DNA from: a virus
Reading direction: 5' to 3' (one strand)
Virus record (IMG/VR): IMGVR_UViG_3300032770_000015
Span: 1 to 64,000 of that record
DNA: 64,000 nt
Below are positions 1 through 64,000 of the stretch, piece after piece. A program made the translations under genes and the position numbers. Each line of letters opens with the position of its first letter. Position 1 is the stretch's first letter. Below the pieces are notes generated by a model, which was not told the DNA's origin, did not search any database, and was given only the letters and a program-made list of their open reading frames with translations.

Positions 1-22
1 CGCCCGGCTCAGGAATGGTCAT
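1..22 (-). CDS. Partial gene at the left window edge (N-terminus only)
   Basis: An ATG at 22-20 overlaps the TGA of the upstream gene as ATGA, the coupling pattern used through this array. Only the first seven codons (MTIPEPG) are in the window, so nothing can be said about function. It shows that the leftward array continues beyond the window. Confidence 0.5.
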
Positions 23-210
23 AGCCGCACCTCGTAGTTGGCCGGTACAAGTAGCTTGAACTCAGTCCACAATTCTCCCGATAGGCCAGCCAGTTCCAGC
101 AGTTCGGCGCGCTCCCGCGAGGCCAGCCACCACGACAGAAGTGAGCCAACTGCGGGCCAGACGAACAGTGCCTTGCTATTTCTCTCGCCCGCGCCCGGCG
201 CGCCGCTCAC
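19..210 (-). CDS. Small hypothetical protein, 63 aa
   Basis: GTG start at 210-208, overlapping the stop of the preceding gene as GTGA. Residues about 14-28 (ALFVWPAVGSLLSWW) could form a short hydrophobic helix, followed by a charged/Leu-rich segment. Its N-terminus (SGAPGAGE) is encoded by a 28-bp block (185-212) that recurs at 1606-1633 inside a Lar-like gene, so its 5' end is part of a shuffled repeat. No family recognised. Confidence 0.6.
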   Translation of the reverse strand: MSGAPGAGERNSKALFVWPAVGSLLSWWLASRERAELLELAGLSGELWTEFKLLVPANYEVRL

Positions 211-212
211 CG
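185..212. repeat. Junction repeat R1, copy 1 (28 bp; copy 2 at 1606-1633)
   Basis: Identical 28-bp block beginning tcgcccgcgcccggcg at 185-212 and 1606-1633. Copy 1 spans a gene-gene GTGA junction and encodes the N-terminal SGAPGAGE of one protein. Copy 2 encodes the same residues in the middle of another. It is one of three repeat pairs in the first 1.8 kb. Confidence 0.8.
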
Positions 213-479
213 GGACACCTCGGGCCCGAAGGTTTCGATGAGGTCGCTAAGGTGCTGCTCGGCGAGGTCGGCACGCGCCTTGACGGCACGGCGATTAGCG
301 GTCATGTCGAGCGCACGTTCGTAGGCGAGCCGCACGCACCGCTCCATCGTGCGCCACCAGAACTTGTGAAAGTAGAGGCCGCCGCCGTAGTGCCCCTGAC
401 AGACGGGCCAGAGGCAGACGTGGACCCAGTTGCCGCCCACGCTGATGTAGTAGTCGCCGACGCGCTTGCCCTCTCTCAT
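207..479 (-). CDS. Small hypothetical protein, 90 aa
   Basis: ATG at 479-477 overlaps the TGA of the upstream Lar-like gene (ATGA). The N-terminal half is aromatic-rich with a HVCLWPVCQGH stretch that might bind a metal. The C-terminal half is a charged amphipathic helix. It is sandwiched between the 137-aa Lar-like zinc ribbon and a 63-aa protein and is translationally coupled to both. No family recognised. Confidence 0.65.
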   Translation of the reverse strand: MREGKRVGDYYISVGGNWVHVCLWPVCQGHYGGGLYFHKFWWRTMERCVRLAYERALDMTANRRAVKARADLAEQHLSDLIETFGPEVSR

Positions 480-889
480 CCGTCCCTCCCCGGCGGGCTC
501 GCGCCCCCTGTTGGTCCGTCCTCCCCGGCGCGCCCCGACGCCAGCACGGCCAGCACTGCATCAGCGTCCAGTTCACATTGCTGGATTGTCGGCGTGAACC
601 CGCGACGGTGCGCCACCTCGTACAGCGCGTGCGCCAGTTGTTCGCGCGGGGGCGCCGCCCGCCGATTCCACGCCGCGACGGCGAGGCGTTCGCCTTCTGG
701 CCCCGCGCGGCCTTTGCAATCCCACGGCGCGTACACTTCTGGCGACAGGTCGCAGTCAGGGTTGCGGCAACTCACGACCATTGCCCAGCCGGAGCGGTTA
801 TCGGGTGTGTCGTCCAATCGCACGCCCGCCTCGCCGCCGCAGAAGGGGCAAGGGAGCAGTCTCGGCCCTGGGGCCGCCGGGCCGCTCAC
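476..889 (-). CDS. Lar-like restriction-alleviation zinc ribbon protein
   Basis: 137 aa with GTG start at 889 (GTGA overlap with the gene before). The N-terminus has the Lar signature: LLPCPFCGGEA near residues 11-21, a second Cys pair (SCRNPDC) near 40-46, then an AAWNRR motif near 71-76. Lar-family proteins modulate host type I restriction. The C-terminal half is a separate helical region ending ASGRAGEDG and ASPPGRDG, both of which recur in neighbouring genes through DNA repeats R2 and R3. Family call from motifs; an anti-restriction role is inferred. Confidence 0.7.
   Translation of the reverse strand: MSGPAAPGPRLLPCPFCGGEAGVRLDDTPDNRSGWAMVVSCRNPDCDLSPEVYAPWDCKGRAGPEGERLAVAAWNRRAAPPREQLAHALYEVAHRRGFTPTIQQCELDADAVLAVLASGRAGEDGPTGGASPPGRDG
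477..506. repeat. Junction repeat R2, copy 1 (30 bp; copy 2 at 1716-1745)
   Basis: Identical 30-bp block (catccgtccctccccggcgg...) at 477-506 and 1716-1745. Each copy spans an ATGA gene junction and encodes the C-terminal ASPPGRDG of the upstream gene plus the start codon of the downstream gene. Confidence 0.85.
514..546. repeat. Junction repeat R3, copy 1 (33 bp; copy 2 at 1103-1135)
   Basis: Identical 33-bp block (gtccgtcctccccggcg...) at 514-546 and 1103-1135. Both copies encode the C-terminal ASGRAGEDG motif. Copy 2 abuts the ATGA junction with the next gene, while copy 1 is followed by R2, as if two junctions had been fused. Confidence 0.85.
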
Positions 890-1101
890 CGCGCCACCAG
901 CAGGTCGAGCTGCTTGAGCGCGATGCGGGCAGCGCGTTCAGTGCGGAAGTACGCGAGCAGTTCCAACACGCTCCCGCGCAGCGAGTAGAGCGCGACGCGC
1001 TTGAGACCAGGCAGGTGCCCGATGCCAAGGTGCGCGAATGTCTCCGGCTCCATCCCGTTCGCCTGCCGCTGTGCCGTCCAGGCGTGACCATTGAACTTCA
1101 T
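886..1101 (-). CDS. Small hypothetical protein, 71 aa
   Basis: Start chosen at the ATG 1101-1099 because it overlaps the stop of the upstream Lar-like gene (ATGA). A longer frame upstream is only a shadow of that gene. The protein begins MKFNGHAWTA and ends with a charged helix rich in Leu and Arg. No motif recognised. Confidence 0.65.
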   Translation of the reverse strand: MKFNGHAWTAQRQANGMEPETFAHLGIGHLPGLKRVALYSLRGSVLELLAYFRTERAARIALKQLDLLVAR

Positions 1102-1718
1102 CGTCCGTCCTCCCCGGCGCGCCCCGACGCCAGCAAGATCACGTCCGCGATTGTCTCGGCGGCGTCTTGGATGTATGCCTTGCGATGCGCTGGCGTGCCG
1201 CGACTGTCGAATCCGTCGAGTTGTTCGACCAACACGCGCACCAGCGTCTCGCGGTCGCTCGCGGGGGCCGCCGCCAGCCGCCGCAGCGCAGCTTCGATGG
1301 CGCGTGCCACCTTCTGCTCCGCGATTGTCAAACCGCCGCAGCACGCCCCGTCCCAATCCTCGTCCTTCGGGCGCAGCGCCACGACGAGCGCCATGATCTC
1401 GTTCACGGCCCGCGCTTGGTCGCCCGCGCCCGGCTGCCGACGGTTGCAGGCCGCCACGGCTTCCTCGCGCGTGTCGTACAACCGCCCACTCGACACGCCG
1501 CACCGTCCCTGCCCACGCTCGTTCGTGCAGGCCCACATAAACGCGCCCGGCGACGGTTCGAGAATCCCCACCGGGCCGCCGCAGTACGCGCAGGGCAACA
1601 GCGTTTCGCCCGCGCCCGGCGCGCCGCTCACCGCCTCCTTAGCGAACATCGCTTCCAGTTCGGCTTTCTTGGCTGCGTATTCTGGGCTCATTGGCTCATG
1701 CCTTCCACCATTGCTCAT
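1098..1718 (-). CDS. Lar-like zinc ribbon protein with long C-terminal region, 206 aa
   Basis: After a charged N-terminal helix, a zinc ribbon LLPCAYCGGPVG (about residues 41-52) pairs with WACTNERGQGRCG and an AACNRR motif that replaces the usual AWNRR. It is a second, diverged Lar-like module. The C-terminal ~100 residues are helical and end in the same ASGRAGEDG tail as the protein at 476-889. The ATG at 1718 overlaps the previous stop (ATGA). An internal ATG at codon 10 is an alternative start. The two Lar-like genes look like products of duplication and module exchange. Confidence 0.6.
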   Translation of the reverse strand: MSNGGRHEPMSPEYAAKKAELEAMFAKEAVSGAPGAGETLLPCAYCGGPVGILEPSPGAFMWACTNERGQGRCGVSSGRLYDTREEAVAACNRRQPGAGDQARAVNEIMALVVALRPKDEDWDGACCGGLTIAEQKVARAIEAALRRLAAAPASDRETLVRVLVEQLDGFDSRGTPAHRKAYIQDAAETIADVILLASGRAGEDGR

Positions 1719-1870
1719 CCGTCCCTCCCCGGCGGGCTCGCGCCCACCCGCTCAACGATTTCGTGCCGCGTGCTGCGCCCGCACGTCGGGCACCAGTAGT
1801 CGCAATGCGTGACCCACGGGGCGAGGCCGTAAAGCAGCGCGCCGCAGTCCACGCAGCGGTGCGCGTGCAT
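1715..1870 (-). CDS. Small double zinc-ribbon protein, 51 aa
   Basis: The start at ATG 1870-1868 is preceded by a clear GGAGG. A longer frame with an earlier ATG lacks such a site. The sequence has two Cys pairs (RCVDCG and WCPTCGRST), enough for one zinc ribbon, and ends in the R2-encoded ASPPGRDG. It probably acts in a nucleic-acid or protein contact role; the exact function is unknown. Confidence 0.6.
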   Translation of the reverse strand: MHAHRCVDCGALLYGLAPWVTHCDYWCPTCGRSTRHEIVERVGASPPGRDG

Positions 1871-2077
1871 CACGCCTCCGGCGCCACGGCCGCCAAGGCC
1901 GCAGCAACGTGCTCGGCCCACTTGGAGCGCGGCATAAGGTTGTGCGGGCTGCATAGGCAGTGGCCGTTGTTGTACTCACCGCCCGCTTCGCATCTTCGAG
2001 TATGCGGGCAGCGGTAGGTACGGCTTCTGGTCTATGGCCCAGGTTGTGGTCATTTGTGGAAATGCAATCGGCTTCAT
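1870..2077 (-). CDS. Small Cys/His-rich protein apparently split by a +1 frameshift
   Basis: ATG at 2077 overlaps the previous stop (ATGA) and gives a 33-aa frame beginning MKPIAFPQ that stops at 1976. A second, protein-like frame runs on from about 2031 to TGA 1870 and reads YRCPHTRRCEAGG then YNNGHCLCSPHNLMPRSKWA, with three Cys/His pairs, but it has no start before an ATG at 1935. Joining the frames by skipping one base near 2015-2020 would give about 67 aa. Possible explanations are a sequencing error, a real mutation or recoding; alternatively these are two tiny genes (1976-2077 and 1870-1935). Confidence 0.4.
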
Positions 2078-2811
2078 CGGGACACCTCGCGCAGGGCGCG
2101 CACGATCCCCGGCCACTCGGCCGTCCACCAGGCGCGCAGGTCGTCGGGCTGGTAGGGGAGGAACTTCGCCACGTGCAGCGCGCAGCACCAGCACGCCTGG
2201 CGCCATTCATCGTCGTCGCGCGCGGCGTCGCGGACCACGGCGAAGATCGGCTGGTCGAGCGCCCACCGCGACCGGTAGCCGCGCCGGATCGCCTCATAAC
2301 CGAGCCCGGACTGCAGGATCTTCCCGTAGTCGAGCGCCCGGATCGCGGGCACCTTCCCGTCGAGGACGATGTCCGGCACCGGGTCAATCATGACGGTCTG
2401 CGGCCCGCGCTGCATCATGTTCTCGAGCGTCGGATCGCCGTGCGTCCCGCAGTAGTGGTGCGGGGCGACGGTCAGCTCGGCCCACCACGGGGTCAGCTCG
2501 GGCGGCAGGTGGTCGAGCCGCGGCACCCAGGGGCCGGGACGCAGCGGGGGTTCGGCCCAGACGGGGGCCAGGGCGTCCACGACGCGCTGGGCGGCGTCGC
2601 GCGGGAACGCCCCGATGACGAGCCCGGGCTCGAGCAGCTCCATCATGTACCCGGCGCGGCCGTCGTGGCGGTCGCGCCAGACGCCGACGCGGACCAGGGA
2701 CGGGTAGTCGCGGTCCTTGAGCCAGTGGTACTGCGCGTGGAGCCGCCGGACCACACGCGGGTCGTCGCTCCACTTCAGGATTTCGAACCGCGCCCCGGAC
2801 GCCCCGGTCAC
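2074..2811 (-). CDS. Aminoglycoside/choline-kinase-like (APH-fold) phosphotransferase
   Basis: 245 aa, GTG start with GTGA overlap. The kinase core is visible: HGDPTLENM (catalytic HxDxxxxN loop) near residue 124, followed by VMIDPVPD (metal-binding Asp) and RALDYGKILQS. These are typical of APH-fold small-molecule kinases. It lies directly downstream of a transaldolase-like and a GmhB-like HAD gene, so a sugar substrate is a reasonable guess. The acceptor cannot be read from the sequence. Confidence 0.65.
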   Translation of the reverse strand: MTGASGARFEILKWSDDPRVVRRLHAQYHWLKDRDYPSLVRVGVWRDRHDGRAGYMMELLEPGLVIGAFPRDAAQRVVDALAPVWAEPPLRPGPWVPRLDHLPPELTPWWAELTVAPHHYCGTHGDPTLENMMQRGPQTVMIDPVPDIVLDGKVPAIRALDYGKILQSGLGYEAIRRGYRSRWALDQPIFAVVRDAARDDDEWRQACWCCALHVAKFLPYQPDDLRAWWTAEWPGIVRALREVSR

Positions 2812-3509
2812 AGGACGTACCCGGCGGCCCGGGCGTCGCGGGCGAACATCCGCACGGTCTCGAGCGAGAACTCGGTTAGGTTCTTTCCGGTCAGGCCGGT
2901 CTTCGCGAGCAGCTCGGGCGCGACCGTAATGATGTGGACGCCGACCGCCGCCGCCTGCTGGACGTTCAGCAGCTCGCGGGACGAGGCCCAGAGAATCTCG
3001 GTCTGCGGCTGCTCGGCGAACAGTTCGAGCGCCCGGGCGAGGATCGGCGTCGGGTCGCGGCCCGTGTCGGCGATCCGCCCGGCGAAGATCGACACGATGG
3101 CCGGGGTGTTACACGTCGCCAGGGCGCGGCGCACGTCGGCCGCCTGCGACGACGTGAAGACCGCCGTCACGTTGACCCTGATGCCCTCGAACGCGAGCGC
3201 CCGGACGACGCCGAACGTCGAGACCCCGTAGGTGTCGGTGACCGGGATCTTCACGTACACGTTCGGCCCGAACCGAGCGAGCAGGCGAGCCTGGCGCAGC
3301 ATCTCGGCCGGGTCGTCGGCGATCACCTCGAACGAGATGGGGCGCCCGTCGGCGACGGCCACCGCGTCTTCCACAAAGCTGAGGTAGTCAACGACCCCGG
3401 CCGCGCGCATCAGGGTCGGGTTCGTCGTGAATCCCGCGATGGTGCCGCCCGCAGGCCATACCCGCATGATGGGCAGCTGGGCGGTGTCGAGAAAGATCTT
3501 CGTGTTCAC
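2808..3509 (-). CDS. Transaldolase family protein (TalC / fructose-6-phosphate aldolase type)
   Basis: 233 aa, about the size of short transaldolases. Conserved blocks: FLDTAQL at 6-12, TTNPTLM at 28-34, VYVKIPVT with the Schiff-base lysine at about K87, NVTAVFTSSQA, SIFAGRIADTG and WASSRE. The family transfers or cleaves dihydroxyacetone units among C3-C7 sugar phosphates. Phage-borne transaldolases are known from cyanophages, where they are thought to push carbon through the pentose phosphate pathway. Here the gene is coupled (GTGA and overlapping ends) to a HAD phosphatase and a kinase, suggesting a small sugar-phosphate unit. Confidence 0.85.
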   Translation of the reverse strand: MNTKIFLDTAQLPIMRVWPAGGTIAGFTTNPTLMRAAGVVDYLSFVEDAVAVADGRPISFEVIADDPAEMLRQARLLARFGPNVYVKIPVTDTYGVSTFGVVRALAFEGIRVNVTAVFTSSQAADVRRALATCNTPAIVSIFAGRIADTGRDPTPILARALELFAEQPQTEILWASSRELLNVQQAAAVGVHIITVAPELLAKTGLTGKNLTEFSLETVRMFARDARAAGYVL

Positions 3510-4030
3510 ATCAACCTCCCACGGATGGCGTCCACGGCCAGGAGCAGGTCCATGCTGTCGTTCGTGCGCACCTTATACCGGTACGGAATCCCCGCGCGCT
3601 CGGCGGCCTCGGCGTCGGTCGGCCGGTCACCGATCAGGACGGATCGCGACAGGTCGTAGTCGCCGACCCAGGCCGCGGCGCTGATCAGACCGGGCCGGGG
3701 CTTCCGGCAGCCGCACCCGGCGTCGGGGTGGTGGTAGCAGGTGAAGTAGGCCGCGGCCCCGACGAACCGCGCGATGCGCCGCGAGACCTCGTCGGCAAAG
3801 TCCCGCGTCACGATCCCGCGCGGCACGTCGGGCTGATTCGACACGATCACGATGTCGAATCCCGCGGCGCGCAGCCGGTCGCACGCGATCCCGGCCCCGG
3901 GAAGGAGCTCGACCTCCTCGAAGTTGCGCGGCGGCCGGGTCGTCGGCTGGCCATCTTTTCCCTCGATGGCGTAGCAGCGGTTGAGCACGCCGTCCCGGTC
4001 AAGGAACGCGGCCTTCTGCAGCGATGTCAT
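3506..4030 (-). CDS. HAD-family phosphatase, GmhB/HisB-N-like
   Basis: 174 aa from the ATG at 4030, chosen because AGGAG lies just upstream and it overlaps the previous stop; the longer frame is a Pro/Arg shadow. Motif I is FLDRDGVLN (Asp10 and Asp12), motif II IVSNQPD, the zinc loop CYHHPDAGCGCRKP, and motif IV LIGDRPTDAEAA. That zinc loop is characteristic of D-glycero-manno-heptose bisphosphate phosphatase (GmhB) and histidinol phosphatase. With the transaldolase (sedoheptulose-7-phosphate chemistry) and kinase next door, heptose or sugar-nucleotide synthesis is a plausible but unproven role. Confidence 0.8.
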   Translation of the reverse strand: MTSLQKAAFLDRDGVLNRCYAIEGKDGQPTTRPPRNFEEVELLPGAGIACDRLRAAGFDIVIVSNQPDVPRGIVTRDFADEVSRRIARFVGAAAYFTCYHHPDAGCGCRKPRPGLISAAAWVGDYDLSRSVLIGDRPTDAEAAERAGIPYRYKVRTNDSMDLLLAVDAIRGRLM

Positions 4031-4533
4031 CGGAACATTTCTCCTCGTGGTAGTGGTACCTGGACCGCGTAGTCCGGTCCCGGTTCGTTCGGCAGGCGGA
4101 GCGGGGCGGCGGCCACGCCGTCCAGCAGGAGGCGGGCGATCTTCACGAACCAGGCCTGCCACTCGGCCGGGTCGTCCGCGCGCACGGGCCAATCCGACCG
4201 CAGGCTGACGGGGGCGCGACCCGGTATGATGATCCGGAACAGGATGTCGTCGCTGACCACACTGTTCCAGACCGACACGACCGTTTCCTCGGGCAGCCCG
4301 GCCCGGCGAAATGTCGCGCGCAGGGTTTCGCTTAGCACGTCGGGCTGGCGGATGCGCATCGTGAAGAGCGGCGGCGCGACCGGCGCCACGGCGGCCCGCT
4401 CGTCGGCGAGATAGATGCCCGCCGCGTGAAAATCATCGAGCAGGGCGTCGGTATCAGCCGCCGGTTCCGGGGGCGGTGGGCACATGTTCCCGGCGCTGAG
4501 CACGCTGGCGCCGCCCCGGTCGAAGAGGTTCAT
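4027..4533 (-). CDS. Hypothetical protein, 168 aa
   Basis: ATG at 4533 overlaps the stop of the methyltransferase (ATGA). A Pro-rich stretch (CPPPPEPAADTD) near residues 18-29 is followed by an acidic helical segment and a C-terminal alpha/beta region with an AEWQAWFVKIARLLLDG helix. I recognise no domain. Confidence 0.6.
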   Translation of the reverse strand: MNLFDRGGASVLSAGNMCPPPPEPAADTDALLDDFHAAGIYLADERAAVAPVAPPLFTMRIRQPDVLSETLRATFRRAGLPEETVVSVWNSVVSDDILFRIIIPGRAPVSLRSDWPVRADDPAEWQAWFVKIARLLLDGVAAAPLRLPNEPGPDYAVQVPLPRGEMFR

Positions 4534-5996
4534 GCGGCCCCGGTGATCTTCGCCCGGAGGCGCTTCAGGTCGTGCGACGTGAACTTTAAGGGGTGCGCGG
4601 ACCCCGGCCCAAACTGGGCGTGCGTTGCCGCCATGATGCTGGCGTCATCGGCCCCAAGGGCGATCATCGCCCGGGCCAGGGCGGTCGGCCCGGCGACCGG
4701 GGCTGCCGGTGCCTGGGTCACTTCAGAAGGCCGAACGGCCGGAGGCGCCGCGTCGTTCCCGTCGGCCAACGATACGAGCTGCCGATCAACCGCCGCGGCG
4801 ACGGCGGCAACCTCGACGGCAGCACCGGCCAACGAGGCGGGGGCACCGATCCCGGCCGCCTCGCCCGGGTCGTCGTTCTCGACCTCGGACGCCGGGAACG
4901 GCGGCGGCGAGACGACGGTCGCCGTCCAGCGTTCGAGGTCTACGATCTGCGCCACGTTCGGGTCGGCCGGGACGTTGGCCGCGAGCCCGGCCAGGACGTT
5001 CCGGGCCAGCCACGCGCCGACCGGGGGCATCACGGCCTGCGCCGTCTGCGCGTACCGGTTCCCGAGGTTCGGCCCGATGAACTGGTAGTCGGGTGGATAC
5101 CCGCAGAGGAGCTGCTGCTCAAGCAGGGTGATGTACCGCATCTCGGTCGGGTGGAACTTCGTCGCGCCGCCGGTCAGGGTTGGCGACGGCTTGTCGAAGT
5201 CGAGCCTGACGTCCAAGAATCTTGGCCGTCCCTTCACGTGGCCGTGGGCGTTCAGGGTCCACGTGGCGGGCGGATGCGCCGTTTCCCACGCGCGGCGGAG
5301 CGACCCGCCGGGCGGCGTCGAGGCGAGGAGCGCGAGGTGCTCGGGATCGCTCGTCGGCAGGGGTGGCGGGGGCGACGGGTCAACGACCTGGCCGGTCAGG
5401 ATCGGCGCCCAGGCGTCGCGCACCGTTCGTTCGGGACGGTTCCCCGGTTCCGGGTAGTCCCAGGGGATGTCGATCTTGTGGAAGACGCAGAAGAACCGTC
5501 GCCGGATCTGCGGCACGCCGAGGTGCGCGGCGTTCAGGAGTACGTACGACGCCGCGTACCCGTATCCGCGGGCGACGGCGGTCAGCTCGTCCACGAGCTC
5601 CCGGCCGCGCTTGAACGCGAGCTGGACCGATTCCCAGGCCCAGACCTTCGGCTGGACGACCTCGAGGACGCCGAACGCTTGGTGGATGCAGTTGACCCGG
5701 GGATCTTGCCGCCACCAGTCGGCCATGATCCCCTTCTTCTGCGTCGAGATGCCCGCGCCCGAGAACGGCGCGCAGGGCGGGTTGCCGTACACGAAGTCCA
5801 CCCGTCCGGCATACTCGCGCGATGGCCAGGTGGCCGCGTCCGTTTCGACGCGGAGGCCGGGGTGGTTCGCTCGGGTCGAGGCGACGCCGTACTGCGAGCT
5901 CTCAAACTGCGCGAGCACGTCGAACCCGGCGCGCCGGACCCCGAGGGTGAACCCCCCGGCGAAGATGTGGACGCCCAGGGCGGTCGGGCGCGTCAC
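4530..5996 (-). CDS. DNA (cytosine-5) methyltransferase with C-terminal extension
   Basis: The start is set at GTG 5996 because it forms a GTGA overlap with a small upstream gene; this gives 488 aa. C5-MTase motifs are in order: I (IFAGGFTLGV, 11-20), IV (GNPPCAPFSG, catalytic Cys about 75), VI (WESV, about 122-125, Ser replacing the usual Asn), VIII (QIRRR, about 164-168), IX (SPTLTGG) and X (GNRYAQTAQAVMPPV). After motif X there is a ~150-residue tail ending in a helical module resembling the C-terminal half of the next gene upstream (6100-6699). It probably protects phage DNA from host restriction. Target sequence unknown. Confidence 0.88.
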   Translation of the reverse strand: MTRPTALGVHIFAGGFTLGVRRAGFDVLAQFESSQYGVASTRANHPGLRVETDAATWPSREYAGRVDFVYGNPPCAPFSGAGISTQKKGIMADWWRQDPRVNCIHQAFGVLEVVQPKVWAWESVQLAFKRGRELVDELTAVARGYGYAASYVLLNAAHLGVPQIRRRFFCVFHKIDIPWDYPEPGNRPERTVRDAWAPILTGQVVDPSPPPPLPTSDPEHLALLASTPPGGSLRRAWETAHPPATWTLNAHGHVKGRPRFLDVRLDFDKPSPTLTGGATKFHPTEMRYITLLEQQLLCGYPPDYQFIGPNLGNRYAQTAQAVMPPVGAWLARNVLAGLAANVPADPNVAQIVDLERWTATVVSPPPFPASEVENDDPGEAAGIGAPASLAGAAVEVAAVAAAVDRQLVSLADGNDAAPPAVRPSEVTQAPAAPVAGPTALARAMIALGADDASIMAATHAQFGPGSAHPLKFTSHDLKRLRAKITGAA

Positions 5997-6100
5997 GGCG
6001 ACATCCGCCACCAGCCGTGGAGCCGCCAGTGCAGCCACCGGAACGGGTGGCGCCAGGGGCTCGGCCGGTTGTAGCTGAGCCGCGTGAAGACGGCGGTCAT
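5993..6100 (-). CDS. Very small basic aromatic protein, 35 aa
   Basis: An ATG at 6100 (TGATG junction with the preceding gene) opens a 35-codon frame, MTAVFTRLSYNRP then PWRHPFRWLHWRLHGWWR, that stops just before the methyltransferase GTG (GTGA overlap). Both junctions match the array's coupling pattern, and the Trp/Arg/His-rich composition is unlike its neighbours. It could be a leader peptide coupling the methyltransferase, or a membrane-active or DNA-binding peptide. Confidence 0.45.
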   Translation of the reverse strand: MTAVFTRLSYNRPSPWRHPFRWLHWRLHGWWRMSP

Positions 6101-6699
6101 CAGACCACCCCCGGCAGGCCGCTCGTCGTGGTCGCCGCGTCGGGCACGGTCGCGGCATCGGCGGCCAGCGCCGAGAGCTGCGCCGGGTCGGTCGAGTCGG
6201 GCACCGGCGGCTCGGGGGCCGGGACGGGCGCGTGGTTCTTGACGACGGTCACCTTCGGGTGCGCCCGGTAATACCGGACCGTGCCGAGGCGGAGCGTCGG
6301 GAACCGGGGCTGCAGCTCGGCGAAGATCTGCGCGTCGTCGAGCCCGCGGCCCACGCCGTCGCGGATCGCGGCGGCGACGCCCCGGTTTGCGGCCGCGAGC
6401 GGGGCCGCCGTGCGCTTTGCCGCGGGGGCCGCCGCGGGCGGGGTCTTCTTCTTGACTGCCACTGGAAGCTCCTTCCCCTGTTCGGTGTACCAGGCCGCCT
6501 CGAGCGCGTCGCCGACGACCGCATACGGGTCGTCGTTCGCGTCGGGCGCCGTGTTTCGGTTTGCAATGACCCGCCAGGCGCTGGCCACGTCGTTATACGG
6601 GCGCGCGGCCAGCGCGGCGAGGGTATCCGCCACGGTATCGTGGAGAACGAACGCGACCGTGCCGAAGAGCGCCGTTCCGACGACCGTGGGTGTGTTCAC
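6100..6699 (-). CDS. Hypothetical protein with C-terminal helical module, 199 aa
   Basis: GTG start at 6699, GTGA overlap with the 24-aa gene. Residues 1-80 form a helical domain; an Ala/Lys/Pro linker (VKKKTPPAAAPAAKRTAAP) follows; residues about 100-150 (AAIRDGVGRGLDDAQIFAEL then GTVRYYRAHPKV) look like a helix-turn-helix-type module. A similar arrangement closes the neighbouring methyltransferase, suggesting a shared DNA-contacting or partner-binding domain. Function unknown. Confidence 0.6.
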   Translation of the reverse strand: MNTPTVVGTALFGTVAFVLHDTVADTLAALAARPYNDVASAWRVIANRNTAPDANDDPYAVVGDALEAAWYTEQGKELPVAVKKKTPPAAAPAAKRTAAPLAAANRGVAAAIRDGVGRGLDDAQIFAELQPRFPTLRLGTVRYYRAHPKVTVVKNHAPVPAPEPPVPDSTDPAQLSALAADAATVPDAATTTSGLPGVV

Positions 6700-6770
6700 C
6701 AGACTTCCTCGACGGTGAACGTCTTCTCGACCGCCTCGCCCGTCGGGATGGTCTTCCAGCTCTTCACCAT
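6696..6770 (-). CDS. Mini-protein, 24 aa
   Basis: ATG at 6770 with a strong GGAGG about 9 nt upstream; frame MVKSWKTIPTGEAVEKTFTV then EEVW, ending in a GTGA junction with the next gene. The good ribosome site and tight junctions on both sides support it despite its size. No function inferred. Confidence 0.5.
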   Translation of the reverse strand: MVKSWKTIPTGEAVEKTFTVEEVW

Positions 6771-6771
6771 G

Positions 6772-7119
6772 CTAGTGCCTCCGTAAGTTGTTGCGGTTCT
6801 CGCGTTCGGGCTGCCAGTCGCTATGCGCCGGGTTGATGCAGGCCCGGCAGTAACACTCGTGGTGCGCGTCGAACCCCGGTGGTCCCATCGGCCCGGTCAG
6901 CGGAAACCGGTCGGCGATGGCCTTCAACCACCGGTGAACCCGGACCACGCGGGACCGACCGCCCCACGTGGTCCAGAGCTGCGCGTACCCCTTCGAATCG
7001 GTCGCGCCCCGCCAGACCCAGCACGGGGTCGGGAGCGGTCCCGCCACCACGTCGTAGCAGGTCCACCAGCCGTCGCGCGCCGGTCGGACGCGCAGCCGAC
7101 CGCTAGAACGTCGCGCCAC
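6772..7119 (-). CDS. HNH endonuclease
   Basis: 115 aa, GTG start. PCWVWRGATDSKGYAQLW resembles the N-terminal beta hairpin of phage HNH enzymes. The HNH core is DAHHECYCRACINPAHSDW followed by PERENRNN, with the His-His pair, central Asn and final His in place, and Cys residues that could hold a structural zinc. It is probably a free-standing homing-type nuclease between replication genes. A 17-nt overlap with the gene before it is longer than the array's norm, consistent with insertion. Confidence 0.78.
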   Translation of the reverse strand: MARRSSGRLRVRPARDGWWTCYDVVAGPLPTPCWVWRGATDSKGYAQLWTTWGGRSRVVRVHRWLKAIADRFPLTGPMGPPGFDAHHECYCRACINPAHSDWQPERENRNNLRRH

Positions 7120-8131
7120 CCGGGGTCTCCGGGGCCGCGGCTTCCGCCGCGCCGTCGGGCACGTCGTCGGCCTTCGAATAGTCGGTCTTCACCTCACCGG
7201 CGAGGAGCGACGCCCGGAAGCCCTTGGCCATCTCGTACAGCGGCTTCATGACGAAGCCCGGGATCTCGGCGATGGCGAAGTTGTAGAACGTCCCCTTATC
7301 GTTCTTCTGCACCACGGTCGTCAGCTGGTACGCCTTCGCGTACGACGCCGGGGTGATCTGCGTGCCGGGGATCTTCACCATCTGCATCCGCGTGTTCCAC
7401 TGCCGCGAGACCTTGAGCTTCGTCGAGGTCATCGAGATCAGCGCGGGCGACCACGTGCCGTCGAGCGATTCGACGAGGACGTAGTGTTCCGCCGTGTCGA
7501 TGATCTCGTTCCCCTCGGGGGTGATCCACTTCCCGGTCGCCTTGTCCAGCGTGGCGCCCGTCTCCTCCCGCGTCTGGTGCGACCCGCGGAACCCGCCGCC
7601 CTCCTTACGCGGCACCCACTCGAGGTAGAGCTTGCGGAACATGACCGGGATGACCTTCACCCCGGCGGCCTTCTTGAACAGCTCCCGCGTGACCGTGTTG
7701 TAGATGTCGCCCTCCTCGGCCCCGGCGATGTACGCCGGATCACCGGCCTGGCGGACGGGCGACAGCGACTGGACGACCCCGATGAACGGGATCGCCAGGT
7801 CTTCCCGACCAACCTGGTCCCGATCCCCGGCGTCGGCCAGCAGGTCGTCGGCCGACGGGGCGGCCTCGAGGTCCATGGGCGCCGGGGGCGGGATCACGGC
7901 CGGAAGACCCGCTGCCGTGCTTACCGGTGGCGGGGTCGCCGCCCCCGTGGTCTGGGCCGCCGGAAGCGGCGGCGGGGGCGGCGCGGCCGTCCCGGTGGTC
8001 GCCGGAGCGGCGAGCGGTGGGATCGCGGGCGGGGCCGCCGCGGGGGCGGCGGCCGGGACGCGGCCCGTCGCGGTCCCGACGGGGGCGACGGGCGGCTTGG
8101 TGGGTTGCGTTGCACCTGGGAATCGTGCCAT
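7103..8131 (-). CDS. Conserved phage protein, possible ssDNA-binding protein, 342 aa
   Basis: Start at ATG 8131, which has AAAGGAG upstream; the longer frame is a shadow. The first ~100 residues are an Ala/Pro-rich disordered linker. The folded part starts near PFIGVVQSLSPVRQAGDPAY and contains EEGDIYNTVTRELF, VIPVMFRKLYLEWVPRKEGGG and a C-terminal KTDYSK tail. This resembles proteins beside replication genes in podoviruses and siphoviruses that are often annotated as ssDNA-binding proteins. I recognise the family only loosely, so treat the function as tentative. Confidence 0.55.
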   Translation of the reverse strand: MARFPGATQPTKPPVAPVGTATGRVPAAAPAAAPPAIPPLAAPATTGTAAPPPPPLPAAQTTGAATPPPVSTAAGLPAVIPPPAPMDLEAAPSADDLLADAGDRDQVGREDLAIPFIGVVQSLSPVRQAGDPAYIAGAEEGDIYNTVTRELFKKAAGVKVIPVMFRKLYLEWVPRKEGGGFRGSHQTREETGATLDKATGKWITPEGNEIIDTAEHYVLVESLDGTWSPALISMTSTKLKVSRQWNTRMQMVKIPGTQITPASYAKAYQLTTVVQKNDKGTFYNFAIAEIPGFVMKPLYEMAKGFRASLLAGEVKTDYSKADDVPDGAAEAAAPETPGGATF

Positions 8132-8133
8132 GG

Positions 8134-8661
8134 CTACTCTTGCGCTCCTTTCGCGCGGTTGGTGATGACTGCGGTGGTCTCCAGGTGAGCCGCGACCATC
8201 GGCGGCAGCGGCTGGCCTTCCTCGAGGCGATCCTTCGCCCACTTCTTGATCGTCTGCGCCGGGACGGTCTCCTTGATCAGGCCGCCCTCGTTATTCGCCC
8301 GCAGCCAGGCGAAGAACGCCTGCTCGGACGCCTTCGCCACGGCGGCGTGAACCTCGGCCCGGAGGTGGATCTTGGCCCCCGACGCATGGCTGAACGACCC
8401 CTTCCCGTCCGGCCCGACGAGCCCGGCGGCGGCCATCGCCTCAGGGAGGAGCCGCTTTCGAATGTCGTCGTACCGCTGGTTCAGCTGCCGCTTGTCCTCC
8501 TCGACCGTCTCGAGCATGTCCTTCAGGTGCAGGAGCTCATCCACGAGCGGCAGGAGCGTGGCGGCCGTGACCGCCGGGTCAGCCGCCGGGGGCGACGCGG
8601 CCACGTCGGCGGCCAGCTCCTCGAGGTAGCCCTCGTCCGGGGCCGGGGCGGTGTCAACCAC
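8134..8661 (-). CDS. Conserved phage coiled-coil protein, ~175 aa
   Basis: The long frame to 8955 has a Ser/Arg shadow at its start; the protein-like part begins at GTG 8661 (or 8670) and overlaps the previous stop at 8654. A coiled coil (LPLVDELLHLKDMLETVEED) is followed by RKRLLPEAMAAAGL, FSHASGAKIHL and FFAWLRANNEGGLIKETVP. This order is familiar from phage proteins encoded next to the putative ssDNA-binding protein, which is the next gene here. Role unknown, probably replication or recombination. Confidence 0.6.
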   Translation of the reverse strand: MVDTAPAPDEGYLEELAADVAASPPAADPAVTAATLLPLVDELLHLKDMLETVEEDKRQLNQRYDDIRKRLLPEAMAAAGLVGPDGKGSFSHASGAKIHLRAEVHAAVAKASEQAFFAWLRANNEGGLIKETVPAQTIKKWAKDRLEEGQPLPPMVAAHLETTAVITNRAKGAQE

Positions 8662-9064
8662 GGGGCGCACCGTCGAGCCGCTGGTACTGGGCGTCGGTGA
8701 AGACCCGGTGCGACAGCACGTCCTTCTCCTCGACCGGCTGCTCCTGGAGCTCGAACCGGCGGCCCGGGACGAGGAGGAGGTGCGGGTGCCCCGTGCGGCG
8801 GACGACGCGCTCGGCCTCGCGGCGCGCCTCGTCAATATCGGTGAATGGCACGCCCGCGACGAGCGACTCCGACAGGAGCGATTCCTCGACGAGGAACGCG
8901 GCGATCTTGTTTCGGTCCACGCGATTCTCCTCGCTATAGGTGAGCTGCTTGCCACAGACCCGGCAGTTAACCTCGATGCGCGGCCCCCACCAGATCGCGT
9001 CGAACGACGCGCCGCACAGACAGTAGAAGCGGCGTTGGTGGCGTTCCCCGATCTCGTGGATCAT
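8654..9064 (-). CDS. Zinc-ribbon protein, 136 aa
   Basis: Start at ATG 9064 (ATGA overlap with the preceding stop). N-terminal zinc ribbon FYCLCGASFD and NCRVCGKQL (about residues 13-42), then an acidic helix and a C-terminal region containing RRTGHPHLLLVPGRRFEL. Function unknown; probably a nucleic-acid-associated accessory protein. Confidence 0.62.
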   Translation of the reverse strand: MIHEIGERHQRRFYCLCGASFDAIWWGPRIEVNCRVCGKQLTYSEENRVDRNKIAAFLVEESLLSESLVAGVPFTDIDEARREAERVVRRTGHPHLLLVPGRRFELQEQPVEEKDVLSHRVFTDAQYQRLDGAPRG

Positions 9065-9408
9065 ACGGTCCGGGTGTCCACGGGCACCGGATAGTAGACG
9101 TGCTCCATGCGGTCCCACTTGAGGACCGTGAACCGCCCGCCGTTGGCGTCGGCCGCGACGGCGCAGGCGATGCCGATGGCTACCGGGTCGCCGATGGCGA
9201 GGATATAGTCCGCGTCGCCGTAATCGCGGAGCGCGGCCCGGAGCCGCCGAACGGTCGGGGCGGCGTCCAGGACCACCTGGGCGTCGGGCTCGAGGAGCGG
9301 GATTAGGCTGCCGTACTGGAGCGCCGGGAGCAGGTTCTTCGACGGCGATTCCTGGACGACGAAGACCCGCGCGGCGCGGTCCGTTCCGGCCGGGATGCGC
9401 GGCGTCAT
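9061..9408 (-). CDS. Conserved phage hypothetical protein, 115 aa
   Basis: Start at ATG 9408 (ATGA overlap). RVFVVQESPSKNLLPALQYG opens a Rossmann-like alpha/beta protein, and DADYILAIGDPVAIGIACAV and FTVLKWDRMEHVYYPV follow. Short proteins of this type are known beside phage replication genes but carry no assigned function. Confidence 0.62.
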   Translation of the reverse strand: MTPRIPAGTDRAARVFVVQESPSKNLLPALQYGSLIPLLEPDAQVVLDAAPTVRRLRAALRDYGDADYILAIGDPVAIGIACAVAADANGGRFTVLKWDRMEHVYYPVPVDTRTV

Positions 9409-9599
9409 CGGTTCATCGCCTTCTTGACCGCCTCGAGAAGCACATCGCCCTCGACGGTCAGGGACGCCGAACCGATCTGCACAACGACCATTGCGCCCCG
9501 GTTCCAATGCGACTGCAGCTTCAGGGTCTGACCGCGGCAGGCGTCCTCGCTGCCGTTGACCTCGTACGCCGTCACCTCGACGGTGACCTTGGGCTTCAT
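9405..9599 (-). CDS. Small hypothetical protein, 64 aa
   Basis: Start at ATG 9599 (ATGA overlap). Predicted beta-rich (KPKVTVEVTAYEVNGSEDA, SASLTVEGDVLLEAVKKAM) with two beta strands before a C-terminal helix. No family recognised. Confidence 0.6.
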   Translation of the reverse strand: MKPKVTVEVTAYEVNGSEDACRGQTLKLQSHWNRGAMVVVQIGSASLTVEGDVLLEAVKKAMNR

Positions 9600-9787
9600 G
9601 CGTCTCCCCTCTCGCGCGAACACGTCGGCTCGCACGTCGTCCGGCGGGCCGTATCGGTGCCCCGCCGCAGGTGATAGATCGGGGCGCGGCAATCGGGACA
9701 GCGCCCGATCTCGCGCCACTCGTGGTCGCCGCCCGGAACCGGGGCCGCCGAGGCGACGGGCCGGGAACCTAGAGCCAGGCCTTCCAT
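9596..9787 (-). CDS. Small zinc-ribbon protein, 63 aa
   Basis: ATG at 9787 with GGGAGA upstream. RCPDCRAPIYHLRRG gives one Cys pair and CEPTC a second, forming a likely zinc ribbon. It overlaps the helicase stop by 19 nt. Confidence 0.55.
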   Translation of the reverse strand: MEGLALGSRPVASAAPVPGGDHEWREIGRCPDCRAPIYHLRRGTDTARRTTCEPTCSRERGDA

Positions 9788-11751
9788 GCGTCTCCCGTCA
9801 CGCTCGCCGCCAGCTGCTGCTTCCGCCGCAGCACGTCGAGCAGCTTAAGGTCCACCGTCTCGTTCATCACGATGTCCACGTAGGTCACCGTACCCGTCTG
9901 CCCGATCCGGTGCGCCCGGTCCTCGGACTGGGCGCGCGACTCGAGGCTGAACGAGTTCGAATAGTAGATGACCGTCTTCGCCTGGGTCAGCGTCAGGCCG
10001 AGGCCACCGGTCTCGGTCTGCCCGACAAAGAACCGCACGGCCGACCCCGGGTCTTGGAACGCGGTCCGCGCCGTGATCCGGCCCTCCTCGTCCACGCCGC
10101 CGTGGAACTCGACCACGGTATCGGGGCCGCACGCCGTGCGCAGGGCCGTGGCGATCAGGTCCAGCTCGGCGCGGAACCGCGCCCAGATGATGACCTTTCC
10201 CGGCAGGTCGCCGACGAAGTCCGTCAGCGCCTCGAGCTTCGGGTTCGGCCCCGGGATCGGCTGCACCCCGGCCGGGTACTTGACCGGGATGCCGTTCTCG
10301 CCGACCAGGACGCGCTCGAGCGGGACGAAGCCGCCGACGATCTGCTGCAGCCGGAGGAGCTGCGTCAGGACCATCGTGACCGTAATCCGGGGCTGCCCGG
10401 CCAGCTCGGCCATCATCTCGTCGCGCATCTGCCGGTAGATCCTGCCCTGCTCGGGCGCCGCGTCCACGGTCAGCTTCTGATAGATCTTCGGCGGCAGGTC
10501 GAGGCAGTCCTCGCGCAGAACGCGGAACGAGTACGGCTCGACGAGGCGTTGCAGCTCGTCGAGGTGGGCGTACCCCAGGATCTCGTGGTTGCTGAACCCG
10601 CCCATGATCGCGTAGTGGTTCCGGTAGGCGTAGAACGATCCGAACCCGAGGATGTTGGGGTCCAGGAACTTAAACTGCGTGTAGTAGTCGAGCGGCCCCT
10701 GCGTGATCGGCATCCCGCTGCAGATGCGGCGGTAGGGCGCCAGACGCCCGAGCTTCACGATGTTCCGGGTCCGCGTCGCGCCGGGCGACTTGATCCGCGA
10801 CGACTCGTCCACGGTCAGCAGCGTGGGGCCGGTCTTCAGGAACCGGGCGGCGGCCTCGAAGCCGCGGGTCGTCGAGAGGGCCTCGACGTTCATCACCAGC
10901 CAGCGCAGGCGTGTGTCGTCCGGCGCCGGGTCGAACACCTCGGCCAGGGCGCGGGCGTGATCGCCTGTGGCGCCGGGCCGCCAGTAGACGGCCTTATAGC
11001 GCACGTAGTCGGGCGTGTGGAGCGGCAGCTCGTCGGTGACCCAGTTGGTCTTGACACTGTTCGGCGCGATCACCAGCGCCTGGGTGATCTTCCCCCGGCT
11101 GTGGAGCCAGCACGCGGTGTCGATGACGACCTTCGTCTTCCCCGTGCCCTGCTCCATCAGGATCGCGAAGGCCGGTACGTCGCGCGACAGGAGGAAGCAG
11201 CGCCGCTGGTGGTCCATCGGCGGCGGCCCGCCGAACTTGTAGTCGGTAACGGGCGCCGGATCGCCGATGATCGCCGCCTTGGCGTCGTGCATCCGGGCGT
11301 GCTCGGCCGCGGCCTCGACCACGTACGTCTGGTAGGCGGCCTCGGCGGCCGGGTTCCAGACGGCGGCGGGAAACACCTTCCGCAGATAGGCCAGGTTGCG
11401 CCGGGTCGGCTTCGCGGCCCAGGTCTTCGTCTGCCCGTGCCACATGTGGTGGTCGGGAATCCGACGGCAGAGCTCGGCGTTCGCCGTCGAGTACGGCACA
11501 GCCAGGCGCAGGAGGCCGTCGCGCAGGTCCACCGTGTAGCCCGAGCGCGTCGGGTACGGAATCCCCGGGAGTCCGATCCCGAGGACGGCGAGCGCCTGCC
11601 AGTTTTCCACCGTGTGGGGCACGTACCAGGCGCCCGCCGTCCCGTCAAAACGCCGGGCCGGAAGCGAGCGGATCTTCCCCAGCGTCTCCGCGTCGGGGGC
11701 AAACCGGAGCTCGACCTCCTCGCCGACGAGCCGGGCCGCGATCCTAACCAC
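9769..11751 (-). CDS. SNF2-family DNA helicase/translocase with HARP-like N-terminus
   Basis: About 660 aa. GTG 11751 has GGAG upstream and is preferred; ATG 11772 is seven codons earlier. RRFDGTAGAWYVP near the N-terminus resembles the HARP repeat of SMARCAL1-type annealing helicases. SNF2 motifs: Walker A MEQGTGKT (about 200-206), motif II VDESSRIKSPG (DESS in place of DEAH), SGMPITQGPLDYY (motif III region), then the C-terminal RecA lobe with IIWARFRAELD, GGLGLTLTQAKTVIYYSNSF and DRAHRIGQTGTVTYVDIV (motif VI). It acts on branched or stalled DNA, presumably in phage replication or recombination. Confidence 0.9.
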   Translation of the reverse strand: MVRIAARLVGEEVELRFAPDAETLGKIRSLPARRFDGTAGAWYVPHTVENWQALAVLGIGLPGIPYPTRSGYTVDLRDGLLRLAVPYSTANAELCRRIPDHHMWHGQTKTWAAKPTRRNLAYLRKVFPAAVWNPAAEAAYQTYVVEAAAEHARMHDAKAAIIGDPAPVTDYKFGGPPPMDHQRRCFLLSRDVPAFAILMEQGTGKTKVVIDTACWLHSRGKITQALVIAPNSVKTNWVTDELPLHTPDYVRYKAVYWRPGATGDHARALAEVFDPAPDDTRLRWLVMNVEALSTTRGFEAAARFLKTGPTLLTVDESSRIKSPGATRTRNIVKLGRLAPYRRICSGMPITQGPLDYYTQFKFLDPNILGFGSFYAYRNHYAIMGGFSNHEILGYAHLDELQRLVEPYSFRVLREDCLDLPPKIYQKLTVDAAPEQGRIYRQMRDEMMAELAGQPRITVTMVLTQLLRLQQIVGGFVPLERVLVGENGIPVKYPAGVQPIPGPNPKLEALTDFVGDLPGKVIIWARFRAELDLIATALRTACGPDTVVEFHGGVDEEGRITARTAFQDPGSAVRFFVGQTETGGLGLTLTQAKTVIYYSNSFSLESRAQSEDRAHRIGQTGTVTYVDIVMNETVDLKLLDVLRRKQQLAASVTGDAWKAWL

Positions 11752-11947
11752 GGGCGCTCCGCAGGTCGTCACGGCGCATCAGCGCGGCCAGCCGGTCCAC
11801 CACGAGGTCTTCCTCGTTGACGCGCGGGTGATCGTAGGTGATGTCCACGAGGAACCCGGCCACGCGCCGGCTCGTGGCGCTGAGCGAACGTCGCCAGGCC
11901 TCGAGCAGGAGCTCTCGCGGAGCCGGATTGCCGCCCACGGTGATCAT
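11744..11947 (-). CDS. Small hypothetical protein, 67 aa
   Basis: ATG at 11947 in a TGATG junction with the membrane protein before it. Helical and charged (PRELLLEAWRRSLSATSRRV, NEEDLVVDRLAALMRRDDL). Overlaps the start of the helicase by a few nt, so the two are probably translationally coupled. Confidence 0.6.
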   Translation of the reverse strand: MITVGGNPAPRELLLEAWRRSLSATSRRVAGFLVDITYDHPRVNEEDLVVDRLAALMRRDDLRSARG

Positions 11948-12687
11948 CAGAACGCGAACGACAGGCCGAGGCCGGTCAGGGCGCCGATGGCGATCCCGGC
12001 CAGGGCGTTCTTCGACGCCAAGAAGGCGACGACCAGCCCGGCAGCGCCGCCGACGGCGACGGGCTCGAGACGCGCCCGCACGAAGCTAATCGGGGTCGGG
12101 ACCGGGTTGCAGAGCGTCGGGTCAACGCGGACGGCCCCGACGCGCAGGTGCGCCCAGGTCGGCCCCGAGAGCCCGACCTCGGCGGCCTTCACGCTCCCGG
12201 TACCGGTCCGGCAACCGATGTCAGCGAGGATCGGCACCGTGTCGAGCCGCCACGTCAGGTCGAACGAGCCCGGCCGCGTCGCGGGCGGCGGCAGGACGAC
12301 GTGCGCCGTCGCGTGCAGCGGCACGCTGTCGACGCTGAACGTCGCCTGGCGGTCCGTCGTATCGGCCGCGACGACGGTCACGGCCGCGTGCGCCGTATCG
12401 TGCCCGGCCAGCGCCAGCGCGCCGTTGAGCTGCGCCACCTCGCGCTTCCAGCCGAGCTCGCGGGCCTCAAAGTCCGTGATCAGCTTCCCCTGGACGGCGA
12501 GCCGCGCGGCGAGCGAGTCGTTGATCGCGCGCGACGTGTCGAGCGCCGCCGCCGCGTTCGTCGCCTTCAGGGCGTACCGGTCGCGCTCGGCCTGCAGCTC
12601 CTTGATCATCGTGTGCGCCCAGCCAGCGCCAGCGCCGAACAGGGCGATGGCGATGACGACGGTCCACTCCTTCAGCTTCGCGGTCAT
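11947..12687 (-). CDS. Membrane protein with N- and C-terminal TM segments and coiled coil, 246 aa
   Basis: The ATG at 12687 is preceded by GGAGG. One TM helix (TVVIAIALFGAGAGWAHTMI) at residues 7-27, a coiled coil (IKELQAERDRYALKATNAAA), a beta-rich middle likely outside the membrane with two Cys, and a Gly/Ala-rich hydrophobic C-terminus (AGLVVAFLASKNALAGIAIG). It resembles a spanin or virion-associated membrane protein in overall plan but sits far from the lysis genes. Function unknown. Confidence 0.6.
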   Translation of the reverse strand: MTAKLKEWTVVIAIALFGAGAGWAHTMIKELQAERDRYALKATNAAAALDTSRAINDSLAARLAVQGKLITDFEARELGWKREVAQLNGALALAGHDTAHAAVTVVAADTTDRQATFSVDSVPLHATAHVVLPPPATRPGSFDLTWRLDTVPILADIGCRTGTGSVKAAEVGLSGPTWAHLRVGAVRVDPTLCNPVPTPISFVRARLEPVAVGGAAGLVVAFLASKNALAGIAIGALTGLGLSFAF

Positions 12688-12700
12688 CACGTGCCTCCTT

Positions 12701-13051
12701 TCAGTCTACGGCGCGGGTCGAGATGCCGACGCGCCGCGCCATCCGGCGGAACGATGGCCCGTGATTTACGGGCTCGCCCCGCACGGCCTGCCAGACGTGG
12801 ATCATCTCGTGGAGTAGGGTCTCGCGGATCGCCGCCCACGGGTTCGTCATCTTCGTCGCGTACCGGTCGTCCACGATGATCCCGCGCGGGTGACCGTTCG
12901 GATCGGTCCAGCACAGCATCAGGTCGTGCTCGGCCGGAATGCGCCGCACGATGATGTGAACGGGTGGCAGCAGCGCGGCGAAGTGCCGGTCGTTCAGCGT
13001 GTGGTACTCGGCGTAGAGACGCCCCATCACGTCGGAGATACGCCGCGCCAC
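12701..13051 (-). CDS. SprT-like zinc metalloprotease
   Basis: 116 aa, GTG start. The catalytic motif LLHEMIHVWQ supplies HExxH, and HGPSFRRMA supplies the third histidine, as in the SprT/Spartan family. Compact SprT-like proteins occur in many phages; the cellular relatives degrade DNA-protein crosslinks. The N-terminal YAEYHTLNDRHFAALLP is also typical. Confidence 0.85.
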   Translation of the reverse strand: MARRISDVMGRLYAEYHTLNDRHFAALLPPVHIIVRRIPAEHDLMLCWTDPNGHPRGIIVDDRYATKMTNPWAAIRETLLHEMIHVWQAVRGEPVNHGPSFRRMARRVGISTRAVD

Positions 13052-13052
13052 G

Positions 13053-13880
13053 CTAGGCCTTCTTCCGTTCGGCGAGCCGCTGGTGGATCAGGGCGCCGGT
13101 GTCGGCGTACCCGACGATGTCGGCGCGGTTCTCGTGCGTCGGCACGTTGTGCTCGCGCGACAGCTTCACGCAGACCATCGCCTGCCACACGTCGGTGACG
13201 CGAACGTGCCAGCCGAACAGGGCGTGCCACATCCCCGCGATCCGGGCATCGTTCTCGGCGGGGTGCCCGTACGTCGCGGCGCGCGGACCACGGACGAGGT
13301 GATGCCCGGTGACCGACGGCGCCTCGTTCACCCGCTCGAGGATCGCCGGGACGGCCCCGGCCCAGTCGTACCGGGGGCGGGCGTTGACGCTGTTCCACGG
13401 GGCGGCGAACAGCAGGCCATCGCGGTCCCAGCCATCGAGGTTCGCCGGGTAATCGTCGAGCAGGATGCCGCCGCCGAGCAATCGCTTGTCGGCGATGAAC
13501 ACCAGGTCGCGCTGCGGCGCCCGCGACCCGCCGGTCTTCGGTGCCAGGAACCCGTGCCGCTCGAGCCAGGAGCGTTTCGCGTCGGCCATTCCGCCGCCGG
13601 TCGCCGTGGCGAATACGACGCGCAGCCCGGCGTCGCGCAGGGCCGTGACCCCGGCTAGGGCGTCGGGGATCGGCTGGACGCCGAGGTAGAGGCGCGGCGT
13701 CAGCAGGTCGAAGATCTTCCGGCCGCACGCGGGCTTCGTGAACTCGTCAATCTCCCAGCGCGTGATCTGCTCGATGGTCAGCGTGTCCTGGTACACCTCG
13801 TTGTACGCGCGGAGCCAGGCTGACACGAGGTCGGCGACGACCCCATCCATGTCGACGTAGACGACCGGCCGCGCGTTCAC
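13053..13880 (-). CDS. Fusion of 5'(3')-deoxyribonucleotidase (HAD) and DUF6378-like domain
   Basis: The start is the GTG at 13880 (GTGA overlap), giving 275 aa. The N-terminal HAD domain has VYVDMDGVVADL (nucleophile and acid/base Asp), FATATGGG and LLDDYPANLDGWD, as in NT5C-type deoxyribonucleotidases. The last ~90 residues (RGPRAATYGHPAENDARIAG, VWQAMVCVKLSREHNVPTHE, ADIVGYADTGALIHQ) match the phage domain DUF6378. Fusion suggests both act on the same nucleotide pool. Confidence 0.82.
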   Translation of the reverse strand: MNARPVVYVDMDGVVADLVSAWLRAYNEVYQDTLTIEQITRWEIDEFTKPACGRKIFDLLTPRLYLGVQPIPDALAGVTALRDAGLRVVFATATGGGMADAKRSWLERHGFLAPKTGGSRAPQRDLVFIADKRLLGGGILLDDYPANLDGWDRDGLLFAAPWNSVNARPRYDWAGAVPAILERVNEAPSVTGHHLVRGPRAATYGHPAENDARIAGMWHALFGWHVRVTDVWQAMVCVKLSREHNVPTHENRADIVGYADTGALIHQRLAERKKA

Positions 13881-14410
13881 GCGACCGCCGCGACCGGCGC
13901 CGCCGTGGCCTCGAGCCGTGCCCGTTCGAGCTGGCGCGCGGTCGGCATCATCGCCGCGAGCTGCGCCTGCTCGAGCGCCCGGGCCTTCGCCCGCGCGTTC
14001 AGCTGCTTCGACCGTGCCTCGAACCGCGCCATCAGCTCGCGCAGGGCCTTCTGGTAGTTCCCCTCGGCCCGCGTCCGACGCGACGCCGAGCGGTCGAGGG
14101 CGATCAGGTAGAGGCCCTGGACGGCCTCGAGCTCCATGGACGGGACGCCCAGCTGCTCGGACGCCAGCAGGGTGATCCCCACCTCGTCCACGAGCGACTT
14201 CAGGGTGCGGAACTTCGCGGGCTGCTGCTTCAGCAGGCCCATTCGATCCACGTGGTTCATCAGCATCGCCAGCTGGCCAACCGCCTGCGTCAGCGCCACG
14301 GTCGAGACCACCGTCCCGTCGAGCGGCTTCACGAGCCGGGTCGCCACCCACAGCTGGACGCGCAGCAGGCGGAACCGGGCGTGCTGCCACAGCGACTGCA
14401 GGCGCTTCAT
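13877..14410 (-). CDS. Helical protein, possible membrane or virion accessory, 177 aa
   Basis: ATG at 14410 with AGGAGG upstream and a TGATG junction. A basic amphipathic N-terminus (KRLQSLWQHARFRLLRVQLW) precedes a hydrophobic helix, and a long charged coiled coil (KALRELMARFEARSKQLNAR) follows. No domain recognised. Confidence 0.6.
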   Translation of the reverse strand: MKRLQSLWQHARFRLLRVQLWVATRLVKPLDGTVVSTVALTQAVGQLAMLMNHVDRMGLLKQQPAKFRTLKSLVDEVGITLLASEQLGVPSMELEAVQGLYLIALDRSASRRTRAEGNYQKALRELMARFEARSKQLNARAKARALEQAQLAAMMPTARQLERARLEATAAPVAAVA

Positions 14411-14619
14411 CACGAGACCTTGCCTCCTGTCTTAGGTGGAACGGGTACCTCGGCGTTCACTTTCTCCAGGGCTTCGGGGCGCAGCCACCGCAGGGGCGAA
14501 CCCGGCGCGCGCTGCGCCACGAAGATGTCGCGCGCCCCCGTCGGATCGTCGGCGTACTCGACGAGAAAACAGCGCTCGACCAGCTCGGTCGAACCGTCAG
14601 GATAGACGAGCTCGACCAC
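14410..14619 (-). CDS. Small hypothetical protein, 69 aa
   Basis: GTG start at 14619 immediately after the stop of the small membrane protein. Sequence (VELVYPDGSTELVERCFLVE) looks like a compact beta barrel; no family recognised. Confidence 0.55.
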   Translation of the reverse strand: MVELVYPDGSTELVERCFLVEYADDPTGARDIFVAQRAPGSPLRWLRPEALEKVNAEVPVPPKTGGKVS

Positions 14620-14799
14620 CTACTTCCCGAGCTTGCTCGCGTCGGCGGCGACCGTCGTGCCCGCCTTGGCCACGTCCTGCGCGATCTTCTGCGCCACGTC
14701 GCCCACCTCGCCGAACAGCTTGCCGAACTTGGTCTTGCGGACCAGGAGCCCGGTCAGGACGAACACCACCACCGCCGTGATCACGATTGCCCAGAACAT
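14620..14799 (-). CDS. Small single-span membrane protein, 59 aa
   Basis: The start is the ATG at 14799 with GGGAGGGG upstream; an upstream extension would run into the tmRNA gene and is rejected. MFWAIVITAVVVFVLTGLLV is one TM helix, followed by a positively charged cytoplasmic helix (RKTKFGKLFGEVGDVAQKIA). Its gene starts about 30 nt beyond the 3' end of the tmRNA. Confidence 0.65.
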   Translation of the reverse strand: MFWAIVITAVVVFVLTGLLVRKTKFGKLFGEVGDVAQKIAQDVAKAGTTVAADASKLGK

Positions 14800-14828
14800 C
14801 TGCCCCTCCCTTCGGGTGAGTACTGCAG

Positions 14829-15255
14829 TGGACCAGCGGGGAATCGAACCCCGGTCCAACCAGCGCAGCCCTTCAGCAGTTACGAGCGTGCCCATTCACG
14901 GCGGGCGCCGAGGGACGACGGTTAGCGGGCTCTCGCGAGTCGCGCCGGGATGACCGTGTCCTCCACCAGCCGGGTTTCCGCTTACCAGCGCCGCGGCGCC
15001 CAGGCTCCGCCATCGGCGTTTCGTCCGATGCTGGCGACGGTGCCCCGAGTATCGGAGTCATCGGACCGTCGTCACCTGCCGCTGCTTAGGCGGCGCGGGC
15101 CAGTGCCCGAGCCGGACGGCGCTCGAGCTGGCTGACCACGGTGAACTTCGAGGACGCAGGCTTCGCGTTCCGTAGGTGCCCCTGTCACGGCGCGGGACGC
15201 TCCGGCTCGCCACTTCCGTTCGCACCAGCTGTCGAATCCTGTCTGGCCCAGGTCC
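14829..15255 (-). ncRNA. ssrA: tmRNA (transfer-messenger RNA)
   Basis: On the minus strand the 5' end reads GGACCTGGGCCAGACAGG then ATTCGACAGCTGG, matching the conserved GGATTCGAC region at the tmRNA 5' end. The 3' end holds a T arm (CCGGGGTTCGATTCCCCG) and CTGGTCC, which pairs with GGACCTG except for one T-T mismatch. The discriminator A is at 14829 and CCA is not encoded. The tag frame ends LARAA-stop at about 15087-15091, close to the usual ALAA; it probably begins at GCG-TCC-TCG-AAG (ASSKFTVV...), giving about 23 residues. Length 427 nt is within the normal range. It should tag stalled peptides and rescue ribosomes. Phage-encoded tmRNAs are known but uncommon. Confidence 0.88.
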
Positions 15256-15256
15256 A

Positions 15257-16069
15257 TCAGCCCTCCGCCTTCGGTACGACCCCGGCGCTGATGGCCGCCG
15301 GGCTGGCGGTATGGCTAAAGAGCGGCCGGAGGCGGTCGAGAATCCGCCGCTTCACGTCCACGTCGGTAATCTCCTCCACGATGGTCGCCAGAATGGCGCC
15401 GAAGAACGCCGTGCCCTGGCGCGCCGTCACGATGGTTTGCAGCGCCTCCTCGCGGCGGCGTTCCGTATCGTTCAGGCGGCGCAACTGCTCCTGCGCCTCG
15501 AAGAGCTCGCGCCAGATCCCGCGCTCGGCGTCGGCGAGGTCCACGGCGCCGCGCAGCTCCGTGTCGATGCTCTGCAGCTCGTTCAGCAGGGCGGCGTACG
15601 GCTTCGGCTCGTCGGGATCGTCGAGGAGCTGGTCGGGGTCGAGTGGCTTCGCCTGCGCCGCCCCGGCCTCGAGCGCGGCCACGACCTTCGGGATCGCCTG
15701 GTTCAGCCGCAGCTCGAGGCCACCGACGACGGCCCAGGCTTCGGCGGACTCCTTCGTCGGGAACCGGCCGACCAGCTCGGCCAGGCGGGCCGAGACCAGC
15801 CCGATGTCCTGCGACAGCGACATGAGCTGCGGGTCGTCCATCGCGGCGAGGAACCGCTCGGCTAGCTGCGCCGGGAGGTCGGCGCCGCGATACTTCGACA
15901 GGCTGGCACCGCGCAGCACGTCGAGCCCGCGCAGGCTCTTCCCACCGTGAAGGCGGCACCGCTCGCGCCCGGCGACCGGGTACTTCATGCAGTACCGCGG
16001 CGGCTGCGTGCCGCGTAGGTGCGCGTTGCAGCGCCCCGGTACGGTCTCGAGCGCGCCGTTCCCGTCCAT
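15257..16069 (-). CDS. Phage protein with N-terminal Cys/His knuckle and HGG motif, possible small terminase
   Basis: 270 aa, TGATG junction at the start. The N-terminus holds RCNAHLRGTQPPRYC and RERCRLHGGKSLRG, a Cys/His cluster with the HGG motif common in phage packaging-associated proteins. The rest is helical and acidic with coiled-coil character (RRLNDTERRREEALQTIVTA). It may be a small terminase subunit, since none is otherwise visible, but it is about 29 kb from the large subunit. Its stop lies 2 nt before the tmRNA 5' end. Confidence 0.5.
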   Translation of the reverse strand: MDGNGALETVPGRCNAHLRGTQPPRYCMKYPVAGRERCRLHGGKSLRGLDVLRGASLSKYRGADLPAQLAERFLAAMDDPQLMSLSQDIGLVSARLAELVGRFPTKESAEAWAVVGGLELRLNQAIPKVVAALEAGAAQAKPLDPDQLLDDPDEPKPYAALLNELQSIDTELRGAVDLADAERGIWRELFEAQEQLRRLNDTERRREEALQTIVTARQGTAFFGAILATIVEEITDVDVKRRILDRLRPLFSHTASPAAISAGVVPKAEG

Positions 16070-16311
16070 CAGCCCTCCGCGATCCGCAGGGCCATCGCCG
16101 CGAGCTGCACGGCCTCAGCCCGAATGCGCGTCGCCGGTTCCCCGTCAAGCTCGGCCTTGGCGACCTCGCCCAGCTCCTCGGTCGCGGCGAGGATCAGATC
16201 GGCCTGCGACTGGACGCCGAACCGCGCGCGGGCGGCCGTGACCTCCATGGCCACGTCGGCGAGAAACTGCCCGTCGCGGGGCAGGACGGTTCCCTCAGCT
16301 GCGACGGTCAC
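16069..16311 (-). CDS. MazG-like nucleotide pyrophosphohydrolase-fold protein, 80 aa
   Basis: A short all-helical protein with ATEELGEVAKAELDGEPATR and AEAVQLAAMALRIAEG, the EExGE and following helix pattern of MazG-like enzymes that hydrolyse (d)NTPs. At 80 aa it is a minimal version of the fold. Role may be nucleotide-pool or ppGpp modulation; activity not proven. Confidence 0.6.
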   Translation of the reverse strand: MTVAAEGTVLPRDGQFLADVAMEVTAARARFGVQSQADLILAATEELGEVAKAELDGEPATRIRAEAVQLAAMALRIAEG

Positions 16312-16799
16312 CGATTTACCTCCCAGAGGACGCGGTGCTGCACGACGGCCAGCACGCGATCTGCGTAGGCCCGCGCCGCGCCGCCGCGTCCGTTATAACG
16401 CTCGATGGCGCAGCGCCAGTCGCGGCACCGCAGGTAGTTCTCGCGCATGATCCGAAAGAAGCACGCCAGGTTGCCCTGGTACGTCGCCACGTCGTGGTTC
16501 GGGCAGCGCCGGGCGGCCGTGTTCGGCAGGATCTGAAATCGGCCCCATTCGCCCGCCCGGCCCCGGAGCGCGGGCCGTAGGTCGTGCCCTGACTCGACGT
16601 AGGCAACCGCCTCGGTCAACACGGCCGGAACGCCGGTCACCTCCGACCAGAGCTGTAGCGTCGGCGCATCCGCCCCGAGGATCGGATCGGACGCGACGAG
16701 CGAGGCGTGGTCGGGCTCGGCGCCGGGCGCGAAGGCGGGGGCCGCGACGGCAGCCACCAGCGTGAAGGCGAGCGTAAAGGCGAAGCGCGTCAGTTTCAT
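16308..16799 (-). CDS. Secreted lytic transglycosylase-like (SLT) protein
   Basis: The start at ATG 16799 has an AAAGGGCGG site. The first ~27 residues are a signal peptide (MKLTRFAFTLAFTLVAAVAA). The mature part has VAYVESGHDLRPALRG and EWGRFQILPNTAARR, the ES...G.fQI.p pattern of SLT goose-type lysozymes (catalytic Glu in VES), plus two likely disulfide Cys pairs. It is probably a periplasmic peptidoglycan lytic enzyme for entry or release, in addition to the GH108 endolysin. Confidence 0.75.
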   Translation of the reverse strand: MKLTRFAFTLAFTLVAAVAAPAFAPGAEPDHASLVASDPILGADAPTLQLWSEVTGVPAVLTEAVAYVESGHDLRPALRGRAGEWGRFQILPNTAARRCPNHDVATYQGNLACFFRIMRENYLRCRDWRCAIERYNGRGGAARAYADRVLAVVQHRVLWEVNR

Positions 16800-17047
16800 G
16801 GCATCACCGCCCTTTCGTATCCGCAGCCGATACAGTCGTGCCACCATGGCCAGTCAGCGTCCTTCCGCTCGACCTCGCGGGCCAGCCGGTCCTCGCACTT
16901 CAGGCAGAAGAACAGGACCAGGGGTTCCGCAGGCTCGAGTGCTAGAGGCTGGGGCTGCACCACGGGTGACCGGCCCGACACGGTCGCGGTGGGCGCCGGG
17001 ACGACGCCCAAGGTCGCGCAGGCACCGCCGTCGGCCGGACCGGTCAC
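16796..17047 (-). CDS. Small zinc-ribbon protein, 83 aa
   Basis: The GTG at 17047 forms a GTGA overlap with the previous stop, so the longer frame is rejected. Pro/Val-rich N-terminal linker, then FFCLKCEDRLA and HDCIGCGYERA near the C-terminus, a two-pair zinc ribbon. Confidence 0.55.
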   Translation of the reverse strand: MTGPADGGACATLGVVPAPTATVSGRSPVVQPQPLALEPAEPLVLFFCLKCEDRLAREVERKDADWPWWHDCIGCGYERAVMP

Positions 17048-17247
17048 GCGGCATCTCGCAGTGCGGCCCGGATCGCGCGCACGATCCCGGCCGGAACCGG
17101 GCCACCGTGCAGGGCGCGCTTGAATATCGGCCACGCCATGCCGTTCAGGCGCGGCCGCAGAGCGTCATAGGCCCGGTTGATCGTCTCGAACCGGAACCGG
17201 CACACCTGCACCTCGGCGGCGCTGAGCCGTTCGACGCGGGCGGCCAT
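17044..17247 (-). CDS. Small hypothetical protein, 67 aa
   Basis: Basic helical protein (VERLSAAEVQVCRFRFETIN, IVRAIRAALRDAA) with overlaps at both ends. No family recognised. Confidence 0.6.
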   Translation of the reverse strand: MAARVERLSAAEVQVCRFRFETINRAYDALRPRLNGMAWPIFKRALHGGPVPAGIVRAIRAALRDAA

Positions 17248-17486
17248 CAGATCCGGTGCACGCGCACGGGGATGGCGTCCTGCTCAGCGATGGCCGCGTC
17301 GGCGGCAGCGTCCACCAGGTCGAGGAGCTCGGCGGCCCGGGCGATGCCGGTCTTCAGCGCGGCGGTCACATCCTTCGGCCGCTTCGACCCGGCGTCCACG
17401 ATGGCGACGGGCGTCAGCCAAGCGGCCAGGGTCGCAAAGCGCAGTCGTTGGTCATCGTCAGCAAGCAGGGCTAAACGTCGGCTCAT
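17247..17486 (-). CDS. Small hypothetical protein, 79 aa
   Basis: ATG at 17486. All-helical (RRLALLADDDQRLRFATLAA, ARAAELLDLVDAAADAAIAE), acidic. Joined to the 67-aa gene by a TGATG junction. Confidence 0.6.
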   Translation of the reverse strand: MSRRLALLADDDQRLRFATLAAWLTPVAIVDAGSKRPKDVTAALKTGIARAAELLDLVDAAADAAIAEQDAIPVRVHRI

Positions 17487-17508
17487 CCATTCCTCGCTTT
17501 CGTGGGGC

Positions 17509-17751
17509 CTACGGTAATACGCCGACCGCCCGCAGCGCCAGGGTCAAGATCCACCCGGCAACGCCGATGCCTACGAGCAGAACGAGCCACGCTGTATAGA
17601 ATAGGCCCGGACCGAAGAAGGTGCGCAGCATCTGATAGAGGATGCGCGCCCGCTCGGGCCGCGATTCGGCAATATAACCGTAGATATGCCCCCGGGATTC
17701 GATGCTCAGGGCGTACCGGCCGTCGCGTATTTCGTAGAGGTGGATCTTCAC
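17509..17751 (-). CDS. Small membrane protein, 80 aa
   Basis: The GTG at 17751 overlaps the nuclease stop (GTGA). A beta-rich N-terminus (KIHLYEIRDGRYALSIESRG) is followed by one TM helix (YTAWLVLLVGIGVAGWILTL) near the C-terminus. Function unknown. Confidence 0.62.
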   Translation of the reverse strand: MKIHLYEIRDGRYALSIESRGHIYGYIAESRPERARILYQMLRTFFGPGLFYTAWLVLLVGIGVAGWILTLALRAVGVLP

Positions 17752-18266
17752 CGGGGCCGCCAGCGCGTATCGTTTCCGGCCTCGGCCCAACGGGTCATGA
17801 CATACGACCGCAGGTCGGTCCGTAGGCCGCCGGTCGCCAGGGCGTTGCACCACGGGCACCGGGTCTCGAAGAACGTCAGTTTATCGCAGGACGCGCACCA
17901 GCTCGCGGTCGCCGGGCGCCACCGCTGCGCCGCGGGATCGCGCATCTGGCCGATGACCGCATCCGTCAGGTGCGCGACCTCGCCCCACGGGACCAGGGCG
18001 CCGACGAGGAGGACGGACCCGGCCCAACCACTGCGGGCGATCCGCGCCCGGTGCTCCTGGAACCCGGCCCACTCAACGACCGGCTTCACCTCGACGAGGA
18101 GCGGCGGCGTCGGCCCCGGGATCATGAAGTCCGGTATCCAGCCCGCGAGGTCGAGCGGTTCGTACTGCCAGGGCCAGCGCAGGCGGTCGAACATCGCCGC
18201 CCAGCGGGCCTCGAGCCGGGACCGGAACTCGTGGCCCGCATAGCGTGTCCGAATGGCCGCGATCAC
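17748..18266 (-). CDS. PD-(D/E)XK endonuclease with C-terminal zinc ribbon
   Basis: 172 aa. FRSRLEARWAAMFDRLRWPW supplies the N-terminal Glu helix, GWIPDFMIPG the PD motif (Asp about 46) and LLVEVKPV the ExK motif (about 58-61), the standard layout of small phage restriction-like nucleases. SWCASCDKL and TRCPWCNAL at the C-terminus form a zinc ribbon. It overlaps the metallophosphoesterase start (ATGA). Confidence 0.78.
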   Translation of the reverse strand: MIAAIRTRYAGHEFRSRLEARWAAMFDRLRWPWQYEPLDLAGWIPDFMIPGPTPPLLVEVKPVVEWAGFQEHRARIARSGWAGSVLLVGALVPWGEVAHLTDAVIGQMRDPAAQRWRPATASWCASCDKLTFFETRCPWCNALATGGLRTDLRSYVMTRWAEAGNDTRWRPR

Positions 18267-19342
18267 CAGCCCTCGGCCTTACGGTCCTGCACGAACACCG
18301 GCATGCTGTTGATGATCCCGCGTTCGGGCGTCGTCAGCCAGAGCGCGCACTGCGCCGGTTCCGGTTCGTAATTGGCGATGTACGCCAGCTCGTCGTACCC
18401 CTTGACGCAGCCCGAGACGATCAGGCCCTTCGACGGGAACCAGAGCGACTGGTGGAAGTGCCCCATGACCAGCTGGTCGTACGGCCGCCCCGCCGACGCC
18501 GCGCGCCGGGTCTTCCGGTGCGTGCCGAGCAGCAGGGGCGCAAGCACCCCGCTGATCCCCGACCCGCCGTGAAACTGGTCACCGTGCGTCAGCAGGTAGC
18601 GCGTCCCGTACACCTGCACCGGCAGGTCGGCGCCGTCGGCGACCGCGACAGTCACCTTCGCGTCGCCCTTATAGTCGCGCTGCAGAAGCCGGTAGATCAA
18701 CGTGTCGAAGTTGTCGCGCGCCCGGTTCTTATACACCGGCTTCTTCGTCCCACGCGGGTGATTCCCCGGCACCCCGGCCACGTGGACGCGGCCAAACTCG
18801 CGGGCGAGCAGGTTGATCCCGGCCTCGAGCGGCTCGAGGATGCCGACGACCATCTCGGCGACGGTCAGCTCGTTCGTCTCGCGCAGCTCCTCGTGGATGT
18901 CCCCGCTGATCAGGTCGCCCGGGAGCATGAGGTTCGCGCCGTCGTAGGCGACCCCCTTCATGTAGTCGCGGCACAGCATCACCGCACCGGTGAACGCCCG
19001 CTTCAGGCGCTGGAACGCGATGGCGACGTTGTAGGCGTTCAGCCCCTCGATCTGCCCGGGGTCCACGACCTCACCGTAGTGGGCATCGCAGACTACCAGG
19101 GTCGGGATCGCCCGGTGCCCGGCCCGCGGCGTCGTCGGGGTCAGCCAGGACGGGACCACGGGTGCCATGCCCTTCAGGGCGCGGTATAGCCCGAGCTCCT
19201 TTTCCAGGCGTTCGGCGGCGGCCTTCTGGTCGCGGGCCTCGGCCCGGGCGGCACGGGCCTCGCGTGCGAGCTCCTGGTTCTCCGCGAACCGGGCGTGCGC
19301 CTTCTCGTCGGCGAAGCCCTCGAGCGTGGTCTTCTTAGGCAT
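18263..19342 (-). CDS. Calcineurin-like metallophosphoesterase
   Basis: 359 aa. An N-terminal coiled coil (REARAARAEARDQKAAAERL) precedes the phosphoesterase domain: VCDAHYGE, LPGDLISGDIHE, VPGNHPRGT, LTHGDQFHGG and VMGHFHQS give the D-x-H, GD, GNH, H-x-D and GH-x-H metal ligands in order. Phage proteins of this group act as phosphodiesterases or SbcD-like nucleases. The pairing with a PD-(D/E)XK nuclease hints at DNA processing. Confidence 0.85.
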   Translation of the reverse strand: MPKKTTLEGFADEKAHARFAENQELAREARAARAEARDQKAAAERLEKELGLYRALKGMAPVVPSWLTPTTPRAGHRAIPTLVVCDAHYGEVVDPGQIEGLNAYNVAIAFQRLKRAFTGAVMLCRDYMKGVAYDGANLMLPGDLISGDIHEELRETNELTVAEMVVGILEPLEAGINLLAREFGRVHVAGVPGNHPRGTKKPVYKNRARDNFDTLIYRLLQRDYKGDAKVTVAVADGADLPVQVYGTRYLLTHGDQFHGGSGISGVLAPLLLGTHRKTRRAASAGRPYDQLVMGHFHQSLWFPSKGLIVSGCVKGYDELAYIANYEPEPAQCALWLTTPERGIINSMPVFVQDRKAEGW

Positions 19343-19562
19343 TGTGTCTCCCGCCGTAGTGAACGGCCAGGTGTTCGTCGGTGATCTTCACCCCGTGGAC
19401 CTCGTGCAGCCAGGCCAGCTGCGTGGCCCGCGTGATCTTCTTTTCCTGCGCCGTCCGCAGCTGCTCCAGCACGTCGGCCGGGAGCTGGCAGACCGGACAG
19501 CTGGCGCGCTTCTTGTCCTTGACGAACTCGATGAGCGTGCGCTTCTTACTTACTTGGCCCAC
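19335..19562 (-). CDS. Small Cys-pair DNA-associated protein, 75 aa
   Basis: GTG start with GGAGG. SCPVCQLPADV holds one Cys pair, followed by helices (EVHGVKITDEHLAVHYGGRH) with winged-helix or recombination-directionality flavour. Similar short proteins precede phage phosphoesterase genes. Function inferred weakly. Confidence 0.55.
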   Translation of the reverse strand: MGQVSKKRTLIEFVKDKKRASCPVCQLPADVLEQLRTAQEKKITRATQLAWLHEVHGVKITDEHLAVHYGGRHNA

Positions 19563-19574
19563 GGTGCCTCCGGT

Positions 19575-20072
19575 TTATGTGGTCGCGCTCTCGTGCCGCA
19601 CGAGCAGGCAACGACTGACCCACCCGTAGAACTTCGCGTATTCGGCCGCCTTGTCCGCCTCGATCTGCCCGGCCGTCCGCCCGGCGATCTTCACCTTGCG
19701 GATGTTCGCCGCCGTGATCGCCTGGTAGCGGGCGATCCGCGCCCAGAGGAAGTCCTCGGCGGCCCGGGGTAGGATGATGCCCGGTACCCCTAGAAGCACC
19801 TTCGCCCCCGGAACCCCGAGGTTCACGGCGGCGTCGAAGACGTTTAGCGCTAGGGGCTCTGGCAGCGCCTGGCAGCCCGCGGGCGTCCAGTACCGGGCGT
19901 CGTAGGCGGTGGCGGCCTGGGCTTCGGTCAAATGGCCGATGTCGAGGTCGGGATTGGCCCGCTTCGATAGCCCATACTGGGTCAGCCCGCCCGGGTCGTG
20001 CGGGTAGTCAGTCGTCTTCGCCCCGCCCTCGTGGGCGAAGATCAGCGGGATGTCCCGCTGGAAGTCACCCAT
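19575..20072 (-). CDS. Endolysin, glycoside hydrolase family 108 (N-acetylmuramidase)
   Basis: 165 aa. The GH108 signature FAHEGGAKTTDYPHDPGG with catalytic Glu about 15, then GLTQYGLSKRANPDLDIGHL and YDARYWTPAGCQALPEPLAL. The C-terminal PG_binding_3-like part follows (VFDAAVNLGVPGAKVLLG). No signal peptide, so it needs a holin; a membrane protein directly upstream fits. GH108 lysozymes are mostly known from Gram-negative bacteria and their phages. Confidence 0.9.
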   Translation of the reverse strand: MGDFQRDIPLIFAHEGGAKTTDYPHDPGGLTQYGLSKRANPDLDIGHLTEAQAATAYDARYWTPAGCQALPEPLALNVFDAAVNLGVPGAKVLLGVPGIILPRAAEDFLWARIARYQAITAANIRKVKIAGRTAGQIEADKAAEYAKFYGWVSRCLLVRHESATT

Positions 20073-20532
20073 CGGTCGTCGCCTTCCCGGGGTTCGCCGC
20101 CACGTCGTCCACGGACGACCCGGCCGCGAGCTTTACCCCGGCGAGCGCGATCTTCGAGTTGAAGAACCCCATCAGCACCCGCTCGCCGAACGCGGCGGCC
20201 AGGGCGCCGAGCGTCAGGGTCAAGATCGCCCCGATCAGGACCTTCAGCATCGCGATCCACGCCGTGACGAGCGCCGGGTCCTTCACGTAGCGCATCAGCC
20301 CCCGGACCTGCCAGAGCAGGGCGACCAGGACGCTGTCGATGACGATCACGGTCGCGTAGAAGCAGAACCCGCGGACCTTCGAATAATCCGCGCGCCCCTT
20401 ATCGTCCCAGAGGTCGAACCGGTCAAAGACCTCGTTCAGCACGAGGTCTACGCCGGTCAGCACCTGGTCAAGCACCCAGCGGACCGGGGCGACTGAGACA
20501 CGCTGGACCGCTGCCTGAACGTCTGACCTCAT
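20065..20532 (-). CDS. Putative holin (multi-span membrane protein), 155 aa
   Basis: Two or three TM segments: FYATVIVIDSVLVALLW (about 58-74), MLKVLIGAILTLTLGALAAA (about 94-113), and possibly one more. Amphipathic N-terminus and charged C-terminal tail. It overlaps the endolysin start by 8 nt, the usual holin-endolysin arrangement; holin function is inferred from context and topology. Confidence 0.65.
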   Translation of the reverse strand: MRSDVQAAVQRVSVAPVRWVLDQVLTGVDLVLNEVFDRFDLWDDKGRADYSKVRGFCFYATVIVIDSVLVALLWQVRGLMRYVKDPALVTAWIAMLKVLIGAILTLTLGALAAAFGERVLMGFFNSKIALAGVKLAAGSSVDDVAANPGKATTDG

Positions 20533-20939
20533 GGCTGCTCCGCCTGCGCCTGCGCAAGGGTTTCCGCCGTGTAGGTTCGCATCCGGCCGAGGAGGGCGTT
20601 CACGGCCTGGACCTCTTCGACCGCGGCGGGCGGCAAAATCCGGCGCCGCGCCGCCCAGTGTTCTAGCAGGAGCGCGTGCTGTGCGTCCTCGAGCACGAAC
20701 CAGGCGCCCGCGTTTTCACCGCCCGAGGCCGGAAGCAGGAGGACGCGCGGCTCGATGCCCGGCTGGCTGAGCCGGTTCAGCGCCCGCAGGACGCCGAGCG
20801 CCGCGTCGAGGCGCGCCACATCGTCGCCGAGCTGCACGACCGCCTGGCCGGTTCGCCCGTCTATGGTCGGAACGAGAAACGCCCCGCACAGCACAGGCCA
20901 GGCCACCCCGTCCGCCGCCGTCAACCGCGTTGCCTTCAC
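20529..20939 (-). CDS. Hypothetical protein, 136 aa, first gene of the lysis cluster
   Basis: GTG at 20939 with GGGAG upstream. Mixed alpha/beta protein with DGRTGQAVVQLGDDVARLDA and a helical C-terminus (AVNALLGRMRTYTAETLAQA). It follows an AT-rich promoter-like gap and precedes holin and endolysin. No family recognised. Confidence 0.6.
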   Translation of the reverse strand: MKATRLTAADGVAWPVLCGAFLVPTIDGRTGQAVVQLGDDVARLDAALGVLRALNRLSQPGIEPRVLLLPASGGENAGAWFVLEDAQHALLLEHWAARRRILPPAAVEEVQAVNALLGRMRTYTAETLAQAQAEQP

Positions 20940-20940
20940 C

Positions 20941-20986
20941 CCGGGCTCCCGTCTAAATGGTATACTAATATATATCAGTCCCGATC
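20941..20986 (-). promoter_or_regulatory. AT-rich intergenic gap, candidate leftward promoter for the lysis genes
   Basis: The 47-bp gap between the tail fibre gene and the lysis cluster contains an AT island rare in this genome. On the minus strand it has TATATT at 20972-20967 inside TGATATATATTAGTATACC. No good -35 is visible. The same TATATT core occurs in the minus-strand gaps near 38,275 and 50,755. Confidence 0.4.
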
Positions 20987-22840
20987 TTACAGCATCTGCC
21001 AGCGCTGGGTCGTGCCATTGTACATCAGCAGTACGGCTGGGCGCGACGCGCTCAGGGTCAGGTTCGCCCCACCGGTCAGCTGCAGGCGATTCGCCGCCAC
21101 CGACCCCGTGTTCTCGTGCGCCAGCGTACAGCTATACGCGCCCTGCGCCCCGGAGATGATCAGCAGCTGCCCGTCGGTCCCGGCGACGAACCCCGTGTAG
21201 GTGACGTTCGACCCGCCACCCCACTTATACTGCGTGTAAAGACCACTCAAGGCCTTATCATTCACCGTCCCGGTATCCAATAGGTTCCCGCTCGTCGCCG
21301 CAATGATCGGTCCCGTCAGCGTGATCGTCCCAGTCACGGCCATCCCGCTCGCTGAGATGGTCAGGCCGCCACTACACGTGATCGCTGCGAGCGCAGACGT
21401 GCCCGTGACCGACATCCCACCGGCCTGGATCGTCAGCGCCTGGCCAAGCGTGAGCGCCCCATTGGCAAAGAGCGTGAACATCGGGTTCCCGCCATTGCCC
21501 ACGGTGAAGGCAACCTCGCCCGCGGCGAGCGCCTGCACGTTCGTCCCGTTCTTTTTCCAGACGTTGATGCCGGCGACGCCCCAGGCGCCGACAACCGTCC
21601 CGGGCGTCGTCGCCATCCCCACGAGCATGACCGCCGGGTCAGCCGATCCCGAGACTAGGCCGAAGAGCGCGACGCCGCCCTGCGTGCCCTGCGACGTGGT
21701 CAAGAACCCCGCGGCGTCGGTCGGCGCGATGTCCGTCATGCCGTGCGCGAGCAAGGTCTTGTGCATCATCATGAACGCCGAATACCCGGTGCTGATCGAG
21801 TACAGGTAGTACGTATTGATCCCACCCGCGAAAATCGCCGTCCCATCGGCGTTGAGGCTCAGGCCCGCGTGGTAGAGAATCGGGTTCGCGCCCGTCGCGG
21901 TCAGGTTCAGGTACGTCGTCCAGCCACCGGGGAGCGCGTAACCCGTCGAGAGGAGGATGCCCGCCGTCCCGCCCGCATTCGCCATGATCCCCGCGGTGAT
22001 CGAGCCCAGGTCAGCGCTGATCGCCGAGAGCTTCTGGACGGCGAGCTGCGATGCCAGGACCGTCCCGAACGCAGCGATCTCGGCCCGGGCGCCCGGGGTC
22101 AGGGCCGACGTGGCCGGGCTATATGCCGTGTCCGACGAACCACGGATCTTGTACTTGTAGGCGTAGGTGTTCGCCGTGTTCAGGTTAGTGTGAAGAACGA
22201 CCGCGCTGGTCGAGAGGATCGCCCCGCTGGTGTACGCCCCGCCGTTCGTCGAGTAATCGAGCACGTACAAGCAGCCCGCGGGCAGGGTCGTGCCGGACAT
22301 GTCCACGGCCACGGCCTGGTACATCAGCGTGGCGGCGGGCGCCGCCGCCGGGGCCGACCCCGCCGAGCCCGACGGCGTGGGCACCGTGTTCACGAGCACG
22401 GCGGCCGTCCCGTCGGCGAGTTGCTGGTTATTCGGCGTCCCGGTGATCGTGACCGGGGCGACGCGCAGCGTCGGATCGGTCGGCGTCGCCACGCCGGTCG
22501 CGGCGAGCTTCGAATACACCATGCCGCCCGTGTACAGCTCGACGGCGGCGGTCGTCACCGGGGTCGTGTATGGCCCCGGGTTGTAGCTGGTGCTGACGAA
22601 GCGCGCGCGATACCAGTAGGCGATGTTCGTCTTAGGCAGGATGTCCACATACTGCGCCGTGCCCGGCGGCTGCTGCGTGATCACGGCCCAGGTACCGGGG
22701 CTCGTCGCAACGCCCGGGCTGCCAGAGGCATCCATCGCGCGCTCGAGCGAGATCGCGAAGCGCGGGTCGCCGTAGAACTTGATGATGACGCCCGTGCCGC
22801 TCTGCTTATTCGGGAGGAGAAGTTCCGGGGTGCCGAGCAT
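20987..22840 (-). CDS. Tail fibre / tail tip protein, 617 aa
   Basis: The start at ATG 22840 (TGATG junction) replaces a longer frame. The N-terminal half has fibronectin-type repeats and interacts with the preceding tail-tip protein by position. The C-terminus is fibre-like, Gly/Ala/Thr-rich with repeats (GGLTISASGMAVTGTITLTG), ending in a compact beta domain with LLMYNGTTQRWQML. Likely host-contact or fibre function. Confidence 0.75.
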   Translation of the reverse strand: MLGTPELLLPNKQSGTGVIIKFYGDPRFAISLERAMDASGSPGVATSPGTWAVITQQPPGTAQYVDILPKTNIAYWYRARFVSTSYNPGPYTTPVTTAAVELYTGGMVYSKLAATGVATPTDPTLRVAPVTITGTPNNQQLADGTAAVLVNTVPTPSGSAGSAPAAAPAATLMYQAVAVDMSGTTLPAGCLYVLDYSTNGGAYTSGAILSTSAVVLHTNLNTANTYAYKYKIRGSSDTAYSPATSALTPGARAEIAAFGTVLASQLAVQKLSAISADLGSITAGIMANAGGTAGILLSTGYALPGGWTTYLNLTATGANPILYHAGLSLNADGTAIFAGGINTYYLYSISTGYSAFMMMHKTLLAHGMTDIAPTDAAGFLTTSQGTQGGVALFGLVSGSADPAVMLVGMATTPGTVVGAWGVAGINVWKKNGTNVQALAAGEVAFTVGNGGNPMFTLFANGALTLGQALTIQAGGMSVTGTSALAAITCSGGLTISASGMAVTGTITLTGPIIAATSGNLLDTGTVNDKALSGLYTQYKWGGGSNVTYTGFVAGTDGQLLIISGAQGAYSCTLAHENTGSVAANRLQLTGGANLTLSASRPAVLLMYNGTTQRWQML

Positions 22841-25377
22841 CAGGCATACCCTCCGCCAGGTGTGTTCCCAACGAGCACGGCGATGCCGGTCATCGCCGGG
22901 CACGTCGGCATGACGCCGACGGCCAGGGTCGTGAAGGCCTGGCTTACGACGCTGCTGACCCCGCCCTGCAGGTCGGTCGTCCGTAGATACACCGTGTACC
23001 CCGTGCTCGCCGTCAGTCCAGGCAGGCTCACCGTCGTCGTACCCGGCGACGCCAGGGCCAGGCGCGTCGCGAAGTTATCCAGCGAGATCTCGGTGTAGTA
23101 GGCCGTGTTCCCCGGCGTCCAGGTCACGACGGCATACTGCGAGCTCGGCGTCACCGACAGGCCCGACGGCGCGGCGAGTGCTGCCAGGTCCACGTAACCC
23201 GTACCCGACGGGAACGCCCAGGCCGACGGGAGTTTAATCGCCGCGTTCACCGGGCTCGACCGCGCCCGGACCCAGATGCGCTTCCCGGCGGCGCCCGGCA
23301 CAACGGCCGTGCCCGACGCCGTGTAGGTCCGGTAAAAGACCCAATTCGGATCGTTCGCCGCCGGGATGGTCCCGACAGACGAGAGCGTGACGTTGAACCA
23401 CAGGTCCACGGGGTCGCTCGCCGCGTTCAGCGTGACGGCCACGTCGGCGAGGTGCGACGTGTCGGTGGCGTCCTGCGTCGGCGTCCCGATGGTCGGCACC
23501 GTCGCCACGACGTTCATCCCCAGGTCGAGGAACGACGCCTGCAGCGATCCGTCGGCGTTCGGCGACAGTGTGGTCACCCGCATCAAGCGCGTCCCGGCCC
23601 GCACCAGCAGGTTCGGGTCGGGCAGCGGGTTCACGGTCATCAGGACCAGGGCGCCCTCGGTCAGGGCCGTAACGGTTGCCGTCCGGCGCAACGATCCAGC
23701 GAGCTCCATCGAGCCGCAGCCGAACGGCCGCGCGTACCCGCTCACGAGGTTATTGATGTATCCCTGCAGCCAGACCGACCGAAGGACGTTCCCCACGGTG
23801 TCGTTGTCATACGGCGCGTAATGGAGCCCCTGCGCGTCGAGCGTGTACGACTTCTGCCCCATGTCGAGGCGGCCGAAGTAGGGGAACACGTAGGAGATCG
23901 GCGACTCAACGATCAGGGTCGGCTCGATGTCCTGGACGCCGCCAACCGTGCTGACCCCCTGCCCCGCCTTATGGATCAGGTCCGCGGTATCGAGGTACGC
24001 CGTCACCGTGAACTGCGTGATCGCCGTCGTCCGCCCGTGCTGCCACGACAGGCTATCGGCCGCGTAGTCGCCCGTGCTCGTGGCGAGCGTCGGCAGCCCG
24101 GCCAGGCTCGTCGGCGTTCGCGCATCGTACAGCACGAACGCCCCGGTGCCGTCCTCGTAGTACCCGAGGCCGGAGACCGGAAGGATCTGCTGCTCGATGA
24201 AGTCCTTCGCGTCCCAGGTCTGTGTGATCAGGAACCGCAGGGTCGGGAACGACGTGTCCGCGATCAGGTTGTTGATCGCCGTCGCATTGTATGCGTATGT
24301 CTGCGGGGGCGCCCCCGCGACGGTCTGATAGCCGAAGTACCCGTTGAGAATGTCCTTGATCAGCTGCGCCGGGTGGACGTTCGTGATCATCAGCGGTGCC
24401 TTAGCGGTCGGCGGCCCGCTATGAAGCACATAGCACTGGCACACGGCCCCTGCCGCCGGGAGCGCCCCGTAGTTCGGATCGGTCGCGGGCAGGGGCTGCA
24501 GGGTCAGCGTCGTCAGCCCGAGCGACGGCCCGGGCGTGACCCCGGCGAGCTGGTAGTGATACGTATTCCCGTTCAACGCCCCAGCGCCCGAGACCCAGGT
24601 CGCAACCACCCGCGCATTGGGCAACGCGCCCGGCATGGCCGCGTTGGCCGCATCATCCACGAGCGCCTGCGTGACGATGTCCCAGCTCGCGTAGTTAAGC
24701 CGCTGGGGTTGCGTGTAAAAGTACAGCTGCATCGTCAGCTGCACCGCCGTGGCGGTCTGCACGATAAACGGCAGGCTGTATGGCGCCCCCGAGCTCGAGA
24801 ACGGCCCCCACGCATTCTGCCAGTTACCCACCGGGTAGATGATCGTCGGTGAGCTCGACGAGTTCGACGGGTTCGGCCGCCCGACGAAAATGTCGAAGTG
24901 CAGATCGTCCATCATCTCACGGATCGTGAACTTCCACCAGAGCGCCTGCGAGTCGTCGCTCGCCACGTACTGGATGCGCCCCGTCGAGTGCGCCACCCAG
25001 CCGTTGCCATCGCCCCAGTCTACCTCGGCGATCCACTTCAGCCCGAGGAGCTGCGCCCGGCCGGTCGCGTCGCCGAAAAAGGCCGTCAACCAGCGGTTCA
25101 GGTTCGAGCCGCCCACGGTCGTCCGCTTATCCATCAGGCGCCAGACCCAGCTCCCGATGGACCGCTTACAGCTGAGGAAGTCCGTGTACCCGCGCTGGCC
25201 GGTCGGCGGCGTCAGGTACGCCATGTACGTCCCATTGCCGTCGCTCACGCCCTCGGCCGTGGCGACCAGGAACTTGTTACTGTTCACCGCGGTCAGGACC
25301 GTGGACTCAGTCGAGCTCACGGATCGCGGCGACATGACCCGCGCGCGAAACCGCGGCGTCAGGGAAATGTTCGTCAT
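22840..25377 (-). CDS. Tail tip / central tail hub protein, 845 aa
   Basis: A large beta-rich protein with conserved hub-type phrases (PTLRFLITQTWDAKDFIEQQ, YYEDGTGAFVLYDARTPTSL) and a C-terminal fibronectin type III region (APSGLSVTPSSQYAVVTWTP, YTVYLRTTDLQGGVS). By position after the tape measure and two paralogous distal tail proteins it is the siphovirus tail-tip protein. Confidence 0.75.
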   Translation of the reverse strand: MTNISLTPRFRARVMSPRSVSSTESTVLTAVNSNKFLVATAEGVSDGNGTYMAYLTPPTGQRGYTDFLSCKRSIGSWVWRLMDKRTTVGGSNLNRWLTAFFGDATGRAQLLGLKWIAEVDWGDGNGWVAHSTGRIQYVASDDSQALWWKFTIREMMDDLHFDIFVGRPNPSNSSSSPTIIYPVGNWQNAWGPFSSSGAPYSLPFIVQTATAVQLTMQLYFYTQPQRLNYASWDIVTQALVDDAANAAMPGALPNARVVATWVSGAGALNGNTYHYQLAGVTPGPSLGLTTLTLQPLPATDPNYGALPAAGAVCQCYVLHSGPPTAKAPLMITNVHPAQLIKDILNGYFGYQTVAGAPPQTYAYNATAINNLIADTSFPTLRFLITQTWDAKDFIEQQILPVSGLGYYEDGTGAFVLYDARTPTSLAGLPTLATSTGDYAADSLSWQHGRTTAITQFTVTAYLDTADLIHKAGQGVSTVGGVQDIEPTLIVESPISYVFPYFGRLDMGQKSYTLDAQGLHYAPYDNDTVGNVLRSVWLQGYINNLVSGYARPFGCGSMELAGSLRRTATVTALTEGALVLMTVNPLPDPNLLVRAGTRLMRVTTLSPNADGSLQASFLDLGMNVVATVPTIGTPTQDATDTSHLADVAVTLNAASDPVDLWFNVTLSSVGTIPAANDPNWVFYRTYTASGTAVVPGAAGKRIWVRARSSPVNAAIKLPSAWAFPSGTGYVDLAALAAPSGLSVTPSSQYAVVTWTPGNTAYYTEISLDNFATRLALASPGTTTVSLPGLTASTGYTVYLRTTDLQGGVSSVVSQAFTTLAVGVMPTCPAMTGIAVLVGNTPGGGYA

Positions 25378-26360
25378 GCGTACCCCACGAAGGGCGAGTC
25401 ATCGGTCGAACGGATCGTCACCGGTAGCTGCCACGTGCCGTCGGGTTCCATCGCTAGGTTCTGCAGGTCGCTGAGCACCGCAGGAATCTCGAGCACGCAT
25501 GGCTGGTAGAGCGTTGTCGTCCCGGGATAGAGCGGCGGCCGCACCTGGCCGTCGTTCCACACCTGGATCGCGCCCACGTACATCTGCCCCGTCTCCGCCA
25601 CGCCGTTCGCCGCTGGATATGCATACACGCGGTAGGTATGCCCTGCGGTCAACGTACCTGTTTGCATGACGATCTGCCACGCGGTTCCGAACGGCGTCAA
25701 CGATATGAGCGTACCCTGGCTCGCACTGAACGTGACATTGGGCGTCGCATTCGTGAAGTCGATCTTCGAAAACAGCACGTACGCCCCAGCGGTCACGTCC
25801 CACAAGCTTACGTCACAATAGTTTGTCGCCGTGCTCTGCTGCACGATGCAGGACATCGTGATCGGCCCCGGCGCAGCGGTCACCGGTACCGCAATGTAGA
25901 AGCCCTCATACACCGTAGCGCTGCTATCGCCCACGAGATCGAGCGGCACACCGTTAACGTAGATTGCTGCGGCCGTGCGCGTCGCGCTATTAAGGTTCGA
26001 CCACGCCACATCGCCAACGGTCTGCGACACGAACACGCAGTCGCCGTCGGGGTACCAACGGAACGTGTTCTTCTGCCAGGCCCACTGCAGAAACGCATTC
26101 CAGCCCGTCGGGTCGTCCCACCCCGTCAGGGCATACGGCAGCGTTGCGAGGGGCGTCCAGTGCGGCAGCCAGCGGACGATCATCGACAGGTACTGGCTAA
26201 CCCCCGTGACAAAGCTGTCTTCCTCCCCGGCGGTCGTCTCGCCAAACTGCGAGCCGCCCCGCGGGACCGGGAACGACAGGTAACTGTCGGCCAAGAGCCG
26301 GATCTGGTTAGTAAACCCGGCCCCCCAGGCGATCATCGGAATGCGCGGTGCCAGGGCCAT
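25374..26360 (-). CDS. Distal tail protein paralog A, 328 aa
   Basis: Begins RIPMIAWGAGFTNQIRLLAD and contains TGWNAFLQWAWQKNTFRWYP, a beta-sandwich middle like a carbohydrate-binding module, and ends in MEPDGTWQLPVTIRSTDDSP. It is clearly paralogous to the next gene upstream (26364-27338) over its full length. Likely a distal tail or receptor-associated protein. Confidence 0.68.
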   Translation of the reverse strand: MALAPRIPMIAWGAGFTNQIRLLADSYLSFPVPRGGSQFGETTAGEEDSFVTGVSQYLSMIVRWLPHWTPLATLPYALTGWDDPTGWNAFLQWAWQKNTFRWYPDGDCVFVSQTVGDVAWSNLNSATRTAAAIYVNGVPLDLVGDSSATVYEGFYIAVPVTAAPGPITMSCIVQQSTATNYCDVSLWDVTAGAYVLFSKIDFTNATPNVTFSASQGTLISLTPFGTAWQIVMQTGTLTAGHTYRVYAYPAANGVAETGQMYVGAIQVWNDGQVRPPLYPGTTTLYQPCVLEIPAVLSDLQNLAMEPDGTWQLPVTIRSTDDSPFVGYA

Positions 26361-26363
26361 CGG

Positions 26364-27338
26364 TTAGTACCCCCGGAACGGCGTGTCGTCCGCCGCGCGG
26401 ATGATGAACGGCAGGGCGAACGACCCGTCATCCTCGACGGTCATATTCTGCATGTCGCTCAGAGTCGTCGGCGTATCGAGGAAACACGACTGCGCGACGG
26501 GCATCCCGGCCGGGTTCAGCGGCCGCACGATCCCATCATCCCAGGCCTGTACGTACCCGACGTAGACATTGCCCATGTCCGCCGTGTTCGACGCCGGAAG
26601 GATCTGGAAGTAGTGCGCGTTCGCCGCGATGACCCCGGTCGCCGCGCACGTGAACTGGTACACGCCGCCACCCACGGCGACCATGCTCAACAGCGTGCCG
26701 TTGAGCACCGACGGGACCGGTACCCCGCTCGACCAGGTGATCACGAGCTGTAGGCGCGCCGCGCCCGCCGTGCTGTCCTGGAGCTGAACACGCCAGCCCC
26801 CGGCGGCCTGCGCGGTCCCGACGGCGCACCACCAGGTGAAGATCTTCGTCGAGGTCGCCGCCGAGAACGTGGGGAACGGCGTGTAGCGATAGAATTGCTG
26901 CGCGCCCGTGCTGGTGTCGATGATCAGGTCGAGCGGCACCCCGTTCTGCGTGAGCGCGCCCTGCGTCCGCGTCGCACCGCCCACGTTTGTCCAGGCGGCG
27001 TCACCAACCGTCAACGAGCTGAAGAGCAGCGCCCGGTCCGCGTACCAGCTGAACGGATTCTTCTGCCAGGCCCACCGCAGAAAGCTATTCCATCCGTAGG
27101 CGCCGTCCCACCCGCTCAGGGCCACGGGCGCCGTCACGTCGGCCGACCCGATCCAGCGCGCGACGGCCGAGAGATACTGGTCCGTCCCGTACGTGATCCC
27201 GTCTTCCGACCCATCTTCCCCGGCGAGCCAGGCCGACCCGGCACGCGGCGCCGGATAGGCCAGCGGCGTGTCGATCATCAGGTTCAGCGTGTTCACCAGG
27301 CCCGTGCCCCACGCGATCTTCGGTAGGCGGTCAATCAC
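26364..27338 (-). CDS. Distal tail protein paralog B, 324 aa
   Basis: Same plan as 25374-26360: LPKIAWGTGLVNTLNLMIDT, YGWNSFLRWAWQKNPFSWYA, a middle beta domain, and VEDDGSFALPFIIRAADDTP at the end. The tandem pair sits between tape measure and tail tip, the place of Dit-like proteins. The central beta domain is much more diverged than the two ends, as if adapted to different ligands. Confidence 0.68.
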   Translation of the reverse strand: MIDRLPKIAWGTGLVNTLNLMIDTPLAYPAPRAGSAWLAGEDGSEDGITYGTDQYLSAVARWIGSADVTAPVALSGWDGAYGWNSFLRWAWQKNPFSWYADRALLFSSLTVGDAAWTNVGGATRTQGALTQNGVPLDLIIDTSTGAQQFYRYTPFPTFSAATSTKIFTWWCAVGTAQAAGGWRVQLQDSTAGAARLQLVITWSSGVPVPSVLNGTLLSMVAVGGGVYQFTCAATGVIAANAHYFQILPASNTADMGNVYVGYVQAWDDGIVRPLNPAGMPVAQSCFLDTPTTLSDMQNMTVEDDGSFALPFIIRAADDTPFRGY

Positions 27339-27341
27339 GGC

Positions 27342-30056
27342 TCACGCCCCCTGGAAGGTGACCACGGCGTCACGGCCCGCGATCTGCTGCAGCGCCTTGA
27401 TGAAGGCCGCGTACTGCGCCGGGTCGTCCATGTTCAGGAACGAACCGCCCTGGATCACGACCTGCAGCGAGCCCGCGTTCCCCGAGGCCGCCGTCGTGCT
27501 CGTCACGGCCGACGAGGCCGACGACGAACTACTGCCGCCCCCGCCACCCCCGGCGTTCGTCGCGGCGCCGGACAGAACGCCGCCGAGCGCGAAGAACGCG
27601 GCCGCAGCGGCGAACTCCTCGGCCGCGGCGCCCCACTTCGAGGCGTCGCCGCCGATGGCCATGCCCGTGTCACCGATGGCCTTAGCGAGGAAGAACTTCC
27701 CGAGGCCTTCGGCGATGGCCGCGATGGCCTTCAGCATCGTCTCCTTGAACGCCGCCGCCGCCGACTTCGACCCGTCCACCATCGCTGCGAAGGCGTTCTC
27801 GATGGCCGGGCCGAGCGCGTCAATCGTTGAGATCAGGCCGTCGGCGAGCACCTGGTTCAGGCTCGTCGCCGAGTTCTCCGCCGCCGTCGCCGCATCTGTG
27901 AACGCCTGCTTGAACGTCCGCGACTCAACGCCCATCACGCCGAGCGTCAGGCCGAACTTCTTCAGCGTATCCTCGAGCCGCTGCAGCTCGCGGTCCATCG
28001 CCTCGGCCTCGGGACCGTGCATCGTCGCCCGGGCCAGGAGCATCGCCGGGCCGATGGTGTTGATCGCCGTCCGAAACTGCGTGATGCTGATGTCGTTGTG
28101 GGACAGCTGGGTCGTGAGGTCCTGCGATTCCTGGATCAGGACCTTGAGCGCCGCGTTCCGCACCGCGTCGTCGAGGGTGCGGATCGCCGTCGTCAACGTC
28201 TGCTGCTCGTGCGCCGTGATCCCGGTCGTGGCTGATAGCGTCGTCAGCTGCGTTGTCAGGTCAGCGGCCCGCGCGCGATATTCGGCGAGCGAGATGTCCC
28301 CGTGCGTGAACTCCTGGTCGAGCCCGCGGACCTGCGCCACGGCGCCCTCCACGGCCGTCTGCAACGCGGTCGTGTTATACCGGCGGAGCGTGTCATCAAT
28401 CGCTTGCAGCGACCGGTTCAGCGTCTCGAGCTCGGGGCCGTGCAGCGAGGCCCGCATCGCGTACATCTGCGGGGTGATCTTCCCGATCCCGGCCTGGAAC
28501 GCGGCGAGCGTAATGTCACCGTGCTGCAGCTTGCTGTCCAGGTCGGTGGCCTGGTTCGTCAGGTCCTTGACCGTCGCGTTCCTGATCGCGTCGTCCAGGT
28601 TCGTGACAGCGTCGCGCAGCGTCTGCTGCTGCTTCGCGGTCGTTCCGGCGGCCCCGGCCAGGGCATTCAGCTGCACGACGAGCGCCGCGCCCCGCTGCCG
28701 GTACTCGTCGAGCGTGATGTCCCCGTGCGCGTACTGCTCCTCGAGCTCGCGGACCGCGGCCGTTAGGGTCTGGATCGCCGTCGTCTGGTTCGACGTATCG
28801 CCCTGCTGCCCGGCGAGGTTCGGCCCGGCCCCCGCCCGGTGGATGTCCGGCGCCGGGAGCGGGTTCGCCGTCGCGTCGTGGTATAGCTTCAGCCAGTCGT
28901 CGCGGACCGTCAGCAGGGCCAGGTCTACGCCGGTCATCGCCTGGTTGAACGTCTGCACGCTCTCCGCCACCTGGCGCCGCCACGGGCCGTCGTCAATCGG
29001 CGGCAGGATGGTCGGCTTCAGGTCGGGGATCGCCGCCATGATCGTGCCCAGCTGGGTCGGAAGCAGCGCGATCATGTGCTTGATGGCGTTGACCTTATCC
29101 ACCGCCCACTCTTCGACCCGGTTCAGCAGCGGCGTGACCTCGTTGATGATGTCGATCCAGCCCGCGATGGCCCCGTAGATCACCGCCTGGATCGCGCCGC
29201 TGATCGCCTTCCCGATGTCGAACGCGATCTTGAACGTCCCAACGACCGAGTCCACGACGATCCGCACCACGTCGGTGATGACGCTCCCCCACTTCACCCA
29301 CGTGGCCATATTGTCCTGGATGCTCTTCGTCTCCTGCTGCATCCAGCCGCTCAGATTCCGGCTCGCGTCGCCACCGGAGATGGACCCCGCGATTACCTCG
29401 CCCATCGCGGTCTTCAGGTCGGTCCAAGACGACTTCAAGATGTCGATCTGCCCGGCTAGCGACTTCCCGCGCTCCTCGGCGATGGTGAACATCGGCAACG
29501 TCGCCGTCATCAGCGCGTTGTACCGTTCCTGCTCGGTCCCGAGCCCGTTCAGGTTGATCCCGTACCGCTGGAGACCGTTTCCGGCGCCCTCGAGCGCCTT
29601 CGCGATCAGCGTGCCCGCGCGCTCGGTCGAGATGCCGAACGTCTCCGACAGGCCCACGGCCGCCTTCATCACCCCGGCGATCTGATCCCCGGTGAGCGTG
29701 TGCACCATCGTCGTGACGATCTGCGCGACCCCGAGCGTCGCGTTCTCGGTCACGCCGGTTAGCTTCATGATGTTCAGCGCCATCGCCTGCACGGCGTCCG
29801 ACGCATCATCCGAATACCGGCCCGTGACCCGCAGGGCGGCGTTGAACGACGTGATGGCGCCCTCGCGGTCGGCAAACGCCTCGATGAGCCCGGCACCGAA
29901 CCGCACGAGCTCGTCGGCGATGAAGCCCGAGACGAGTCCCTTCAGCGATGCGACCTGATCCCACAGGTTCTGGACGTTCGCAATGGCCGACGTGAACGCC
30001 GCGCCGGTCGCGTCGTACGCATCTATGATCAGCTCAACGATTGTGCGGTTTGCCAT
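27342..30056 (-). CDS. Tape measure protein, 904 aa
   Basis: Helical, with typical TMP features: RTIVELIIDAYDATGAAFTS at the start, KLTGVTENATLGVAQIVTTM and GLQRYGINLNGLGTEQERYN (found in many TMPs), and hydrophobic segments near 300-330. A ~125-residue unit (HGDITLDEYRQRGAALVVQL ... ; HGDISLAEYRARAADLTTQL) is repeated in tandem in the middle, followed by a Gly/Ser-rich region. Position after the chaperone pair fits. By the usual 1.5 angstrom per residue it implies a tail of roughly 130-140 nm. Confidence 0.88.
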   Translation of the reverse strand: MANRTIVELIIDAYDATGAAFTSAIANVQNLWDQVASLKGLVSGFIADELVRFGAGLIEAFADREGAITSFNAALRVTGRYSDDASDAVQAMALNIMKLTGVTENATLGVAQIVTTMVHTLTGDQIAGVMKAAVGLSETFGISTERAGTLIAKALEGAGNGLQRYGINLNGLGTEQERYNALMTATLPMFTIAEERGKSLAGQIDILKSSWTDLKTAMGEVIAGSISGGDASRNLSGWMQQETKSIQDNMATWVKWGSVITDVVRIVVDSVVGTFKIAFDIGKAISGAIQAVIYGAIAGWIDIINEVTPLLNRVEEWAVDKVNAIKHMIALLPTQLGTIMAAIPDLKPTILPPIDDGPWRRQVAESVQTFNQAMTGVDLALLTVRDDWLKLYHDATANPLPAPDIHRAGAGPNLAGQQGDTSNQTTAIQTLTAAVRELEEQYAHGDITLDEYRQRGAALVVQLNALAGAAGTTAKQQQTLRDAVTNLDDAIRNATVKDLTNQATDLDSKLQHGDITLAAFQAGIGKITPQMYAMRASLHGPELETLNRSLQAIDDTLRRYNTTALQTAVEGAVAQVRGLDQEFTHGDISLAEYRARAADLTTQLTTLSATTGITAHEQQTLTTAIRTLDDAVRNAALKVLIQESQDLTTQLSHNDISITQFRTAINTIGPAMLLARATMHGPEAEAMDRELQRLEDTLKKFGLTLGVMGVESRTFKQAFTDAATAAENSATSLNQVLADGLISTIDALGPAIENAFAAMVDGSKSAAAAFKETMLKAIAAIAEGLGKFFLAKAIGDTGMAIGGDASKWGAAAEEFAAAAAFFALGGVLSGAATNAGGGGGGSSSSSASSAVTSTTAASGNAGSLQVVIQGGSFLNMDDPAQYAAFIKALQQIAGRDAVVTFQGA

Positions 30057-30070
30057 GGGAGGGGCCTTGC

Positions 30071-30520
30071 TTAGGGCGACGGCAGCGGCTCGGAGATCTC
30101 GGGGTACGCCCGGCGCGCGAGGTCGCGGATCTCGTGCTTCACGGCCGAGTTCTTATCGCCCTGCCACATGAGGGTCGCCCCGAGGGCGACGGCCCGCGTC
30201 AGCTGTAGCTCGCGGAACGCTTCGAGCGCGGGCAGCTCACGGGACAACAGGGCGAATAGCTTGAACGGAATGACCCCATCGCTGGTCGGCCACCCCGGGC
30301 GATAGAACAGCCCGGGGTAGGCAGCGTGGAATCGCGCGATCAGGTGCCCGTCGGGGAGACGGAAGCGTCGCTGAGCAGTTCTTGCACCCCAGGGGGAGGC
30401 GTGATCGGCGTCCCCATCGCCTTCCCCTGGGATTCCGTAAAAGACCAGATAGCTTTCAGCTGCCCGCGCGGCGGCAGTCGCAAGATCCAGTACGCGGCCG
30501 AATGCCCGGGCTTCCACCAC
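30071..30520 (-). CDS. Tail assembly chaperone, downstream (T) frame, probably made by -1 frameshift
   Basis: The frame is open from 30520, but its N-terminal part overlaps the G-like gene by 181 nt. The convincing coding part begins near 30340 (LPDGHLIARFHAAYPGLFYR ... ALLSRELPALEAFRELQLTR). It lies in the -1 frame relative to the upstream gene, and no start codon in the non-overlapping part is suitable. As in lambda G/GT, it is most likely expressed as an extension of the upstream protein. Slippage could occur at the CCTCCCCCTGGGG run about 30395-30410. Confidence 0.6.
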   Translation of the reverse strand: MVEARAFGRVLDLATAAARAAESYLVFYGIPGEGDGDADHASPWGARTAQRRFRLPDGHLIARFHAAYPGLFYRPGWPTSDGVIPFKLFALLSRELPALEAFRELQLTRAVALGATLMWQGDKNSAVKHEIRDLARRAYPEISEPLPSP

Positions 30521-30723
30521 GGGTGCGGGAAGAACGCCATGACCAGGCGCCGGACCATGTGCCGGGTCGCCAGCGGGGCCTTATCCGCCTTCGCCGACCG
30601 CATGGACGCCGCGAGCGGCAGCCACTGGTCAACGGAGAGGATACGGCCCCGGTAGATCGTGCCGTCCTGCGCCTTGAAGGTGGGAACCTCCAGGGCAGCG
30701 ACGTATTCCTGGGCGTCGAACAA
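30340..30723 (-). CDS. Tail assembly chaperone, upstream (G-like) frame
   Basis: 127 aa: MFDAQEYVAALEVPTFKAQD, QWLPLAASMRSAKADKAPLA, ending QELLSDASVSPTGT. Located between the tail-tube genes and the tape measure gene, the canonical site for the chaperone pair. Its 3' end overlaps the downstream frame as expected for programmed frameshifting. Confidence 0.65.
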   Translation of the reverse strand: MFDAQEYVAALEVPTFKAQDGTIYRGRILSVDQWLPLAASMRSAKADKAPLATRHMVRRLVMAFFPHPWWKPGHSAAYWILRLPPRGQLKAIWSFTESQGKAMGTPITPPPGVQELLSDASVSPTGT

Positions 30724-30742
30724 AAGATGTCCTCCGGTGACG

Positions 30743-31105
30743 TTAGCTCGCCGAACCTGCGGCGAGGTGCCCCGTGACGGTGCAGGTACCGGTCGTCTGC
30801 CCGCTGATCCGGCAGCGAAAGGCGAGTAGGCCGCTCGTCACGAACCGGTAGCAGGCGGGCATCGCCGCCGCCGCGACCGTCGTGCCCTGCGTCGCTGCCG
30901 CGGCGAGCGACGCGCCCTGCACGGCAAAGTAGTTCGTGCCGTCAATCGTGCCCTCGAAGTTCACCGTCCCGTCGAACCCGGACGCCTTCGTCATGGCGAC
31001 GATGACCGCGCTCGCCTGATACGGGTTGATCTGCATCTCCTGCCCGTTCCCGTTCCCCGCCGCAGCGTTCTGGAACAGGAAGGGTGTCGCTTCGCCGATG
31101 CTCAT
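30743..31105 (-). CDS. Small virion protein, 120 aa
   Basis: Beta-rich, Ala/Gly/Thr-rich (NPYQASAVIVAMTKASGFDG, GTVNFEGTIDGTNYFAVQGA) resembling phage decoration or tail-associated proteins. Between tail tube and chaperone genes. Confidence 0.65.
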   Translation of the reverse strand: MSIGEATPFLFQNAAAGNGNGQEMQINPYQASAVIVAMTKASGFDGTVNFEGTIDGTNYFAVQGASLAAAATQGTTVAAAAMPACYRFVTSGLLAFRCRISGQTTGTCTVTGHLAAGSAS

Positions 31106-31117
31106 TGCCCGGTCCCC

Positions 31118-32167
31118 TTAGTCAAACTGGATCGTGCACAGGTCCGTGAGCGCGTACGTCGAGGGCTTGAACTCGAACGTCAGCTTCCACTGCCCGATGG
31201 GGCCTTCCGCCGTCTCCGCGACCGCCACGAGCTGCGCCTGCGCCGAGCTGCCGTAGGTCGAACCCGAGAAGATCTTGAACCGGTTGTACTGCGTCGTGCC
31301 GACGTTCAGCTGGAAGTAGACCAGCGTCTCCGTGTTTCGCAGCTGGTACGGGTTCATCGTCGCCGCGTCGGTCCACGGGCTCGCCGTCTTCAGCGCGCCC
31401 TTCTCGACCGTCAGCTCGATGGTCGGGGTCGGGGGCATCGGCGCGAAGCCGTAGTGAACGCCCGCCGCGGTCAGGTTGACCCGCTTCGAGTCGACCTTGC
31501 GGTTCAGCTTGAAGGTGAAGTCCTTCACGATGGGCGCCGTGAACGACCCGAACGTGACCGCCGCGTTGGCCACCTCGGGCGCGACGAGCGAGTAGGTCGG
31601 GTACGACGTGATGGACGGGATCGCCACGTCGGTCGGCTCGTCGCCGGTCCCGGTCGTCACGAACGTCCAGAGCGGGATCTGGGGGCCCTTCGCCTCGATG
31701 GTCAGGTCACTGAACCCGCCGTAGAGCTTGTACATCTGGCCCTCGACGTAGTTCTGCATCGTGACGCTGACGAGCGCCGACGGCCCGACCATCGGCGCGT
31801 AGTACCACTTCTCCGAGCCGCCCACGAACGAACCGGTCGCCACGAGCCCGGCCGACTGCAGCAGGCTGTGGAACGCCAGCGTGTCCGGGTACACCGAGGC
31901 GCTGTACGCCGCGCCCGCGCCCATGGGTTCGACCGTCACCGTGTGCTTCGCCTCGAGCCCGAGGCGCACGGCGCGGTTCAGCGGGACGCCCGCCGGGGTC
32001 ATGCCCCGGTGGCCGTCGTACAGGTACGTGCCGTGGTCGCAAGCCGGGGGCGCCGCCAGGAGCAGTCCATCGGACGCCGCCGCAAGCGAGGGGTCGGTCA
32101 GATACGTGGTCTCCGCCTTCGCCATGGAGCCCCACGCAATCCGTGTCTTTGCAGCAGACTGTGCCAT
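31118..32167 (-). CDS. Major tail tube protein paralog 1, 349 aa
   Basis: MAQSAAKTRIAWGSMAKAET at the start, a central KGPQIPLWTFVTTGTGDEPT, a conserved KDFTFKLNRKVDSKRVNLTA, and AETAEGPIGQWKLTFEFKPS at the end: a tail tube-like beta barrel protein. It is about two-thirds identical by eye to its upstream neighbour 32180-33217; the pair arose by tandem duplication. Confidence 0.78.
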   Translation of the reverse strand: MAQSAAKTRIAWGSMAKAETTYLTDPSLAAASDGLLLAAPPACDHGTYLYDGHRGMTPAGVPLNRAVRLGLEAKHTVTVEPMGAGAAYSASVYPDTLAFHSLLQSAGLVATGSFVGGSEKWYYAPMVGPSALVSVTMQNYVEGQMYKLYGGFSDLTIEAKGPQIPLWTFVTTGTGDEPTDVAIPSITSYPTYSLVAPEVANAAVTFGSFTAPIVKDFTFKLNRKVDSKRVNLTAAGVHYGFAPMPPTPTIELTVEKGALKTASPWTDAATMNPYQLRNTETLVYFQLNVGTTQYNRFKIFSGSTYGSSAQAQLVAVAETAEGPIGQWKLTFEFKPSTYALTDLCTIQFD

Positions 32168-32179
32168 TGGATCTCCTGA

Positions 32180-33217
32180 TCAGTCGAAGACGATGGAGAC
32201 GTGATCGGTCGCTCCATACGTCGAAGGCTTGTACTCGAACACCAGCTTCCACTGGCCAATCGGCCCCTCCGCGGTCTCCGTTACCGTCACGAGCTGCGCC
32301 TGCGCCGACGCGGCCGTTGCCCCGGCCCAGATCTTGTACTCGTTGGTCGCCGTCGTCCCGACCTGCAGGGCGAGCGGGATCAGCACCTCGTTATCGCGCA
32401 GCTGGTACGGGTTGATGTTCGAGGCGTCGTTCCACGGGGTCGCCGTCTTCAACGCCTGCTTCTCGATGGTCAGCTCGAGCGTCGGATACGGCGGCAGGGG
32501 CGAGAACCCCGCGTGCACGTTCCCCGCCGTGTTCAGGTTCACCCGCTTCGAGTCGACCTTCCGGTTCAGCTTGAAGGTGAAGTCCTTCACGATGGCCGAC
32601 GCATACGCCCCGATGGTGATCTGAGCGTTGGCGACCTCGGGCGGGATCGTCGCGTAGGTCGGGTACGACGAGATGGCCGGGATCGCCACGTCGGTCGGTT
32701 CGTCGCCTGAGCCGACGAAGACGAACGTCCAGAGCGGGATCTGCGGCCCCTTGGCCTCGATGGTCAGGTCGCCGTAACCCCCATACAGCTTGTAGAGCTG
32801 GCCCTCGACGTAGTTCGAGATGGTCACGCTGTCGAGACCCGCCGGGCCGACCTCGGGCACGTATGTCCACTTCGACGAGGCGAACGTACCCTGCAGCCCG
32901 CACGAGACGAGCAGCGCGTGGAACGCCACGTTCATCGGGTATACCGAACCGCTGTACGCCGTGTTGGCGCCCGCGGCCTCGACCGTCATCGTGTGCTTCG
33001 CCTCGAGCCCGAGCCGGGCCGCCCGGTTCAGCGGCACACCGGCCGGGGTCATCCCGCGGTGCCCGTCGTACAGGTACGTGCCGTGATCGCAGACCGGCGG
33101 CGCCGCCAGCAGCAGGCCATCGGTGCCGACCACCGCCACGGGATCGGTCTGGTAGGTGGCCTCGACCTTCGCCATCGCCCCCCAGGCAATCCGTGTCTTT
33201 ACGGCAGACTGTGCCAT
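32180..33217 (-). CDS. Major tail tube protein paralog 2, 345 aa
   Basis: MAQSAVKTRIAWGAMAKVEA, KGPQIPLWTFVFVGSGDEPT, KDFTFKLNRKVDSKRVNLNT and TETAEGPIGQWKLVFEYKPS mirror paralog 1. The N-terminal receptor region and residues 90-140 are the most diverged. Two tube proteins may form alternating rings or one may be a minor/terminator ring. Confidence 0.78.
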   Translation of the reverse strand: MAQSAVKTRIAWGAMAKVEATYQTDPVAVVGTDGLLLAAPPVCDHGTYLYDGHRGMTPAGVPLNRAARLGLEAKHTMTVEAAGANTAYSGSVYPMNVAFHALLVSCGLQGTFASSKWTYVPEVGPAGLDSVTISNYVEGQLYKLYGGYGDLTIEAKGPQIPLWTFVFVGSGDEPTDVAIPAISSYPTYATIPPEVANAQITIGAYASAIVKDFTFKLNRKVDSKRVNLNTAGNVHAGFSPLPPYPTLELTIEKQALKTATPWNDASNINPYQLRDNEVLIPLALQVGTTATNEYKIWAGATAASAQAQLVTVTETAEGPIGQWKLVFEYKPSTYGATDHVSIVFD

Positions 33218-33220
33218 CGG

Positions 33221-33496
33221 TTAGCCCTCCGCCGCGACGGGCGCGGCCGGGGTCGGCGCCGGGGTCGCCGGGATCGGCGAGAGACCGAGCGCGTCGGCCT
33301 CGCACTGCGCCTGGAAGGCGTCGAGCGCGGCCTTTCCGCCGTCTACGACCGACTGCGGAACCTCGGTCTGGATGAACATCACGTTGGCGAAGAAGTCATT
33401 GATCGCCTTATACTTCGCGTCCGCCTGCTCAGGGGTCGTCGTCGGCATCGCGGCGATCTCGGGCGGGCAGGGCCGGGTCGGTACCTTAATGAACAT
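33221..33496 (-). CDS. Small hypothetical protein, 91 aa
   Basis: Helical with Pro/Ala-rich C-terminal tail (SPIPATPAPTPAAPVAAEG). Located between tail completion and tail tube genes. No family recognised. Confidence 0.6.
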   Translation of the reverse strand: MFIKVPTRPCPPEIAAMPTTTPEQADAKYKAINDFFANVMFIQTEVPQSVVDGGKAALDAFQAQCEADALGLSPIPATPAPTPAAPVAAEG

Positions 33497-33508
33497 GTCG
33501 GGACTCCG

Positions 33509-33967
33509 TTAGGTGGACTCGAGGTAATCCGCGACGAGCGATCCCCAGGTGTCCACGTACTCTTGCGGCACCGTGTCAGGAACGATCTCACGCCGCGGCA
33601 TCCGCTCGGTGCCGAGCTGGTGCCAGATCCCGTAGACGACGCTCGACCCGACGATCAGCTCGGCGTCGGTCGCCAGCGTGTAACCGTTTTCGTCGTCCGC
33701 GACGACGAGCGACTTCCAGAGCGTGTCGGTCCGCCGAAGGATCGTCTTTCCCTCCGGCTTCGCCTCGCGGGTACTCGCCGCGAGCGGTGCCCACGCGGAC
33801 CCGCCCGCCGCGCCCTCGCTAGCGAACACGTCGCCGAAGAACTCGTGCACGGCCTCGGCGACCGGCCCGGCCAGCGCCGGTTGCAGGTGCAGGACCGCCC
33901 AGTGACCGCGCTGCAGCGCGTCGAGGACCTCGGCGCTGTTCAGCAGCGTGACGTTCGGCGCGGCCAC
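33509..33967 (-). CDS. Tail completion / virion morphogenesis protein (Mu gpG-like)
   Basis: 152 aa with WAPLAASTREAKPEGKTILR, RTDTLWKSLVV, VYGIWHQLGTERMPRREIVP: the phage virion morphogenesis pattern (WxPL..sT....., hQ.GT..mPaR). Such proteins complete head-tail joining. Confidence 0.75.
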   Translation of the reverse strand: MAAPNVTLLNSAEVLDALQRGHWAVLHLQPALAGPVAEAVHEFFGDVFASEGAAGGSAWAPLAASTREAKPEGKTILRRTDTLWKSLVVADDENGYTLATDAELIVGSSVVYGIWHQLGTERMPRREIVPDTVPQEYVDTWGSLVADYLEST

Positions 33968-33984
33968 CGGTCAGTCCGTCGGCG

Positions 33985-34542
33985 TCAGCGGATCAGGTAC
34001 GCCGCGACGCTGTACGTGGTCGAGTTCGCCGAGCCCGGCGTTACCGTGACGCGCCAGGTCTGCGGCAGCACGCCATCCGTGCACGTGTCGATCCCGGCCA
34101 GGGTCGTGCCCACGAGCGGGTCGAAGATCGCCACGAGCGAGCCCACGGCGGTCAGGGCATTGCACGTCATGATCGTCGTGTACGTGCCGTCGGGGTTCTT
34201 CCGCTCCAGGGTCATGACCGGCGCGGCCGACGTGCCATACACGGTGATGTTCAGGGCGAGGACGACGCCGCGCGCGTCCACGTTCGTCTGATCCGCGCTG
34301 TGCTGCGTCGCCGTCTGCGCGGCCGACGCGATCACCTGCACGAGATTCGCCTTCGCGGGCGGGTTCGCCATCACCTTTAGGATGGCTCCCTCTTCGATGA
34401 CCGCACGCGCCTGGTTCTGCGCCGACTCGAAGTCGCGCGTGTCGGCCGTCTCGCCGTACGTCTTCGTCAGGGACTGGATGACCATCCCGAGACCGGTGCG
34501 AATGCGCGCCTGCAGCCCGGTGGCCTGCAAAGAGAACGCCAT
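33985..34542 (-). CDS. Virion-associated hypothetical protein, 185 aa
   Basis: An N-terminal helical region followed by a beta domain (PVMTLERKNPDGTYTTIMTC, WRVTVTPGSANSTTYSVAAY). In the head-tail connector block by position; possibly tail tip or connector. Confidence 0.6.
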   Translation of the reverse strand: MAFSLQATGLQARIRTGLGMVIQSLTKTYGETADTRDFESAQNQARAVIEEGAILKVMANPPAKANLVQVIASAAQTATQHSADQTNVDARGVVLALNITVYGTSAAPVMTLERKNPDGTYTTIMTCNALTAVGSLVAIFDPLVGTTLAGIDTCTDGVLPQTWRVTVTPGSANSTTYSVAAYLIR

Positions 34543-34569
34543 GGTACCTGCTCCTTACGTGTTGGGGTA

Positions 34570-35109
34570 TCAGCCACCCGTGAACGGTGCGGTGTCGCGC
34601 ACCCGGTTGAACTCGATGACCAGCGCCCCGGCGACGGTCGCGTCACCGACGGATTCGCGCGCGGGGATGTAGCTCATGCTCGTCAGGGTCAGGATCGCGA
34701 TGCTGTTGCGCACCGGGGTCTTCTGCCCGCCAGCGTAGAACATCGCCGCGATGGCCCGCACAGCGGCGCGCATCGTGTAGTCGGCGTCGGCCGCGCCGCG
34801 CACGTGGTCCTGGTTACTGACGATGTAGCGCAGCGTCACGAAGACCGACCGCGTGGTCTCGCGGTACGTCCCGGCGAGGTACTGCCCCGTGGTCGTGATC
34901 GTGCCGTCCAGCATCACGTAGATCGCCGGTAGCTTCGGGGGCGGCAGCCGCTCAATCACGAAGTCGTCGTTCGTCTCGTCGTAGATGTTCACGTTCGGCG
35001 GCATCGCATCGTCGGCGTCGCGCGGCACGCCGGGGAGCTGCGCGTTCACCCCGGTCGTCGGATCGTTCAGGGCATCGGTTACGAGCCGCACGACCTCGAG
35101 CCGCATCAT
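34570..35109 (-). CDS. Putative tail terminator protein, 179 aa
   Basis: Mixed alpha/beta protein (LPPPKLPAIYVMLDGTITTT, DADYTMRAAVRAIAAMFYAG) resembling tail terminators, with position between connector adaptor and tail completion genes. TAATG junction with the upstream gene. Confidence 0.55.
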   Translation of the reverse strand: MMRLEVVRLVTDALNDPTTGVNAQLPGVPRDADDAMPPNVNIYDETNDDFVIERLPPPKLPAIYVMLDGTITTTGQYLAGTYRETTRSVFVTLRYIVSNQDHVRGAADADYTMRAAVRAIAAMFYAGGQKTPVRNSIAILTLTSMSYIPARESVGDATVAGALVIEFNRVRDTAPFTGG

Positions 35110-35567
35110 TACCAGATCTCCCGCGTGTTGAACGACGCCAGCCAGCGATCCCAGTTGAGCGGGAACGGGTCATTGGCGTCGGGCCGATACGTCGTTGTCG
35201 CGGCCTGCTGCCCGGCCGCCGTCTGCACCAGGGGGTCCTTATGCTGCTGCGCGAGGCGCCACTCGATCACGGTCGCGATGGTGCGCTTCATCGCCAGCTT
35301 CAGCGCCGGGTCGCAGGTCGGATCGGCCGCGTCGAGCGTATACCCGCGCAGGAAGACCCAGCGATTGCTACCCGTTTCGATCTGCGTTGCCGCCCGGTAC
35401 GGCGAGGCATACCAGCCGCGCAGCAGCGGGTCCACGGCGGTCGTGTAGTACTCGATGACGTCGGCCTCGACCTGCGGCGCCAGCGTCTCCAGGTCCTCGC
35501 TCTCGCGGGACTTCTTACGCAGCAGCGCCAGATCGTTGTCGTCCGTCCAGTCAAAGTACGGAGCCAC
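35109..35567 (-). CDS. Head-tail connector adaptor protein, 152 aa
   Basis: Helical, acidic protein with EADVIEYYTTAVDPLLRGWY and LKLAMKRTIATVIEWRLAQQ, the layout of gp6-like or gp15-like adaptor proteins that stack under the portal. Position after the coat gene supports this. Confidence 0.6.
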   Translation of the reverse strand: MAPYFDWTDDNDLALLRKKSRESEDLETLAPQVEADVIEYYTTAVDPLLRGWYASPYRAATQIETGSNRWVFLRGYTLDAADPTCDPALKLAMKRTIATVIEWRLAQQHKDPLVQTAAGQQAATTTYRPDANDPFPLNWDRWLASFNTREIW

Positions 35568-35587
35568 CGCGCCTCCCTATGTTCAAA

Positions 35588-35622
35588 CGGCCCGGCCAAG
35601 GTGGAGTCACCCAGCCGGGCCG
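35588..35622 (-). terminator. Strong hairpin, candidate intrinsic terminator or processing site
   Basis: On the minus strand CGGCCCGGC pairs with GCCGGGCCG around an inner stem GGTG/CACC. A weak TTTGAAC follows. It lies in the 84-bp gap between the 68-aa gene and the adaptor gene, downstream of the highly expressed coat gene, so partial termination or mRNA protection is likely. Confidence 0.5.
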
Positions 35623-35653
35623 TCGAATCGTACGTGCTTCGGGGAGCACCCCG

Positions 35654-35860
35654 TTACTCGTGTGTCTCTGCCTCGTCCGTCGCCGCTTCCGCCGCGGCAG
35701 GAGCCGCGTCCAGCGCCTCGTGCAGCGCGGGATTGAACGTCCGGTCGTCCACGACGACCGGCTTTCCAGTCGCCTTGTCCCGCACGGTGTACGTTGGGAT
35801 GTCGGCGCCGACCATCGCGACGGCGTTCGTGAACTCTGCCAGCTCCATGTTGATCGCCAC
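35654..35860 (-). CDS. Small hypothetical protein, 68 aa
   Basis: The AGGAG at about 35876 is only 1-2 nt from an ATG (35869) but about 9 nt from GTG 35860, which I prefer. The protein has NMELAEFTNAVAMVGADIPT, then TYTVRDKATGKPVVVDDRTF, and an Ala/Glu-rich C-terminal tail. Follows the coat gene; possibly a minor head protein. Confidence 0.55.
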   Translation of the reverse strand: MAINMELAEFTNAVAMVGADIPTYTVRDKATGKPVVVDDRTFNPALHEALDAAPAAAEAATDEAETHE

Positions 35861-35897
35861 GGCGTGCATTCTCCTCTGGCTACGGTGACGACCCCGC

Positions 35898-35929
35898 CGC
35901 GGCGGGCGCCCACAGGCTACGGGGCGCCC
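35898..35929 (-). terminator. Perfect GC hairpin downstream of the coat gene
   Basis: GCGGGCGCCC and GGGCGCCCGC (10 bp, perfect) flank a loop in the 60-80 bp gap after the coat gene stop. No U tract follows, so it may be a 3' mRNA stabiliser or a factor-dependent attenuator rather than an intrinsic terminator. Confidence 0.5.
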
Positions 35930-35941
35930 GCCACGCTAGGA

Positions 35942-37093
35942 TCAGATCTGGATGCGGACCGCGAGGTTCGGGTCCTTGGTCTTCACGCCCCAGAGGCCGT
36001 CCACCGTCCAGAAGGTGGCGCCGCTGCCGCCCGAACCCCAGATGCGGGCGCGGAGCGTCAGGCCGGTGATCTCGTCGCGCACGGTGGCCGACAGGATGCC
36101 CGGGCCGGGGTCTTCCAGCGGCTGCATGACCAGCGCGAAGGCGTCGCGGTGGAACGCGAGGCCCATGCTGGTGCAGGTCGTCTGGTTGAAGCTGAGGGAC
36201 GTGCCGTCCGCCGTGGTCTTCGCCACGTTCGGCGAAACCGGGACGGTGCAGCCGGTCGAGCCCATCGCCGTGGTCGTGGTGACCGCGTACAGCTGGGAGT
36301 CGCCCGTGATCGTGATGACGGTGCCGCGGTTCAGGTTGCCCGACCCGCCGGACCCACTGATGATGATCTGCGACGCCCCGGCGACCGCGCCCGCCGTGCC
36401 CGTGACCGGCGAGGTCAGGGCGGCGGAACCGGACGTGAACGTGGTGGCGTTCTGGTTCGCGAAGATCGCGAAGCCGAACTTGTTGCCCAGCACGCCGTCG
36501 CGCTGGAAGCGAGCATCGTCACCGGCCGTGTTGGCCATGATAAACGTCTGCTGCTTCTCGTACCGGTTCGCCAGCACGCCGTCCACCATGTAGGCGTAGT
36601 CGGCCGAGTTGACGATGGGCGCCTTCGAGTTGAAGAGCGTCTGCCGGATGTTCGCGAAGTCGTTGATCGGCGTCGAAGCGTCGGCCGACACGATCCACGG
36701 GATCTCCAGCGACAGCGCGGCGATGGACTGGTCCACCGCGTCCGCGATGCTGATGGCGACCGGCGTGATGTGCTCGGTGATGAACCGCTCCGGCGACAGG
36801 GTGCGCTCCTTGTCCGTCAGCCGGAAGCCCTGCCCCTGCCACTGGTTGATCACCAGGTTGGAGTAGGTCGGGCTCACGTCGGCGATGGACGCCTCCGCGA
36901 TGGGCATGCTCGTCGCCGAGAACGTCTGCGGCCGACGGAGCTGGATGGTACTGCCCTTGGTCGAGGCCTTGTCCTGCTCGAGGCTCCGATCCACGAAGAA
37001 CGCGAGGCCGAGGCGCTTGTACAGAATGCGCAGGGCCGCGTTCGCGTAGAAGTACGGGTCATAGGCCAGACCCGCGGTCAACAGGTTCGACAC
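35942..37093 (-). CDS. Major capsid protein (P22-like coat fold), 383 aa
   Basis: GTG start with AAGGAG 8 nt away. MSNLLTAGLAYDPYFYANAA, LAFFVDRSLEQDKASTKGST, QWQGQGFRLTDKERTLSPER and RQTLFNSKAPIVNSADYAYM match P22-type coat proteins. A beta insertion (SGSAALTSPVTGTAGAVAGA region, residues 230-290) resembles the surface-exposed domain of this group. Scaffold and portal upstream confirm position. Confidence 0.85.
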   Translation of the reverse strand: MSNLLTAGLAYDPYFYANAALRILYKRLGLAFFVDRSLEQDKASTKGSTIQLRRPQTFSATSMPIAEASIADVSPTYSNLVINQWQGQGFRLTDKERTLSPERFITEHITPVAISIADAVDQSIAALSLEIPWIVSADASTPINDFANIRQTLFNSKAPIVNSADYAYMVDGVLANRYEKQQTFIMANTAGDDARFQRDGVLGNKFGFAIFANQNATTFTSGSAALTSPVTGTAGAVAGASQIIISGSGGSGNLNRGTVITITGDSQLYAVTTTTAMGSTGCTVPVSPNVAKTTADGTSLSFNQTTCTSMGLAFHRDAFALVMQPLEDPGPGILSATVRDEITGLTLRARIWGSGGSGATFWTVDGLWGVKTKDPNLAVRIQI

Positions 37094-37184
37094 GGTGGCG
37101 CTCCTTCGAGAGTGGTATGCGGCGACGCTACCGGATACGTGGGGTCATCGAGCAGCGCCGCCGCGCTATCGCTCGGTGTCCCGA

Positions 37185-38102
37185 TCAGTACGGCTGTTCG
37201 GCCCGCTTGGTCTTGACAACGCCGCCCTGCTTCGCGGCCTGCGCCGCCGCGGCCTCGTACGTCGCGTGGTCGGCAGCTTCCTCGGGTGTCAGCCAGATGT
37301 CCTTGCCCGACCCGACCCCGACCGGCTGCTGACCGCCCAGGCCCGGACCCGCCTGCCCCTGCGGGTCAATGAAGTCGCTGTTGCCCTTGTCCGACGCCCA
37401 GAGCCGCACGAACTCGTCCACGTTCATGTGGAGCCGGTCCGCCGTCGGCGTCGGGGCCATCTTGAAGCCGTTCCCCTCGCGGACGAACCACGATTCCTTC
37501 TCGTCATCGTAGCCGAACGCGGGCTCGAGCATCGACACGATGGGCGCCGGGGTATCGCTGTTCAGCGCCCCGAGCAGGGGCTTCTTCACCCCGGCCGACG
37601 CCGCCGCCGATAGGATCTGCGACCGCAGCATCCCACGGGTCAGGACGGTGATGCGCGCCGACGCCTTCGCCAGCTTCTTGTCGCGCGGCTCGATCTCGGC
37701 GGCCTTCACCTCGCCGAGCACCTGCGCGCGAATCCGCTGTGCCTCCGCTGCGACCTGTTCCGGGGTCGGGGCGCCCGCGCCGGGCTTCACGCCCAAGCGG
37801 TCGAGCACCCGGGCCTTCGCCTCGGGGTTCGCCGTCAGCGTCTGGAGGTGCACCACGTCGGGGTCCACCGCGGCCAGACGTTCGACGTACTTGGCCCGGG
37901 CCTCGGGAGGTGCCTTTTCCAGATCCTCCGGCTTGTACGATCCCTCGGTGATCGACTTGACACGCCGATCCAGCTCTGCGTTGAACGCGGTCTTCGGCAT
38001 GAACAGCTCGTTCACCTGCGATTCCAGCATCACGCCCGGAACTTCGACCTCGCGCTCTCCGATTCCCTCGCCGAGGTTCAGCTTCATCTTCACAGCAGGC
38101 AT
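37185..38102 (-). CDS. Scaffolding protein, 305 aa
   Basis: ATG at 38102 with GGGAG. Highly charged and helical: KMKLNLGEGIGEREVEVPGV at the N-terminus, a long coiled-coil-like middle (EQVAAEAQRIRAQVLGEVKA) and a Gln/Gly-rich C-terminus ending KTKRAEQPY. Between portal and coat genes, the standard place of scaffold. Confidence 0.78.
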   Translation of the reverse strand: MPAVKMKLNLGEGIGEREVEVPGVMLESQVNELFMPKTAFNAELDRRVKSITEGSYKPEDLEKAPPEARAKYVERLAAVDPDVVHLQTLTANPEAKARVLDRLGVKPGAGAPTPEQVAAEAQRIRAQVLGEVKAAEIEPRDKKLAKASARITVLTRGMLRSQILSAAASAGVKKPLLGALNSDTPAPIVSMLEPAFGYDDEKESWFVREGNGFKMAPTPTADRLHMNVDEFVRLWASDKGNSDFIDPQGQAGPGLGGQQPVGVGSGKDIWLTPEEAADHATYEAAAAQAAKQGGVVKTKRAEQPY

Positions 38103-38261
38103 CAGCAGCTCCCGTGTTTGTAACGCGGCGGGGTCACCGCGTTAGCCTCACCCGAATGGCGCGTGAACAAGCCGATAGGCCCGGGTGGAGGGGGTCCATC
38201 GCGCCAGCAGCACTCGTCGGAACTGAAGGGGAAACCTGCCCCGGCGGGACGGACCGCGGGG

Positions 38262-38303
38262 TGGCTGCTACAATATACGGCCTATCGCATTGTGCGGCAG
38301 ATC
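38262..38303 (-). promoter_or_regulatory. AT-rich candidate leftward promoter between portal and scaffold
   Basis: The ~200-bp gap 38,103-38,303 holds TATATT on the minus strand at 38277-38272 (GGCCGTATATTGTAGCAGCC), the same core as at 20,972 and 50,757. No clear -35. A second element, AACGCGG...CCGCGTT near 38,120-38,141, can form a hairpin in the transcript, 5' of the scaffold ribosome site. Nothing else is visible in this gap. Confidence 0.4.
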
Positions 38304-40118
38304 TTACTGCCGCGGCTGGCCGAGCCCCGCGGGCATGTCCGGGGGCGGATTTACCGGGGGTGGACCGGCCGGAAGCTTCGTCGGTGACCCGAACGTGGTA
38401 GCGCCCGCCCCGCCGCCGGGCGCGGGGGCCGCCTTCGGGGTCGGGGGCGGCATCTTCTTGGCGATCTCGAGCGCCGCGGCGCGCAGCTTCGCGATCAGCG
38501 GCGTATCCTCCGCAACCGTATCGGGTTCCGTGTCATCCTTATCGTCCGGGTCCACATACCCCGACGCGATCATGTACCGCACGGCGGCGTCGGCCCGGGC
38601 CTCAGGCGGGATCGGCAGCCCCTCGGTCAGCTGCAGGCTCGCGGTCAGCTGCTGCACGTCTACGGCCGCCTCCAGCTCATCCTCGTCTACGGGAAGTCCG
38701 TCCCAGACGGCGATCTGCCGGGCCGCCTCGAGTAGAGCCGAACGCCCGGCCGGAACCGGCGTGGCGTTGCCGAAGTAGCGCTGCTTCAGGCGCTCGATGG
38801 TCCAGTTGATGTCGAACGGGATGAAGTCGTCGGACCGCTCGACCTTGGCCTCGAACCACTTGGCCGTATCGTTCGGGAACAGCGTCTGCTCGAGCCGCCA
38901 GAGCGCCTGGTTCTCCGCGTCGTCCACGGCGGCCTTCAGCATCGTCAGGAACGCGCCGACGCCCCCGGCCACGTCCTGGCGGACCTCTTCAGCGGTCTTC
39001 CGCGACGCGGCCTCGCCATATTCGCGGAACCCGGCGCGCCAGAAGTTGGTGACCTTCTCCTTCAGCACATCGGTCAGGATCGTCGCGGGCGCGGCCGACG
39101 GTGCGATGAAGTGGTGCGCCTGCGTCGAGCCCGCCTGGTTCGGCAGGGCGCGGGCACCGACCTTCAGCATATCGGTCACCTTCTTGAACGTCGCGTCGTT
39201 GCCGATCACGTTCAGGAGCGCGAACGACGCCGCCCGCAGCCCGGCGTCGCGCGTGGACTCCATGTTGAAGATCGCGTTCGCCTTCCGCGCCAGGATGTAG
39301 CCCACGGGGCGCGGGAGCGCCAGCGAAATCGGGAACAGCGGCAGCGTCGGGTTGCCGTTGTGATCCTTGTACCGATACGTCCCGACGGCGCCGGGACCGG
39401 TCAGCGGAACCACCTTGGCATCGGTCTGCCCCTGCTGCGCCTTCTCCTGCCGGTAACGCTGCCACCCGGCCGTCGTGAACCGAATGAACTGCGGCTCCGG
39501 GTCGCCACCGTCCTCGATGGAGGCGCGCACGTCCACGTCCTCCATCACCAGGGCCTCGACCAGCACGCCGTTCACGTACCGCCAGTTGGTCACGGCCTCG
39601 GCCGGAATGACCCGGATGCGCGGCGATCCGGGCACGTTGCCGTCCACGATGACCCAGGCCTTGTGGATCGCCGTCAAATCAATCGCCAGGCGGCGCCACA
39701 GCGTCTCGTACCCGTGGCCGAGCCCGTCGGCGTCGAGGCCCAGCTTCCCGATGGGTGTGTTCCGGTCCTCGGGATCGCCGAGCGCGCCCCAGCGCTTCGT
39801 CGCGTCGGCCTCGCCCTGGAACAGCATCCCGACGAGCGAGTCCACGACGGTCGAAAAGTGCGGCGTGTAGTCCGCCAGCGTCATCCGCTCGATGAACGCC
39901 TCGGGCGTCTCGCCCAGGTACTTCTGGACGAGGTAGTGCGCGATCTTATACGGGAGCAGGACCTCGCCCGTGTAGTGATCGCGCGCGTACACCCACATGT
40001 CGTGGTTGACGCGATACTCGGCGTGCTTGTATTCGAGCCACGTCGTCGGCTTGTAGAGGCCCGGCAGGGCCTCGGTCATCGCCGCGACGGCAGCGCTTAG
40101 CGGATACGGGTACAGCAT
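38304..40118 (-). CDS. Portal protein (DUF4055 type), 604 aa
   Basis: ATG with GGAGG. KPTTWLEYKHAEYRVNHDMW, LVGMLFQGEADATKRWGALG, HKAWVIVDGNVPGSPRIRVI and RLKQRYFGNATPVPAGRSAL match the DUF4055 portal family. The C-terminal ~100 residues are acidic then Pro/Gly-rich and probably disordered. Confidence 0.85.
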   Translation of the reverse strand: MLYPYPLSAAVAAMTEALPGLYKPTTWLEYKHAEYRVNHDMWVYARDHYTGEVLLPYKIAHYLVQKYLGETPEAFIERMTLADYTPHFSTVVDSLVGMLFQGEADATKRWGALGDPEDRNTPIGKLGLDADGLGHGYETLWRRLAIDLTAIHKAWVIVDGNVPGSPRIRVIPAEAVTNWRYVNGVLVEALVMEDVDVRASIEDGGDPEPQFIRFTTAGWQRYRQEKAQQGQTDAKVVPLTGPGAVGTYRYKDHNGNPTLPLFPISLALPRPVGYILARKANAIFNMESTRDAGLRAASFALLNVIGNDATFKKVTDMLKVGARALPNQAGSTQAHHFIAPSAAPATILTDVLKEKVTNFWRAGFREYGEAASRKTAEEVRQDVAGGVGAFLTMLKAAVDDAENQALWRLEQTLFPNDTAKWFEAKVERSDDFIPFDINWTIERLKQRYFGNATPVPAGRSALLEAARQIAVWDGLPVDEDELEAAVDVQQLTASLQLTEGLPIPPEARADAAVRYMIASGYVDPDDKDDTEPDTVAEDTPLIAKLRAAALEIAKKMPPPTPKAAPAPGGGAGATTFGSPTKLPAGPPPVNPPPDMPAGLGQPRQ

Positions 40119-40128
40119 ACGGCCTCCG

Positions 40129-40464
40129 TTATGCGATCTGGATCAGCACGGTGTCTTCGTTCGGGAACGTCTGCACCTGACCGTTGAAGTACGTCACCGT
40201 GTACTCCAGCTTGTAGATCCCGGGCGTGTCTGTCTCGCCTGCCGCCCAGACGTGCCGGACGACCCCGGCGGTCGCGGGCGCGTCAACCGTGCACGCTAGG
40301 GTCACGGTCTTCTTCACCGACGCACTGAGCGCCGACTGCTGCACCAGCGTCATCGTCGCCGTCACCGACGCATTGGTCAGGTTCTGCGCCCCCGCGGCAT
40401 TCATCAGGGTCGCAACGAGGTCGGGCGACGTGTCCCCGACGCGAATGCTGATCTGCGTAGCCAT
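40129..40464 (-). CDS. Baseplate/tail accessory protein (BppU N-terminal-like), 111 aa
   Basis: ISIRVGDTSPDLVATLMNAA then KKTVTLACTVDAPATAGVVR and GIYKLEYTVTYFNGQVQTFP: a single beta domain of the type at the N-terminus of baseplate upper proteins. Coupled to the repeat adhesin upstream. Confidence 0.62.
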   Translation of the reverse strand: MATQISIRVGDTSPDLVATLMNAAGAQNLTNASVTATMTLVQQSALSASVKKTVTLACTVDAPATAGVVRHVWAAGETDTPGIYKLEYTVTYFNGQVQTFPNEDTVLIQIA

Positions 40465-40479
40465 CCGACACCCCTTCGG

Positions 40480-43269
40480 TCAATCGGCAAGATCCACGGT
40501 CGCCACCACCGCGGTCAACGCGGCACGGGCCACGGGTACGGTCAACCCGACCTTTGCAACGGGCGGGGTCAATGCGACGCGCGCGGCGGGCGGGGTCAGC
40601 GCGACCTCGGCGACGGGCGCCGTCAGCGCGGTGCGCGTCGCCAACCCGGTCGGAATCGCGCCCCAGATGAGCGTCGCGGTGCCGGTCACGGTCACGACGG
40701 CCCCCGGCGCAGGCCACACGACCAACGGTACAACATACGCGAACTCAGCGTCGTTGACCCCACTTACGCTGACAGTCGCCCCGGTCGCGGGCAGGCGCCG
40801 CTTCACGATCAGGGCGGCCGATCCGCCCGTGACGGTGATCGCCGCCCCGGTGGTCCCGACCACAACGACGGCGCCCGCATCGCTCGCGGTCGCCACGCTG
40901 ACGGTGGCCCCGGTCGCGGCGAGGCGGCGGCTGAAGTGGAAGATCGCCGACCCGCCCGTAACCCCGACCGCGGCCCCGGTCGTACCGGCCAGCACCACGG
41001 TGCCAGTCGCGGGCGCCGCGACAGCTACCGCGGCGCCAGTCGCGGGCAGGCGCCGCGCAGCGACGAGCGCCGCCGACCCGCCCGTGATCCCGACCGCGGC
41101 GCCGGTGAACGCCCAGATGTGCAGGTGCCAGAAGCTGGCGTCGTTCGCCGCCGTGATCGTGACGGTCGCGCCGGTCGCCGCGAGGTGCCGCACCGGGACG
41201 ACGAGCGCGGCGTCGTTCGTGACCGCGACGGTGACCGTCGCGCCGGTCGCGGCGAGGCGGTGGCTGATGATGAAGGTGGCCGATCCGCCGGTCACGGCGA
41301 CCGCGGCGCCCGTGCTCGCCCGGAAGTACTGGTGCGCGAGATAGGCGTCGTTCGTCGTCGTAACCGCGACGGTCGCCCCCGCGGCCCCGACAAGCGTGAT
41401 GACCCCGGCCCCGCCAGACGTAACCGCGACGGTCGCCCCCGCGGCCCCGACGAGCGCGACGACCCCGGCCCCGCCGGGCGTAACGGCGACGACCCCGCCG
41501 GTCGCGGCGAGGCGATGCGCGATGATGAACGCGGCCGACCCGCCCGTGACGGCGACGGTCGCGCCGGTCGCGGCGATCCCGACTACGGTCCCGGCCCCGC
41601 CGGGCGTGACAGCAACGGTCGCGCCGGTCGCGGGCAGGCGCCGGGCGGCGACGAGCGCCGCGTCCGACGCGGTAGTGACCGCTACCGTGGCGGTTTCGGC
41701 ATCCCAGTAGACCGTCCCGCCACCGCCGCCGGTCACGTACGTCATCACGGCGTCGTTCGTCGTCGTGACCGCGACGGTCGCGCCGGTCGCAGCGAGGCAG
41801 TGCGCGATGATGAACGCGGCCGACCCACCCGTGACGGCGACGGTCGCACCGGTCGCGGGCAAGCGCCGGGCGGCGACGAGCGCCGCATCAGCTGCGGTGG
41901 TAACGGTGACGGTCGCGCCGGTCGCGGCGAGCACGTACGGGCTGGCATTCGTGTTGAACCCGTCCACGTACGCGACGGAGTTGACACCCGTGCCCGTATC
42001 ATCGTCCTCGAACCAGGCCTTGACCGCCGTCGCCGGAACGTTCGGTTCGGCTGAGCGCAGGATCGTCGCGCGGTTCGTCCACGTGCCGGGCACGTTACCC
42101 GTCGCGTTCGGCGCCGTGTCGAAGTACCACGTCGTCGCGTCGCACCGCACGCGCAGCCACGCGTGCTGGGACGCGCTATACGCCGCGCTCCAAATGTTAC
42201 CGGACGCTGAGCCCCACACCTGCAACGTGCTGGCACCTGCCGGGATCGTGAACCCGACGTAGTATGTCAACGTCGTGTCTTCGATCAAAAAGTCAAATTC
42301 GCCGATCCCCGGCCAACACTTCGCATATGCGGACGACCCCGTTATGTCCCACGTGGCCGACGTGCCGATCCCGCCGTGGTACCCCGAGCTCGTACCGCTC
42401 TGCAGGATCAGGCGGTTGCTCAAGATGCCGCTCGACCCGCCGCCGGTCGAGCTATCAACCCACCCGGTCGGGAGCGTCGAGCCATCGGCCAGGTCGAACG
42501 AGGTCTGCAGCGAGGACATCTTCTGCAGGTACGTCAGCACGGCGTCGTTCGTCGTCGTCACGGCCACCGTGGCGCCCGTGCAGCCCGGGGCGTACACGGC
42601 GTAGTACGTCAGGATAACCTGACCGATTGCCCCCGCGCCGCCGCGGCGGCTCGTATTGCTACCCGATCCCGCACCGGCGCCGCCGCCACCCGGCTGCACA
42701 CCTGCGTTGCCGCTTCCGTTCGCAACGCTGTTACCGCCCGACCCGCCGCCCGCCTGCCCGACGCCGCCGCTATTCCCCGACGCCGAGTTCCCCGTCGCGT
42801 TGTTCGAGCCACCGGCGCCGCCGCCGCCCGCGACGTTCGCGTTCGTCCCGCTCGCGCCCGCGCCACCAGCGTAGTAGACGGCGTTCGCGTTGTTCGTCCC
42901 GGCCGTCCCGCCCGCGCCGCCCGAGTTGTTGCCGAGCTTACCGGCGTTAACCGTGTACCCGGCCTGGTTGTTATTCCAGCCCGAGTTCGTGCCGTTCGCG
43001 CCGTTCGCGTTCGCGTTCGCGCCCGCCGCGCCCCCGGCGCCGACCCAGAGGTTGTAGGTCGTCCCGGCCGTGATCGCGAGGTTTGCCCACTTCGCGTATG
43101 CGCCGCCGCCACCGCCCGACCCGCCGAGCGACGTGTTGTTGTTGCGGCTCGACCCGGACGCGCCTCCGGCCCGGGCCTCGACGGTGATGGTGTTGTTGTT
43201 CTGCGTTCCACCCGAGGGGGCCGTCCAGCTCTGATTGCCGGAGCTATTGAAATAGACGACCGACGGCAT
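40480..43269 (-). CDS. Glycine-rich, tandem-repeat receptor-binding protein, 929 aa
   Basis: The N-terminal 230 residues are Gly/Asn/Ala-rich (GGGGGAYAKWANLAITAGTT, GGAGASGTNANVAGGGGAGG), like the polyglycine sandwich of phage adhesins. A middle beta domain (residues ~260-450) follows, with a predicted laminin-type fold. The C-terminal half is a string of about twenty 20-26-residue repeats around LPATGATVAVTxxNDAxLVA. Repeat number looks open to change by recombination. The next gene encodes a glycosyltransferase and the small tail accessory gene lies downstream. Confidence 0.75.
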   Translation of the reverse strand: MPSVVYFNSSGNQSWTAPSGGTQNNNTITVEARAGGASGSSRNNNTSLGGSGGGGGAYAKWANLAITAGTTYNLWVGAGGAAGANANANGANGTNSGWNNNQAGYTVNAGKLGNNSGGAGGTAGTNNANAVYYAGGAGASGTNANVAGGGGAGGSNNATGNSASGNSGGVGQAGGGSGGNSVANGSGNAGVQPGGGGAGAGSGSNTSRRGGAGAIGQVILTYYAVYAPGCTGATVAVTTTNDAVLTYLQKMSSLQTSFDLADGSTLPTGWVDSSTGGGSSGILSNRLILQSGTSSGYHGGIGTSATWDITGSSAYAKCWPGIGEFDFLIEDTTLTYYVGFTIPAGASTLQVWGSASGNIWSAAYSASQHAWLRVRCDATTWYFDTAPNATGNVPGTWTNRATILRSAEPNVPATAVKAWFEDDDTGTGVNSVAYVDGFNTNASPYVLAATGATVTVTTAADAALVAARRLPATGATVAVTGGSAAFIIAHCLAATGATVAVTTTNDAVMTYVTGGGGGTVYWDAETATVAVTTASDAALVAARRLPATGATVAVTPGGAGTVVGIAATGATVAVTGGSAAFIIAHRLAATGGVVAVTPGGAGVVALVGAAGATVAVTSGGAGVITLVGAAGATVAVTTTNDAYLAHQYFRASTGAAVAVTGGSATFIISHRLAATGATVTVAVTNDAALVVPVRHLAATGATVTITAANDASFWHLHIWAFTGAAVGITGGSAALVAARRLPATGAAVAVAAPATGTVVLAGTTGAAVGVTGGSAIFHFSRRLAATGATVSVATASDAGAVVVVGTTGAAITVTGGSAALIVKRRLPATGATVSVSGVNDAEFAYVVPLVVWPAPGAVVTVTGTATLIWGAIPTGLATRTALTAPVAEVALTPPAARVALTPPVAKVGLTVPVARAALTAVVATVDLAD

Positions 43270-43272
43270 ACG

Positions 43273-44019
43273 TTAGACCGCGTACTTCTCCAGCCGCCAC
43301 TGCTTCAGCATCTTCCGCAGCGCCGCGAGCTTGTCGGCGAGTGGCAGCGTGTACACGTGGAAGAAGAAACCCGAGTTCTCGAGGCCGAGCTTCTTCTGCA
43401 GCTCGAAGAGCGTTGTGAACTTCAACCCGAACCGCGCGATGTTCCGCGACAGCAGATAGTCGGTGATCAGGTGCTGCGCCGTGATCACGGGCGGCCAGAA
43501 ACCGTTTTCCTTCCCGTCGTCCGTGTACTTGATGTCCCCGGCGATCTCGCGCACGGTCGGCGTGATGCGGCTCACGATCTCGGCCTGCGTCAGCTCGGGC
43601 TCGGGCGGCGTCCAGAGGTCGCGGCACCAGCGCGAAGCGAGCGCCAGCCAGTTGCACGAGCCGATGTTCCGCCCGTCGCGCAGAAAGTACTCATCGTACC
43701 GCCACCGGATCGGCGCGAAGTCCGACCCGTTGTGCGCCACGGTGTCCATCGGCAGGAACGATGTGAAGTCCAACGTCTCGGGATGGATCAGCGCGTCCGA
43801 GTCGATGTACATGGCCCAGTCGTCGTCGTGCGCCTGCGCCAGGTTATAGATCTGCAGCTTCTCGAGCTCCACGTCCCACTTCGGGTACCGGCGCGTGTCG
43901 ATGATCCGAAACGTCGCGCCCATCTTCCGCGCGTACAGGCGCATGAACGGGTACGTAATCGCCGTGATCTCCGGCGCATAGTTGCCAATGTTCAGCGTGT
44001 ACAGGGACTTCCGCGTCAT
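43273..44019 (-). CDS. GT-A glycosyltransferase-like protein, 248 aa
   Basis: Starts KSLYTLNIGNYAPEITAITY; the nucleotide-sugar region is AHDDDWAMYIDSDALIHPET with a DxD motif, followed by NIGSCNWLALASRWC. This is the GT-A-like plan found beside tail adhesins. It may glycosylate a virion protein or host surface. Confidence 0.72.
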   Translation of the reverse strand: MTRKSLYTLNIGNYAPEITAITYPFMRLYARKMGATFRIIDTRRYPKWDVELEKLQIYNLAQAHDDDWAMYIDSDALIHPETLDFTSFLPMDTVAHNGSDFAPIRWRYDEYFLRDGRNIGSCNWLALASRWCRDLWTPPEPELTQAEIVSRITPTVREIAGDIKYTDDGKENGFWPPVITAQHLITDYLLSRNIARFGLKFTTLFELQKKLGLENSGFFFHVYTLPLADKLAALRKMLKQWRLEKYAV

Positions 44020-44237
44020 TTCTCCCCCGCAGGACGAGTCACATCAGCGTCGAACCGATACACCCCATCGCCCTCGTGCACGTACCGGAGCCAGCGGTCA
44101 CCCACGCAAAACACACCGGCCACCGGCCAGAGTGTACGAACGTACTGGCCGGTGGCCGCATTGACAACGTGGTGCGCAGGCACCGGTACCTGCAGGCCGT
44201 CACCCGGCCCGCCGGTCAACCGCGCCGCATCGCTCAT
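44016..44237 (-). CDS. Small hypothetical protein, 73 aa
   Basis: The ATG at 44237 makes a TGATG junction; a longer frame is a shadow. VPVPAHHVVNAATGQYVRTL then GVFCVGDRWLRYVHEGDGVY is a compact beta-type protein. No family recognised. Confidence 0.55.
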   Translation of the reverse strand: MSDAARLTGGPGDGLQVPVPAHHVVNAATGQYVRTLWPVAGVFCVGDRWLRYVHEGDGVYRFDADVTRPAGEK

Positions 44238-44725
44238 CAGCTGACCGACATGATCGGCGTCGTCGAGTCCCAGTTGTTCCCGCCCGTGTCCTTCCCGATC
44301 TTCAGCGCCTCGCCGTCGTTCAGCGTGATCGCTGAACCGTAATCCCACCAGCCGATCACGGGGCGCGTCGAGGTCGAGCCGGTCGTCGTGTTGTACAGGA
44401 CGGCGTACCGGAACGGCCCGATGGTTCCGCCCGACGCGGTGAATGTCACGGCGTTGCCGGTCAGCTTCCCGGTGCCCGACGTCTGCGAGTAGGCGTTCGA
44501 CCCGACCGCGGCGCCGCCCTTCGTGTAGCCGTTCCCGGCCGCGATCTCGGCCGCGTTCGATGTGGACTTCACGGTGCAGGTGCCCGTGGTCGTGTCCACG
44601 ACGGTGTCGGCCAGGTTCGGCGCCGTGTTCGTCAGCAGGATGTACAGGGCGTTCGAGTTCAGGTTGTGGTTCGCCTGCCCGAGGTCCTGGACAAACTGGT
44701 AGAACTTCGTGAGCGAGACAGCCAT
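44237..44725 (-). CDS. Virion-associated beta protein, 162 aa
   Basis: KFYQFVQDLGQANHNLNSNA at the start, then Thr/Gly-rich beta strands (FRYAVLYNTTTGSTSTRPVI, WWDYGSAITLNDGEALKIGK). This pattern is common in phage tail fibre or decoration proteins. Located between terminase and glycosyltransferase. Confidence 0.62.
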   Translation of the reverse strand: MAVSLTKFYQFVQDLGQANHNLNSNALYILLTNTAPNLADTVVDTTTGTCTVKSTSNAAEIAAGNGYTKGGAAVGSNAYSQTSGTGKLTGNAVTFTASGGTIGPFRYAVLYNTTTGSTSTRPVIGWWDYGSAITLNDGEALKIGKDTGGNNWDSTTPIMSVS

Positions 44726-44737
44726 CGGTCTCTCCGG

Positions 44738-46378
44738 TTAAAAGCTTACGTTGCCTGCGTCGTTCGCCATCGTATACGTCTGCCGGACCTGGCGCACCCA
44801 ATTCCAGTAGACCGCCGCGTCGCCCTTGTTCGGCGACCGCTTCCCGGGCAGGCGCTTGCGGAGCGCCTCCTTGGCCTCGACCTGAATCTTCTTGTCCGAC
44901 GCAGGCCGCCACGTCGGGGTCGTCAGGTCGAGGATCAGCTCCTCGTCGTCGTCAATGATCAGGCGACCGTACTGCGCGTCGAGCCGGAAGAGCCAGTGCA
45001 TCTGGGCGCGCAGGTTAAGAAACTGCTCGTCCTCGTTCTCCAGCACGCCGGGCTCGGCCAGCGCGCCGCCGATCAGCTTCTGCACGTCATACCCAAGCCG
45101 CACGAGCTCGTTCGCGCACCCGACGCCGACCCCGACGTAGTCGACCCCGACGTAGTCGGCGTCAATCCCGCGCGGGGCGATGTCCGTGATCGCCAGGGTC
45201 GCCCCGAGCACGTTGGCGTCCGGGCACCGGTCGGCCGGGACCTCGCAGAGGATCGCGCCGCGCCCGCGCGCGACCGCGGCGAGATCGCCGTTTTCCGAGT
45301 TCGCCACGTCCACGCCGAGCGCCAGCGCGCCGTCGAACGCATCGAATGGCGGCGGCAGCTTCAGGTCCGGGCGCACCAGCAGCTCCGCGAGCGACCGGAT
45401 ACCGAGCGCCCGGCAGAGCTCGCGCCCGCGATCCACGGCGGCGTCGAGCCAGGTCCGGTGGATCAGCGCGTCGGACGCCTGCGCCGGGCTGACGCCCCGG
45501 ATGCGCGAGAGGTACATCGGCGACCCTTCGCCGTACTTCTCGGTGCGCTGCCGGATGGACGGCAGCGACACGGCGCCGGGGATCAGCATCGGGTCGTCGC
45601 AGACCACGTTCGGGTGGTCCAGCGCGCTGATCCGCACGTGCGTGATCCCGGGTGACACACAGAACCGGTGGAGCGAGTCCTCGCGATGGTCCGGGTTCCC
45701 GAACGCCAGCCGCAGGTTGTGCGGCGCCACCGATGTCTGCTCGAAGGCGGCCATCACCGCGCCCTTGATCCCGGGCGTCTCCTCGGTGATGATCAGCATG
45801 TCCTTCTCGTGGAAGCCCGCGGCCTTCGTCGCCACGACCTCCTCGGCGACGACCCCGACCGGAAACCCCAGGGCCTTCCACTTCTCGCCGGGTGGCGCCA
45901 TCTTCAGCGACAGGCTCGTCAGCTCGGCGGCCGGGCGGCGGCGCCGGAACCGGGGGAACATCGCGCCGAGCTCCTTCCAGATGTGGAGCTTCAGCTGATC
46001 TTCCTTCGGGGCCGCGGTCACGACGACCGAGTTGCGCCAGCAGTCGGTGAACCACAGGACCAGGGCGGCGCCGAGGAACGTCTTCCCCGTCCCGGTCGCC
46101 GACTCAACGCCGACGGACTTCCCCTCGGCGAGGGCGCGGCAGATCGCGGCTAGGGGATCGGGCGTCCCGTCCCACTTGTGCGTGGCGTAGGCGCCACCGA
46201 ACTCGGACCACACGATGGTCCGGCGCGGGATGCCCAGCACGTCGGTCATCCACAGGATCGGGTCGGCCCGCCACGCACGCAGCTGGGGGTCGTCGTCCTG
46301 CATGATGTCGCGTTCGAGCCCGGTCAAGAACTCGGCCGTCAACCGGGCGAACAGCGTGGGGCCGAGCGCGTCGGTCAT
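44738..46378 (-). CDS. terL: Terminase large subunit, 546 aa
   Basis: The ATPase has Walker A GVESATGTGKTFLGAALV (about 89-106) and Walker B MLIITEETPG (about 195-204). The nuclease half has GVDVANSENGD and NKGDAAVYWNW with conserved Asp residues. It cuts and packages concatemeric DNA at the portal. A short DNA repeat near 45,127-45,157 encodes the direct repeat DYVGVDYVGVGVG in the nuclease domain. Confidence 0.92.
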   Translation of the reverse strand: MTDALGPTLFARLTAEFLTGLERDIMQDDDPQLRAWRADPILWMTDVLGIPRRTIVWSEFGGAYATHKWDGTPDPLAAICRALAEGKSVGVESATGTGKTFLGAALVLWFTDCWRNSVVVTAAPKEDQLKLHIWKELGAMFPRFRRRRPAAELTSLSLKMAPPGEKWKALGFPVGVVAEEVVATKAAGFHEKDMLIITEETPGIKGAVMAAFEQTSVAPHNLRLAFGNPDHREDSLHRFCVSPGITHVRISALDHPNVVCDDPMLIPGAVSLPSIRQRTEKYGEGSPMYLSRIRGVSPAQASDALIHRTWLDAAVDRGRELCRALGIRSLAELLVRPDLKLPPPFDAFDGALALGVDVANSENGDLAAVARGRGAILCEVPADRCPDANVLGATLAITDIAPRGIDADYVGVDYVGVGVGCANELVRLGYDVQKLIGGALAEPGVLENEDEQFLNLRAQMHWLFRLDAQYGRLIIDDDEELILDLTTPTWRPASDKKIQVEAKEALRKRLPGKRSPNKGDAAVYWNWVRQVRQTYTMANDAGNVSF

Positions 46379-46382
46379 CGCC

Positions 46383-46538
46383 CTACTTCATGTGCTTGAA
46401 GATCTCGATCTCGCGCACCCGCTTCGCGGCCTCGGCCTTCGACTCCGGCTTCGACAGCCGCTTCCCGGTGATGTGCGACACGACGACGAACTTCCCGCCG
46501 CCCGCCTTCTGCACGTACTTCGGGGTCTTTCCGGCCAC
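46383..46538 (-). CDS. Small basic protein paralog A, 51 aa
   Basis: GTG 46538 with GGGAGG. MAGKTPKYVQKAGGGKFVVV then SHITGKRLSKPESKAEAAKR and EIEIFKHMK. Its core KFVVVS..TGKRLSKP and the C-terminal IE.FKH.K are shared with the upstream gene, so the two are tandem duplicates. Between a structural gene and TerL. Confidence 0.7.
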   Translation of the reverse strand: MAGKTPKYVQKAGGGKFVVVSHITGKRLSKPESKAEAAKRVREIEIFKHMK

Positions 46539-46539
46539 G

Positions 46540-46686
46540 CTACCTCCCGCGCGACTTCAGATGCTTGAACAGCTCGATCTGGTTCAGGCGCGCCTGCGCC
46601 TTCTCCCGGGACAGCGGCTTCGACAGCCGCCGCCCGGTCTTCTCCGATACGACGACGAACTTCGACTTCCCGACGGGACGCAGCAT
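46540..46686 (-). CDS. Small basic protein paralog B, 48 aa
   Basis: ATG 46686 (TGATG junction). MLRPVGKSKFVVVSEKTGRR then LSKPLSREKAQARLNQIELF and KHLKSRGR. Paralogous to 46383-46538. A short basic fold of this type could bind nucleic acid; no family recognised. Confidence 0.7.
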   Translation of the reverse strand: MLRPVGKSKFVVVSEKTGRRLSKPLSREKAQARLNQIELFKHLKSRGR

Positions 46687-47054
46687 CAGGACCTCACGGG
46701 GTACGATGCCCAGACCAGAGTCAGGCGCGCGGCGACGGCCCGGAGAAATGCGATCATCTGCGCCGCGGTGACCCCGGGCGCCAAGTTCGCGTCGAGCCAG
46801 GTCTTCCAGGACGTGACAAACGTCCGCTCATCCACGGTCGGCGGGCCAGGCCACGCCGCCGGATCGTAGGTGATCGGCGGCACGGGCACAGCATATAGCT
46901 GGCGCAGCTTGTGCAGCACGTCGGACGCCTGCGCCAGCGTCAGGCGCATCGGGCCGATGTACCCCGACACGAACAAATACGCCACGACCCACTGGACGTA
47001 CAGCGGGTCGGGATCAGTGATCCAGTGGCGTGCCCAGGCCGGGAGACCGGCCAC
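46686..47054 (-). CDS. Hypothetical protein, 122 aa
   Basis: GTG start. Aromatic-rich N-terminus (WARHWITDPDPLYVQWVVAY) and helical C-terminus (TAAQMIAFLRAVAARLTLVW). No family recognised. Confidence 0.6.
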   Translation of the reverse strand: MAGLPAWARHWITDPDPLYVQWVVAYLFVSGYIGPMRLTLAQASDVLHKLRQLYAVPVPPITYDPAAWPGPPTVDERTFVTSWKTWLDANLAPGVTAAQMIAFLRAVAARLTLVWASYPVRS

Positions 47055-47055
47055 C

Positions 47056-47409
47056 TTACGCCGTGGCCCCGGCCGGGAACCGAACGGCGAGCCGGGCGGC
47101 GACGGCGGTCAGCAGCTTTCCGATGTGCGGGCCGTCCACCGTCACCTTGTTCGCGGTCAGCTCAGCAGCGAGAAGCCCCTGCGTCGCCTCGGTCAGATCC
47201 TGGTCGTCCTGCCCCGAGTACGTCGGCGCGGTCCCGCCCTCGAGCGCGGCGAGCTTCGCCAGCGTCCCGTACTGCGTGATGACCGGCACGGCCTTTGCGA
47301 TCAGCGGCGCGCCGATAGCGAGGTTCAGCGCAGCGACCAGGCCCTTGGCCAGGTCCGCAACGTCCAGGTCAACGAGCCCTTCAACGAATGTCGCCACGAT
47401 CCACCTCAC
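47056..47409 (-). CDS. Hypothetical protein, 117 aa
   Basis: GTG at 47409 chosen over an Arg-rich longer frame. VRWIVATFVEGLVDLDVADL, AIGAPLIAKAVPVITQYGTL and an acidic loop. Resembles phage holin-associated or virion proteins loosely; function unknown. Confidence 0.6.
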   Translation of the reverse strand: MRWIVATFVEGLVDLDVADLAKGLVAALNLAIGAPLIAKAVPVITQYGTLAKLAALEGGTAPTYSGQDDQDLTEATQGLLAAELTANKVTVDGPHIGKLLTAVAARLAVRFPAGATA

Positions 47410-47545
47410 GGGGGGCAGGGTCCAGAGTAGTCGCGCCACCAGGCGCAGAACGGATAGGCAGTTTGTTCTTGAGATGACGAAACCACAACCCGGCCGCGAC
47501 CGCCAGCGCGGCAAACCCGATCCCGACGAGCCAGGGGGTTGACAT
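47381..47545 (-). CDS. Small single-span membrane protein, 54 aa
   Basis: ATG 47545 (TGATG junction). TM helix WLVGIGFAALAVAAGLWF then a basic tail RHLKNKLPIRSAPGG. Overlaps the next gene start by 29 nt. Confidence 0.6.
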   Translation of the reverse strand: MSTPWLVGIGFAALAVAAGLWFRHLKNKLPIRSAPGGATTLDPAPREVDRGDIR

Positions 47546-47946
47546 CAGCGGCCCCCGACGGCCTGCACGTCGCGCAGCAGATCGGCGCACGGGAGCTGCG
47601 CGATGAGCTCGTCGGCCGGGGTCATCTTCGAGCAGCTGAGGCGCGCCATCCCGCGGATCAGCGGGACGACGGCCTCGACGGCGGTGACGCGCAGCTCGAG
47701 CGCCTGGTGCATCTTGATCGTCAGCGTGTCCGTCTTCTGCATCTCTGACAGCGTGGTCGCGGTCGCCGCCGTCGTGCCGGAATAGAACCGGCCGAACGCG
47801 AAGCCCGTACCCAGCGTGCCGAGGACGAACGCCGCGGCGACCATGAGCCAGCGCGGGATCGACACTGCTTCCCAGACCCGACCGGGGACAGCCATCGAAA
47901 GCCTCTGCGTCGGCGCAAACGGATCAGCGCCAGGTTGAAAGTTCAC
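47545..47946 (-). CDS. Membrane protein with coiled coil, 133 aa
   Basis: GTG 47946 (GTGA overlap). TM helix WLMVAAAFVLGTLGTGFAFG near residues 33-52, coiled coil (SEMQKTDTLTIKMHQALELR) and two Cys at the C-terminus (LSCSKMTP, LPCADLL). It could be a spanin-type or virion membrane protein. Confidence 0.6.
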   Translation of the reverse strand: MNFQPGADPFAPTQRLSMAVPGRVWEAVSIPRWLMVAAAFVLGTLGTGFAFGRFYSGTTAATATTLSEMQKTDTLTIKMHQALELRVTAVEAVVPLIRGMARLSCSKMTPADELIAQLPCADLLRDVQAVGGR

Positions 47947-48278
47947 ACGTGCGCGAGCACCCGACCAACGATGATGAGCCCGACCCCGGCGGCGATCCCG
48001 CAGGCCGCCTGGCCCACGTCGCGCCAGGACCAACCGTTGGGGTCCACGTACCGCTCGTAGAGCACCCGCAGCGTGGCGGCGACCACGGCGACCACGGCGA
48101 GCCAGGTCCGGAACCCGACGAACCTAAGGCAGCGCGCGGCGACGAGCGGAACCGTGACGACGACGACCGCCACGAGCAGCGTGGCGAATCCCGACAGGAT
48201 CTCGACCAGCCACGGGTTCCACCCGTAGTAGAACGTGACCCGCCGCCAGGCGGCGCGCACGGCGTCGAGGAGGCTCAC
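47943..48278 (-). CDS. Multi-span membrane protein, possible second holin, 111 aa
   Basis: GTG 48278 (GTGA). Three hydrophobic segments: LVEILSGFATLLVAVVVVTV, FRTWLAVVAVVAATLRVLY and AACGIAAGVGLIIVGRVLA. Size and topology are holin-like, but it is far from the endolysin. Confidence 0.6.
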   Translation of the reverse strand: MSLLDAVRAAWRRVTFYYGWNPWLVEILSGFATLLVAVVVVTVPLVAARCLRFVGFRTWLAVVAVVAATLRVLYERYVDPNGWSWRDVGQAACGIAAGVGLIIVGRVLAHV

Positions 48279-48532
48279 GTGGCGCCCGGCGCGCCGGGGC
48301 GCGCGGCGAACGGGTCGTGAGTCACGTCGGCCAGGTCGGGCACGACGGAATAGCCCTTCGTGTACGCCGCCGCGGTCCCGGGCTCGCCGAGCGGGAACGC
48401 GGGCGTCCCGTAGGCCGTCGTGAGCCCGTGGTCGCCGTCCGGCCGGGCGTGCGCCGCGAGCGGCGCCTGGCGGTTGTGCGCCGTCCCGGCCGCGTCGTGG
48501 GCCTCGGGGTCGGGGTGGTTGCCGAACGCCAT
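48275..48532 (-). CDS. MAFGNHPDP-family protein 1, 85 aa
   Basis: ATG 48532. Begins MAFGNHPDPEAHDAAGTAHN and continues with a Pro/Gly-rich tail (TAAYTKGYSVVPDLADVTHD). First of four proteins in this cluster sharing the same N-terminal signature (others at 48795, 49340 and 49871). No domain match known to me. Confidence 0.65.
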   Translation of the reverse strand: MAFGNHPDPEAHDAAGTAHNRQAPLAAHARPDGDHGLTTAYGTPAFPLGEPGTAAAYTKGYSVVPDLADVTHDPFAARPGAPGAT

Positions 48533-48792
48533 CAGACGTTCCTCCACGACCCACGCTCGAGGTAGCCGTGGACGCTCTCGTAGTTGTGGCCGCCGAGCAG
48601 GATCGAGGGCGCCACCGTGATCGTACCGTCCTCGTGCTCCGTGACCGTGTGCAGCGACAAGATACCCGCCCCCGCACCGGGGAAGTAGATGAACCAGCCC
48701 TCGGGCGCCTTCCAATAGCAGACGCGCGCGTCGTCCACGCCGCTGAAGTTTGCGACGCGGAGCGCCGGGCCTGCCGGGGCGAGGAGCGCCAC
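48532..48792 (-). CDS. Phage conserved hypothetical protein, DUF6527-like tail, 86 aa
   Basis: GTG 48792. CYWKAPEGWFIYFPGAGAGI, EHEDGTITVAPSILLGG then SVHGYLERGSW is the pattern of DUF6527-like phage proteins (T.sPSI and a C-terminal H.yl..G.w), but the N-terminal Cys pair is absent. Tentative. Confidence 0.5.
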   Translation of the reverse strand: MALLAPAGPALRVANFSGVDDARVCYWKAPEGWFIYFPGAGAGILSLHTVTEHEDGTITVAPSILLGGHNYESVHGYLERGSWRNV

Positions 48793-48794
48793 GG

Positions 48795-49064
48795 TCAGCT
48801 CGCCGCGATCCGCGGGCCGCCGGGCACGGCGGCGTCGGGATCGAACTCCCCGGCGACGACGTTCCGGTTCGCGGCCGGGGCCGACGGCCCGGGGCCGAGC
48901 GCGACGGGCGATACGACCGGCGCGATGTGCTGCGACGGGTCGTTACCGGCCCCGGGCACCTGGTACTCGGTCGCCGCGGGGCGCCCCGGGACGAGCCCCT
49001 GCGTCCGGTGCGCGATCCCGGCGGCCGTGTGCGCCGCCGGGTCCGGGTGGTTGCCGAAGGCCAC
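48795..49064 (-). CDS. MAFGNHPDP-family protein 2, 89 aa
   Basis: GTG 49064 gives MAFGNHPDPAAHTAAGIAHR, matching the family start; a TTG 2 codons earlier is possible. Tail is Pro/Ala/Gly-rich with VPGAGNDPSQHIAP. Located between the DUF6527-like protein and the next family member. Confidence 0.62.
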   Translation of the reverse strand: MAFGNHPDPAAHTAAGIAHRTQGLVPGRPAATEYQVPGAGNDPSQHIAPVVSPVALGPGPSAPAANRNVVAGEFDPDAAVPGGPRIAAS

Positions 49065-49066
49065 GG

Positions 49067-49309
49067 TCAAAAGCCCTTCTTCTTCCCGGCCGTCGCCGCG
49101 TCGTGCTTCGCGGCCAGCATCGCGTTCATCGCGTGCCCGGCGACGTGCGGGCCGTGCGCGACGTGCGCGGCGCCGACGTTCTTCACCTGGTCGGGGGTCA
49201 GCCCGGCCCCGGCGGCGGCGGCCTCGACGGTCTTCCGGGGGGTCGCGGGGTGGAACGCCTGCACCTTCGCGGCGGCGGGGTGCGGGATACCGATGGGGCG
49301 GTGTGCCAT
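49067..49309 (-). CDS. Small Ala/His-rich protein, 80 aa
   Basis: MAHRPIGIPHPAAAKVQAFH then HVAHGPHVAGHAMNAMLAAK. His-rich and helical, with a possibly related HPAAAKVQA motif; C-terminus GKKKGF. In the same cluster as the MAFGNHPDP genes but without the full signature. Confidence 0.55.
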   Translation of the reverse strand: MAHRPIGIPHPAAAKVQAFHPATPRKTVEAAAAGAGLTPDQVKNVGAAHVAHGPHVAGHAMNAMLAAKHDAATAGKKKGF

Positions 49310-49339
49310 GGCTACGGTCCTCGGTGCGTGGGTGACGGG

Positions 49340-49636
49340 TCAGTTGTTCTTGTATCCGGGGAAGTCGGGCGTCGGCCGCGGCCCCTGGCCCGGCTTCAGC
49401 TTCGGGTCCGGGGGCGGGTTCATCAGCGCGGCGTCGGATTCGCGCGCCCCGGCGACGGCCAGGGCCTCGGACCCGGCGGTGGCGCCCGGCACCTTCACGT
49501 CGCGGACGGCGTGCGCGCCCGGGACGAGGCTGTGCGCCTCGGGCGACGTGTCGCTGTCGGGGGCGAGCCGCTGCAGGTTGTGCGCGAGCCCCGCGGCGTC
49601 GTGCGCCGCCGGGTCGGGATGGTTGGCGAAGGCCAT
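49340..49636 (-). CDS. MAFGNHPDP-family protein 3, 98 aa
   Basis: MAFANHPDPAAHDAAGLAHN (signature with G4A), then PEAHSLVPGAHAVRDVKVPG and a C-terminal FPGYKNN. Same family as 48275, 48795 and 49871. Confidence 0.65.
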   Translation of the reverse strand: MAFANHPDPAAHDAAGLAHNLQRLAPDSDTSPEAHSLVPGAHAVRDVKVPGATAGSEALAVAGARESDAALMNPPPDPKLKPGQGPRPTPDFPGYKNN

Positions 49637-49654
49637 GGGCTCAGGGTCCTCGGG

Positions 49655-49855
49655 TCAGACGGTGATCTGCCGCTTGCCGGTGCCGCCGTGCACGTCCACG
49701 GTGCCGATCTTTCCGGCCAGGGCCGACGTGACGGCCGCGGGCGAGGCGAACACCTGCGCGTCCTTGACGTTCTCGCAGTAGTCGAGCGATCCGTCCGCCC
49801 GGATCGCCCGAACGTACGAGATGGTCCCGGTGTGGGCAAACGCTACGTTGGCCAC
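49655..49855 (-). CDS. Small hypothetical protein, 66 aa
   Basis: MANVAFAHTGTISYVRAIRA, CENVKDAQVFASPAAV and GTVDVHGGTGKRQITV. Two beta-rich halves; no family recognised. Confidence 0.55.
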   Translation of the reverse strand: MANVAFAHTGTISYVRAIRADGSLDYCENVKDAQVFASPAAVTSALAGKIGTVDVHGGTGKRQITV

Positions 49856-49870
49856 GGTCGTGCCTCCGCG

Positions 49871-50110
49871 TTACTCGGCGTCGCCGCCGGTCGTCGGGGT
49901 GCCCCCGAGGTAATCGCCGCAGGGGTCGTTCGTGTTCGGGTCCGACGCGTGCGACGTGCCCTGCGCCAGCGTCAGGTGCTTCGCCGCCGAGGCGAACGCC
50001 GCGCCCGGAACGCCGTGCTTCTTCGGGTCGGTCGCGTCGCCCCGCGGGCGGGGCTGCAGGCGGTGCGCTACGCCCGCGTCGGCCGCCGGGGTCCGGTTGC
50101 CAAACGCCAT
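49871..50110 (-). CDS. MAFGNHPDP-family protein 4, 79 aa; promoter-proximal gene of the leftward array
   Basis: ATG 50110 with a GAGGCG ribosome site. MAFGNRTPAADAGVAHRLQP keeps the MAFGN start and AHRLQ element but has lost the HPDP motif. The tail ends DPCGDYLGGTPTTGGDAE. First gene of the whole leftward transcription unit, after the large non-coding region. Confidence 0.6.
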   Translation of the reverse strand: MAFGNRTPAADAGVAHRLQPRPRGDATDPKKHGVPGAAFASAAKHLTLAQGTSHASDPNTNDPCGDYLGGTPTTGGDAE

Positions 50111-50621
50111 GGGGATACGCCTCAGATCGTTGCAGTAGGATTTTGCTACCGGGTTCAATCTACGCTGGCCGCGCGGCCGCAGCGGTCTTCCGGGCCGGGT
50201 CGGACGCCCCAGCGCCGCAGGCGCCCACTTCGGTATCACGATACCGGGTCGGGGAACGGCGGGGGCGGGACCAGGGACCACGGGTCTACATGGTGTCGGC
50301 AAACCGGATTCCCGACCGGGGCGGTACCCTACGGGGTACCCCCGGCGGAAACGGTTGCCGCGGGATGCGTCTACGCGTGGAATCGAGACGTTTTCGTCAC
50401 GTTAAGCACGTCTACCTGCATGGAGTTCTTGCCGTAGCCGCCGCCGGGCCGGAGCCGCCGGGGGGCGACGGCGTGCGGTCACTACGACGTGCGTAGACGC
50501 GCGGGGGCCACGCCTGGCGGCCGATCCGGGGCGCGGGCAGGCCGGGGCGTAGGTCCGTGGTCGTTCGCCCCGCGTACGTGAACCTCGTAACCCGTTCGGG
50601 CGCCGAGCGTTACATCGACTT

Positions 50622-50639
50622 AACGGTTCGGGAACCGTT
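50622..50639. promoter_or_regulatory. Perfect 8-bp-arm dyad AACGGTTC-GG-GAACCGTT
   Basis: An 18-bp inverted repeat with two 8-bp arms separated by GG, near the left end of the non-coding region. An operator-like site between the leftward array and the candidate left promoter. Confidence 0.6.
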
Positions 50640-50707
50640 CGGTCCGGGCGCCGGATGATTCCCGGTCGCACCTGATACCGGGTTGACGTAACGCGCGAAC
50701 GTACGCC

Positions 50708-50760
50708 CGTAAAGCGTTACGGCGTAACGGGTTACAGAAACGACTGCATATAATATACGT
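50708..50760 (-). promoter_or_regulatory. Candidate leftward promoter with 30-bp conserved downstream element
   Basis: On the minus strand GTATATTATATG (TATATT at 50757-50752) is followed after 14 nt by a 30-nt element (50737-50708) containing CTGTAACCCGTTACG and CGCTTTACG. This element is present in inverted orientation at the opposite end of the region (53208-53237) with 27 of 30 identical bases. GTAAC-GG-GTTAC (50724-50735) is a dyad within it. No good -35 is visible. Confidence 0.55.
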
Positions 50761-51157
50761 TACGTTAAGTAAGCCCGAATAGGCCGCAAGTGGCGTCGCG
50801 GCGCGGGTTTACGGCGTCGGCGCCCGGTCGCGGCGTGTTACGGGTTCGGCGCCCGATGACCTAGGACCACGCGGCGGCGCCGAAACCGGCCGACCCCGGC
50901 GCGGCGCGGTTCGCGCGCGGATCGTGACCAGGCGGCCTAGCGGCGGCGTCGTACCGTGACGCGTGCGACGTTCACGCAGACGACCCGATCCGGCGCTCTT
51001 CCGGGCGACCGGGCGGGCGCGCGGCGTCTCACACGTCTACGGGGGCGTCGTGTTTCAAGACGCAAGGCTGGGCAGAGTGGGCCAAAGCATCTTCCCGACC
51101 GCGAACCGGTCGAAGGGGCCTATAAGTGAAAGTCCTTCGTAGGGTCTTCGGCGTTAT

Positions 51158-51327
51158 TGGGGCGATTCGCCCCACAACGTCGGCATTCCGCGGCACTGCG
51201 GCGATTCGCGACAGATGGCTATCGCATAATGCGTCACTGCGGCATTCTGCGACACGACTGTAAAGATTCACGACAGTGGGGCATTTCGCCCATGCAGCAA
51301 TCGCATTTTGCGGCACTGTCGCCATAG
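51158..51327. repeat. Iteron-like array of about eight units
   Basis: Units near 51162, 51183, 51201, 51224, 51242, 51265, 51281 and 51303 share the core GCRWTTNYGCGNCACTG; the best are GCATTCCGCGGCACTGCG, GCATAATGCGTCACTGCG and GCATTTTGCGGCACTGTC. Most include a small dyad (GGGGCGATTCGCCCC at 51159-51173, CGCATAATGCG, CGCATTTTGCG). Clustered iterons are typical of initiator-binding origins or operator arrays. Confidence 0.65.
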
Positions 51328-51700
51328 CGCTCCGCTGCCGATCCGGCCGACCCGACCCGGGGCGTCGCCGACCGGGCGGCGCGGCCGCAAGCCTCTCCCA
51401 TGTCCACGGGCGCGTCGAACCCGCCGGGCGGGGCGTACCCCGTAGGGGTACGACCCCTGGCCCGTACGGGTACGACCGACGCGCGCCCGAACCGTTAACC
51501 TATTCCCGATCCTATTCCCGTGGCGCGTCGCCGACCGCGTAACCCCGTGGTCCCTGGAGCTTTGCGCCGCGTCCCGCGTCCCGCCGCGACCGTCGCCGAT
51601 CCGGCGCGGCTGCAACCTATTCCCGGCGGTCGCGGGCGCCGTTAACGGTAGCGCGGCCGACGGCGCCCCGGCGCCGTTTCCGGGCAGGCGCAACCGTTCC

Positions 51701-51726
51701 GTGGCGCGGCGGCGCCGTTTCCGGCC
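51701..51726. repeat. Direct repeat GTGGCGyssGCGGCGC..., copies at 51701, 52366 and partial at 50790
   Basis: gtggcgcggcggcgccgtttccggcc at 51701-51726 recurs at 52366-52390 with two differences, and the first 15 bases of the 52366 copy recur at 50790. The core GGCGGCGCCG is itself palindromic. Confidence 0.55.
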
Positions 51727-52000
51727 GTCGTCGCCCCGGAACCCTCGGCGCCCGGCCGACTCCCGCGCTGCTCCGGCCTGCCGCCCGAACCCCGTCCCGT
51801 CGGCCCGCGTCGCGTGGCCCCGGAACTGGTCGCCGCCCCCGTCCGCGTAGACGTGCGGAGAAGCGTGATCCCGCCGCGCCCGGCCCGAACGTAAAGTGGT
51901 CCGTCGTCGTCGGTTACTCCGCCCCGGACCGGTCGCCCGACCGAACGCCCGGGCGTCGGGGTCGGCGCGCCGCTCGCGTGAACCTCGCACGTGACCCTGT

Positions 52001-52029
52001 CGTTACAGTATCGTTACACGTTCGTTACA
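52001..52029. repeat. Three CGTTACA direct repeats at exact 11-bp period
   Basis: CGTTACA at 52001-52007, 52012-52018 and 52023-52029, one per helical turn. It is the reverse complement of the TGTAACG half-site in the nearby dyads, so the same regulator may bind here as a multimer. A TGGCACG-like box (CGGCACGGTTTTC) starts at 52046. Confidence 0.65.
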
Positions 52030-52144
52030 TCGGGTCGGCCGGTCGCGGCACGGTTTTCGCGCGCCGCCAGAAGTGTAATCGTTTTGTAACGGAGAAATTT
52101 CCGTGCCAGGCCCGGGATTCGCACGCCGCCGCGGAATGCGGCGA

Positions 52145-52162
52145 TGTAACGATCCGATTACA
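52145..52162. promoter_or_regulatory. Operator-like dyad TGTAACGATCCGATTACA
   Basis: 18-bp inverted repeat (TGTAAC/ATTACA with one mismatch around GATCCG). Its exact reverse complement occurs at 53239-53256, and a near-identical copy at 52459-52476. A TGGCACGG box follows 21 nt downstream. Confidence 0.65.
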
Positions 52163-52182
52163 AGGCGACGAACGGGCCGCCG

Positions 52183-52196
52183 TGGCACGGTTTTTT
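52183..52196 (+). promoter_or_regulatory. TGGCACG module 1 (TGGCACGGTTTTTT)
   Basis: Same order as module 2: TGTAAC dyad, ~21 nt, TGGCACG and a T-run, then TGACCCG 28 nt after the start of the box. A -10 is not clear. TGGCACG matches the -24 box of sigma-54 but the -12 GC is missing. Confidence 0.4.
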
Positions 52197-52455
52197 ACGA
52201 CCCTTGCCGGTGACCCGGAGAAGCGTGCCCCGCGCGCTGCGTGAAACCGGCGGAAAGCCAGGCGCGGCGCGGGTTTCCGCGATTCACGCCGGGTCGGTCG
52301 GGCGGACGGCCGCGCGGTCTTCCGTTCGCACGTCTACGCGGAACGTCGCACGAACGCCCCCGGAAGTGGCGTCGCGGCGCCGTTTCCGGCACCCGGGCTC
52401 GTCGGTTTCGACCCCCGGCACGTCGCGGGGCCGGACCGGGCGTCGCGCCGGGGCG

Positions 52456-52479
52456 GAATGTAACGATCCGGTTACATTC
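52456..52479. promoter_or_regulatory. Operator-like dyad with 9-bp arms GAATGTAAC/GTTACATTC
   Basis: The arms are perfect and separated by GATCCG. This is the best copy of the TGTAACGATCCGNTTACA family. The -35 of a good promoter (TTGGCA at 52497) lies 18 nt to the right, so a bound protein would sit just upstream of RNA polymerase. Confidence 0.7.
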
Positions 52480-52496
52480 GGCCGGTCGGCGCCGCG

Positions 52497-52525
52497 TTGG
52501 CACGATTTTTCAAACGTGCTACGAT
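52497..52525 (+). promoter_or_regulatory. Candidate rightward sigma-70 promoter TTGGCA-17-TACGAT
   Basis: TTGGCA (52497-52502), 17-bp spacer including ATTTTTC, and TACGAT (52520-52525). It is the best -35/-10 pair in the region. Followed by TGACCCG, as in module 1. It would drive the rightward array or a leader RNA. Confidence 0.55.
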
Positions 52526-52578
52526 GACCCGTACGCCCCGACCCGTCGCGGAACCGGTTTGTCGGTAAACCCGCGCCG

Positions 52579-52592
52579 CGTAACGGGTTACG
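52579..52592. promoter_or_regulatory. Perfect dyad CGTAAC-GG-GTTACG
   Basis: 14-bp inverted repeat with 6-bp arms; one of a family that also includes 50724-50735, 53209-53222 (CC centre), and mismatched copies at 52664-52677 and 52949-52962. Confidence 0.6.
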
Positions 52593-52646
52593 CTACGTCG
52601 CCGGGGCGCGGCCGTATCCCGATAACCCCCACCCCCCGGCAAACGG

Positions 52647-52677
52647 GTCGTAACCCCGTACGCCGTAACGGTTTACG
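52647..52677. repeat. 31-bp direct repeat, copy 1 (copy 2 at 52932-52962)
   Basis: A block beginning GTCGTAACCCCGTACGCCGT and ending in CGTAACGGTTTACG recurs 285 bp downstream with a single C/G difference. A third partial copy (GTCGTAACCCCGT) is at 53068-53080. The 3' half is a near-palindrome. Confidence 0.75.
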
Positions 52678-52931
52678 ACCGGTCGCGAAGACGGCCCCCG
52701 TTTCCACGTCTACGGTCATCCTCGCACGCCGCATTTCGCCGGGGATCGGACCCGTCGGGTATGGCCCGCCGCCCGATTCCCGACCTCGGCGCCCGGCGTT
52801 CGCCCGACCGGACCGGGCGCACGACCCCGGCCGACGCCCGCCCGGCGTCGCCGCCGCCCCGGGGCGGCCCGATCCGGCGGGGGCGCGGGTCCCGGGCAGC
52901 CCAGGTCGGAATTCGCGCGTTTATAGGAGAG

Positions 52932-52962
52932 GTCGTAACCGCGTACGCCGTAACGGTTTACG
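52932..52962. repeat. 31-bp direct repeat, copy 2
   Basis: Second copy of the 31-bp element, one base different from copy 1. It is preceded by TTTATAGGAGAGG (52919-52932), which could be a ribosome site or AT-rich box for a short RNA. Confidence 0.75.
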
Positions 52963-53193
52963 GGTGTGATCTCAAGGCCCCCGCCGCCGCGCCCCCGGGC
53001 GCCGAACGGCGCAAAACGGTCCCAAACGGCCGATCCGGAGGTGACACGTTTGCACGCGCGCGGAAGCGTCGTAACCCCGTGGGAATACGGAAGTTACGGC
53101 GTTTTCGTCGTGCGCCCATTTTTCCGGTCGCGCCGGACCGTCCAAAATGCCCCGGTTTCGGGACCGCCCCCGCCGACCCGGTAGAATCGCGCG

Positions 53194-53237
53194 TATACTA
53201 GCACGACCCGTAACCCGTTACGCCGTCGCGCTTTACG
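53194..53237 (+). promoter_or_regulatory. Candidate rightward promoter with the conserved 30-bp element
   Basis: GCGTATACTAGC gives TATACT at 53194-53199; 8 nt later the 30-bp element (53208-53237; CCGTAACCCGTTACGCCGTC then GCGCTTTACG) begins. It mirrors the left promoter region in inverted orientation. The dyad CGTAAC-CC-GTTACG (53209-53222) lies within it. Confidence 0.55.
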
Positions 53238-53238
53238 G

Positions 53239-53256
53239 ATGTAATCGGATCGTTAC
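53239..53256. promoter_or_regulatory. Operator-like dyad TGTAATCGGATCGTTACA
   Basis: Exact reverse complement of the site at 52145-52162, directly next to the conserved 30-bp promoter-linked element and the CACATCTACGG motif. It is the third copy of the TGTAAC dyad family. Confidence 0.65.
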
Positions 53257-53675
53257 ACATCTACGGCGACGGCGGCCCGGGATTCGCTACGTTTTCGGGT
53301 CGCGGACCCCGGAACGCGGCGCGACGCCGTACCGACCGGGAAAACCGCCGGGGGAACCGCCGGGCCCAGCGCGCCGCGACGATACCGGGAAGGCGAAGCC
53401 GGAACCCCCGAACGAACGAACCCGCGCGACGGACGACGGCGCGGGTCGGGTGAACGAAGCACCGACGGGGATGGTCGGATTAACCGGAACCCCCGCCGCC
53501 GGACCCCCGACCCGTACTGGGGCGACACCGCCCCCATCGTCCGACTGGTCGTCGCGGGCCGCCCGCCCGGCGCGCCGGAACATCGGCCGCGAACCCGGGG
53601 CGAACGGGCGGGGGTTTTCCGCCGGGGGCCGTTCCCCGAACGCGGACGCGACCCGCCACCGTTCCAGCGCACGTC

Positions 53676-53746
53676 GTCCCGCCGGGGCGTCGAATCCCCG
53701 GCAGGACATTCGCAGAAACCCCGCCGACCGGTCCGGCCGCGCGGGG
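53676..53746 (+). ncRNA. Type I two-hairpin leader element, copy 1
   Basis: Hairpin 1 (53676-53707) has a stem including GCCGGGG/CCCCGGC and an 8-nt loop CGTCGAAT. Hairpin 2 follows (CCCCGC/GCGGGG at 53719-53746). The ribosome site of the first rightward gene lies 15 nt later. Confidence 0.6.
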
Positions 53747-53775
53747 CGTATCCCCGAACCGAAAGGAACCGACCC

Positions 53776-53991
53776 GTGGTCCCGATCCGCCTCACGCTCG
53801 ACCCGCTGGGCGCCGGGTACGTCGAACTCGTCGCCGTCGTGCATGACGCGACGTACGACGCCGACGTGCGCCGGACGATCCGCGTCTCGCTCGAATCCTT
53901 CGGCCCGTCGGCGACCGTCGTTGCCCTGCGGGACGCGAAAGGGAACCTGGTCACGGCCGCCGACTGGGCGCTCTTCCCGTCGGTCGCATAA
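53776..53991 (+). CDS. Small hypothetical protein, first gene of the rightward array, 71 aa
   Basis: GTG with AAAGGAA upstream. MVPIRLTLDPLGAGYVELVA, VVHDATYDADVRRTIRVSLE, ending ADWALFPSVA. Compact beta-rich protein of unknown function. Confidence 0.6.
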   Translation: MVPIRLTLDPLGAGYVELVAVVHDATYDADVRRTIRVSLESFGPSATVVALRDAKGNLVTAADWALFPSVA

Positions 53992-53997
53992 CCCGTC

Positions 53998-54063
53998 GCC
54001 GCCCGGCGTCGAATCCGGGCGGCGTCATACGAACCGAACGCCCGCGCCGGACCGGCGCTGGGC
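53998..54063 (+). ncRNA. Type I two-hairpin leader element, copy 2
   Basis: GCCGCCCGG-CGTCGAAT-CCGGGCGGC (53998-54023) then GCCCGCGCCGG...CCGGCGCtGGGC (54040-54063), a hairpin with one bulged T. Located between the first two rightward genes. Confidence 0.65.
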
Positions 54064-54096
54064 GAGCCGAAACCCGAACCGAAAGGGACCGTCCGA

Positions 54097-54411
54097 ATGA
54101 AGCCCGTGAATCCCGCCTGCGCCGACGATACGTCGCTGGCCGGGTACGTCGACACGACGTACGCCGCGCTCGTCGCTGCCTTCGGTCCGCCGAACGGCCG
54201 GAGCGACGGATACAAGGTGGACGCCTGCTGGGTCCTGGCCGCCGGTGGGCGGATCGTAACCGTGTACAACTGGAAGGACGGCCCCGCGTACCGGGGCGCG
54301 GCCGGTACGCCGGTCGAGGCGATAACGACGTGGCACATCGGGGCGCACTTCGCCCCGGCGGCGCTCGCCGCGATGCGGCGCGCGTTCCCCGGCCGCGTTT
54401 CGGCCGCGTGA
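54097..54411 (+). CDS. Conserved phage protein, 104 aa
   Basis: YAALVAAFGPPNGRSDGYKV, AGGRIVTVYNWKDGPAYRG and ITTWHIGAHFAPAALAAMRR: the FG.P...D.YKV, TVYNWK and WHIGG-type motifs of a widespread phage family without known function. Confidence 0.72.
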   Translation: MKPVNPACADDTSLAGYVDTTYAALVAAFGPPNGRSDGYKVDACWVLAAGGRIVTVYNWKDGPAYRGAAGTPVEAITTWHIGAHFAPAALAAMRRAFPGRVSAA

Positions 54412-54421
54412 CGAACCCGAC

Positions 54422-54490
54422 GGCCCCGGGCTTCGAAACTCGGGGCCGCCTTACGATCCGAACCGCCCGCGCCGGACCGGCGCCGGGCGG
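54422..54490 (+). ncRNA. Type I two-hairpin leader element, copy 3
   Basis: GGCCCCGGG-CTTCGAAA-CTCGGGGCC then CCGCCCGCGCC...GGGCGG. The loop CTTCGAAA has the T-loop-like TTCGAAA. Confidence 0.6.
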
Positions 54491-54574
54491 CGCTGCGTTG
54501 GGCACCGGGCCACCGGCCCGGCACGCGACCAGATGCCCCGGGGGTTGGATTCGCCCGGCGGTCGCCGCCCGCCC

Positions 54575-54642
54575 GACGCCCGGGGGCTTCGAAACCCCCG
54601 CGCGTCATCGCTGAACGTCGCCGGGCCGGACGGCCGGGCGAC
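54575..54642 (+). ncRNA. Type I two-hairpin leader element, copy 4
   Basis: Outer GACGC/GCGTC, inner CGGGGG-CTTCGAAA-CCCCCG (54575-54606), then GTCGCC...GGCGAC (54617-54642). A second type I element in the same 260-bp gap as copy 3, immediately before the 52-aa gene. The ~85 bp between the copies hold no recognisable gene. Confidence 0.6.
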
Positions 54643-54674
54643 CCCGTACCCGCCGGACGAAAGGAACCGTACCC

Positions 54675-54833
54675 GTGGCCCCGCACGCGAACGAAGACCG
54701 GATCATCGCACAGCTCGACCGGGACGCCGTCTACCACGTCGCCGACCGCCTCGCGTTCCGCGTCGCCGACGACGCCGCGATGGCCCGCGCCCTGCGGCCG
54801 TACGTCGCCCGCTGCACCGCCGTTACGTTCTGA
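54675..54833 (+). CDS. Small hypothetical protein, 52 aa
   Basis: GTG with AAAGGAACC. MAPHANEDRIIAQLDRDAVY then HVADRLAFRVADDAAMARAL: helical, acidic/basic mixture. Length and composition fit a small early phage protein. Confidence 0.5.
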   Translation: MAPHANEDRIIAQLDRDAVYHVADRLAFRVADDAAMARALRPYVARCTAVTF

Positions 54834-54840
54834 ACCCGTC

Positions 54841-54906
54841 GCCGCCCGGCGTCGAACCCGGGCGGCGCCTTACGATCCGAACGCCCGCGCCGGACCGGCG
54901 CTGGGC
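54841..54906 (+). ncRNA. Type I two-hairpin leader element, copy 5
   Basis: GCCGCCCGG-CGTCGAAC-CCGGGCGGC (54841-54866) then GCCCGCGCCGG...CCGGCGCtGGGC (54883-54906). Nearly identical to copy 2. Confidence 0.65.
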
Positions 54907-54954
54907 GAATTCTTCCCCGATCCGAACCCGCACGACCAGAAAGGGACCGACCCG

Positions 54955-55032
54955 ATGACCTCGACCCCGATGGACGAGCTGGCCGCCCTGCTCGTTCGCA
55001 TCCAGCGCCGTCGTCCGGCGCCCGCCCGATGA
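54955..55032 (+). CDS. Mini-protein, 25 aa
   Basis: ATG with AAAGGGACC upstream; MTSTPMDELAALLVRIQRRR then PAPAR, ending in an ATGA overlap with the next gene. Good ribosome site and coupling support it despite its size. Confidence 0.45.
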   Translation: MTSTPMDELAALLVRIQRRRPAPAR

Positions 55033-55319
55033 ACCCCGCCGTCGTCGCCATCGTCGTCGCGGCCGTCCAGGACGCGCCGACCCCGTACCGCCTGGCCGAC
55101 CGCATGGCCGCCCAGCGCGCCATCGTCGCCGCCGTCGCGCCGTACTTCGGCGGCGACCAGCTCGCCGCGTCGCTCGCGGTCGCCCCGGCGTACGCCGCCG
55201 CCGTCGAGCGCATTGCGGCGGTCCGGCGGAACCGGATCACCGGCCTGTCGTCGTCGCTCCCGGCCGGGGTCGTCATCGGCGACCGCGCCGTGCCGATCTC
55301 CGCCGTCGCGGGTGACTGA
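55029..55319 (+). CDS. Small hypothetical protein, 96 aa
   Basis: ATGA-coupled to the mini-protein. NPAVVAIVVAAVQDAPTPYR, IVAAVAPYFGGDQLAASLAV, a small Ala/Val-rich fold. No family recognised. Confidence 0.55.
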   Translation: MNPAVVAIVVAAVQDAPTPYRLADRMAAQRAIVAAVAPYFGGDQLAASLAVAPAYAAAVERIAAVRRNRITGLSSSLPAGVVIGDRAVPISAVAGD

Positions 55320-55350
55320 ACCTACCGACGAGGCGTGACCCGCCCCGCGT

Positions 55351-55417
55351 CGCCCGGGGGCTTCGAAACCCCCGGGCGTCGTTCGCTCCGAACGTCCGCG
55401 CCGGACCGGCGCTGGGC
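55351..55417 (+). ncRNA. Type I two-hairpin leader element, copy 6
   Basis: Perfect 10-bp stem CGCCCGGGGG-CTTCGAAA-CCCCCGGGCG (55351-55378) then GTCCGCGCCGG...CCGGCGCtGGGC (55394-55417). Confidence 0.65.
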
Positions 55418-55445
55418 GAGTTCTTCCCCGAACCGAAAGGGACGT

Positions 55446-55823
55446 ATGGAACACGACGCGCGGCACCTCTTCGAAGACCGGTACGGCGACGGTCACCCCT
55501 CGACGCGCTACCACGCGCGGCTGATCATCGCCGGGGCCGAGAACGGCCTCGCCGGATACGGCGTCGTCGTCATCCCGGCCGGATCGTCGGCCCGGCAGGT
55601 CCAGGGCGGGCCGCTCGTCCCTGGCCCGTGGGCCGCGACCTTCGGGCTCTGCACCGTCATCGACAACGCGGGCGGAACCGGCGCCGAGGTCGCGCGCGAA
55701 ACCGCCCGGGGCGACGCCATCCGCGTCGCGGCGGGCGATACCGTCCGCCTGACCGACGCCGTGACGGTCCGCGTTACCATCGGGCGGCGCGAGTACCCGG
55801 ACCTGACCGTGGTGGACCGGTAG
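55446..55823 (+). CDS. Hypothetical protein, 125 aa
   Basis: ATG with AAAGGGA. HDARHLFEDRYGDGHPSTRY, AGSSARQVQGGPLVPGPWAA and VRLTDAVTVRVTIGRREYPD. Acidic N-terminus, beta-rich C-terminus; no family recognised. Confidence 0.6.
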   Translation: MEHDARHLFEDRYGDGHPSTRYHARLIIAGAENGLAGYGVVVIPAGSSARQVQGGPLVPGPWAATFGLCTVIDNAGGTGAEVARETARGDAIRVAAGDTVRLTDAVTVRVTIGRREYPDLTVVDR

Positions 55824-55830
55824 GGCCGCC

Positions 55831-55894
55831 GGGCGGGGGCTTCGAAACCCCCGCCCGTCATCGCTGACCGACGGACGCCGGACCGGCGGGCCGT
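55831..55894 (+). ncRNA. Type I two-hairpin leader element, copy 7
   Basis: GGGCGGGGG-CTTCGAAA-CCCCCGCCC (55831-55856) then ACGG...CGCCG/CGGCG...CCGT (55871-55894). Last type I copy; type II elements take over downstream. Confidence 0.6.
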
Positions 55895-55924
55895 CCCTAT
55901 TCCCCGATCCGAAAGGACGAGCTG

Positions 55925-56596
55925 ATGAAGCGCTACCAGATCATCACGGCGAACCGCGCCACGAGGTCGCAGGCGGGGTACGCGCAGACGGAATCGTCAA
56001 CCCTGGAGCTGGGCGAGTCCCTGTTCGTCACCGCCGAGAAGGCCGTCCCGCGCGGCGCCGGGGTCGAGGTCGAGCTGTTCGACACGGTCAAGAACAAGGT
56101 CCTGCGGTCCCGGTACTTCCCGACGCTCGACGAGGCGCGGGCGTCCGTCGCCCGGCGGCTCGCGAAGCACGTCGAGAGCGAGGTCGAGGCGGCCGAGGCG
56201 TCGCTGGCGAAGTTCACCGCCGAGATCAACCGTAACGTGGCGTCGCTCCGCGCCTGGGCCGTGGCCCGTGCGAACGGCGCCGACCTGACCGACTGGCGGG
56301 GCGGGAACACCGACGTGGAGTCGCCGTTCCGCTGGGCCGACGACTCGGTGGCCGCCGCCGCCCGCCTGATGGTCGCCCGCGAGGTCGAGGAATATCTGGC
56401 GACCGACCGCGCGCCGTCGGCCATCGTCGCCGCGCTGCGGACCCAGGTGCTGCGGTCGGCCCGGAACGGGCTGTCGCGGTCCACGTCGTCGTCGGCGAAC
56501 CTGACCGAGGAGGCCCGCCTCGCCGCGCGGGCCGCGATGGTCGAGAAGCTCGAAACCATCGTCGCGTGGGCGACCGACATGGGCGTCGAGGTCTGA
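55925..56596 (+). CDS. Helical hypothetical protein, 223 aa
   Basis: MKRYQIITANRATRSQAGYA then a long helical region (RLAKHVESEVEAAEASLAKF, AARAAMVEKLETIVAWATDM) with coiled-coil periodicity. Largest protein of the rightward array in this window; function unknown. Confidence 0.62.
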   Translation: MKRYQIITANRATRSQAGYAQTESSTLELGESLFVTAEKAVPRGAGVEVELFDTVKNKVLRSRYFPTLDEARASVARRLAKHVESEVEAAEASLAKFTAEINRNVASLRAWAVARANGADLTDWRGGNTDVESPFRWADDSVAAAARLMVAREVEEYLATDRAPSAIVAALRTQVLRSARNGLSRSTSSSANLTEEARLAARAAMVEKLETIVAWATDMGVEV

Positions 56597-56599
56597 ACC

Positions 56600-56670
56600 G
56601 CCGAGGGGCGGGCGCCGACGAACCGGCGCCCGTTAAGGCACGGCCCGGTCCCAAGTCCGGGCGGAACGCA
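56600..56670 (+). ncRNA. Type II two-hairpin leader element, copy 1
   Basis: GCC-GAGGGG-[CGGGCGCCG/CGGCGCCCG]-TTAA-GGC followed by GCCCGG-TCCCAAGT-CCGGGC. Located right after the 223-aa gene. Confidence 0.65.
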
Positions 56671-56735
56671 GGACGCCGCGCCAGGTATGGTGCCGGGTAA
56701 GCGTCCGTGCCGAACCCCATCACTTGAGGTGACAT

Positions 56736-56744
56736 ATGCGGTAG
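56736..56744 (+). other. Possible minigene ATG-CGG-TAG
   Basis: GAGGTGAC is followed by ATG CGG TAG (fMet-Arg-stop) between the first two type II elements. Minigenes of this kind can sequester peptidyl-tRNA, as lambda barI does. No other evidence; could be chance. Confidence 0.2.
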
Positions 56745-56757
56745 ACCCCCGGGTAAC

Positions 56758-56840
56758 GCCGAGGGCGACGATCCGCCGGGCCGTACGCGCGCCCCGGGTC
56801 GTCGTAAGGCGCATGGCCGGTCCCAAGCCCGGCCGAACCC
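56758..56840 (+). ncRNA. Type II two-hairpin leader element, copy 2
   Basis: GCC-GAGGG-[CGACGATCCG/CGGGTCGTCG]-TAA-GGC, then GGCCGG-TCCCAAGC-CCGGCC. The P1 stem has a completely different sequence from copy 1 with preserved pairing, evidence of selection on structure. Confidence 0.7.
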
Positions 56841-56859
56841 GAACGAAAGGAACGACCCG

Positions 56860-57234
56860 ATGTCGCTTCGCTGGCAGATGTCGAACGAGCAGAGCCCCGC
56901 GTGGGTGAACCTGTCGCCCGTGATGCGGGAGACCATGATCTTCGGCCTGGTCATCGCCGATATGGGCGAGATCAAGGACGAGGCCGCCGCCGAGAAGTTC
57001 TGGACCCGGCTCCGGATGGCCGAGCTGGCGCAGGGCGACTCGTTCGTCCACCAGACCCCGGCGGGCGACGGCCCGATGATCCAGCGTTGGATCACCCTGG
57101 CCGACTGCCGGGCGGCCATCGGGCTCGGCGCGAACGTGCGGACGACGACGGACGCGCAGTACAATCGGAAGGTCGCCGGTATCCTGCGCGACACGGCCGT
57201 CGCCGAGCTGCGGCGGGCGAAGGACGCAAAGTAG
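56860..57234 (+). CDS. Hypothetical protein, 124 aa
   Basis: ATG with AAAGGAACG. SLRWQMSNEQSPAWVNLSPV, RETMIFGLVIADMGEIKDEA, FWTRLRMAELAQGDSFV. Helical; no family recognised. Confidence 0.62.
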   Translation: MSLRWQMSNEQSPAWVNLSPVMRETMIFGLVIADMGEIKDEAAAEKFWTRLRMAELAQGDSFVHQTPAGDGPMIQRWITLADCRAAIGLGANVRTTTDAQYNRKVAGILRDTAVAELRRAKDAK

Positions 57235-57304
57235 CCGAGGGGCGGGCGCCGATCCGTCGGCGCCCGTTAAGGCGCACGGCCGGTCCCAAGCCCGGCCGAA
57301 CCCC
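57234..57304 (+). ncRNA. Type II two-hairpin leader element, copy 3
   Basis: Begins at the G of the upstream TAG stop: GCC-GAGGGG-[CGGGCGCCGA/TCGGCGCCCG]-TTAA-GGC, then GGCCGG-TCCCAAGC-CCGGCC-GAACCCC. GGGG and CCCC could also pair to close the element. Confidence 0.7.
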
Positions 57305-57322
57305 AAATGGAAAGGATGCCGG

Positions 57323-57811
57323 ATGAACTACGCGAACGTGCTAGGCGAGGCGAAGGGCAAGTTTGGCGCGTGGACCGCCTGGTATGTGCTGGGCGAGGCC
57401 GCCACCGGGTACGCGGTCCGCGCGCAGTTGGCGCCCGACCTGACGGTGAACCCGTTCACGGACACGGACATCTACGGCGCGGTCAAGGAGATGAACAGCA
57501 CGCAGCGCCCGGCCGGGTTCGACGGCGCAGCGCGGAAGATCCACACGCCCCGGTCGGTGTACTGGTGGCAGCCGCCGTCGGATACGCGCGACGCGGCGGT
57601 CATCGCGTCCATCGCCGAGCGCGTGCGGCGGTTCCTGAACGACGACTGGTCGTATGTCGGCCTGCTCGTCGAGGTCCGGCACCCGCCCTGCACGCTGTGC
57701 GGCGAATCGCGGGTCACGTCGGCCGGGCTCTGGGGCATCGAGTCGGACAGCGACGACGGGTACGTGATCGAGACGCTAGGCGACCTCGTGAACGAGGCGA
57801 AGGACGAGTAA
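57323..57811 (+). CDS. Conserved phage protein, 162 aa
   Basis: FNDDWSYVGLLVEV-type region (RFLNDDWSYVGLLVEVRHPP), then SAGLWGIESDSDDGYVIETL, similar to a conserved family with LWGIES near the C-terminus found in many phages and plasmids. One Cys pair (CTLCGES). Function unknown. Confidence 0.72.
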   Translation: MNYANVLGEAKGKFGAWTAWYVLGEAATGYAVRAQLAPDLTVNPFTDTDIYGAVKEMNSTQRPAGFDGAARKIHTPRSVYWWQPPSDTRDAAVIASIAERVRRFLNDDWSYVGLLVEVRHPPCTLCGESRVTSAGLWGIESDSDDGYVIETLGDLVNEAKDE

Positions 57812-57812
57812 C

Positions 57813-57880
57813 GCCGAGGGCGACCGCCGCGCGGTTCCGGCGGTCGTAAGGCACGGCCCGGTCCCAAGTCCGGGCGACCC
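57813..57880 (+). ncRNA. Type II two-hairpin leader element, copy 4
   Basis: GCC-GAGGG-[CGACCGCCG/CGGCGGTCG]-TAA-GGC, then GCCCGG-TCCCAAGT-CCGGGC-GACCCC. Different P1 stem sequence, pairing kept. Confidence 0.7.
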
Positions 57881-57899
57881 CATCAACGAAAGGACGTGT

Positions 57900-58100
57900 A
57901 TGGCGCTCGTGATGCTGCCCCGTACCGACGACCTGCCGCCGGTGTACGTGAACCCGGCGCACGTCGTCGGCGTCGAACCGTCGGTGACCGACCCCGGCGC
58001 GCCGGTCTGCACCGTGTACGTGCTCCCCGGGAACCGGGGCCACTTCGTCGCCCTGTCGGCGCTCGAGGCCGCCCGCCGCCTGAACGGGGGTGCCGCGTGA
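57900..58100 (+). CDS. Small hypothetical protein, 66 aa
   Basis: ATG with GAAAGGA. ALVMLPRTDDLPPVYVNPAH, PVCTVYVLPGNRGHFVALSA. Overlaps the next gene as GTGA. Confidence 0.6.
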   Translation: MALVMLPRTDDLPPVYVNPAHVVGVEPSVTDPGAPVCTVYVLPGNRGHFVALSALEAARRLNGGAA

Positions 58101-58477
58101 GGACGAAGCTGAACGCCCTGTTCAAGGCGCTGCGCCAGGCGGGCGTCGCGGCGCACCAGAACTACGAGTGCTGCCAGGGGTGCGGCTGCGCCCGCGTCGC
58201 GTCCGAGATCGGCGTCGTCGGCGCGTACGTCTTCTATCACCACCAGGACGCCGAAGACCTCGAGCCCCCGCGCCATCACCGTGCGGGCGACGGCTGGCGG
58301 CCCGGCGTCTACCTGGCGTACGGGATCGTGTCGGCCGTGGAGCTGCCGGACGCGGTGGAAGAGGCCCTGCGGCTGAAGGTGGGCGAGCTGATCCGGAGGC
58401 TCGCCACCGTGGTCGGGCTCGCCGTCGAGTGGGACGGGACGACCGCGCAGCGCATCTGGGTCACGGAGGCCGCGTGA
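58097..58477 (+). CDS. DUF6891-like conserved protein, 126 aa
   Basis: GTG start. NYECCQGCGCARVASEIGV, GAYVFYHHQDAEDLEPPRHH and VGLAVEWDGTTAQRIWVT follow the plan of DUF6891 proteins, which are widespread and of unknown function. Confidence 0.7.
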   Translation: MRTKLNALFKALRQAGVAAHQNYECCQGCGCARVASEIGVVGAYVFYHHQDAEDLEPPRHHRAGDGWRPGVYLAYGIVSAVELPDAVEEALRLKVGELIRRLATVVGLAVEWDGTTAQRIWVTEAA

Positions 58478-58800
58478 TCGACACCCTCGAGCCGTCGCCG
58501 CGCCGCGAGCCCACGCGGCAGATGTTCATCGTTCCGAACGACCCCGCCGGGCGGGCGGTCATCGCCACTCTGCGCGCATACCTGAACCGGGCGACCTACC
58601 GCCTGCGGGTCGTCGGCCGGGGCGTCCGCGCCGACCGCGCCCGCGAGTTCCGCCGCACGCACCGGGCCTGGGCGACCCGGCGCCCCGACTACGCCTGGAT
58701 TCCGCGCCGGTACGCGACCCGCCTGGCCGTGTACATCGAGCGCAAGGACGGGATCGGGATCAACTGGCAGCAGCTCCGCACGCTGTACCCCGTCCGTTAG
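58474..58800 (+). CDS. Hypothetical protein, 108 aa
   Basis: GTG (GTGA coupling). RQMFIVPNDPAGRAVIATLR, RAYLNRATYRLRVVGRGVRA, then Arg/Tyr-rich AWATRRPDYAWIPRRYATRL and WQQLRTLYPVR. Basic; possible nucleic-acid binder. Confidence 0.6.
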   Translation: MIDTLEPSPRREPTRQMFIVPNDPAGRAVIATLRAYLNRATYRLRVVGRGVRADRAREFRRTHRAWATRRPDYAWIPRRYATRLAVYIERKDGIGINWQQLRTLYPVR

Positions 58801-58869
58801 CCGAGGGGCGGGCGCCGATCCGTCGGCGCCCGTTAAGGCGCACCGCCGGTCCCAAGTCCGGCGGAACCC
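58800..58869 (+). ncRNA. Type II two-hairpin leader element, copy 5
   Basis: GCC-GAGGGG-[CGGGCGCCGA/TCGGCGCCCG]-TTAA-GGC then CGCCGG-TCCCAAGT-CCGGCG. Begins at the stop codon of the 108-aa gene. Confidence 0.7.
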
Positions 58870-58890
58870 ACTGGAGAAAGGCTGGGCGAG

Positions 58891-59232
58891 ATGTCCGACG
58901 TGCAGATCACGAAGGTTCACGCCGTCGAGTGGCACCGCAACGGCGTCGGCGGGCTCGGGTTCCACGTCGTCCTGTTTGACGAGGCTACGGAGGGGCGGAT
59001 GATGGCCGTGGACTTCGGCCCCGAGGCCGACGCGGCGACGGATTCCTTCGGGGTCATCGCGGTCTTCCAGCTCGACAAGCTAGCGGCCGGTGACGTGGCC
59101 TTCGGGTCGAACTCGTGGCGCGGCGACCACTACACCGGGCCAGTCCGGGCGGTCATCACGGCGGCCGAGGCGCGGGGCGAGACCGGGAAGCTCGGGCCGT
59201 TCTCGCTGCCGCCGCAGCTTCGCCGGAAGTAG
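58891..59232 (+). CDS. Conserved phage protein, 113 aa
   Basis: EWHRNGVGGLGFHVVLFDEA, FQLDKLAAGDVAFGSNSWRG, a plan seen in phage proteins with WHRNGV.G..F and NSWRGD. Function unknown. Confidence 0.68.
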   Translation: MSDVQITKVHAVEWHRNGVGGLGFHVVLFDEATEGRMMAVDFGPEADAATDSFGVIAVFQLDKLAAGDVAFGSNSWRGDHYTGPVRAVITAAEARGETGKLGPFSLPPQLRRK

Positions 59233-59298
59233 CCGAGGGGCGGGCGCCGATGGATCGGCGCCCGTTAAGGCACGGCCCGGTCCCAAGTCCGGCGACCC
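59232..59298 (+). ncRNA. Type II two-hairpin leader element, copy 6
   Basis: GCC-GAGGGG-[CGGGCGCCGAT/ATCGGCGCCCG]-TTAA-GGC, then CCGG-TCCCAAGT-CCGG; one G of the P2 stem is missing relative to the other copies. Confidence 0.65.
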
Positions 59299-59319
59299 AT
59301 CTCAAAGGAGGCAGCCGGT

Positions 59320-59634
59320 ATGAGCGCACGCGTCTTCGTCTGGCCCGAGCGGACCTACGAGGAGCTGGGCGCCGAACGCTGGGCCGTGTCCTGGAAGACC
59401 GTGCGGCCCGGCGCCAACGTAAATGAGGAGATCGACTTCGACGTCGACCTCGTGGACCGCGCCGTCGCCTGCCGGACCCACGCGGCGGCGGTTGCCCGCG
59501 CGCGGCGCGCCGCCGCCGAGGACTACTTCGGCGGGGCGGTCGTTCAGCGCCAGGTCGTCGCGTGGGACGTCGAGGAGGACCGCATCGCCGAGTGGGCCCC
59601 CGCTGGTGAACCCGAATATGTGGAGGACCGATGA
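59320..59634 (+). CDS. Small hypothetical protein, 104 aa
   Basis: ATG with AAAGGAGG. ARVFVWPERTYEELGAERWA, DFDVDLVDRAVACRTHAAAV, EDYFGGAVVQRQVVAWDVEE. ATGA overlap with the next gene. Confidence 0.6.
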   Translation: MSARVFVWPERTYEELGAERWAVSWKTVRPGANVNEEIDFDVDLVDRAVACRTHAAAVARARRAAAEDYFGGAVVQRQVVAWDVEEDRIAEWAPAGEPEYVEDR

Positions 59635-59990
59635 GACCGCGCACGTCGATCATCGTCGCCCTTCGGCCCGGCCGAACCCAGGCCGCGGCCGACCGCCGCG
59701 AGCGGATGGAGACCATCATCCTGGCCGAGGCCCGCGCCCGGGGCGTCCGGTATGACGGGTCGGGGAACTACGTCACGGGGCCGCGGCGCGGGACGCGCGA
59801 GCTTTTCTTCGTGACGCGCCGGCGCGACCTGACCGTCGCCGCCGTCCGCGACCTGAAGGCCGACGTCCGCGAGGCGGAGCACTTCGCCTACCGGACGTAC
59901 TTCATCACCCGGGACTATGGGACCGGCGCCTGGCTCGTGAACCGCGGCGGCCGGACCGTCGCCGCCGCCGCCCGGGCGCTGGTCCGTTAG
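59631..59990 (+). CDS. Hypothetical protein paralogous to 62682-62957, 119 aa
   Basis: The C-terminal half RRDLTVAAVRDLKADVREAE, HFAYRTYFITRDYGTGAWLV aligns with RNDLTRAAIRDLKVDLRVPT, HFSYRGFYVTRSFSTATWYI at 62682-62957. The N-terminus differs. The shared domain is a small alpha/beta unit of unknown function. Confidence 0.65.
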   Translation: MRPRTSIIVALRPGRTQAAADRRERMETIILAEARARGVRYDGSGNYVTGPRRGTRELFFVTRRRDLTVAAVRDLKADVREAEHFAYRTYFITRDYGTGAWLVNRGGRTVAAAARALVR

Positions 59991-60119
59991 CCGAGGGGCG
60001 GGTGCCCGTCCGCGATGCGCCGCTGGGTCGAGCCGGGTTCCGACCGGCGCCAGCACGCGGTCTCGCACGACGTGGTACCCGTTAAGGCGCACCGCCGGTC
60101 CCAAGCCCGGCGGAACCCC
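59990..60119 (+). ncRNA. Type II two-hairpin leader element, copy 7 (expanded)
   Basis: Same ends as other copies (GCC-GAGGGG-CGGGTGCC ... GGTACCCG-TTAA-GGC; GCCGG-TCCCAAGC-CCGGC), but P1 carries a ~65-nt insertion, itself able to fold. P1 pairing is kept through a G-U pair. 130 nt instead of ~70. Confidence 0.6.
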
Positions 60120-60140
60120 ACTAGAGAAAGGCTGGGCGAG

Positions 60141-60500
60141 ATGGATGAGCGGCAGGCATCGCGTGAGGCAGCCGAGGACGTGCGGTACGAGCGCTGGGAG
60201 GCGCTATTGTTCAAGCACGTGCCCGGCCTGACGCGCGGGAAGAATCCGGCGTGGCGGTCCGACTTGATGATGGAGGCCGATGGCGGCCCGATCTTCATGA
60301 AGTTCATGTCGGACGGTGGCGTGGATGACACGCCGAACGGTCTGGCGCTGCGGGCCTGGCTCCGGGCGCGGAAGATTCCGTTCCGGCAGTATGGGCTGAA
60401 GGAGGACCCCGGCCAGGTGCGGGTCTTCACGCTGTCGCGGCGGGCGTTCGCCCGGGTCGAGGCCATTCTGCGCGGGCTCGAGCGCCGCGCGGCGCGGTAA
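60141..60500 (+). CDS. Hypothetical protein, 119 aa
   Basis: ATG at 60141 with GAAAGG. MDERQASREAAEDVRYERWE, FMKFMSDGGVDDTPNGLALR, FRQYGLKEDPGQVRVFTLSR. Winged-helix-like C-terminal end possible. Function unknown. Confidence 0.6.
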   Translation: MDERQASREAAEDVRYERWEALLFKHVPGLTRGKNPAWRSDLMMEADGGPIFMKFMSDGGVDDTPNGLALRAWLRARKIPFRQYGLKEDPGQVRVFTLSRRAFARVEAILRGLERRAAR

Positions 60501-60532
60501 GCCGAGGGCTGCTGGTGCTAAAGGTCGCAAGG

Positions 60533-60603
60533 GCCGAGGGACGGGCGCCCCGATCCGGGCGCCCGTTAAGGCGCGCCGCCGGTCCCAAGTCCGGCGGAAC
60601 CCC
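60533..60603 (+). ncRNA. Type II two-hairpin leader element, copy 8
   Basis: G-CC-GAGGG-[ACGGGCGCCC/GGGCGCCCG]-TTAA-GGC, then CGCCGG-TCCCAAGT-CCGGCG-GAACCCC. A decayed partial copy (GCCGAGGGCTGCTGG...TAAAGG) lies just upstream at 60501-60530. Confidence 0.65.
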
Positions 60604-60618
60604 GAACGAAAGGACCGT

Positions 60619-60951
60619 ATGATCACGACGAAGCGGCTGATCTTCCACCTCGACGCGGCCATCGCGCGGCACGTCCGCGACTGGCAGCGCCTGACCGAGC
60701 ACGGCACGATTGCCGTCGACTCGGACGTGATAGCGCTGTACGCGCAGGACATGGCCGCGCTAATGCGGGCGCGGTCGGCGTTCTGCCACGCCAGGTTGGT
60801 CGAGGAGCACAGCACGTGGGACACGGCGACCGTCGCCCGGCTGCTGCGCCGGGGCGCGCGCATCTTGCGCGACCGCGACACGGCGGTCACCGACCACTTT
60901 CCCCGCCCGCTCGTCCTGGCGGTCGGGTCGCTGGTCGGCGACGGCGCGTGA
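60619..60951 (+). CDS. Hypothetical protein, 110 aa
   Basis: MITTKRLIFHLDAAIARHVR, DSDVIALYAQDMAALMRARS, VARLLRRGARILRDRDTAVT. Helical, with GTGA coupling to the next gene. Confidence 0.6.
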   Translation: MITTKRLIFHLDAAIARHVRDWQRLTEHGTIAVDSDVIALYAQDMAALMRARSAFCHARLVEEHSTWDTATVARLLRRGARILRDRDTAVTDHFPRPLVLAVGSLVGDGA

Positions 60952-61196
60952 TCAACACGCAGCGCGCCCGCGCCGCGCTTAACCGGCTCATCGCGGCGGC
61001 CGACGACACGGCCGTTGACCAGGCGTTCCTCGACCGCTTCCTGCGCCGTGCACCGACGTATGCGAATGCGTGCGAGGCCTGCGGGAAGCAGGTCGCCACC
61101 ACCACCATCCTGGGCCACGGGTACTGCGCCCACTGCGGGAACGTCGCGCTCGAGGTCATCGAGGCCCGGCGCGCCCGCCGAAAGGAGACCGCGTGA
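60948..61196 (+). CDS. Small zinc-ribbon protein, 82 aa
   Basis: GTG. ANACEACGKQVATTTILGHG then YCAHCGNVALEVIEARRAR: two Cys pairs forming a zinc ribbon. GTGA overlap with the pentapeptide repeat gene. Confidence 0.62.
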   Translation: MINTQRARAALNRLIAAADDTAVDQAFLDRFLRRAPTYANACEACGKQVATTTILGHGYCAHCGNVALEVIEARRARRKETA

Positions 61197-61618
61197 AGAA
61201 GGTCCGCCACCGGACGACCCGCGCCACGCTGCTGGTCGTTGACCGCCTGAACCTGACCGACCTGCCCGGAAAGGATCTCGCCGGGGCCGACCTCGCCGAG
61301 GAGGACCTGGGCGCGACGAACCTGCGCGCCGCCAGCCTGCGCGGCGCCGACCTCCACGGGGCGTGGCTGCGCCGGACGAACCTGAACGACGCCGACCTCC
61401 ACGCGGCCGACCTGCGCGGCGTGGACGCGCAGGGCGCGGACCTGCAGCGCGCGAACCTCTCGAACGCCGACCTCACCGGGGCTGACCTGCAGGGCGCCGA
61501 CCTGCGCGGGGCAAACTTCGCCGGGGCGTGCTTGACCGACGCCGACCTGCGCGGCGCGAACCTGCGCGGCGTCGCCGTGACGGTCGGCAACCGCACCATC
61601 CTGACGTCCAACGCCTAA
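61193..61618 (+). CDS. Pentapeptide repeat protein, 141 aa
   Basis: GTG with AAAGGAG. From about residue 30 the sequence is a run of A(D/N)LXX pentapeptides (DLAGADLAEEDLGATNLRAA, DLRGVDAQGADLQRANLSNA, DLQGADLRGANFAGACLTDA), about 20 repeats, forming a right-handed quadrilateral beta helix. Some family members mimic DNA and bind gyrase; this phage protein could do so, but no specific target is shown. Confidence 0.85.
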   Translation: MKKVRHRTTRATLLVVDRLNLTDLPGKDLAGADLAEEDLGATNLRAASLRGADLHGAWLRRTNLNDADLHAADLRGVDAQGADLQRANLSNADLTGADLQGADLRGANFAGACLTDADLRGANLRGVAVTVGNRTILTSNA

Positions 61619-61619
61619 C

Positions 61620-61683
61620 GCAGAGGAGGGCCGGGACCGATCCCCGGCCCTAATGCGGCGGCCCGGTTCCAAGCCCGGGCGAC
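61620..61683 (+). ncRNA. Type II two-hairpin leader element, copy 9, with compensatory change
   Basis: GCA-GAGGA-[GGGCCGGG/CCCGGCCC]-TAA-TGC: the usual GCC/GGC pair is replaced by GCA/TGC, a compensatory change. Second hairpin GCCCGG-TTCCAAGC-CCGGGC has the most tRNA-like loop of the set. Confidence 0.7.
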
Positions 61684-61710
61684 GTTCACCCCCGAAACGA
61701 GGGAGCGCTG

Positions 61711-62106
61711 ATGAAGCAGACCCACGTGATGAACCGCGCGACGGCGGCCGAGCTGGGCGATGCCCTGCTCGCGGCGGCGGGCGACATCGCGACCCGGTAC
61801 GGCCTCGAGGTCGAGGCGGCGGCCGGGTCGTTCAGCACGACGGAGTTCAAGGGCTCCGTCCGGTTCAAGCTGCCCGCGACGAACCCCCGCGTGGCCGAGA
61901 AGCTCGCGGCGGACTTCGCCGACCTGCACCTCAACCCGGCCATCGTCGGCTGCCAGATGACGGTGCGCCGCCACACGTACACCGTCACCGGCGTGAAGCC
62001 CTACGCCAAGTACTGCATCGTGACCCGCCGCGATGACGGGAAGACGTTCATGTTCCCGTACGCGACGGCCGAAAAGCACTTCCCGACGATGGTCACCCGG
62101 CCGTGA
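61711..62106 (+). CDS. Conserved phage hypothetical protein, 131 aa
   Basis: NRATAAELGDALLAAAGDIA, GSVRFKLPATNPRVAEKLAA, RHTYTVTGVKPYAKYCIVTR, FMFPYATAEKHFPTMV. Beta-rich C-terminal half of the type found in small phage proteins; function unknown. GTGA overlap. Confidence 0.65.
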   Translation: MKQTHVMNRATAAELGDALLAAAGDIATRYGLEVEAAAGSFSTTEFKGSVRFKLPATNPRVAEKLAADFADLHLNPAIVGCQMTVRRHTYTVTGVKPYAKYCIVTRRDDGKTFMFPYATAEKHFPTMVTRP

Positions 62107-62414
62107 CCGACCACACCGGGGAAGTCTACGGCCCGGCGGTCCTGCTCGGGACGCTGCCGGTCGGCGCGCGGTTCCGGTCGGTGATCGTGGACGTGCCGCC
62201 GCGCGGGTTCCGCCCGCTGCCCGACCGGATCAAGTACGGCACGCTCGAGGATCTGTCGTCCGCCTGCGCCACGGTCACCGTCGAACGGGTCGTGTCGCGG
62301 ACGTTCACGACCGAGGAAGGGAAGGACGTGACCCTGGCCACGGCGTCCGAGCGGACGACGTGGAGCCTCGGCACCGTGGTCGAACCCCTGCTCACGCCGG
62401 AGGTGCTCGTGTGA
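62103..62414 (+). CDS. Hypothetical protein, 103 aa
   Basis: GTG. GPAVLLGTLPVGARFRSVIV, VDVPPRGFRPLPDRIKYGTL, VERVVSRTFTTEEGKDVTLA; a small beta protein. No family recognised. Confidence 0.6.
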   Translation: MTDHTGEVYGPAVLLGTLPVGARFRSVIVDVPPRGFRPLPDRIKYGTLEDLSSACATVTVERVVSRTFTTEEGKDVTLATASERTTWSLGTVVEPLLTPEVLV

Positions 62415-62515
62415 AGACGCTCCTCGCCGTCCTGGCGGCGCTCGCCGCCCTGAAGTACCTGACCGACCCGTCGCGCGACCCGCTGGGCGAGCTGCGCCGC
62501 CGGGGCGCCCTGTGA
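62411..62515 (+). CDS. Mini-protein with hydrophobic N-terminus, 34 aa
   Basis: GTG (GTGA coupling at both ends). MKTLLAVLAALAALKYLTDP looks like a signal or membrane segment followed by a charged tail SRDPLGELRRRGAL. Confidence 0.5.
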   Translation: MKTLLAVLAALAALKYLTDPSRDPLGELRRRGAL

Positions 62516-62685
62516 ACTACCGCGCGTACTTTCGCGGGCGGTCCGTCGTCGGGACCGCGCCGAACGTAGAGACCGCGCAGCGCGAGGCCGCCAAGCTGCT
62601 GGGCGCCCGGAAGTACTGGGAGGTCCAGATCGAGCAGGTGGCCGCCAACGTCAACCCGCCGGAACCGAAGGAACCTGCACCGTGA
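62512..62685 (+). CDS. Conserved phage small protein, 57 aa
   Basis: GTG. NYRAYFRGRSVVGTAPNVET, AQREAAKLLGARKYWEVQIE: a familiar compact unit of many phages, in which an (F/Y)RAY strand is followed by AQ.EAA and a beta strand; unknown function. Confidence 0.62.
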   Translation: MNYRAYFRGRSVVGTAPNVETAQREAAKLLGARKYWEVQIEQVAANVNPPEPKEPAP

Positions 62686-62957
62686 CCCCGACCAGTCGCA
62701 TACGGAAGATGCGCCCCCTCGAGGGCGACCCCAGCCGGACGGACCGCGCCCGGCGCAACGACCTGACGCGCGCGGCGATCCGCGACCTGAAGGTGGACCT
62801 GCGGGTGCCGACGCACTTCTCGTACCGCGGATTCTACGTCACGCGGTCGTTCTCGACCGCGACCTGGTACATCAGCCGCGACGGGACGCCGATCACCACG
62901 GCGCCGTCGGCCGCCGAGGCGCGCCGGGTCATCGACACGCTGGCGCGGGAGGCCTGA
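62682..62957 (+). CDS. Hypothetical protein paralogous to 59631-59990, 91 aa
   Basis: GTG. Shares RNDLTRAAIRDLKVDLRVPT and HFSYRGFYVTRSFSTATWYI with the C-terminal half of the protein at 59631. Differs at the N-terminus, suggesting duplication with new N-terminal fusion. Confidence 0.65.
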   Translation: MTPTSRIRKMRPLEGDPSRTDRARRNDLTRAAIRDLKVDLRVPTHFSYRGFYVTRSFSTATWYISRDGTPITTAPSAAEARRVIDTLAREA

Positions 62958-63190
62958 TGGCCTTCACCCGGCGCAGCTTCGAATCGGCCCGGGCGTCCGG
63001 GCTCGGAAAGGCGCAGACGCTCGCCCGCGCCGAGGCCGCGACCCGGACGGTCGCCGCCCTGGAGGGCTGGCCCGTCGCCCGGCTGGCGCTGAAGTTGGCC
63101 GCGTACCGGCAGATGGCAGACCTCGCCTGGGCCGACTGTCCCGTCTGCGGGCAGCCCTGGACCCAGGGTCACGATCCCGAAACCTGTTGA
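62957..63190 (+). CDS. Small hypothetical protein with C-terminal Cys pair, 77 aa
   Basis: ATG (TGATG junction). AFTRRSFESARASGLGKAQT, ALEGWPVARLALKLAAYRQM, ending WADCPVCGQPW and a C-terminal PETC. Possibly zinc-binding. Confidence 0.6.
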   Translation: MAFTRRSFESARASGLGKAQTLARAEAATRTVAALEGWPVARLALKLAAYRQMADLAWADCPVCGQPWTQGHDPETC

Positions 63191-63204
63191 AGAAAGGATG
63201 ACCT

Positions 63205-63582
63205 GTGAAGCGTTTCTTTGATGATCACCCTGTGGGCACGTTGCTGAACGCCGTCGAGGCCGAAGACGGTGAGCCGCAGGAATTCAGCCAGCCCGCGATC
63301 CTCAACCCGAACGGCGCCCCGGCGACGTTCGTGAACGTCTACCGCGTCGAGCGGTGCTATGGCGGCCCCGAGGAGGGCGGCTGGTGGTACGACACCGGGG
63401 AACCGGTCGGCTCGGTCGTCGTCCAGGGCAGCGTCGAGACGCACGTCGTCCGCACCCGGCTCGAGCGCGAGTATCCGTTCACCCGCGCCCGGTACTCCGT
63501 CCTGGGCGGCGAGGACTACAGCGTCCGGGTCGAGGATCACCCGGCCGTCGCGTGGCCCGCGCAGCGCCCCCACTACTGCTGA
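63205..63582 (+). CDS. Conserved phage protein, 125 aa
   Basis: GTG with AAAGGATG. VNVYRVERCYGGPEEGGWWY, DTGEPVGSVVVQGSVETHVV, REYPFTRARYSVLGGEDYSV. The WWYD.GE and GG-DY-V pattern matches a common phage family without known function. Confidence 0.7.
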   Translation: MKRFFDDHPVGTLLNAVEAEDGEPQEFSQPAILNPNGAPATFVNVYRVERCYGGPEEGGWWYDTGEPVGSVVVQGSVETHVVRTRLEREYPFTRARYSVLGGEDYSVRVEDHPAVAWPAQRPHYC

Positions 63583-63591
63583 GGAGGCCGC

Positions 63592-63996
63592 GTGAAGCCG
63601 TCGCAGATCGAACAGCAGATGACCGGGCAGTGGGACACCTGGGTCACGACGACCATCGAGGTCTCGACCGCGACCCTGGAACGGTTCGCCGCCGCGATCC
63701 ACACGGTCATCGGCCGTAACGTGGACGTGCGGTACGCGCTTCGCAACGTGGACGCGATGCTAACCGCCGCCGCCGAGCTCGCCGTCGCCCGGTCGCTCGA
63801 GACCGACCGGCGGAACGGCCAGACGTACCGCGAGCTGCACGCGACCGCCCTGCGCCACGCGCTCCATGGGGCGGCGTTTCCCCGGCAGACGGGGCGGGCG
63901 GCCGACGCCATCAACGAGGGCGCCGAGACGGCCGCCTGGGCGCACGTCGAAGAGGTTCTCCGCAGCATCCTCGCCATCGAAAGGACCACACCGTGA
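63592..63996 (+). CDS. Helical hypothetical protein, 134 aa
   Basis: GTG with GAGGAGG. IEQQMTGQWDTWVTTTIEVS, RYALRNVDAMLTAAAELAVA, RHALHGAAFPRQTGRAADAI. GTGA overlap with a gene that runs off the window. Confidence 0.6.
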   Translation: MKPSQIEQQMTGQWDTWVTTTIEVSTATLERFAAAIHTVIGRNVDVRYALRNVDAMLTAAAELAVARSLETDRRNGQTYRELHATALRHALHGAAFPRQTGRAADAINEGAETAAWAHVEEVLRSILAIERTTP

Positions 63997-64000
63997 GGTA
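63993..64000 (+). CDS. Partial gene at the right window edge
   Basis: GTG with AAAGGACC upstream overlaps the previous stop (GTGA). Only two codons are visible. Confidence 0.4.

Follow-up and report, generated by a model that had tools for sequence, protein, structure and literature searches.

The minus strand of a 64,000-nucleotide stretch of viral DNA (hereafter the window; positions 1 to 64,000 of IMG/VR record IMGVR_UViG_3300032770_000015) carries between 15249 and 14829 a complete, very divergent, phage-encoded one-piece tmRNA gene, and we consider it highly probable that its product is a functional tmRNA performing ordinary trans-translation. The Rfam model RF00023 aligns over its whole length with positions 15249-14826 of the minus strand at 30.4 bits when Rfam is run at an E-value threshold (E 2e-10 in a 701-base search and 5.8e-12 over the whole contig), a score that stands after a composition correction of 34.5 bits, as is expected at 70% G+C. 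This is below the Rfam gathering score of 47 bits, which is a curatorial cut-off and not a biological feature, and far below the 100-240 bits of most bacterial tmRNAs surveyed. The tmRNA is absent from the window matches obtained at Rfam gathering thresholds, ARAGORN calls neither a tmRNA nor a tRNA in the window, and a BLASTN search of named phages with the gene returned 0 matches. Because ordinary tRNAs also score 20-41 bits against RF00023 (over about 76 nt), a score of 30.4 bits is in itself little proof, and it is the full length of the match, the lack of a tRNA call and the internal structure that carry the identification. An earlier note on this DNA had proposed a minus-strand tmRNA of 427 nt, to be checked with Infernal/Rfam and ARAGORN; its strand and nature hold on the full-length, sub-threshold RF00023 match, ARAGORN did not find it, and the gene is 421 nt long, its 5' end lying six bases further in. 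A permuted tmRNA (RF04321, 19.6 bits; relaxed ARAGORN) was rejected, the one-piece order being complete, and a v-snoRNA match in Rfam was taken as chance. The gene, its parts and the phage genes discussed below are:

14829..15249, minus: tmRNA (ssrA) gene, one-piece, 421 nt, CCA not encoded (RF00023 full-length match, and structure read against the tmRNAs of L030 and L041)
15243..15249, minus: acceptor stem 5' strand GGGCCAG, 7/7 pairs with 14830-14836, third pair G3·U
14829..14836, minus: acceptor stem 3' strand CTGGTCC (14836-14830) and discriminator A14829 (pairing)
15231..15239, minus: D-loop-like GGATTCGAC (sequence and RF00023 alignment)
14837..14853, minus: T arm CGGGG-TTCGATT-CCCCG (sequence)
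15221..15231, minus: P2 5' strand, 11 pairs (5 G-C) with 14857-14867 (pairing)
15205-15210, minus: P2b GCGAGC, 6 pairs with 14882-14887 (pairing)
15178..15204, minus: PK1, H-type, CGGAGC-GUCCC-GCGCCG-UGACA-GGGGC (layout as in PK1 of L041 and L030)
15086..15166, minus: tag frame, most likely AKPASSKFTVVSQLERRPARALARAA plus UAA, 26 aa (open frame; 11-nt PK1 spacing as in L041)
15078..15094, minus: H5 hairpin GCCGC/GCGGC, whose loop holds the UAA that ends the tag (pairing)
15024..15070, minus: PK2, GACGGU/ACCGUC and CCGA/UCGG, knot UCCGAU/AUCGGA (covariation in 4 phage tmRNAs)
14968..15018, minus: PK3, CGCCG..GGCG/CGCC..CGGCG, knot AGCC(U)GGG/CCCGGCU (same architecture in L041)
14913..14961, minus: putative PK4 position, long-loop helix GGACACGGU/ACCGUCGUCC (helix read, knot not claimed)
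15257..16069, minus: upstream gene, 270 aa, its stop codon 7 nt ahead of the tmRNA; L030 has a homologue next to its terminase gene (36%, E 3e-41)
14620..14799, minus: downstream small gene, probably membrane (MFWAIVITAVVVFVLTGLL...), from its sequence; no Pfam match
44738..46378, minus: terminase large subunit (TerL), phrog_2, E 1.2e-12, 48% to L030, showing phage origin

The 5' hallmark and the T arm picked out in the earlier note are both present and canonical, and CCA is indeed not encoded; the T-T mismatch that it placed in the acceptor is an artefact, because its register, starting TGGACCT, lay 6 nt too far 5', and the correct one pairs GGGCCAG with CTGGTCC at 7/7 positions and leaves a discriminator A. 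The G3·U pair together with this A, which is the alanine identity set read by AlaRS, recurs in the tmRNAs of L030 and L041. A D-loop-like GGAUUCGAC accompanies the T arm, the anticodon arm is absent and no tRNA is called; P2, made of the 11-bp CAGCUGGUGCG/UGCGCUGGUUG and of GCGAGC/GCUCGU, links the tRNA-like and mRNA-like domains. When the sequence was shuffled 2000 times with dinucleotides preserved, the P1 and T-arm scores were equalled 1 and 2 times respectively and the four tested elements jointly never (0/2000), while the two P2 helices, which are weak taken alone, had their scores reached in 72/2000 and 707/2000 shuffles.

In the mRNA-like part, stem 1 of PK1, with 3 pairs, an A·G mismatch and 2 further pairs, is the weakest element of the gene; for comparison, PK1 reads GAGC-CCCGC-GA-GCUC-CGACA-GCGGG in L041 and CAGC-AUGGUCCCA-GCUG-CUAAG-UGGGCCA in L030. 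From PK1 stem 2 to the resume codon there are 11 nt before GCG in the window, 11 nt before GCC in L041 and 10 nt before GCC in L030, and since the spacing matches that of L041, the GCG at 15166 is the most likely resume codon and the 26-residue AKPASSKFTVVSQLERRPARALARAA the most likely tag. The earlier note had described an Arg-rich tag of about 23 residues ending LARAA: the ending stands, with its -AA kept and a basic residue at -3 where tmRNA tags mostly have a hydrophobic, ALAA-like end, and the 23-codon version, three codons shorter, is the less likely of the two. The six bases preceding the resume codon are CGGAAC, without the usual A at -4, a position familiar from E. coli tmRNA.

In the window, L041, L030 and L200, 90.6% of the PK2 cells are paired and 6/16 pairs have changed on both sides, with a covariation score above that of 500/500 shuffles and of every slid version; the test uses four sequences and a structure read from those same sequences, and is supportive and not conclusive. 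In the MAFFT alignment, PK2 stem 1 of L200 is out of place by some three columns, an error that makes the paired fraction too low and not too high, and the both-sided change of L200 at pair 7-39 is to be ignored. PK3 shares its architecture with L041, and the PK4 position is occupied by short tetraloop hairpins in L041 and L030 as against a long-loop helix in the window. Of the pseudoknots and resume codon that the earlier note expected on folding, PK1, PK2 and PK3 can thus be placed and GCG is a probable resume codon.

It might be argued from the low score, the ARAGORN miss and the A·G mismatch in PK1 that the gene is a degenerate pseudogene of a phage tmRNA; we regard this as quite improbable, as the tag frame is open and intact and the acceptor, the T arm, H5 and PK2 are likewise intact. 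The same sub-gathering score, ARAGORN miss and mismatch, together with the missing A at -4 and the lack of a visible promoter or terminator, also count against a functional tmRNA. For it speak the full-length RF00023 match, the acceptor with G3·U and A, the T arm, P2, the covariation in PK2, the spacing from PK1 to the resume codon and the UAA in the H5 loop, and in addition a related phage that shares TerL, portal and the gene neighboring the tmRNA also has a tmRNA.

The virus record that contains the window is 88,562 bases long and encodes a portal, a P22-like coat protein and a terminase; in it, the tmRNA is flanked by two phage genes of the same orientation as its own, at a distance of 30 kb from the terminase. 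The related phage is L030 (IMGVR_UViG_3300022226_000041, also G001; 12.8 kb), whose TerL, portal and tmRNA-neighbor gene are 48%, 42% and 36% identical to those of the window and whose tmRNA scores 79.3 bits against RF00023 and has the tag AEDHSVVGSIRPAFVPVLKAA, ending LKAA. Like the window's, it lies in a related phage and follows closely on the preceding stop codon (1 nt after it, 7 nt in the window); unlike the window's, it is 369 nt long, scores 79 bits, has a simple UUCG hairpin at PK4 and is adjoined directly 3' by a tRNA-Pro (TGG; L030:10406-10479). The closest structure is that of L041 (IMGVR_UViG_3300044783_000053), which lies upstream of head genes and has in common with the window the PK1 spacing, the PK3 layout and a long basic tag, and differs in a tag ending ALAA, a GAAA hairpin at PK4 and no shared proteins detected. 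TerL relatives amounted to 17 loci, and RF00023 on the 17 TerL-related records gave one real tmRNA, that of L030; two further matches (50 nt, 8 bits) were taken as chance. A search for relatives through the two flanking proteins gave 0 loci, the homologue of the upstream protein in L030 having been found by local tblastn, and a portal scan gave none. At least two related phages therefore have a tmRNA, whose distribution among the TerL-related records is patchy, most of the others being fragments.

Several further elements were observed alongside. The plus strand has, within 5 kb (window 56600-61678), eight self-cleaving ribozymes of the Twister-P5 type (RF02684, 47-56 bits), and none occurs elsewhere in the contig at the gathering threshold; 7/8 begin no more than about 4 nt from a stop codon, which in most cases is that of a listed small ORF, and the array would cleave a polycistronic transcript of the phage behind many of its genes. 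On the minus strand are genes for a C5 cytosine methylase and an SNF2-type helicase (window 4530-6158 and 9769-11772) and, adjoining the structural genes, one for a 904-aa protein (27342-30056; phrog_8246), probably a coiled coil, whose matches to GvpG and VbhA are weak and fall short of the cut-off.

Genes for tmRNA are common prophage insertion sites, and several viral loci have a 3' tmRNA fragment at their start or end (L024, L036-L039), so that the gene could be conceived as an attachment-site remnant or a captured host gene without a role, a by-product of integration at ssrA. We find this the most improbable of the explanations considered: the gene is complete and embedded between co-directional phage genes far from the terminase, neither a tyrosine nor a serine integrase was found on the contig, the related L030 has a whole tmRNA, and both the PK2 pairing and the tag frame are conserved or intact.

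As regards the partners of the tmRNA, the earlier note had suggested checking whether the phage or the host encodes SmpB: none was found on the window contig, nor in any of 12 further viral records with a tmRNA (several larger than 150 kb, several fragments), which is consistent with the use of host SmpB. No tRNA genes were found either, and since searches for SmpB, integrase and tRNA genes all came back negative, SmpB should be supplied by the host, and AlaRS and CCA addition should be the host's as well. The lack of phage SmpB would also suit a decoy, that is, a charged or SmpB-binding phage tmRNA that mainly competes with host tmRNA and damps host trans-translation. Such a role has been proposed for the TLD-only tmRNA that mycobacteriophage DS6A carries; PMC4131195 describes this tmRNA as well as the inhibition of tmRNA by a molecule like it, perhaps by titrating SmpB. 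Here, unlike in DS6A, the tag frame, the stop hairpin, PK1 and PK2 have all been kept, and compensatory changes maintain PK2 pairs that a decoy would not need; a decoy role is in our view very unlikely.

For the functional tmRNA that we favor, expression would depend on operon transcription and processing, because neither promoter nor terminator was seen for it: the RNA would be transcribed within the minus-strand phage operon and excised by host RNases, with CCA added by the host. We infer that host AlaRS would then charge it with alanine through G3·U and that host SmpB and EF-Tu would bind it, so that it could gain entry to ribosomes that have stalled on truncated mRNA, take over the nascent chain and switch translation to the resume codon GCG. 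A basic tag of 26 residues ending ARAA would be added and the product released at UAA; the phage may benefit from the recycling of ribosomes while host or phage mRNA is cleaved during infection. Because the -AA is kept, the tagged fragments would probably still be degraded, perhaps less well by ClpXP.

The basic end of the tag was set against other tags in a survey in which three DNA patterns supplied the viral loci, and one of these patterns, together with genomes sampled from two bacterial phyla, supplied the bacterial loci, with ARAGORN run on all. On the 168 viral loci ARAGORN called 130 tmRNA genes; 87 were non-permuted and lay over 1 kb away from the ends of their loci, and some may be host genes where the contig is a prophage. 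The earlier note's remark that phage tmRNAs are rare was an overstatement. Among unique AA-ending tags (the viral ones from tmRNAs more than 1 kb from locus ends, the window's own tag left out), the -3 residue is hydrophobic in 31/48 viral and 118/123 cellular tags (Fisher p 3e-7), and K or R occupies -3 or -4 in 13/48 as against 3/123 (p 5e-6), a contrast drawn on unmatched hosts, on related and hence non-independent tags, and on tags as called by ARAGORN. Similar ends occur in other viral contigs: ARAA in L183 and L216, LARAA in L208, LRAA in L192 and L213, and LKAA in L025 and L030. The ARAA end of the window's tag is part of this trend, observed with hosts unmatched, that separates phage from bacterial tags. 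The tag of Bxz1 ends ALV, and an ALV-ending tag was called by ARAGORN in L184 and L207. Odd or long tags also occur among the viral loci (L024-L043, L164-L313), e.g. ANENSFAMTVEEADALLNSFEFEDAEALAA in L293 and GNVINKLSAVGLIRTEESVAVA in L268 and L274.

One might read these frequencies as a sign of a tag-specific function added to ordinary rescue, whereby the basic RAA end diverts or protects fragments from host ClpXP toward another protease as a phage adaptation, the more so as ClpX contacts the antepenultimate position (PMC7652416). Yet the same source reports from Flynn 2001 that changing the antepenultimate Leu raises the ClpXP KM only modestly, a tag ending AKAA is the normal one in Helicobacter pylori (PMC2584231), and the viral and cellular sets are unmatched for host taxonomy; we judge such a function to be rather unlikely. 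The tag is accordingly unusual, as the earlier note had called it, in relation to bacterial tags, and not in relation to other phages, which share it, or to H. pylori AKAA, which precedes it and has a likewise polar, basic -3 residue, but in a cellular tmRNA.

Phage-borne tmRNAs have been described in eight RefSeq mycobacteriophages, in phage G and, TLD-only, in DS6A (PMC4131195), in huge phages (PMC7162821) and in Bradyrhizobium elkanii phages (PMC12656738), and that of Wildcat is the most highly expressed lytic gene of its phage (PMC7474061). The window's tmRNA is likewise phage-borne, as in the mycobacteriophages Bxz1, Cali, Wildcat and others, Bacillus phage G, the B. elkanii phages and the huge phages, and differs from all of these in its unrelated phage lineage, its very high G+C content and its tag. 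Since phage tmRNAs are already known and common in viral contigs, AKAA has its precedent in H. pylori and a change at -3 affects ClpXP modestly, the gene represents no categorical novelty.

What these findings do add is a lineage with tmRNA genes in two related phages, and an illustration that standard annotation, with ARAGORN and the Rfam cut-offs, can overlook GC-rich phage tmRNAs. The tag survey also provides a contrast between the degrons of phages and those of bacteria that is simple and can be tested. We put forward only tentatively, as a possibility, that phage tmRNAs as a group have escaped selection for a hydrophobic -3 residue, with K, R, A or Q in its place, and that their rescue tags are handled differently by host ClpXP; if this were true, the tmRNA of the window would be one instance of such differently handled phage tags.
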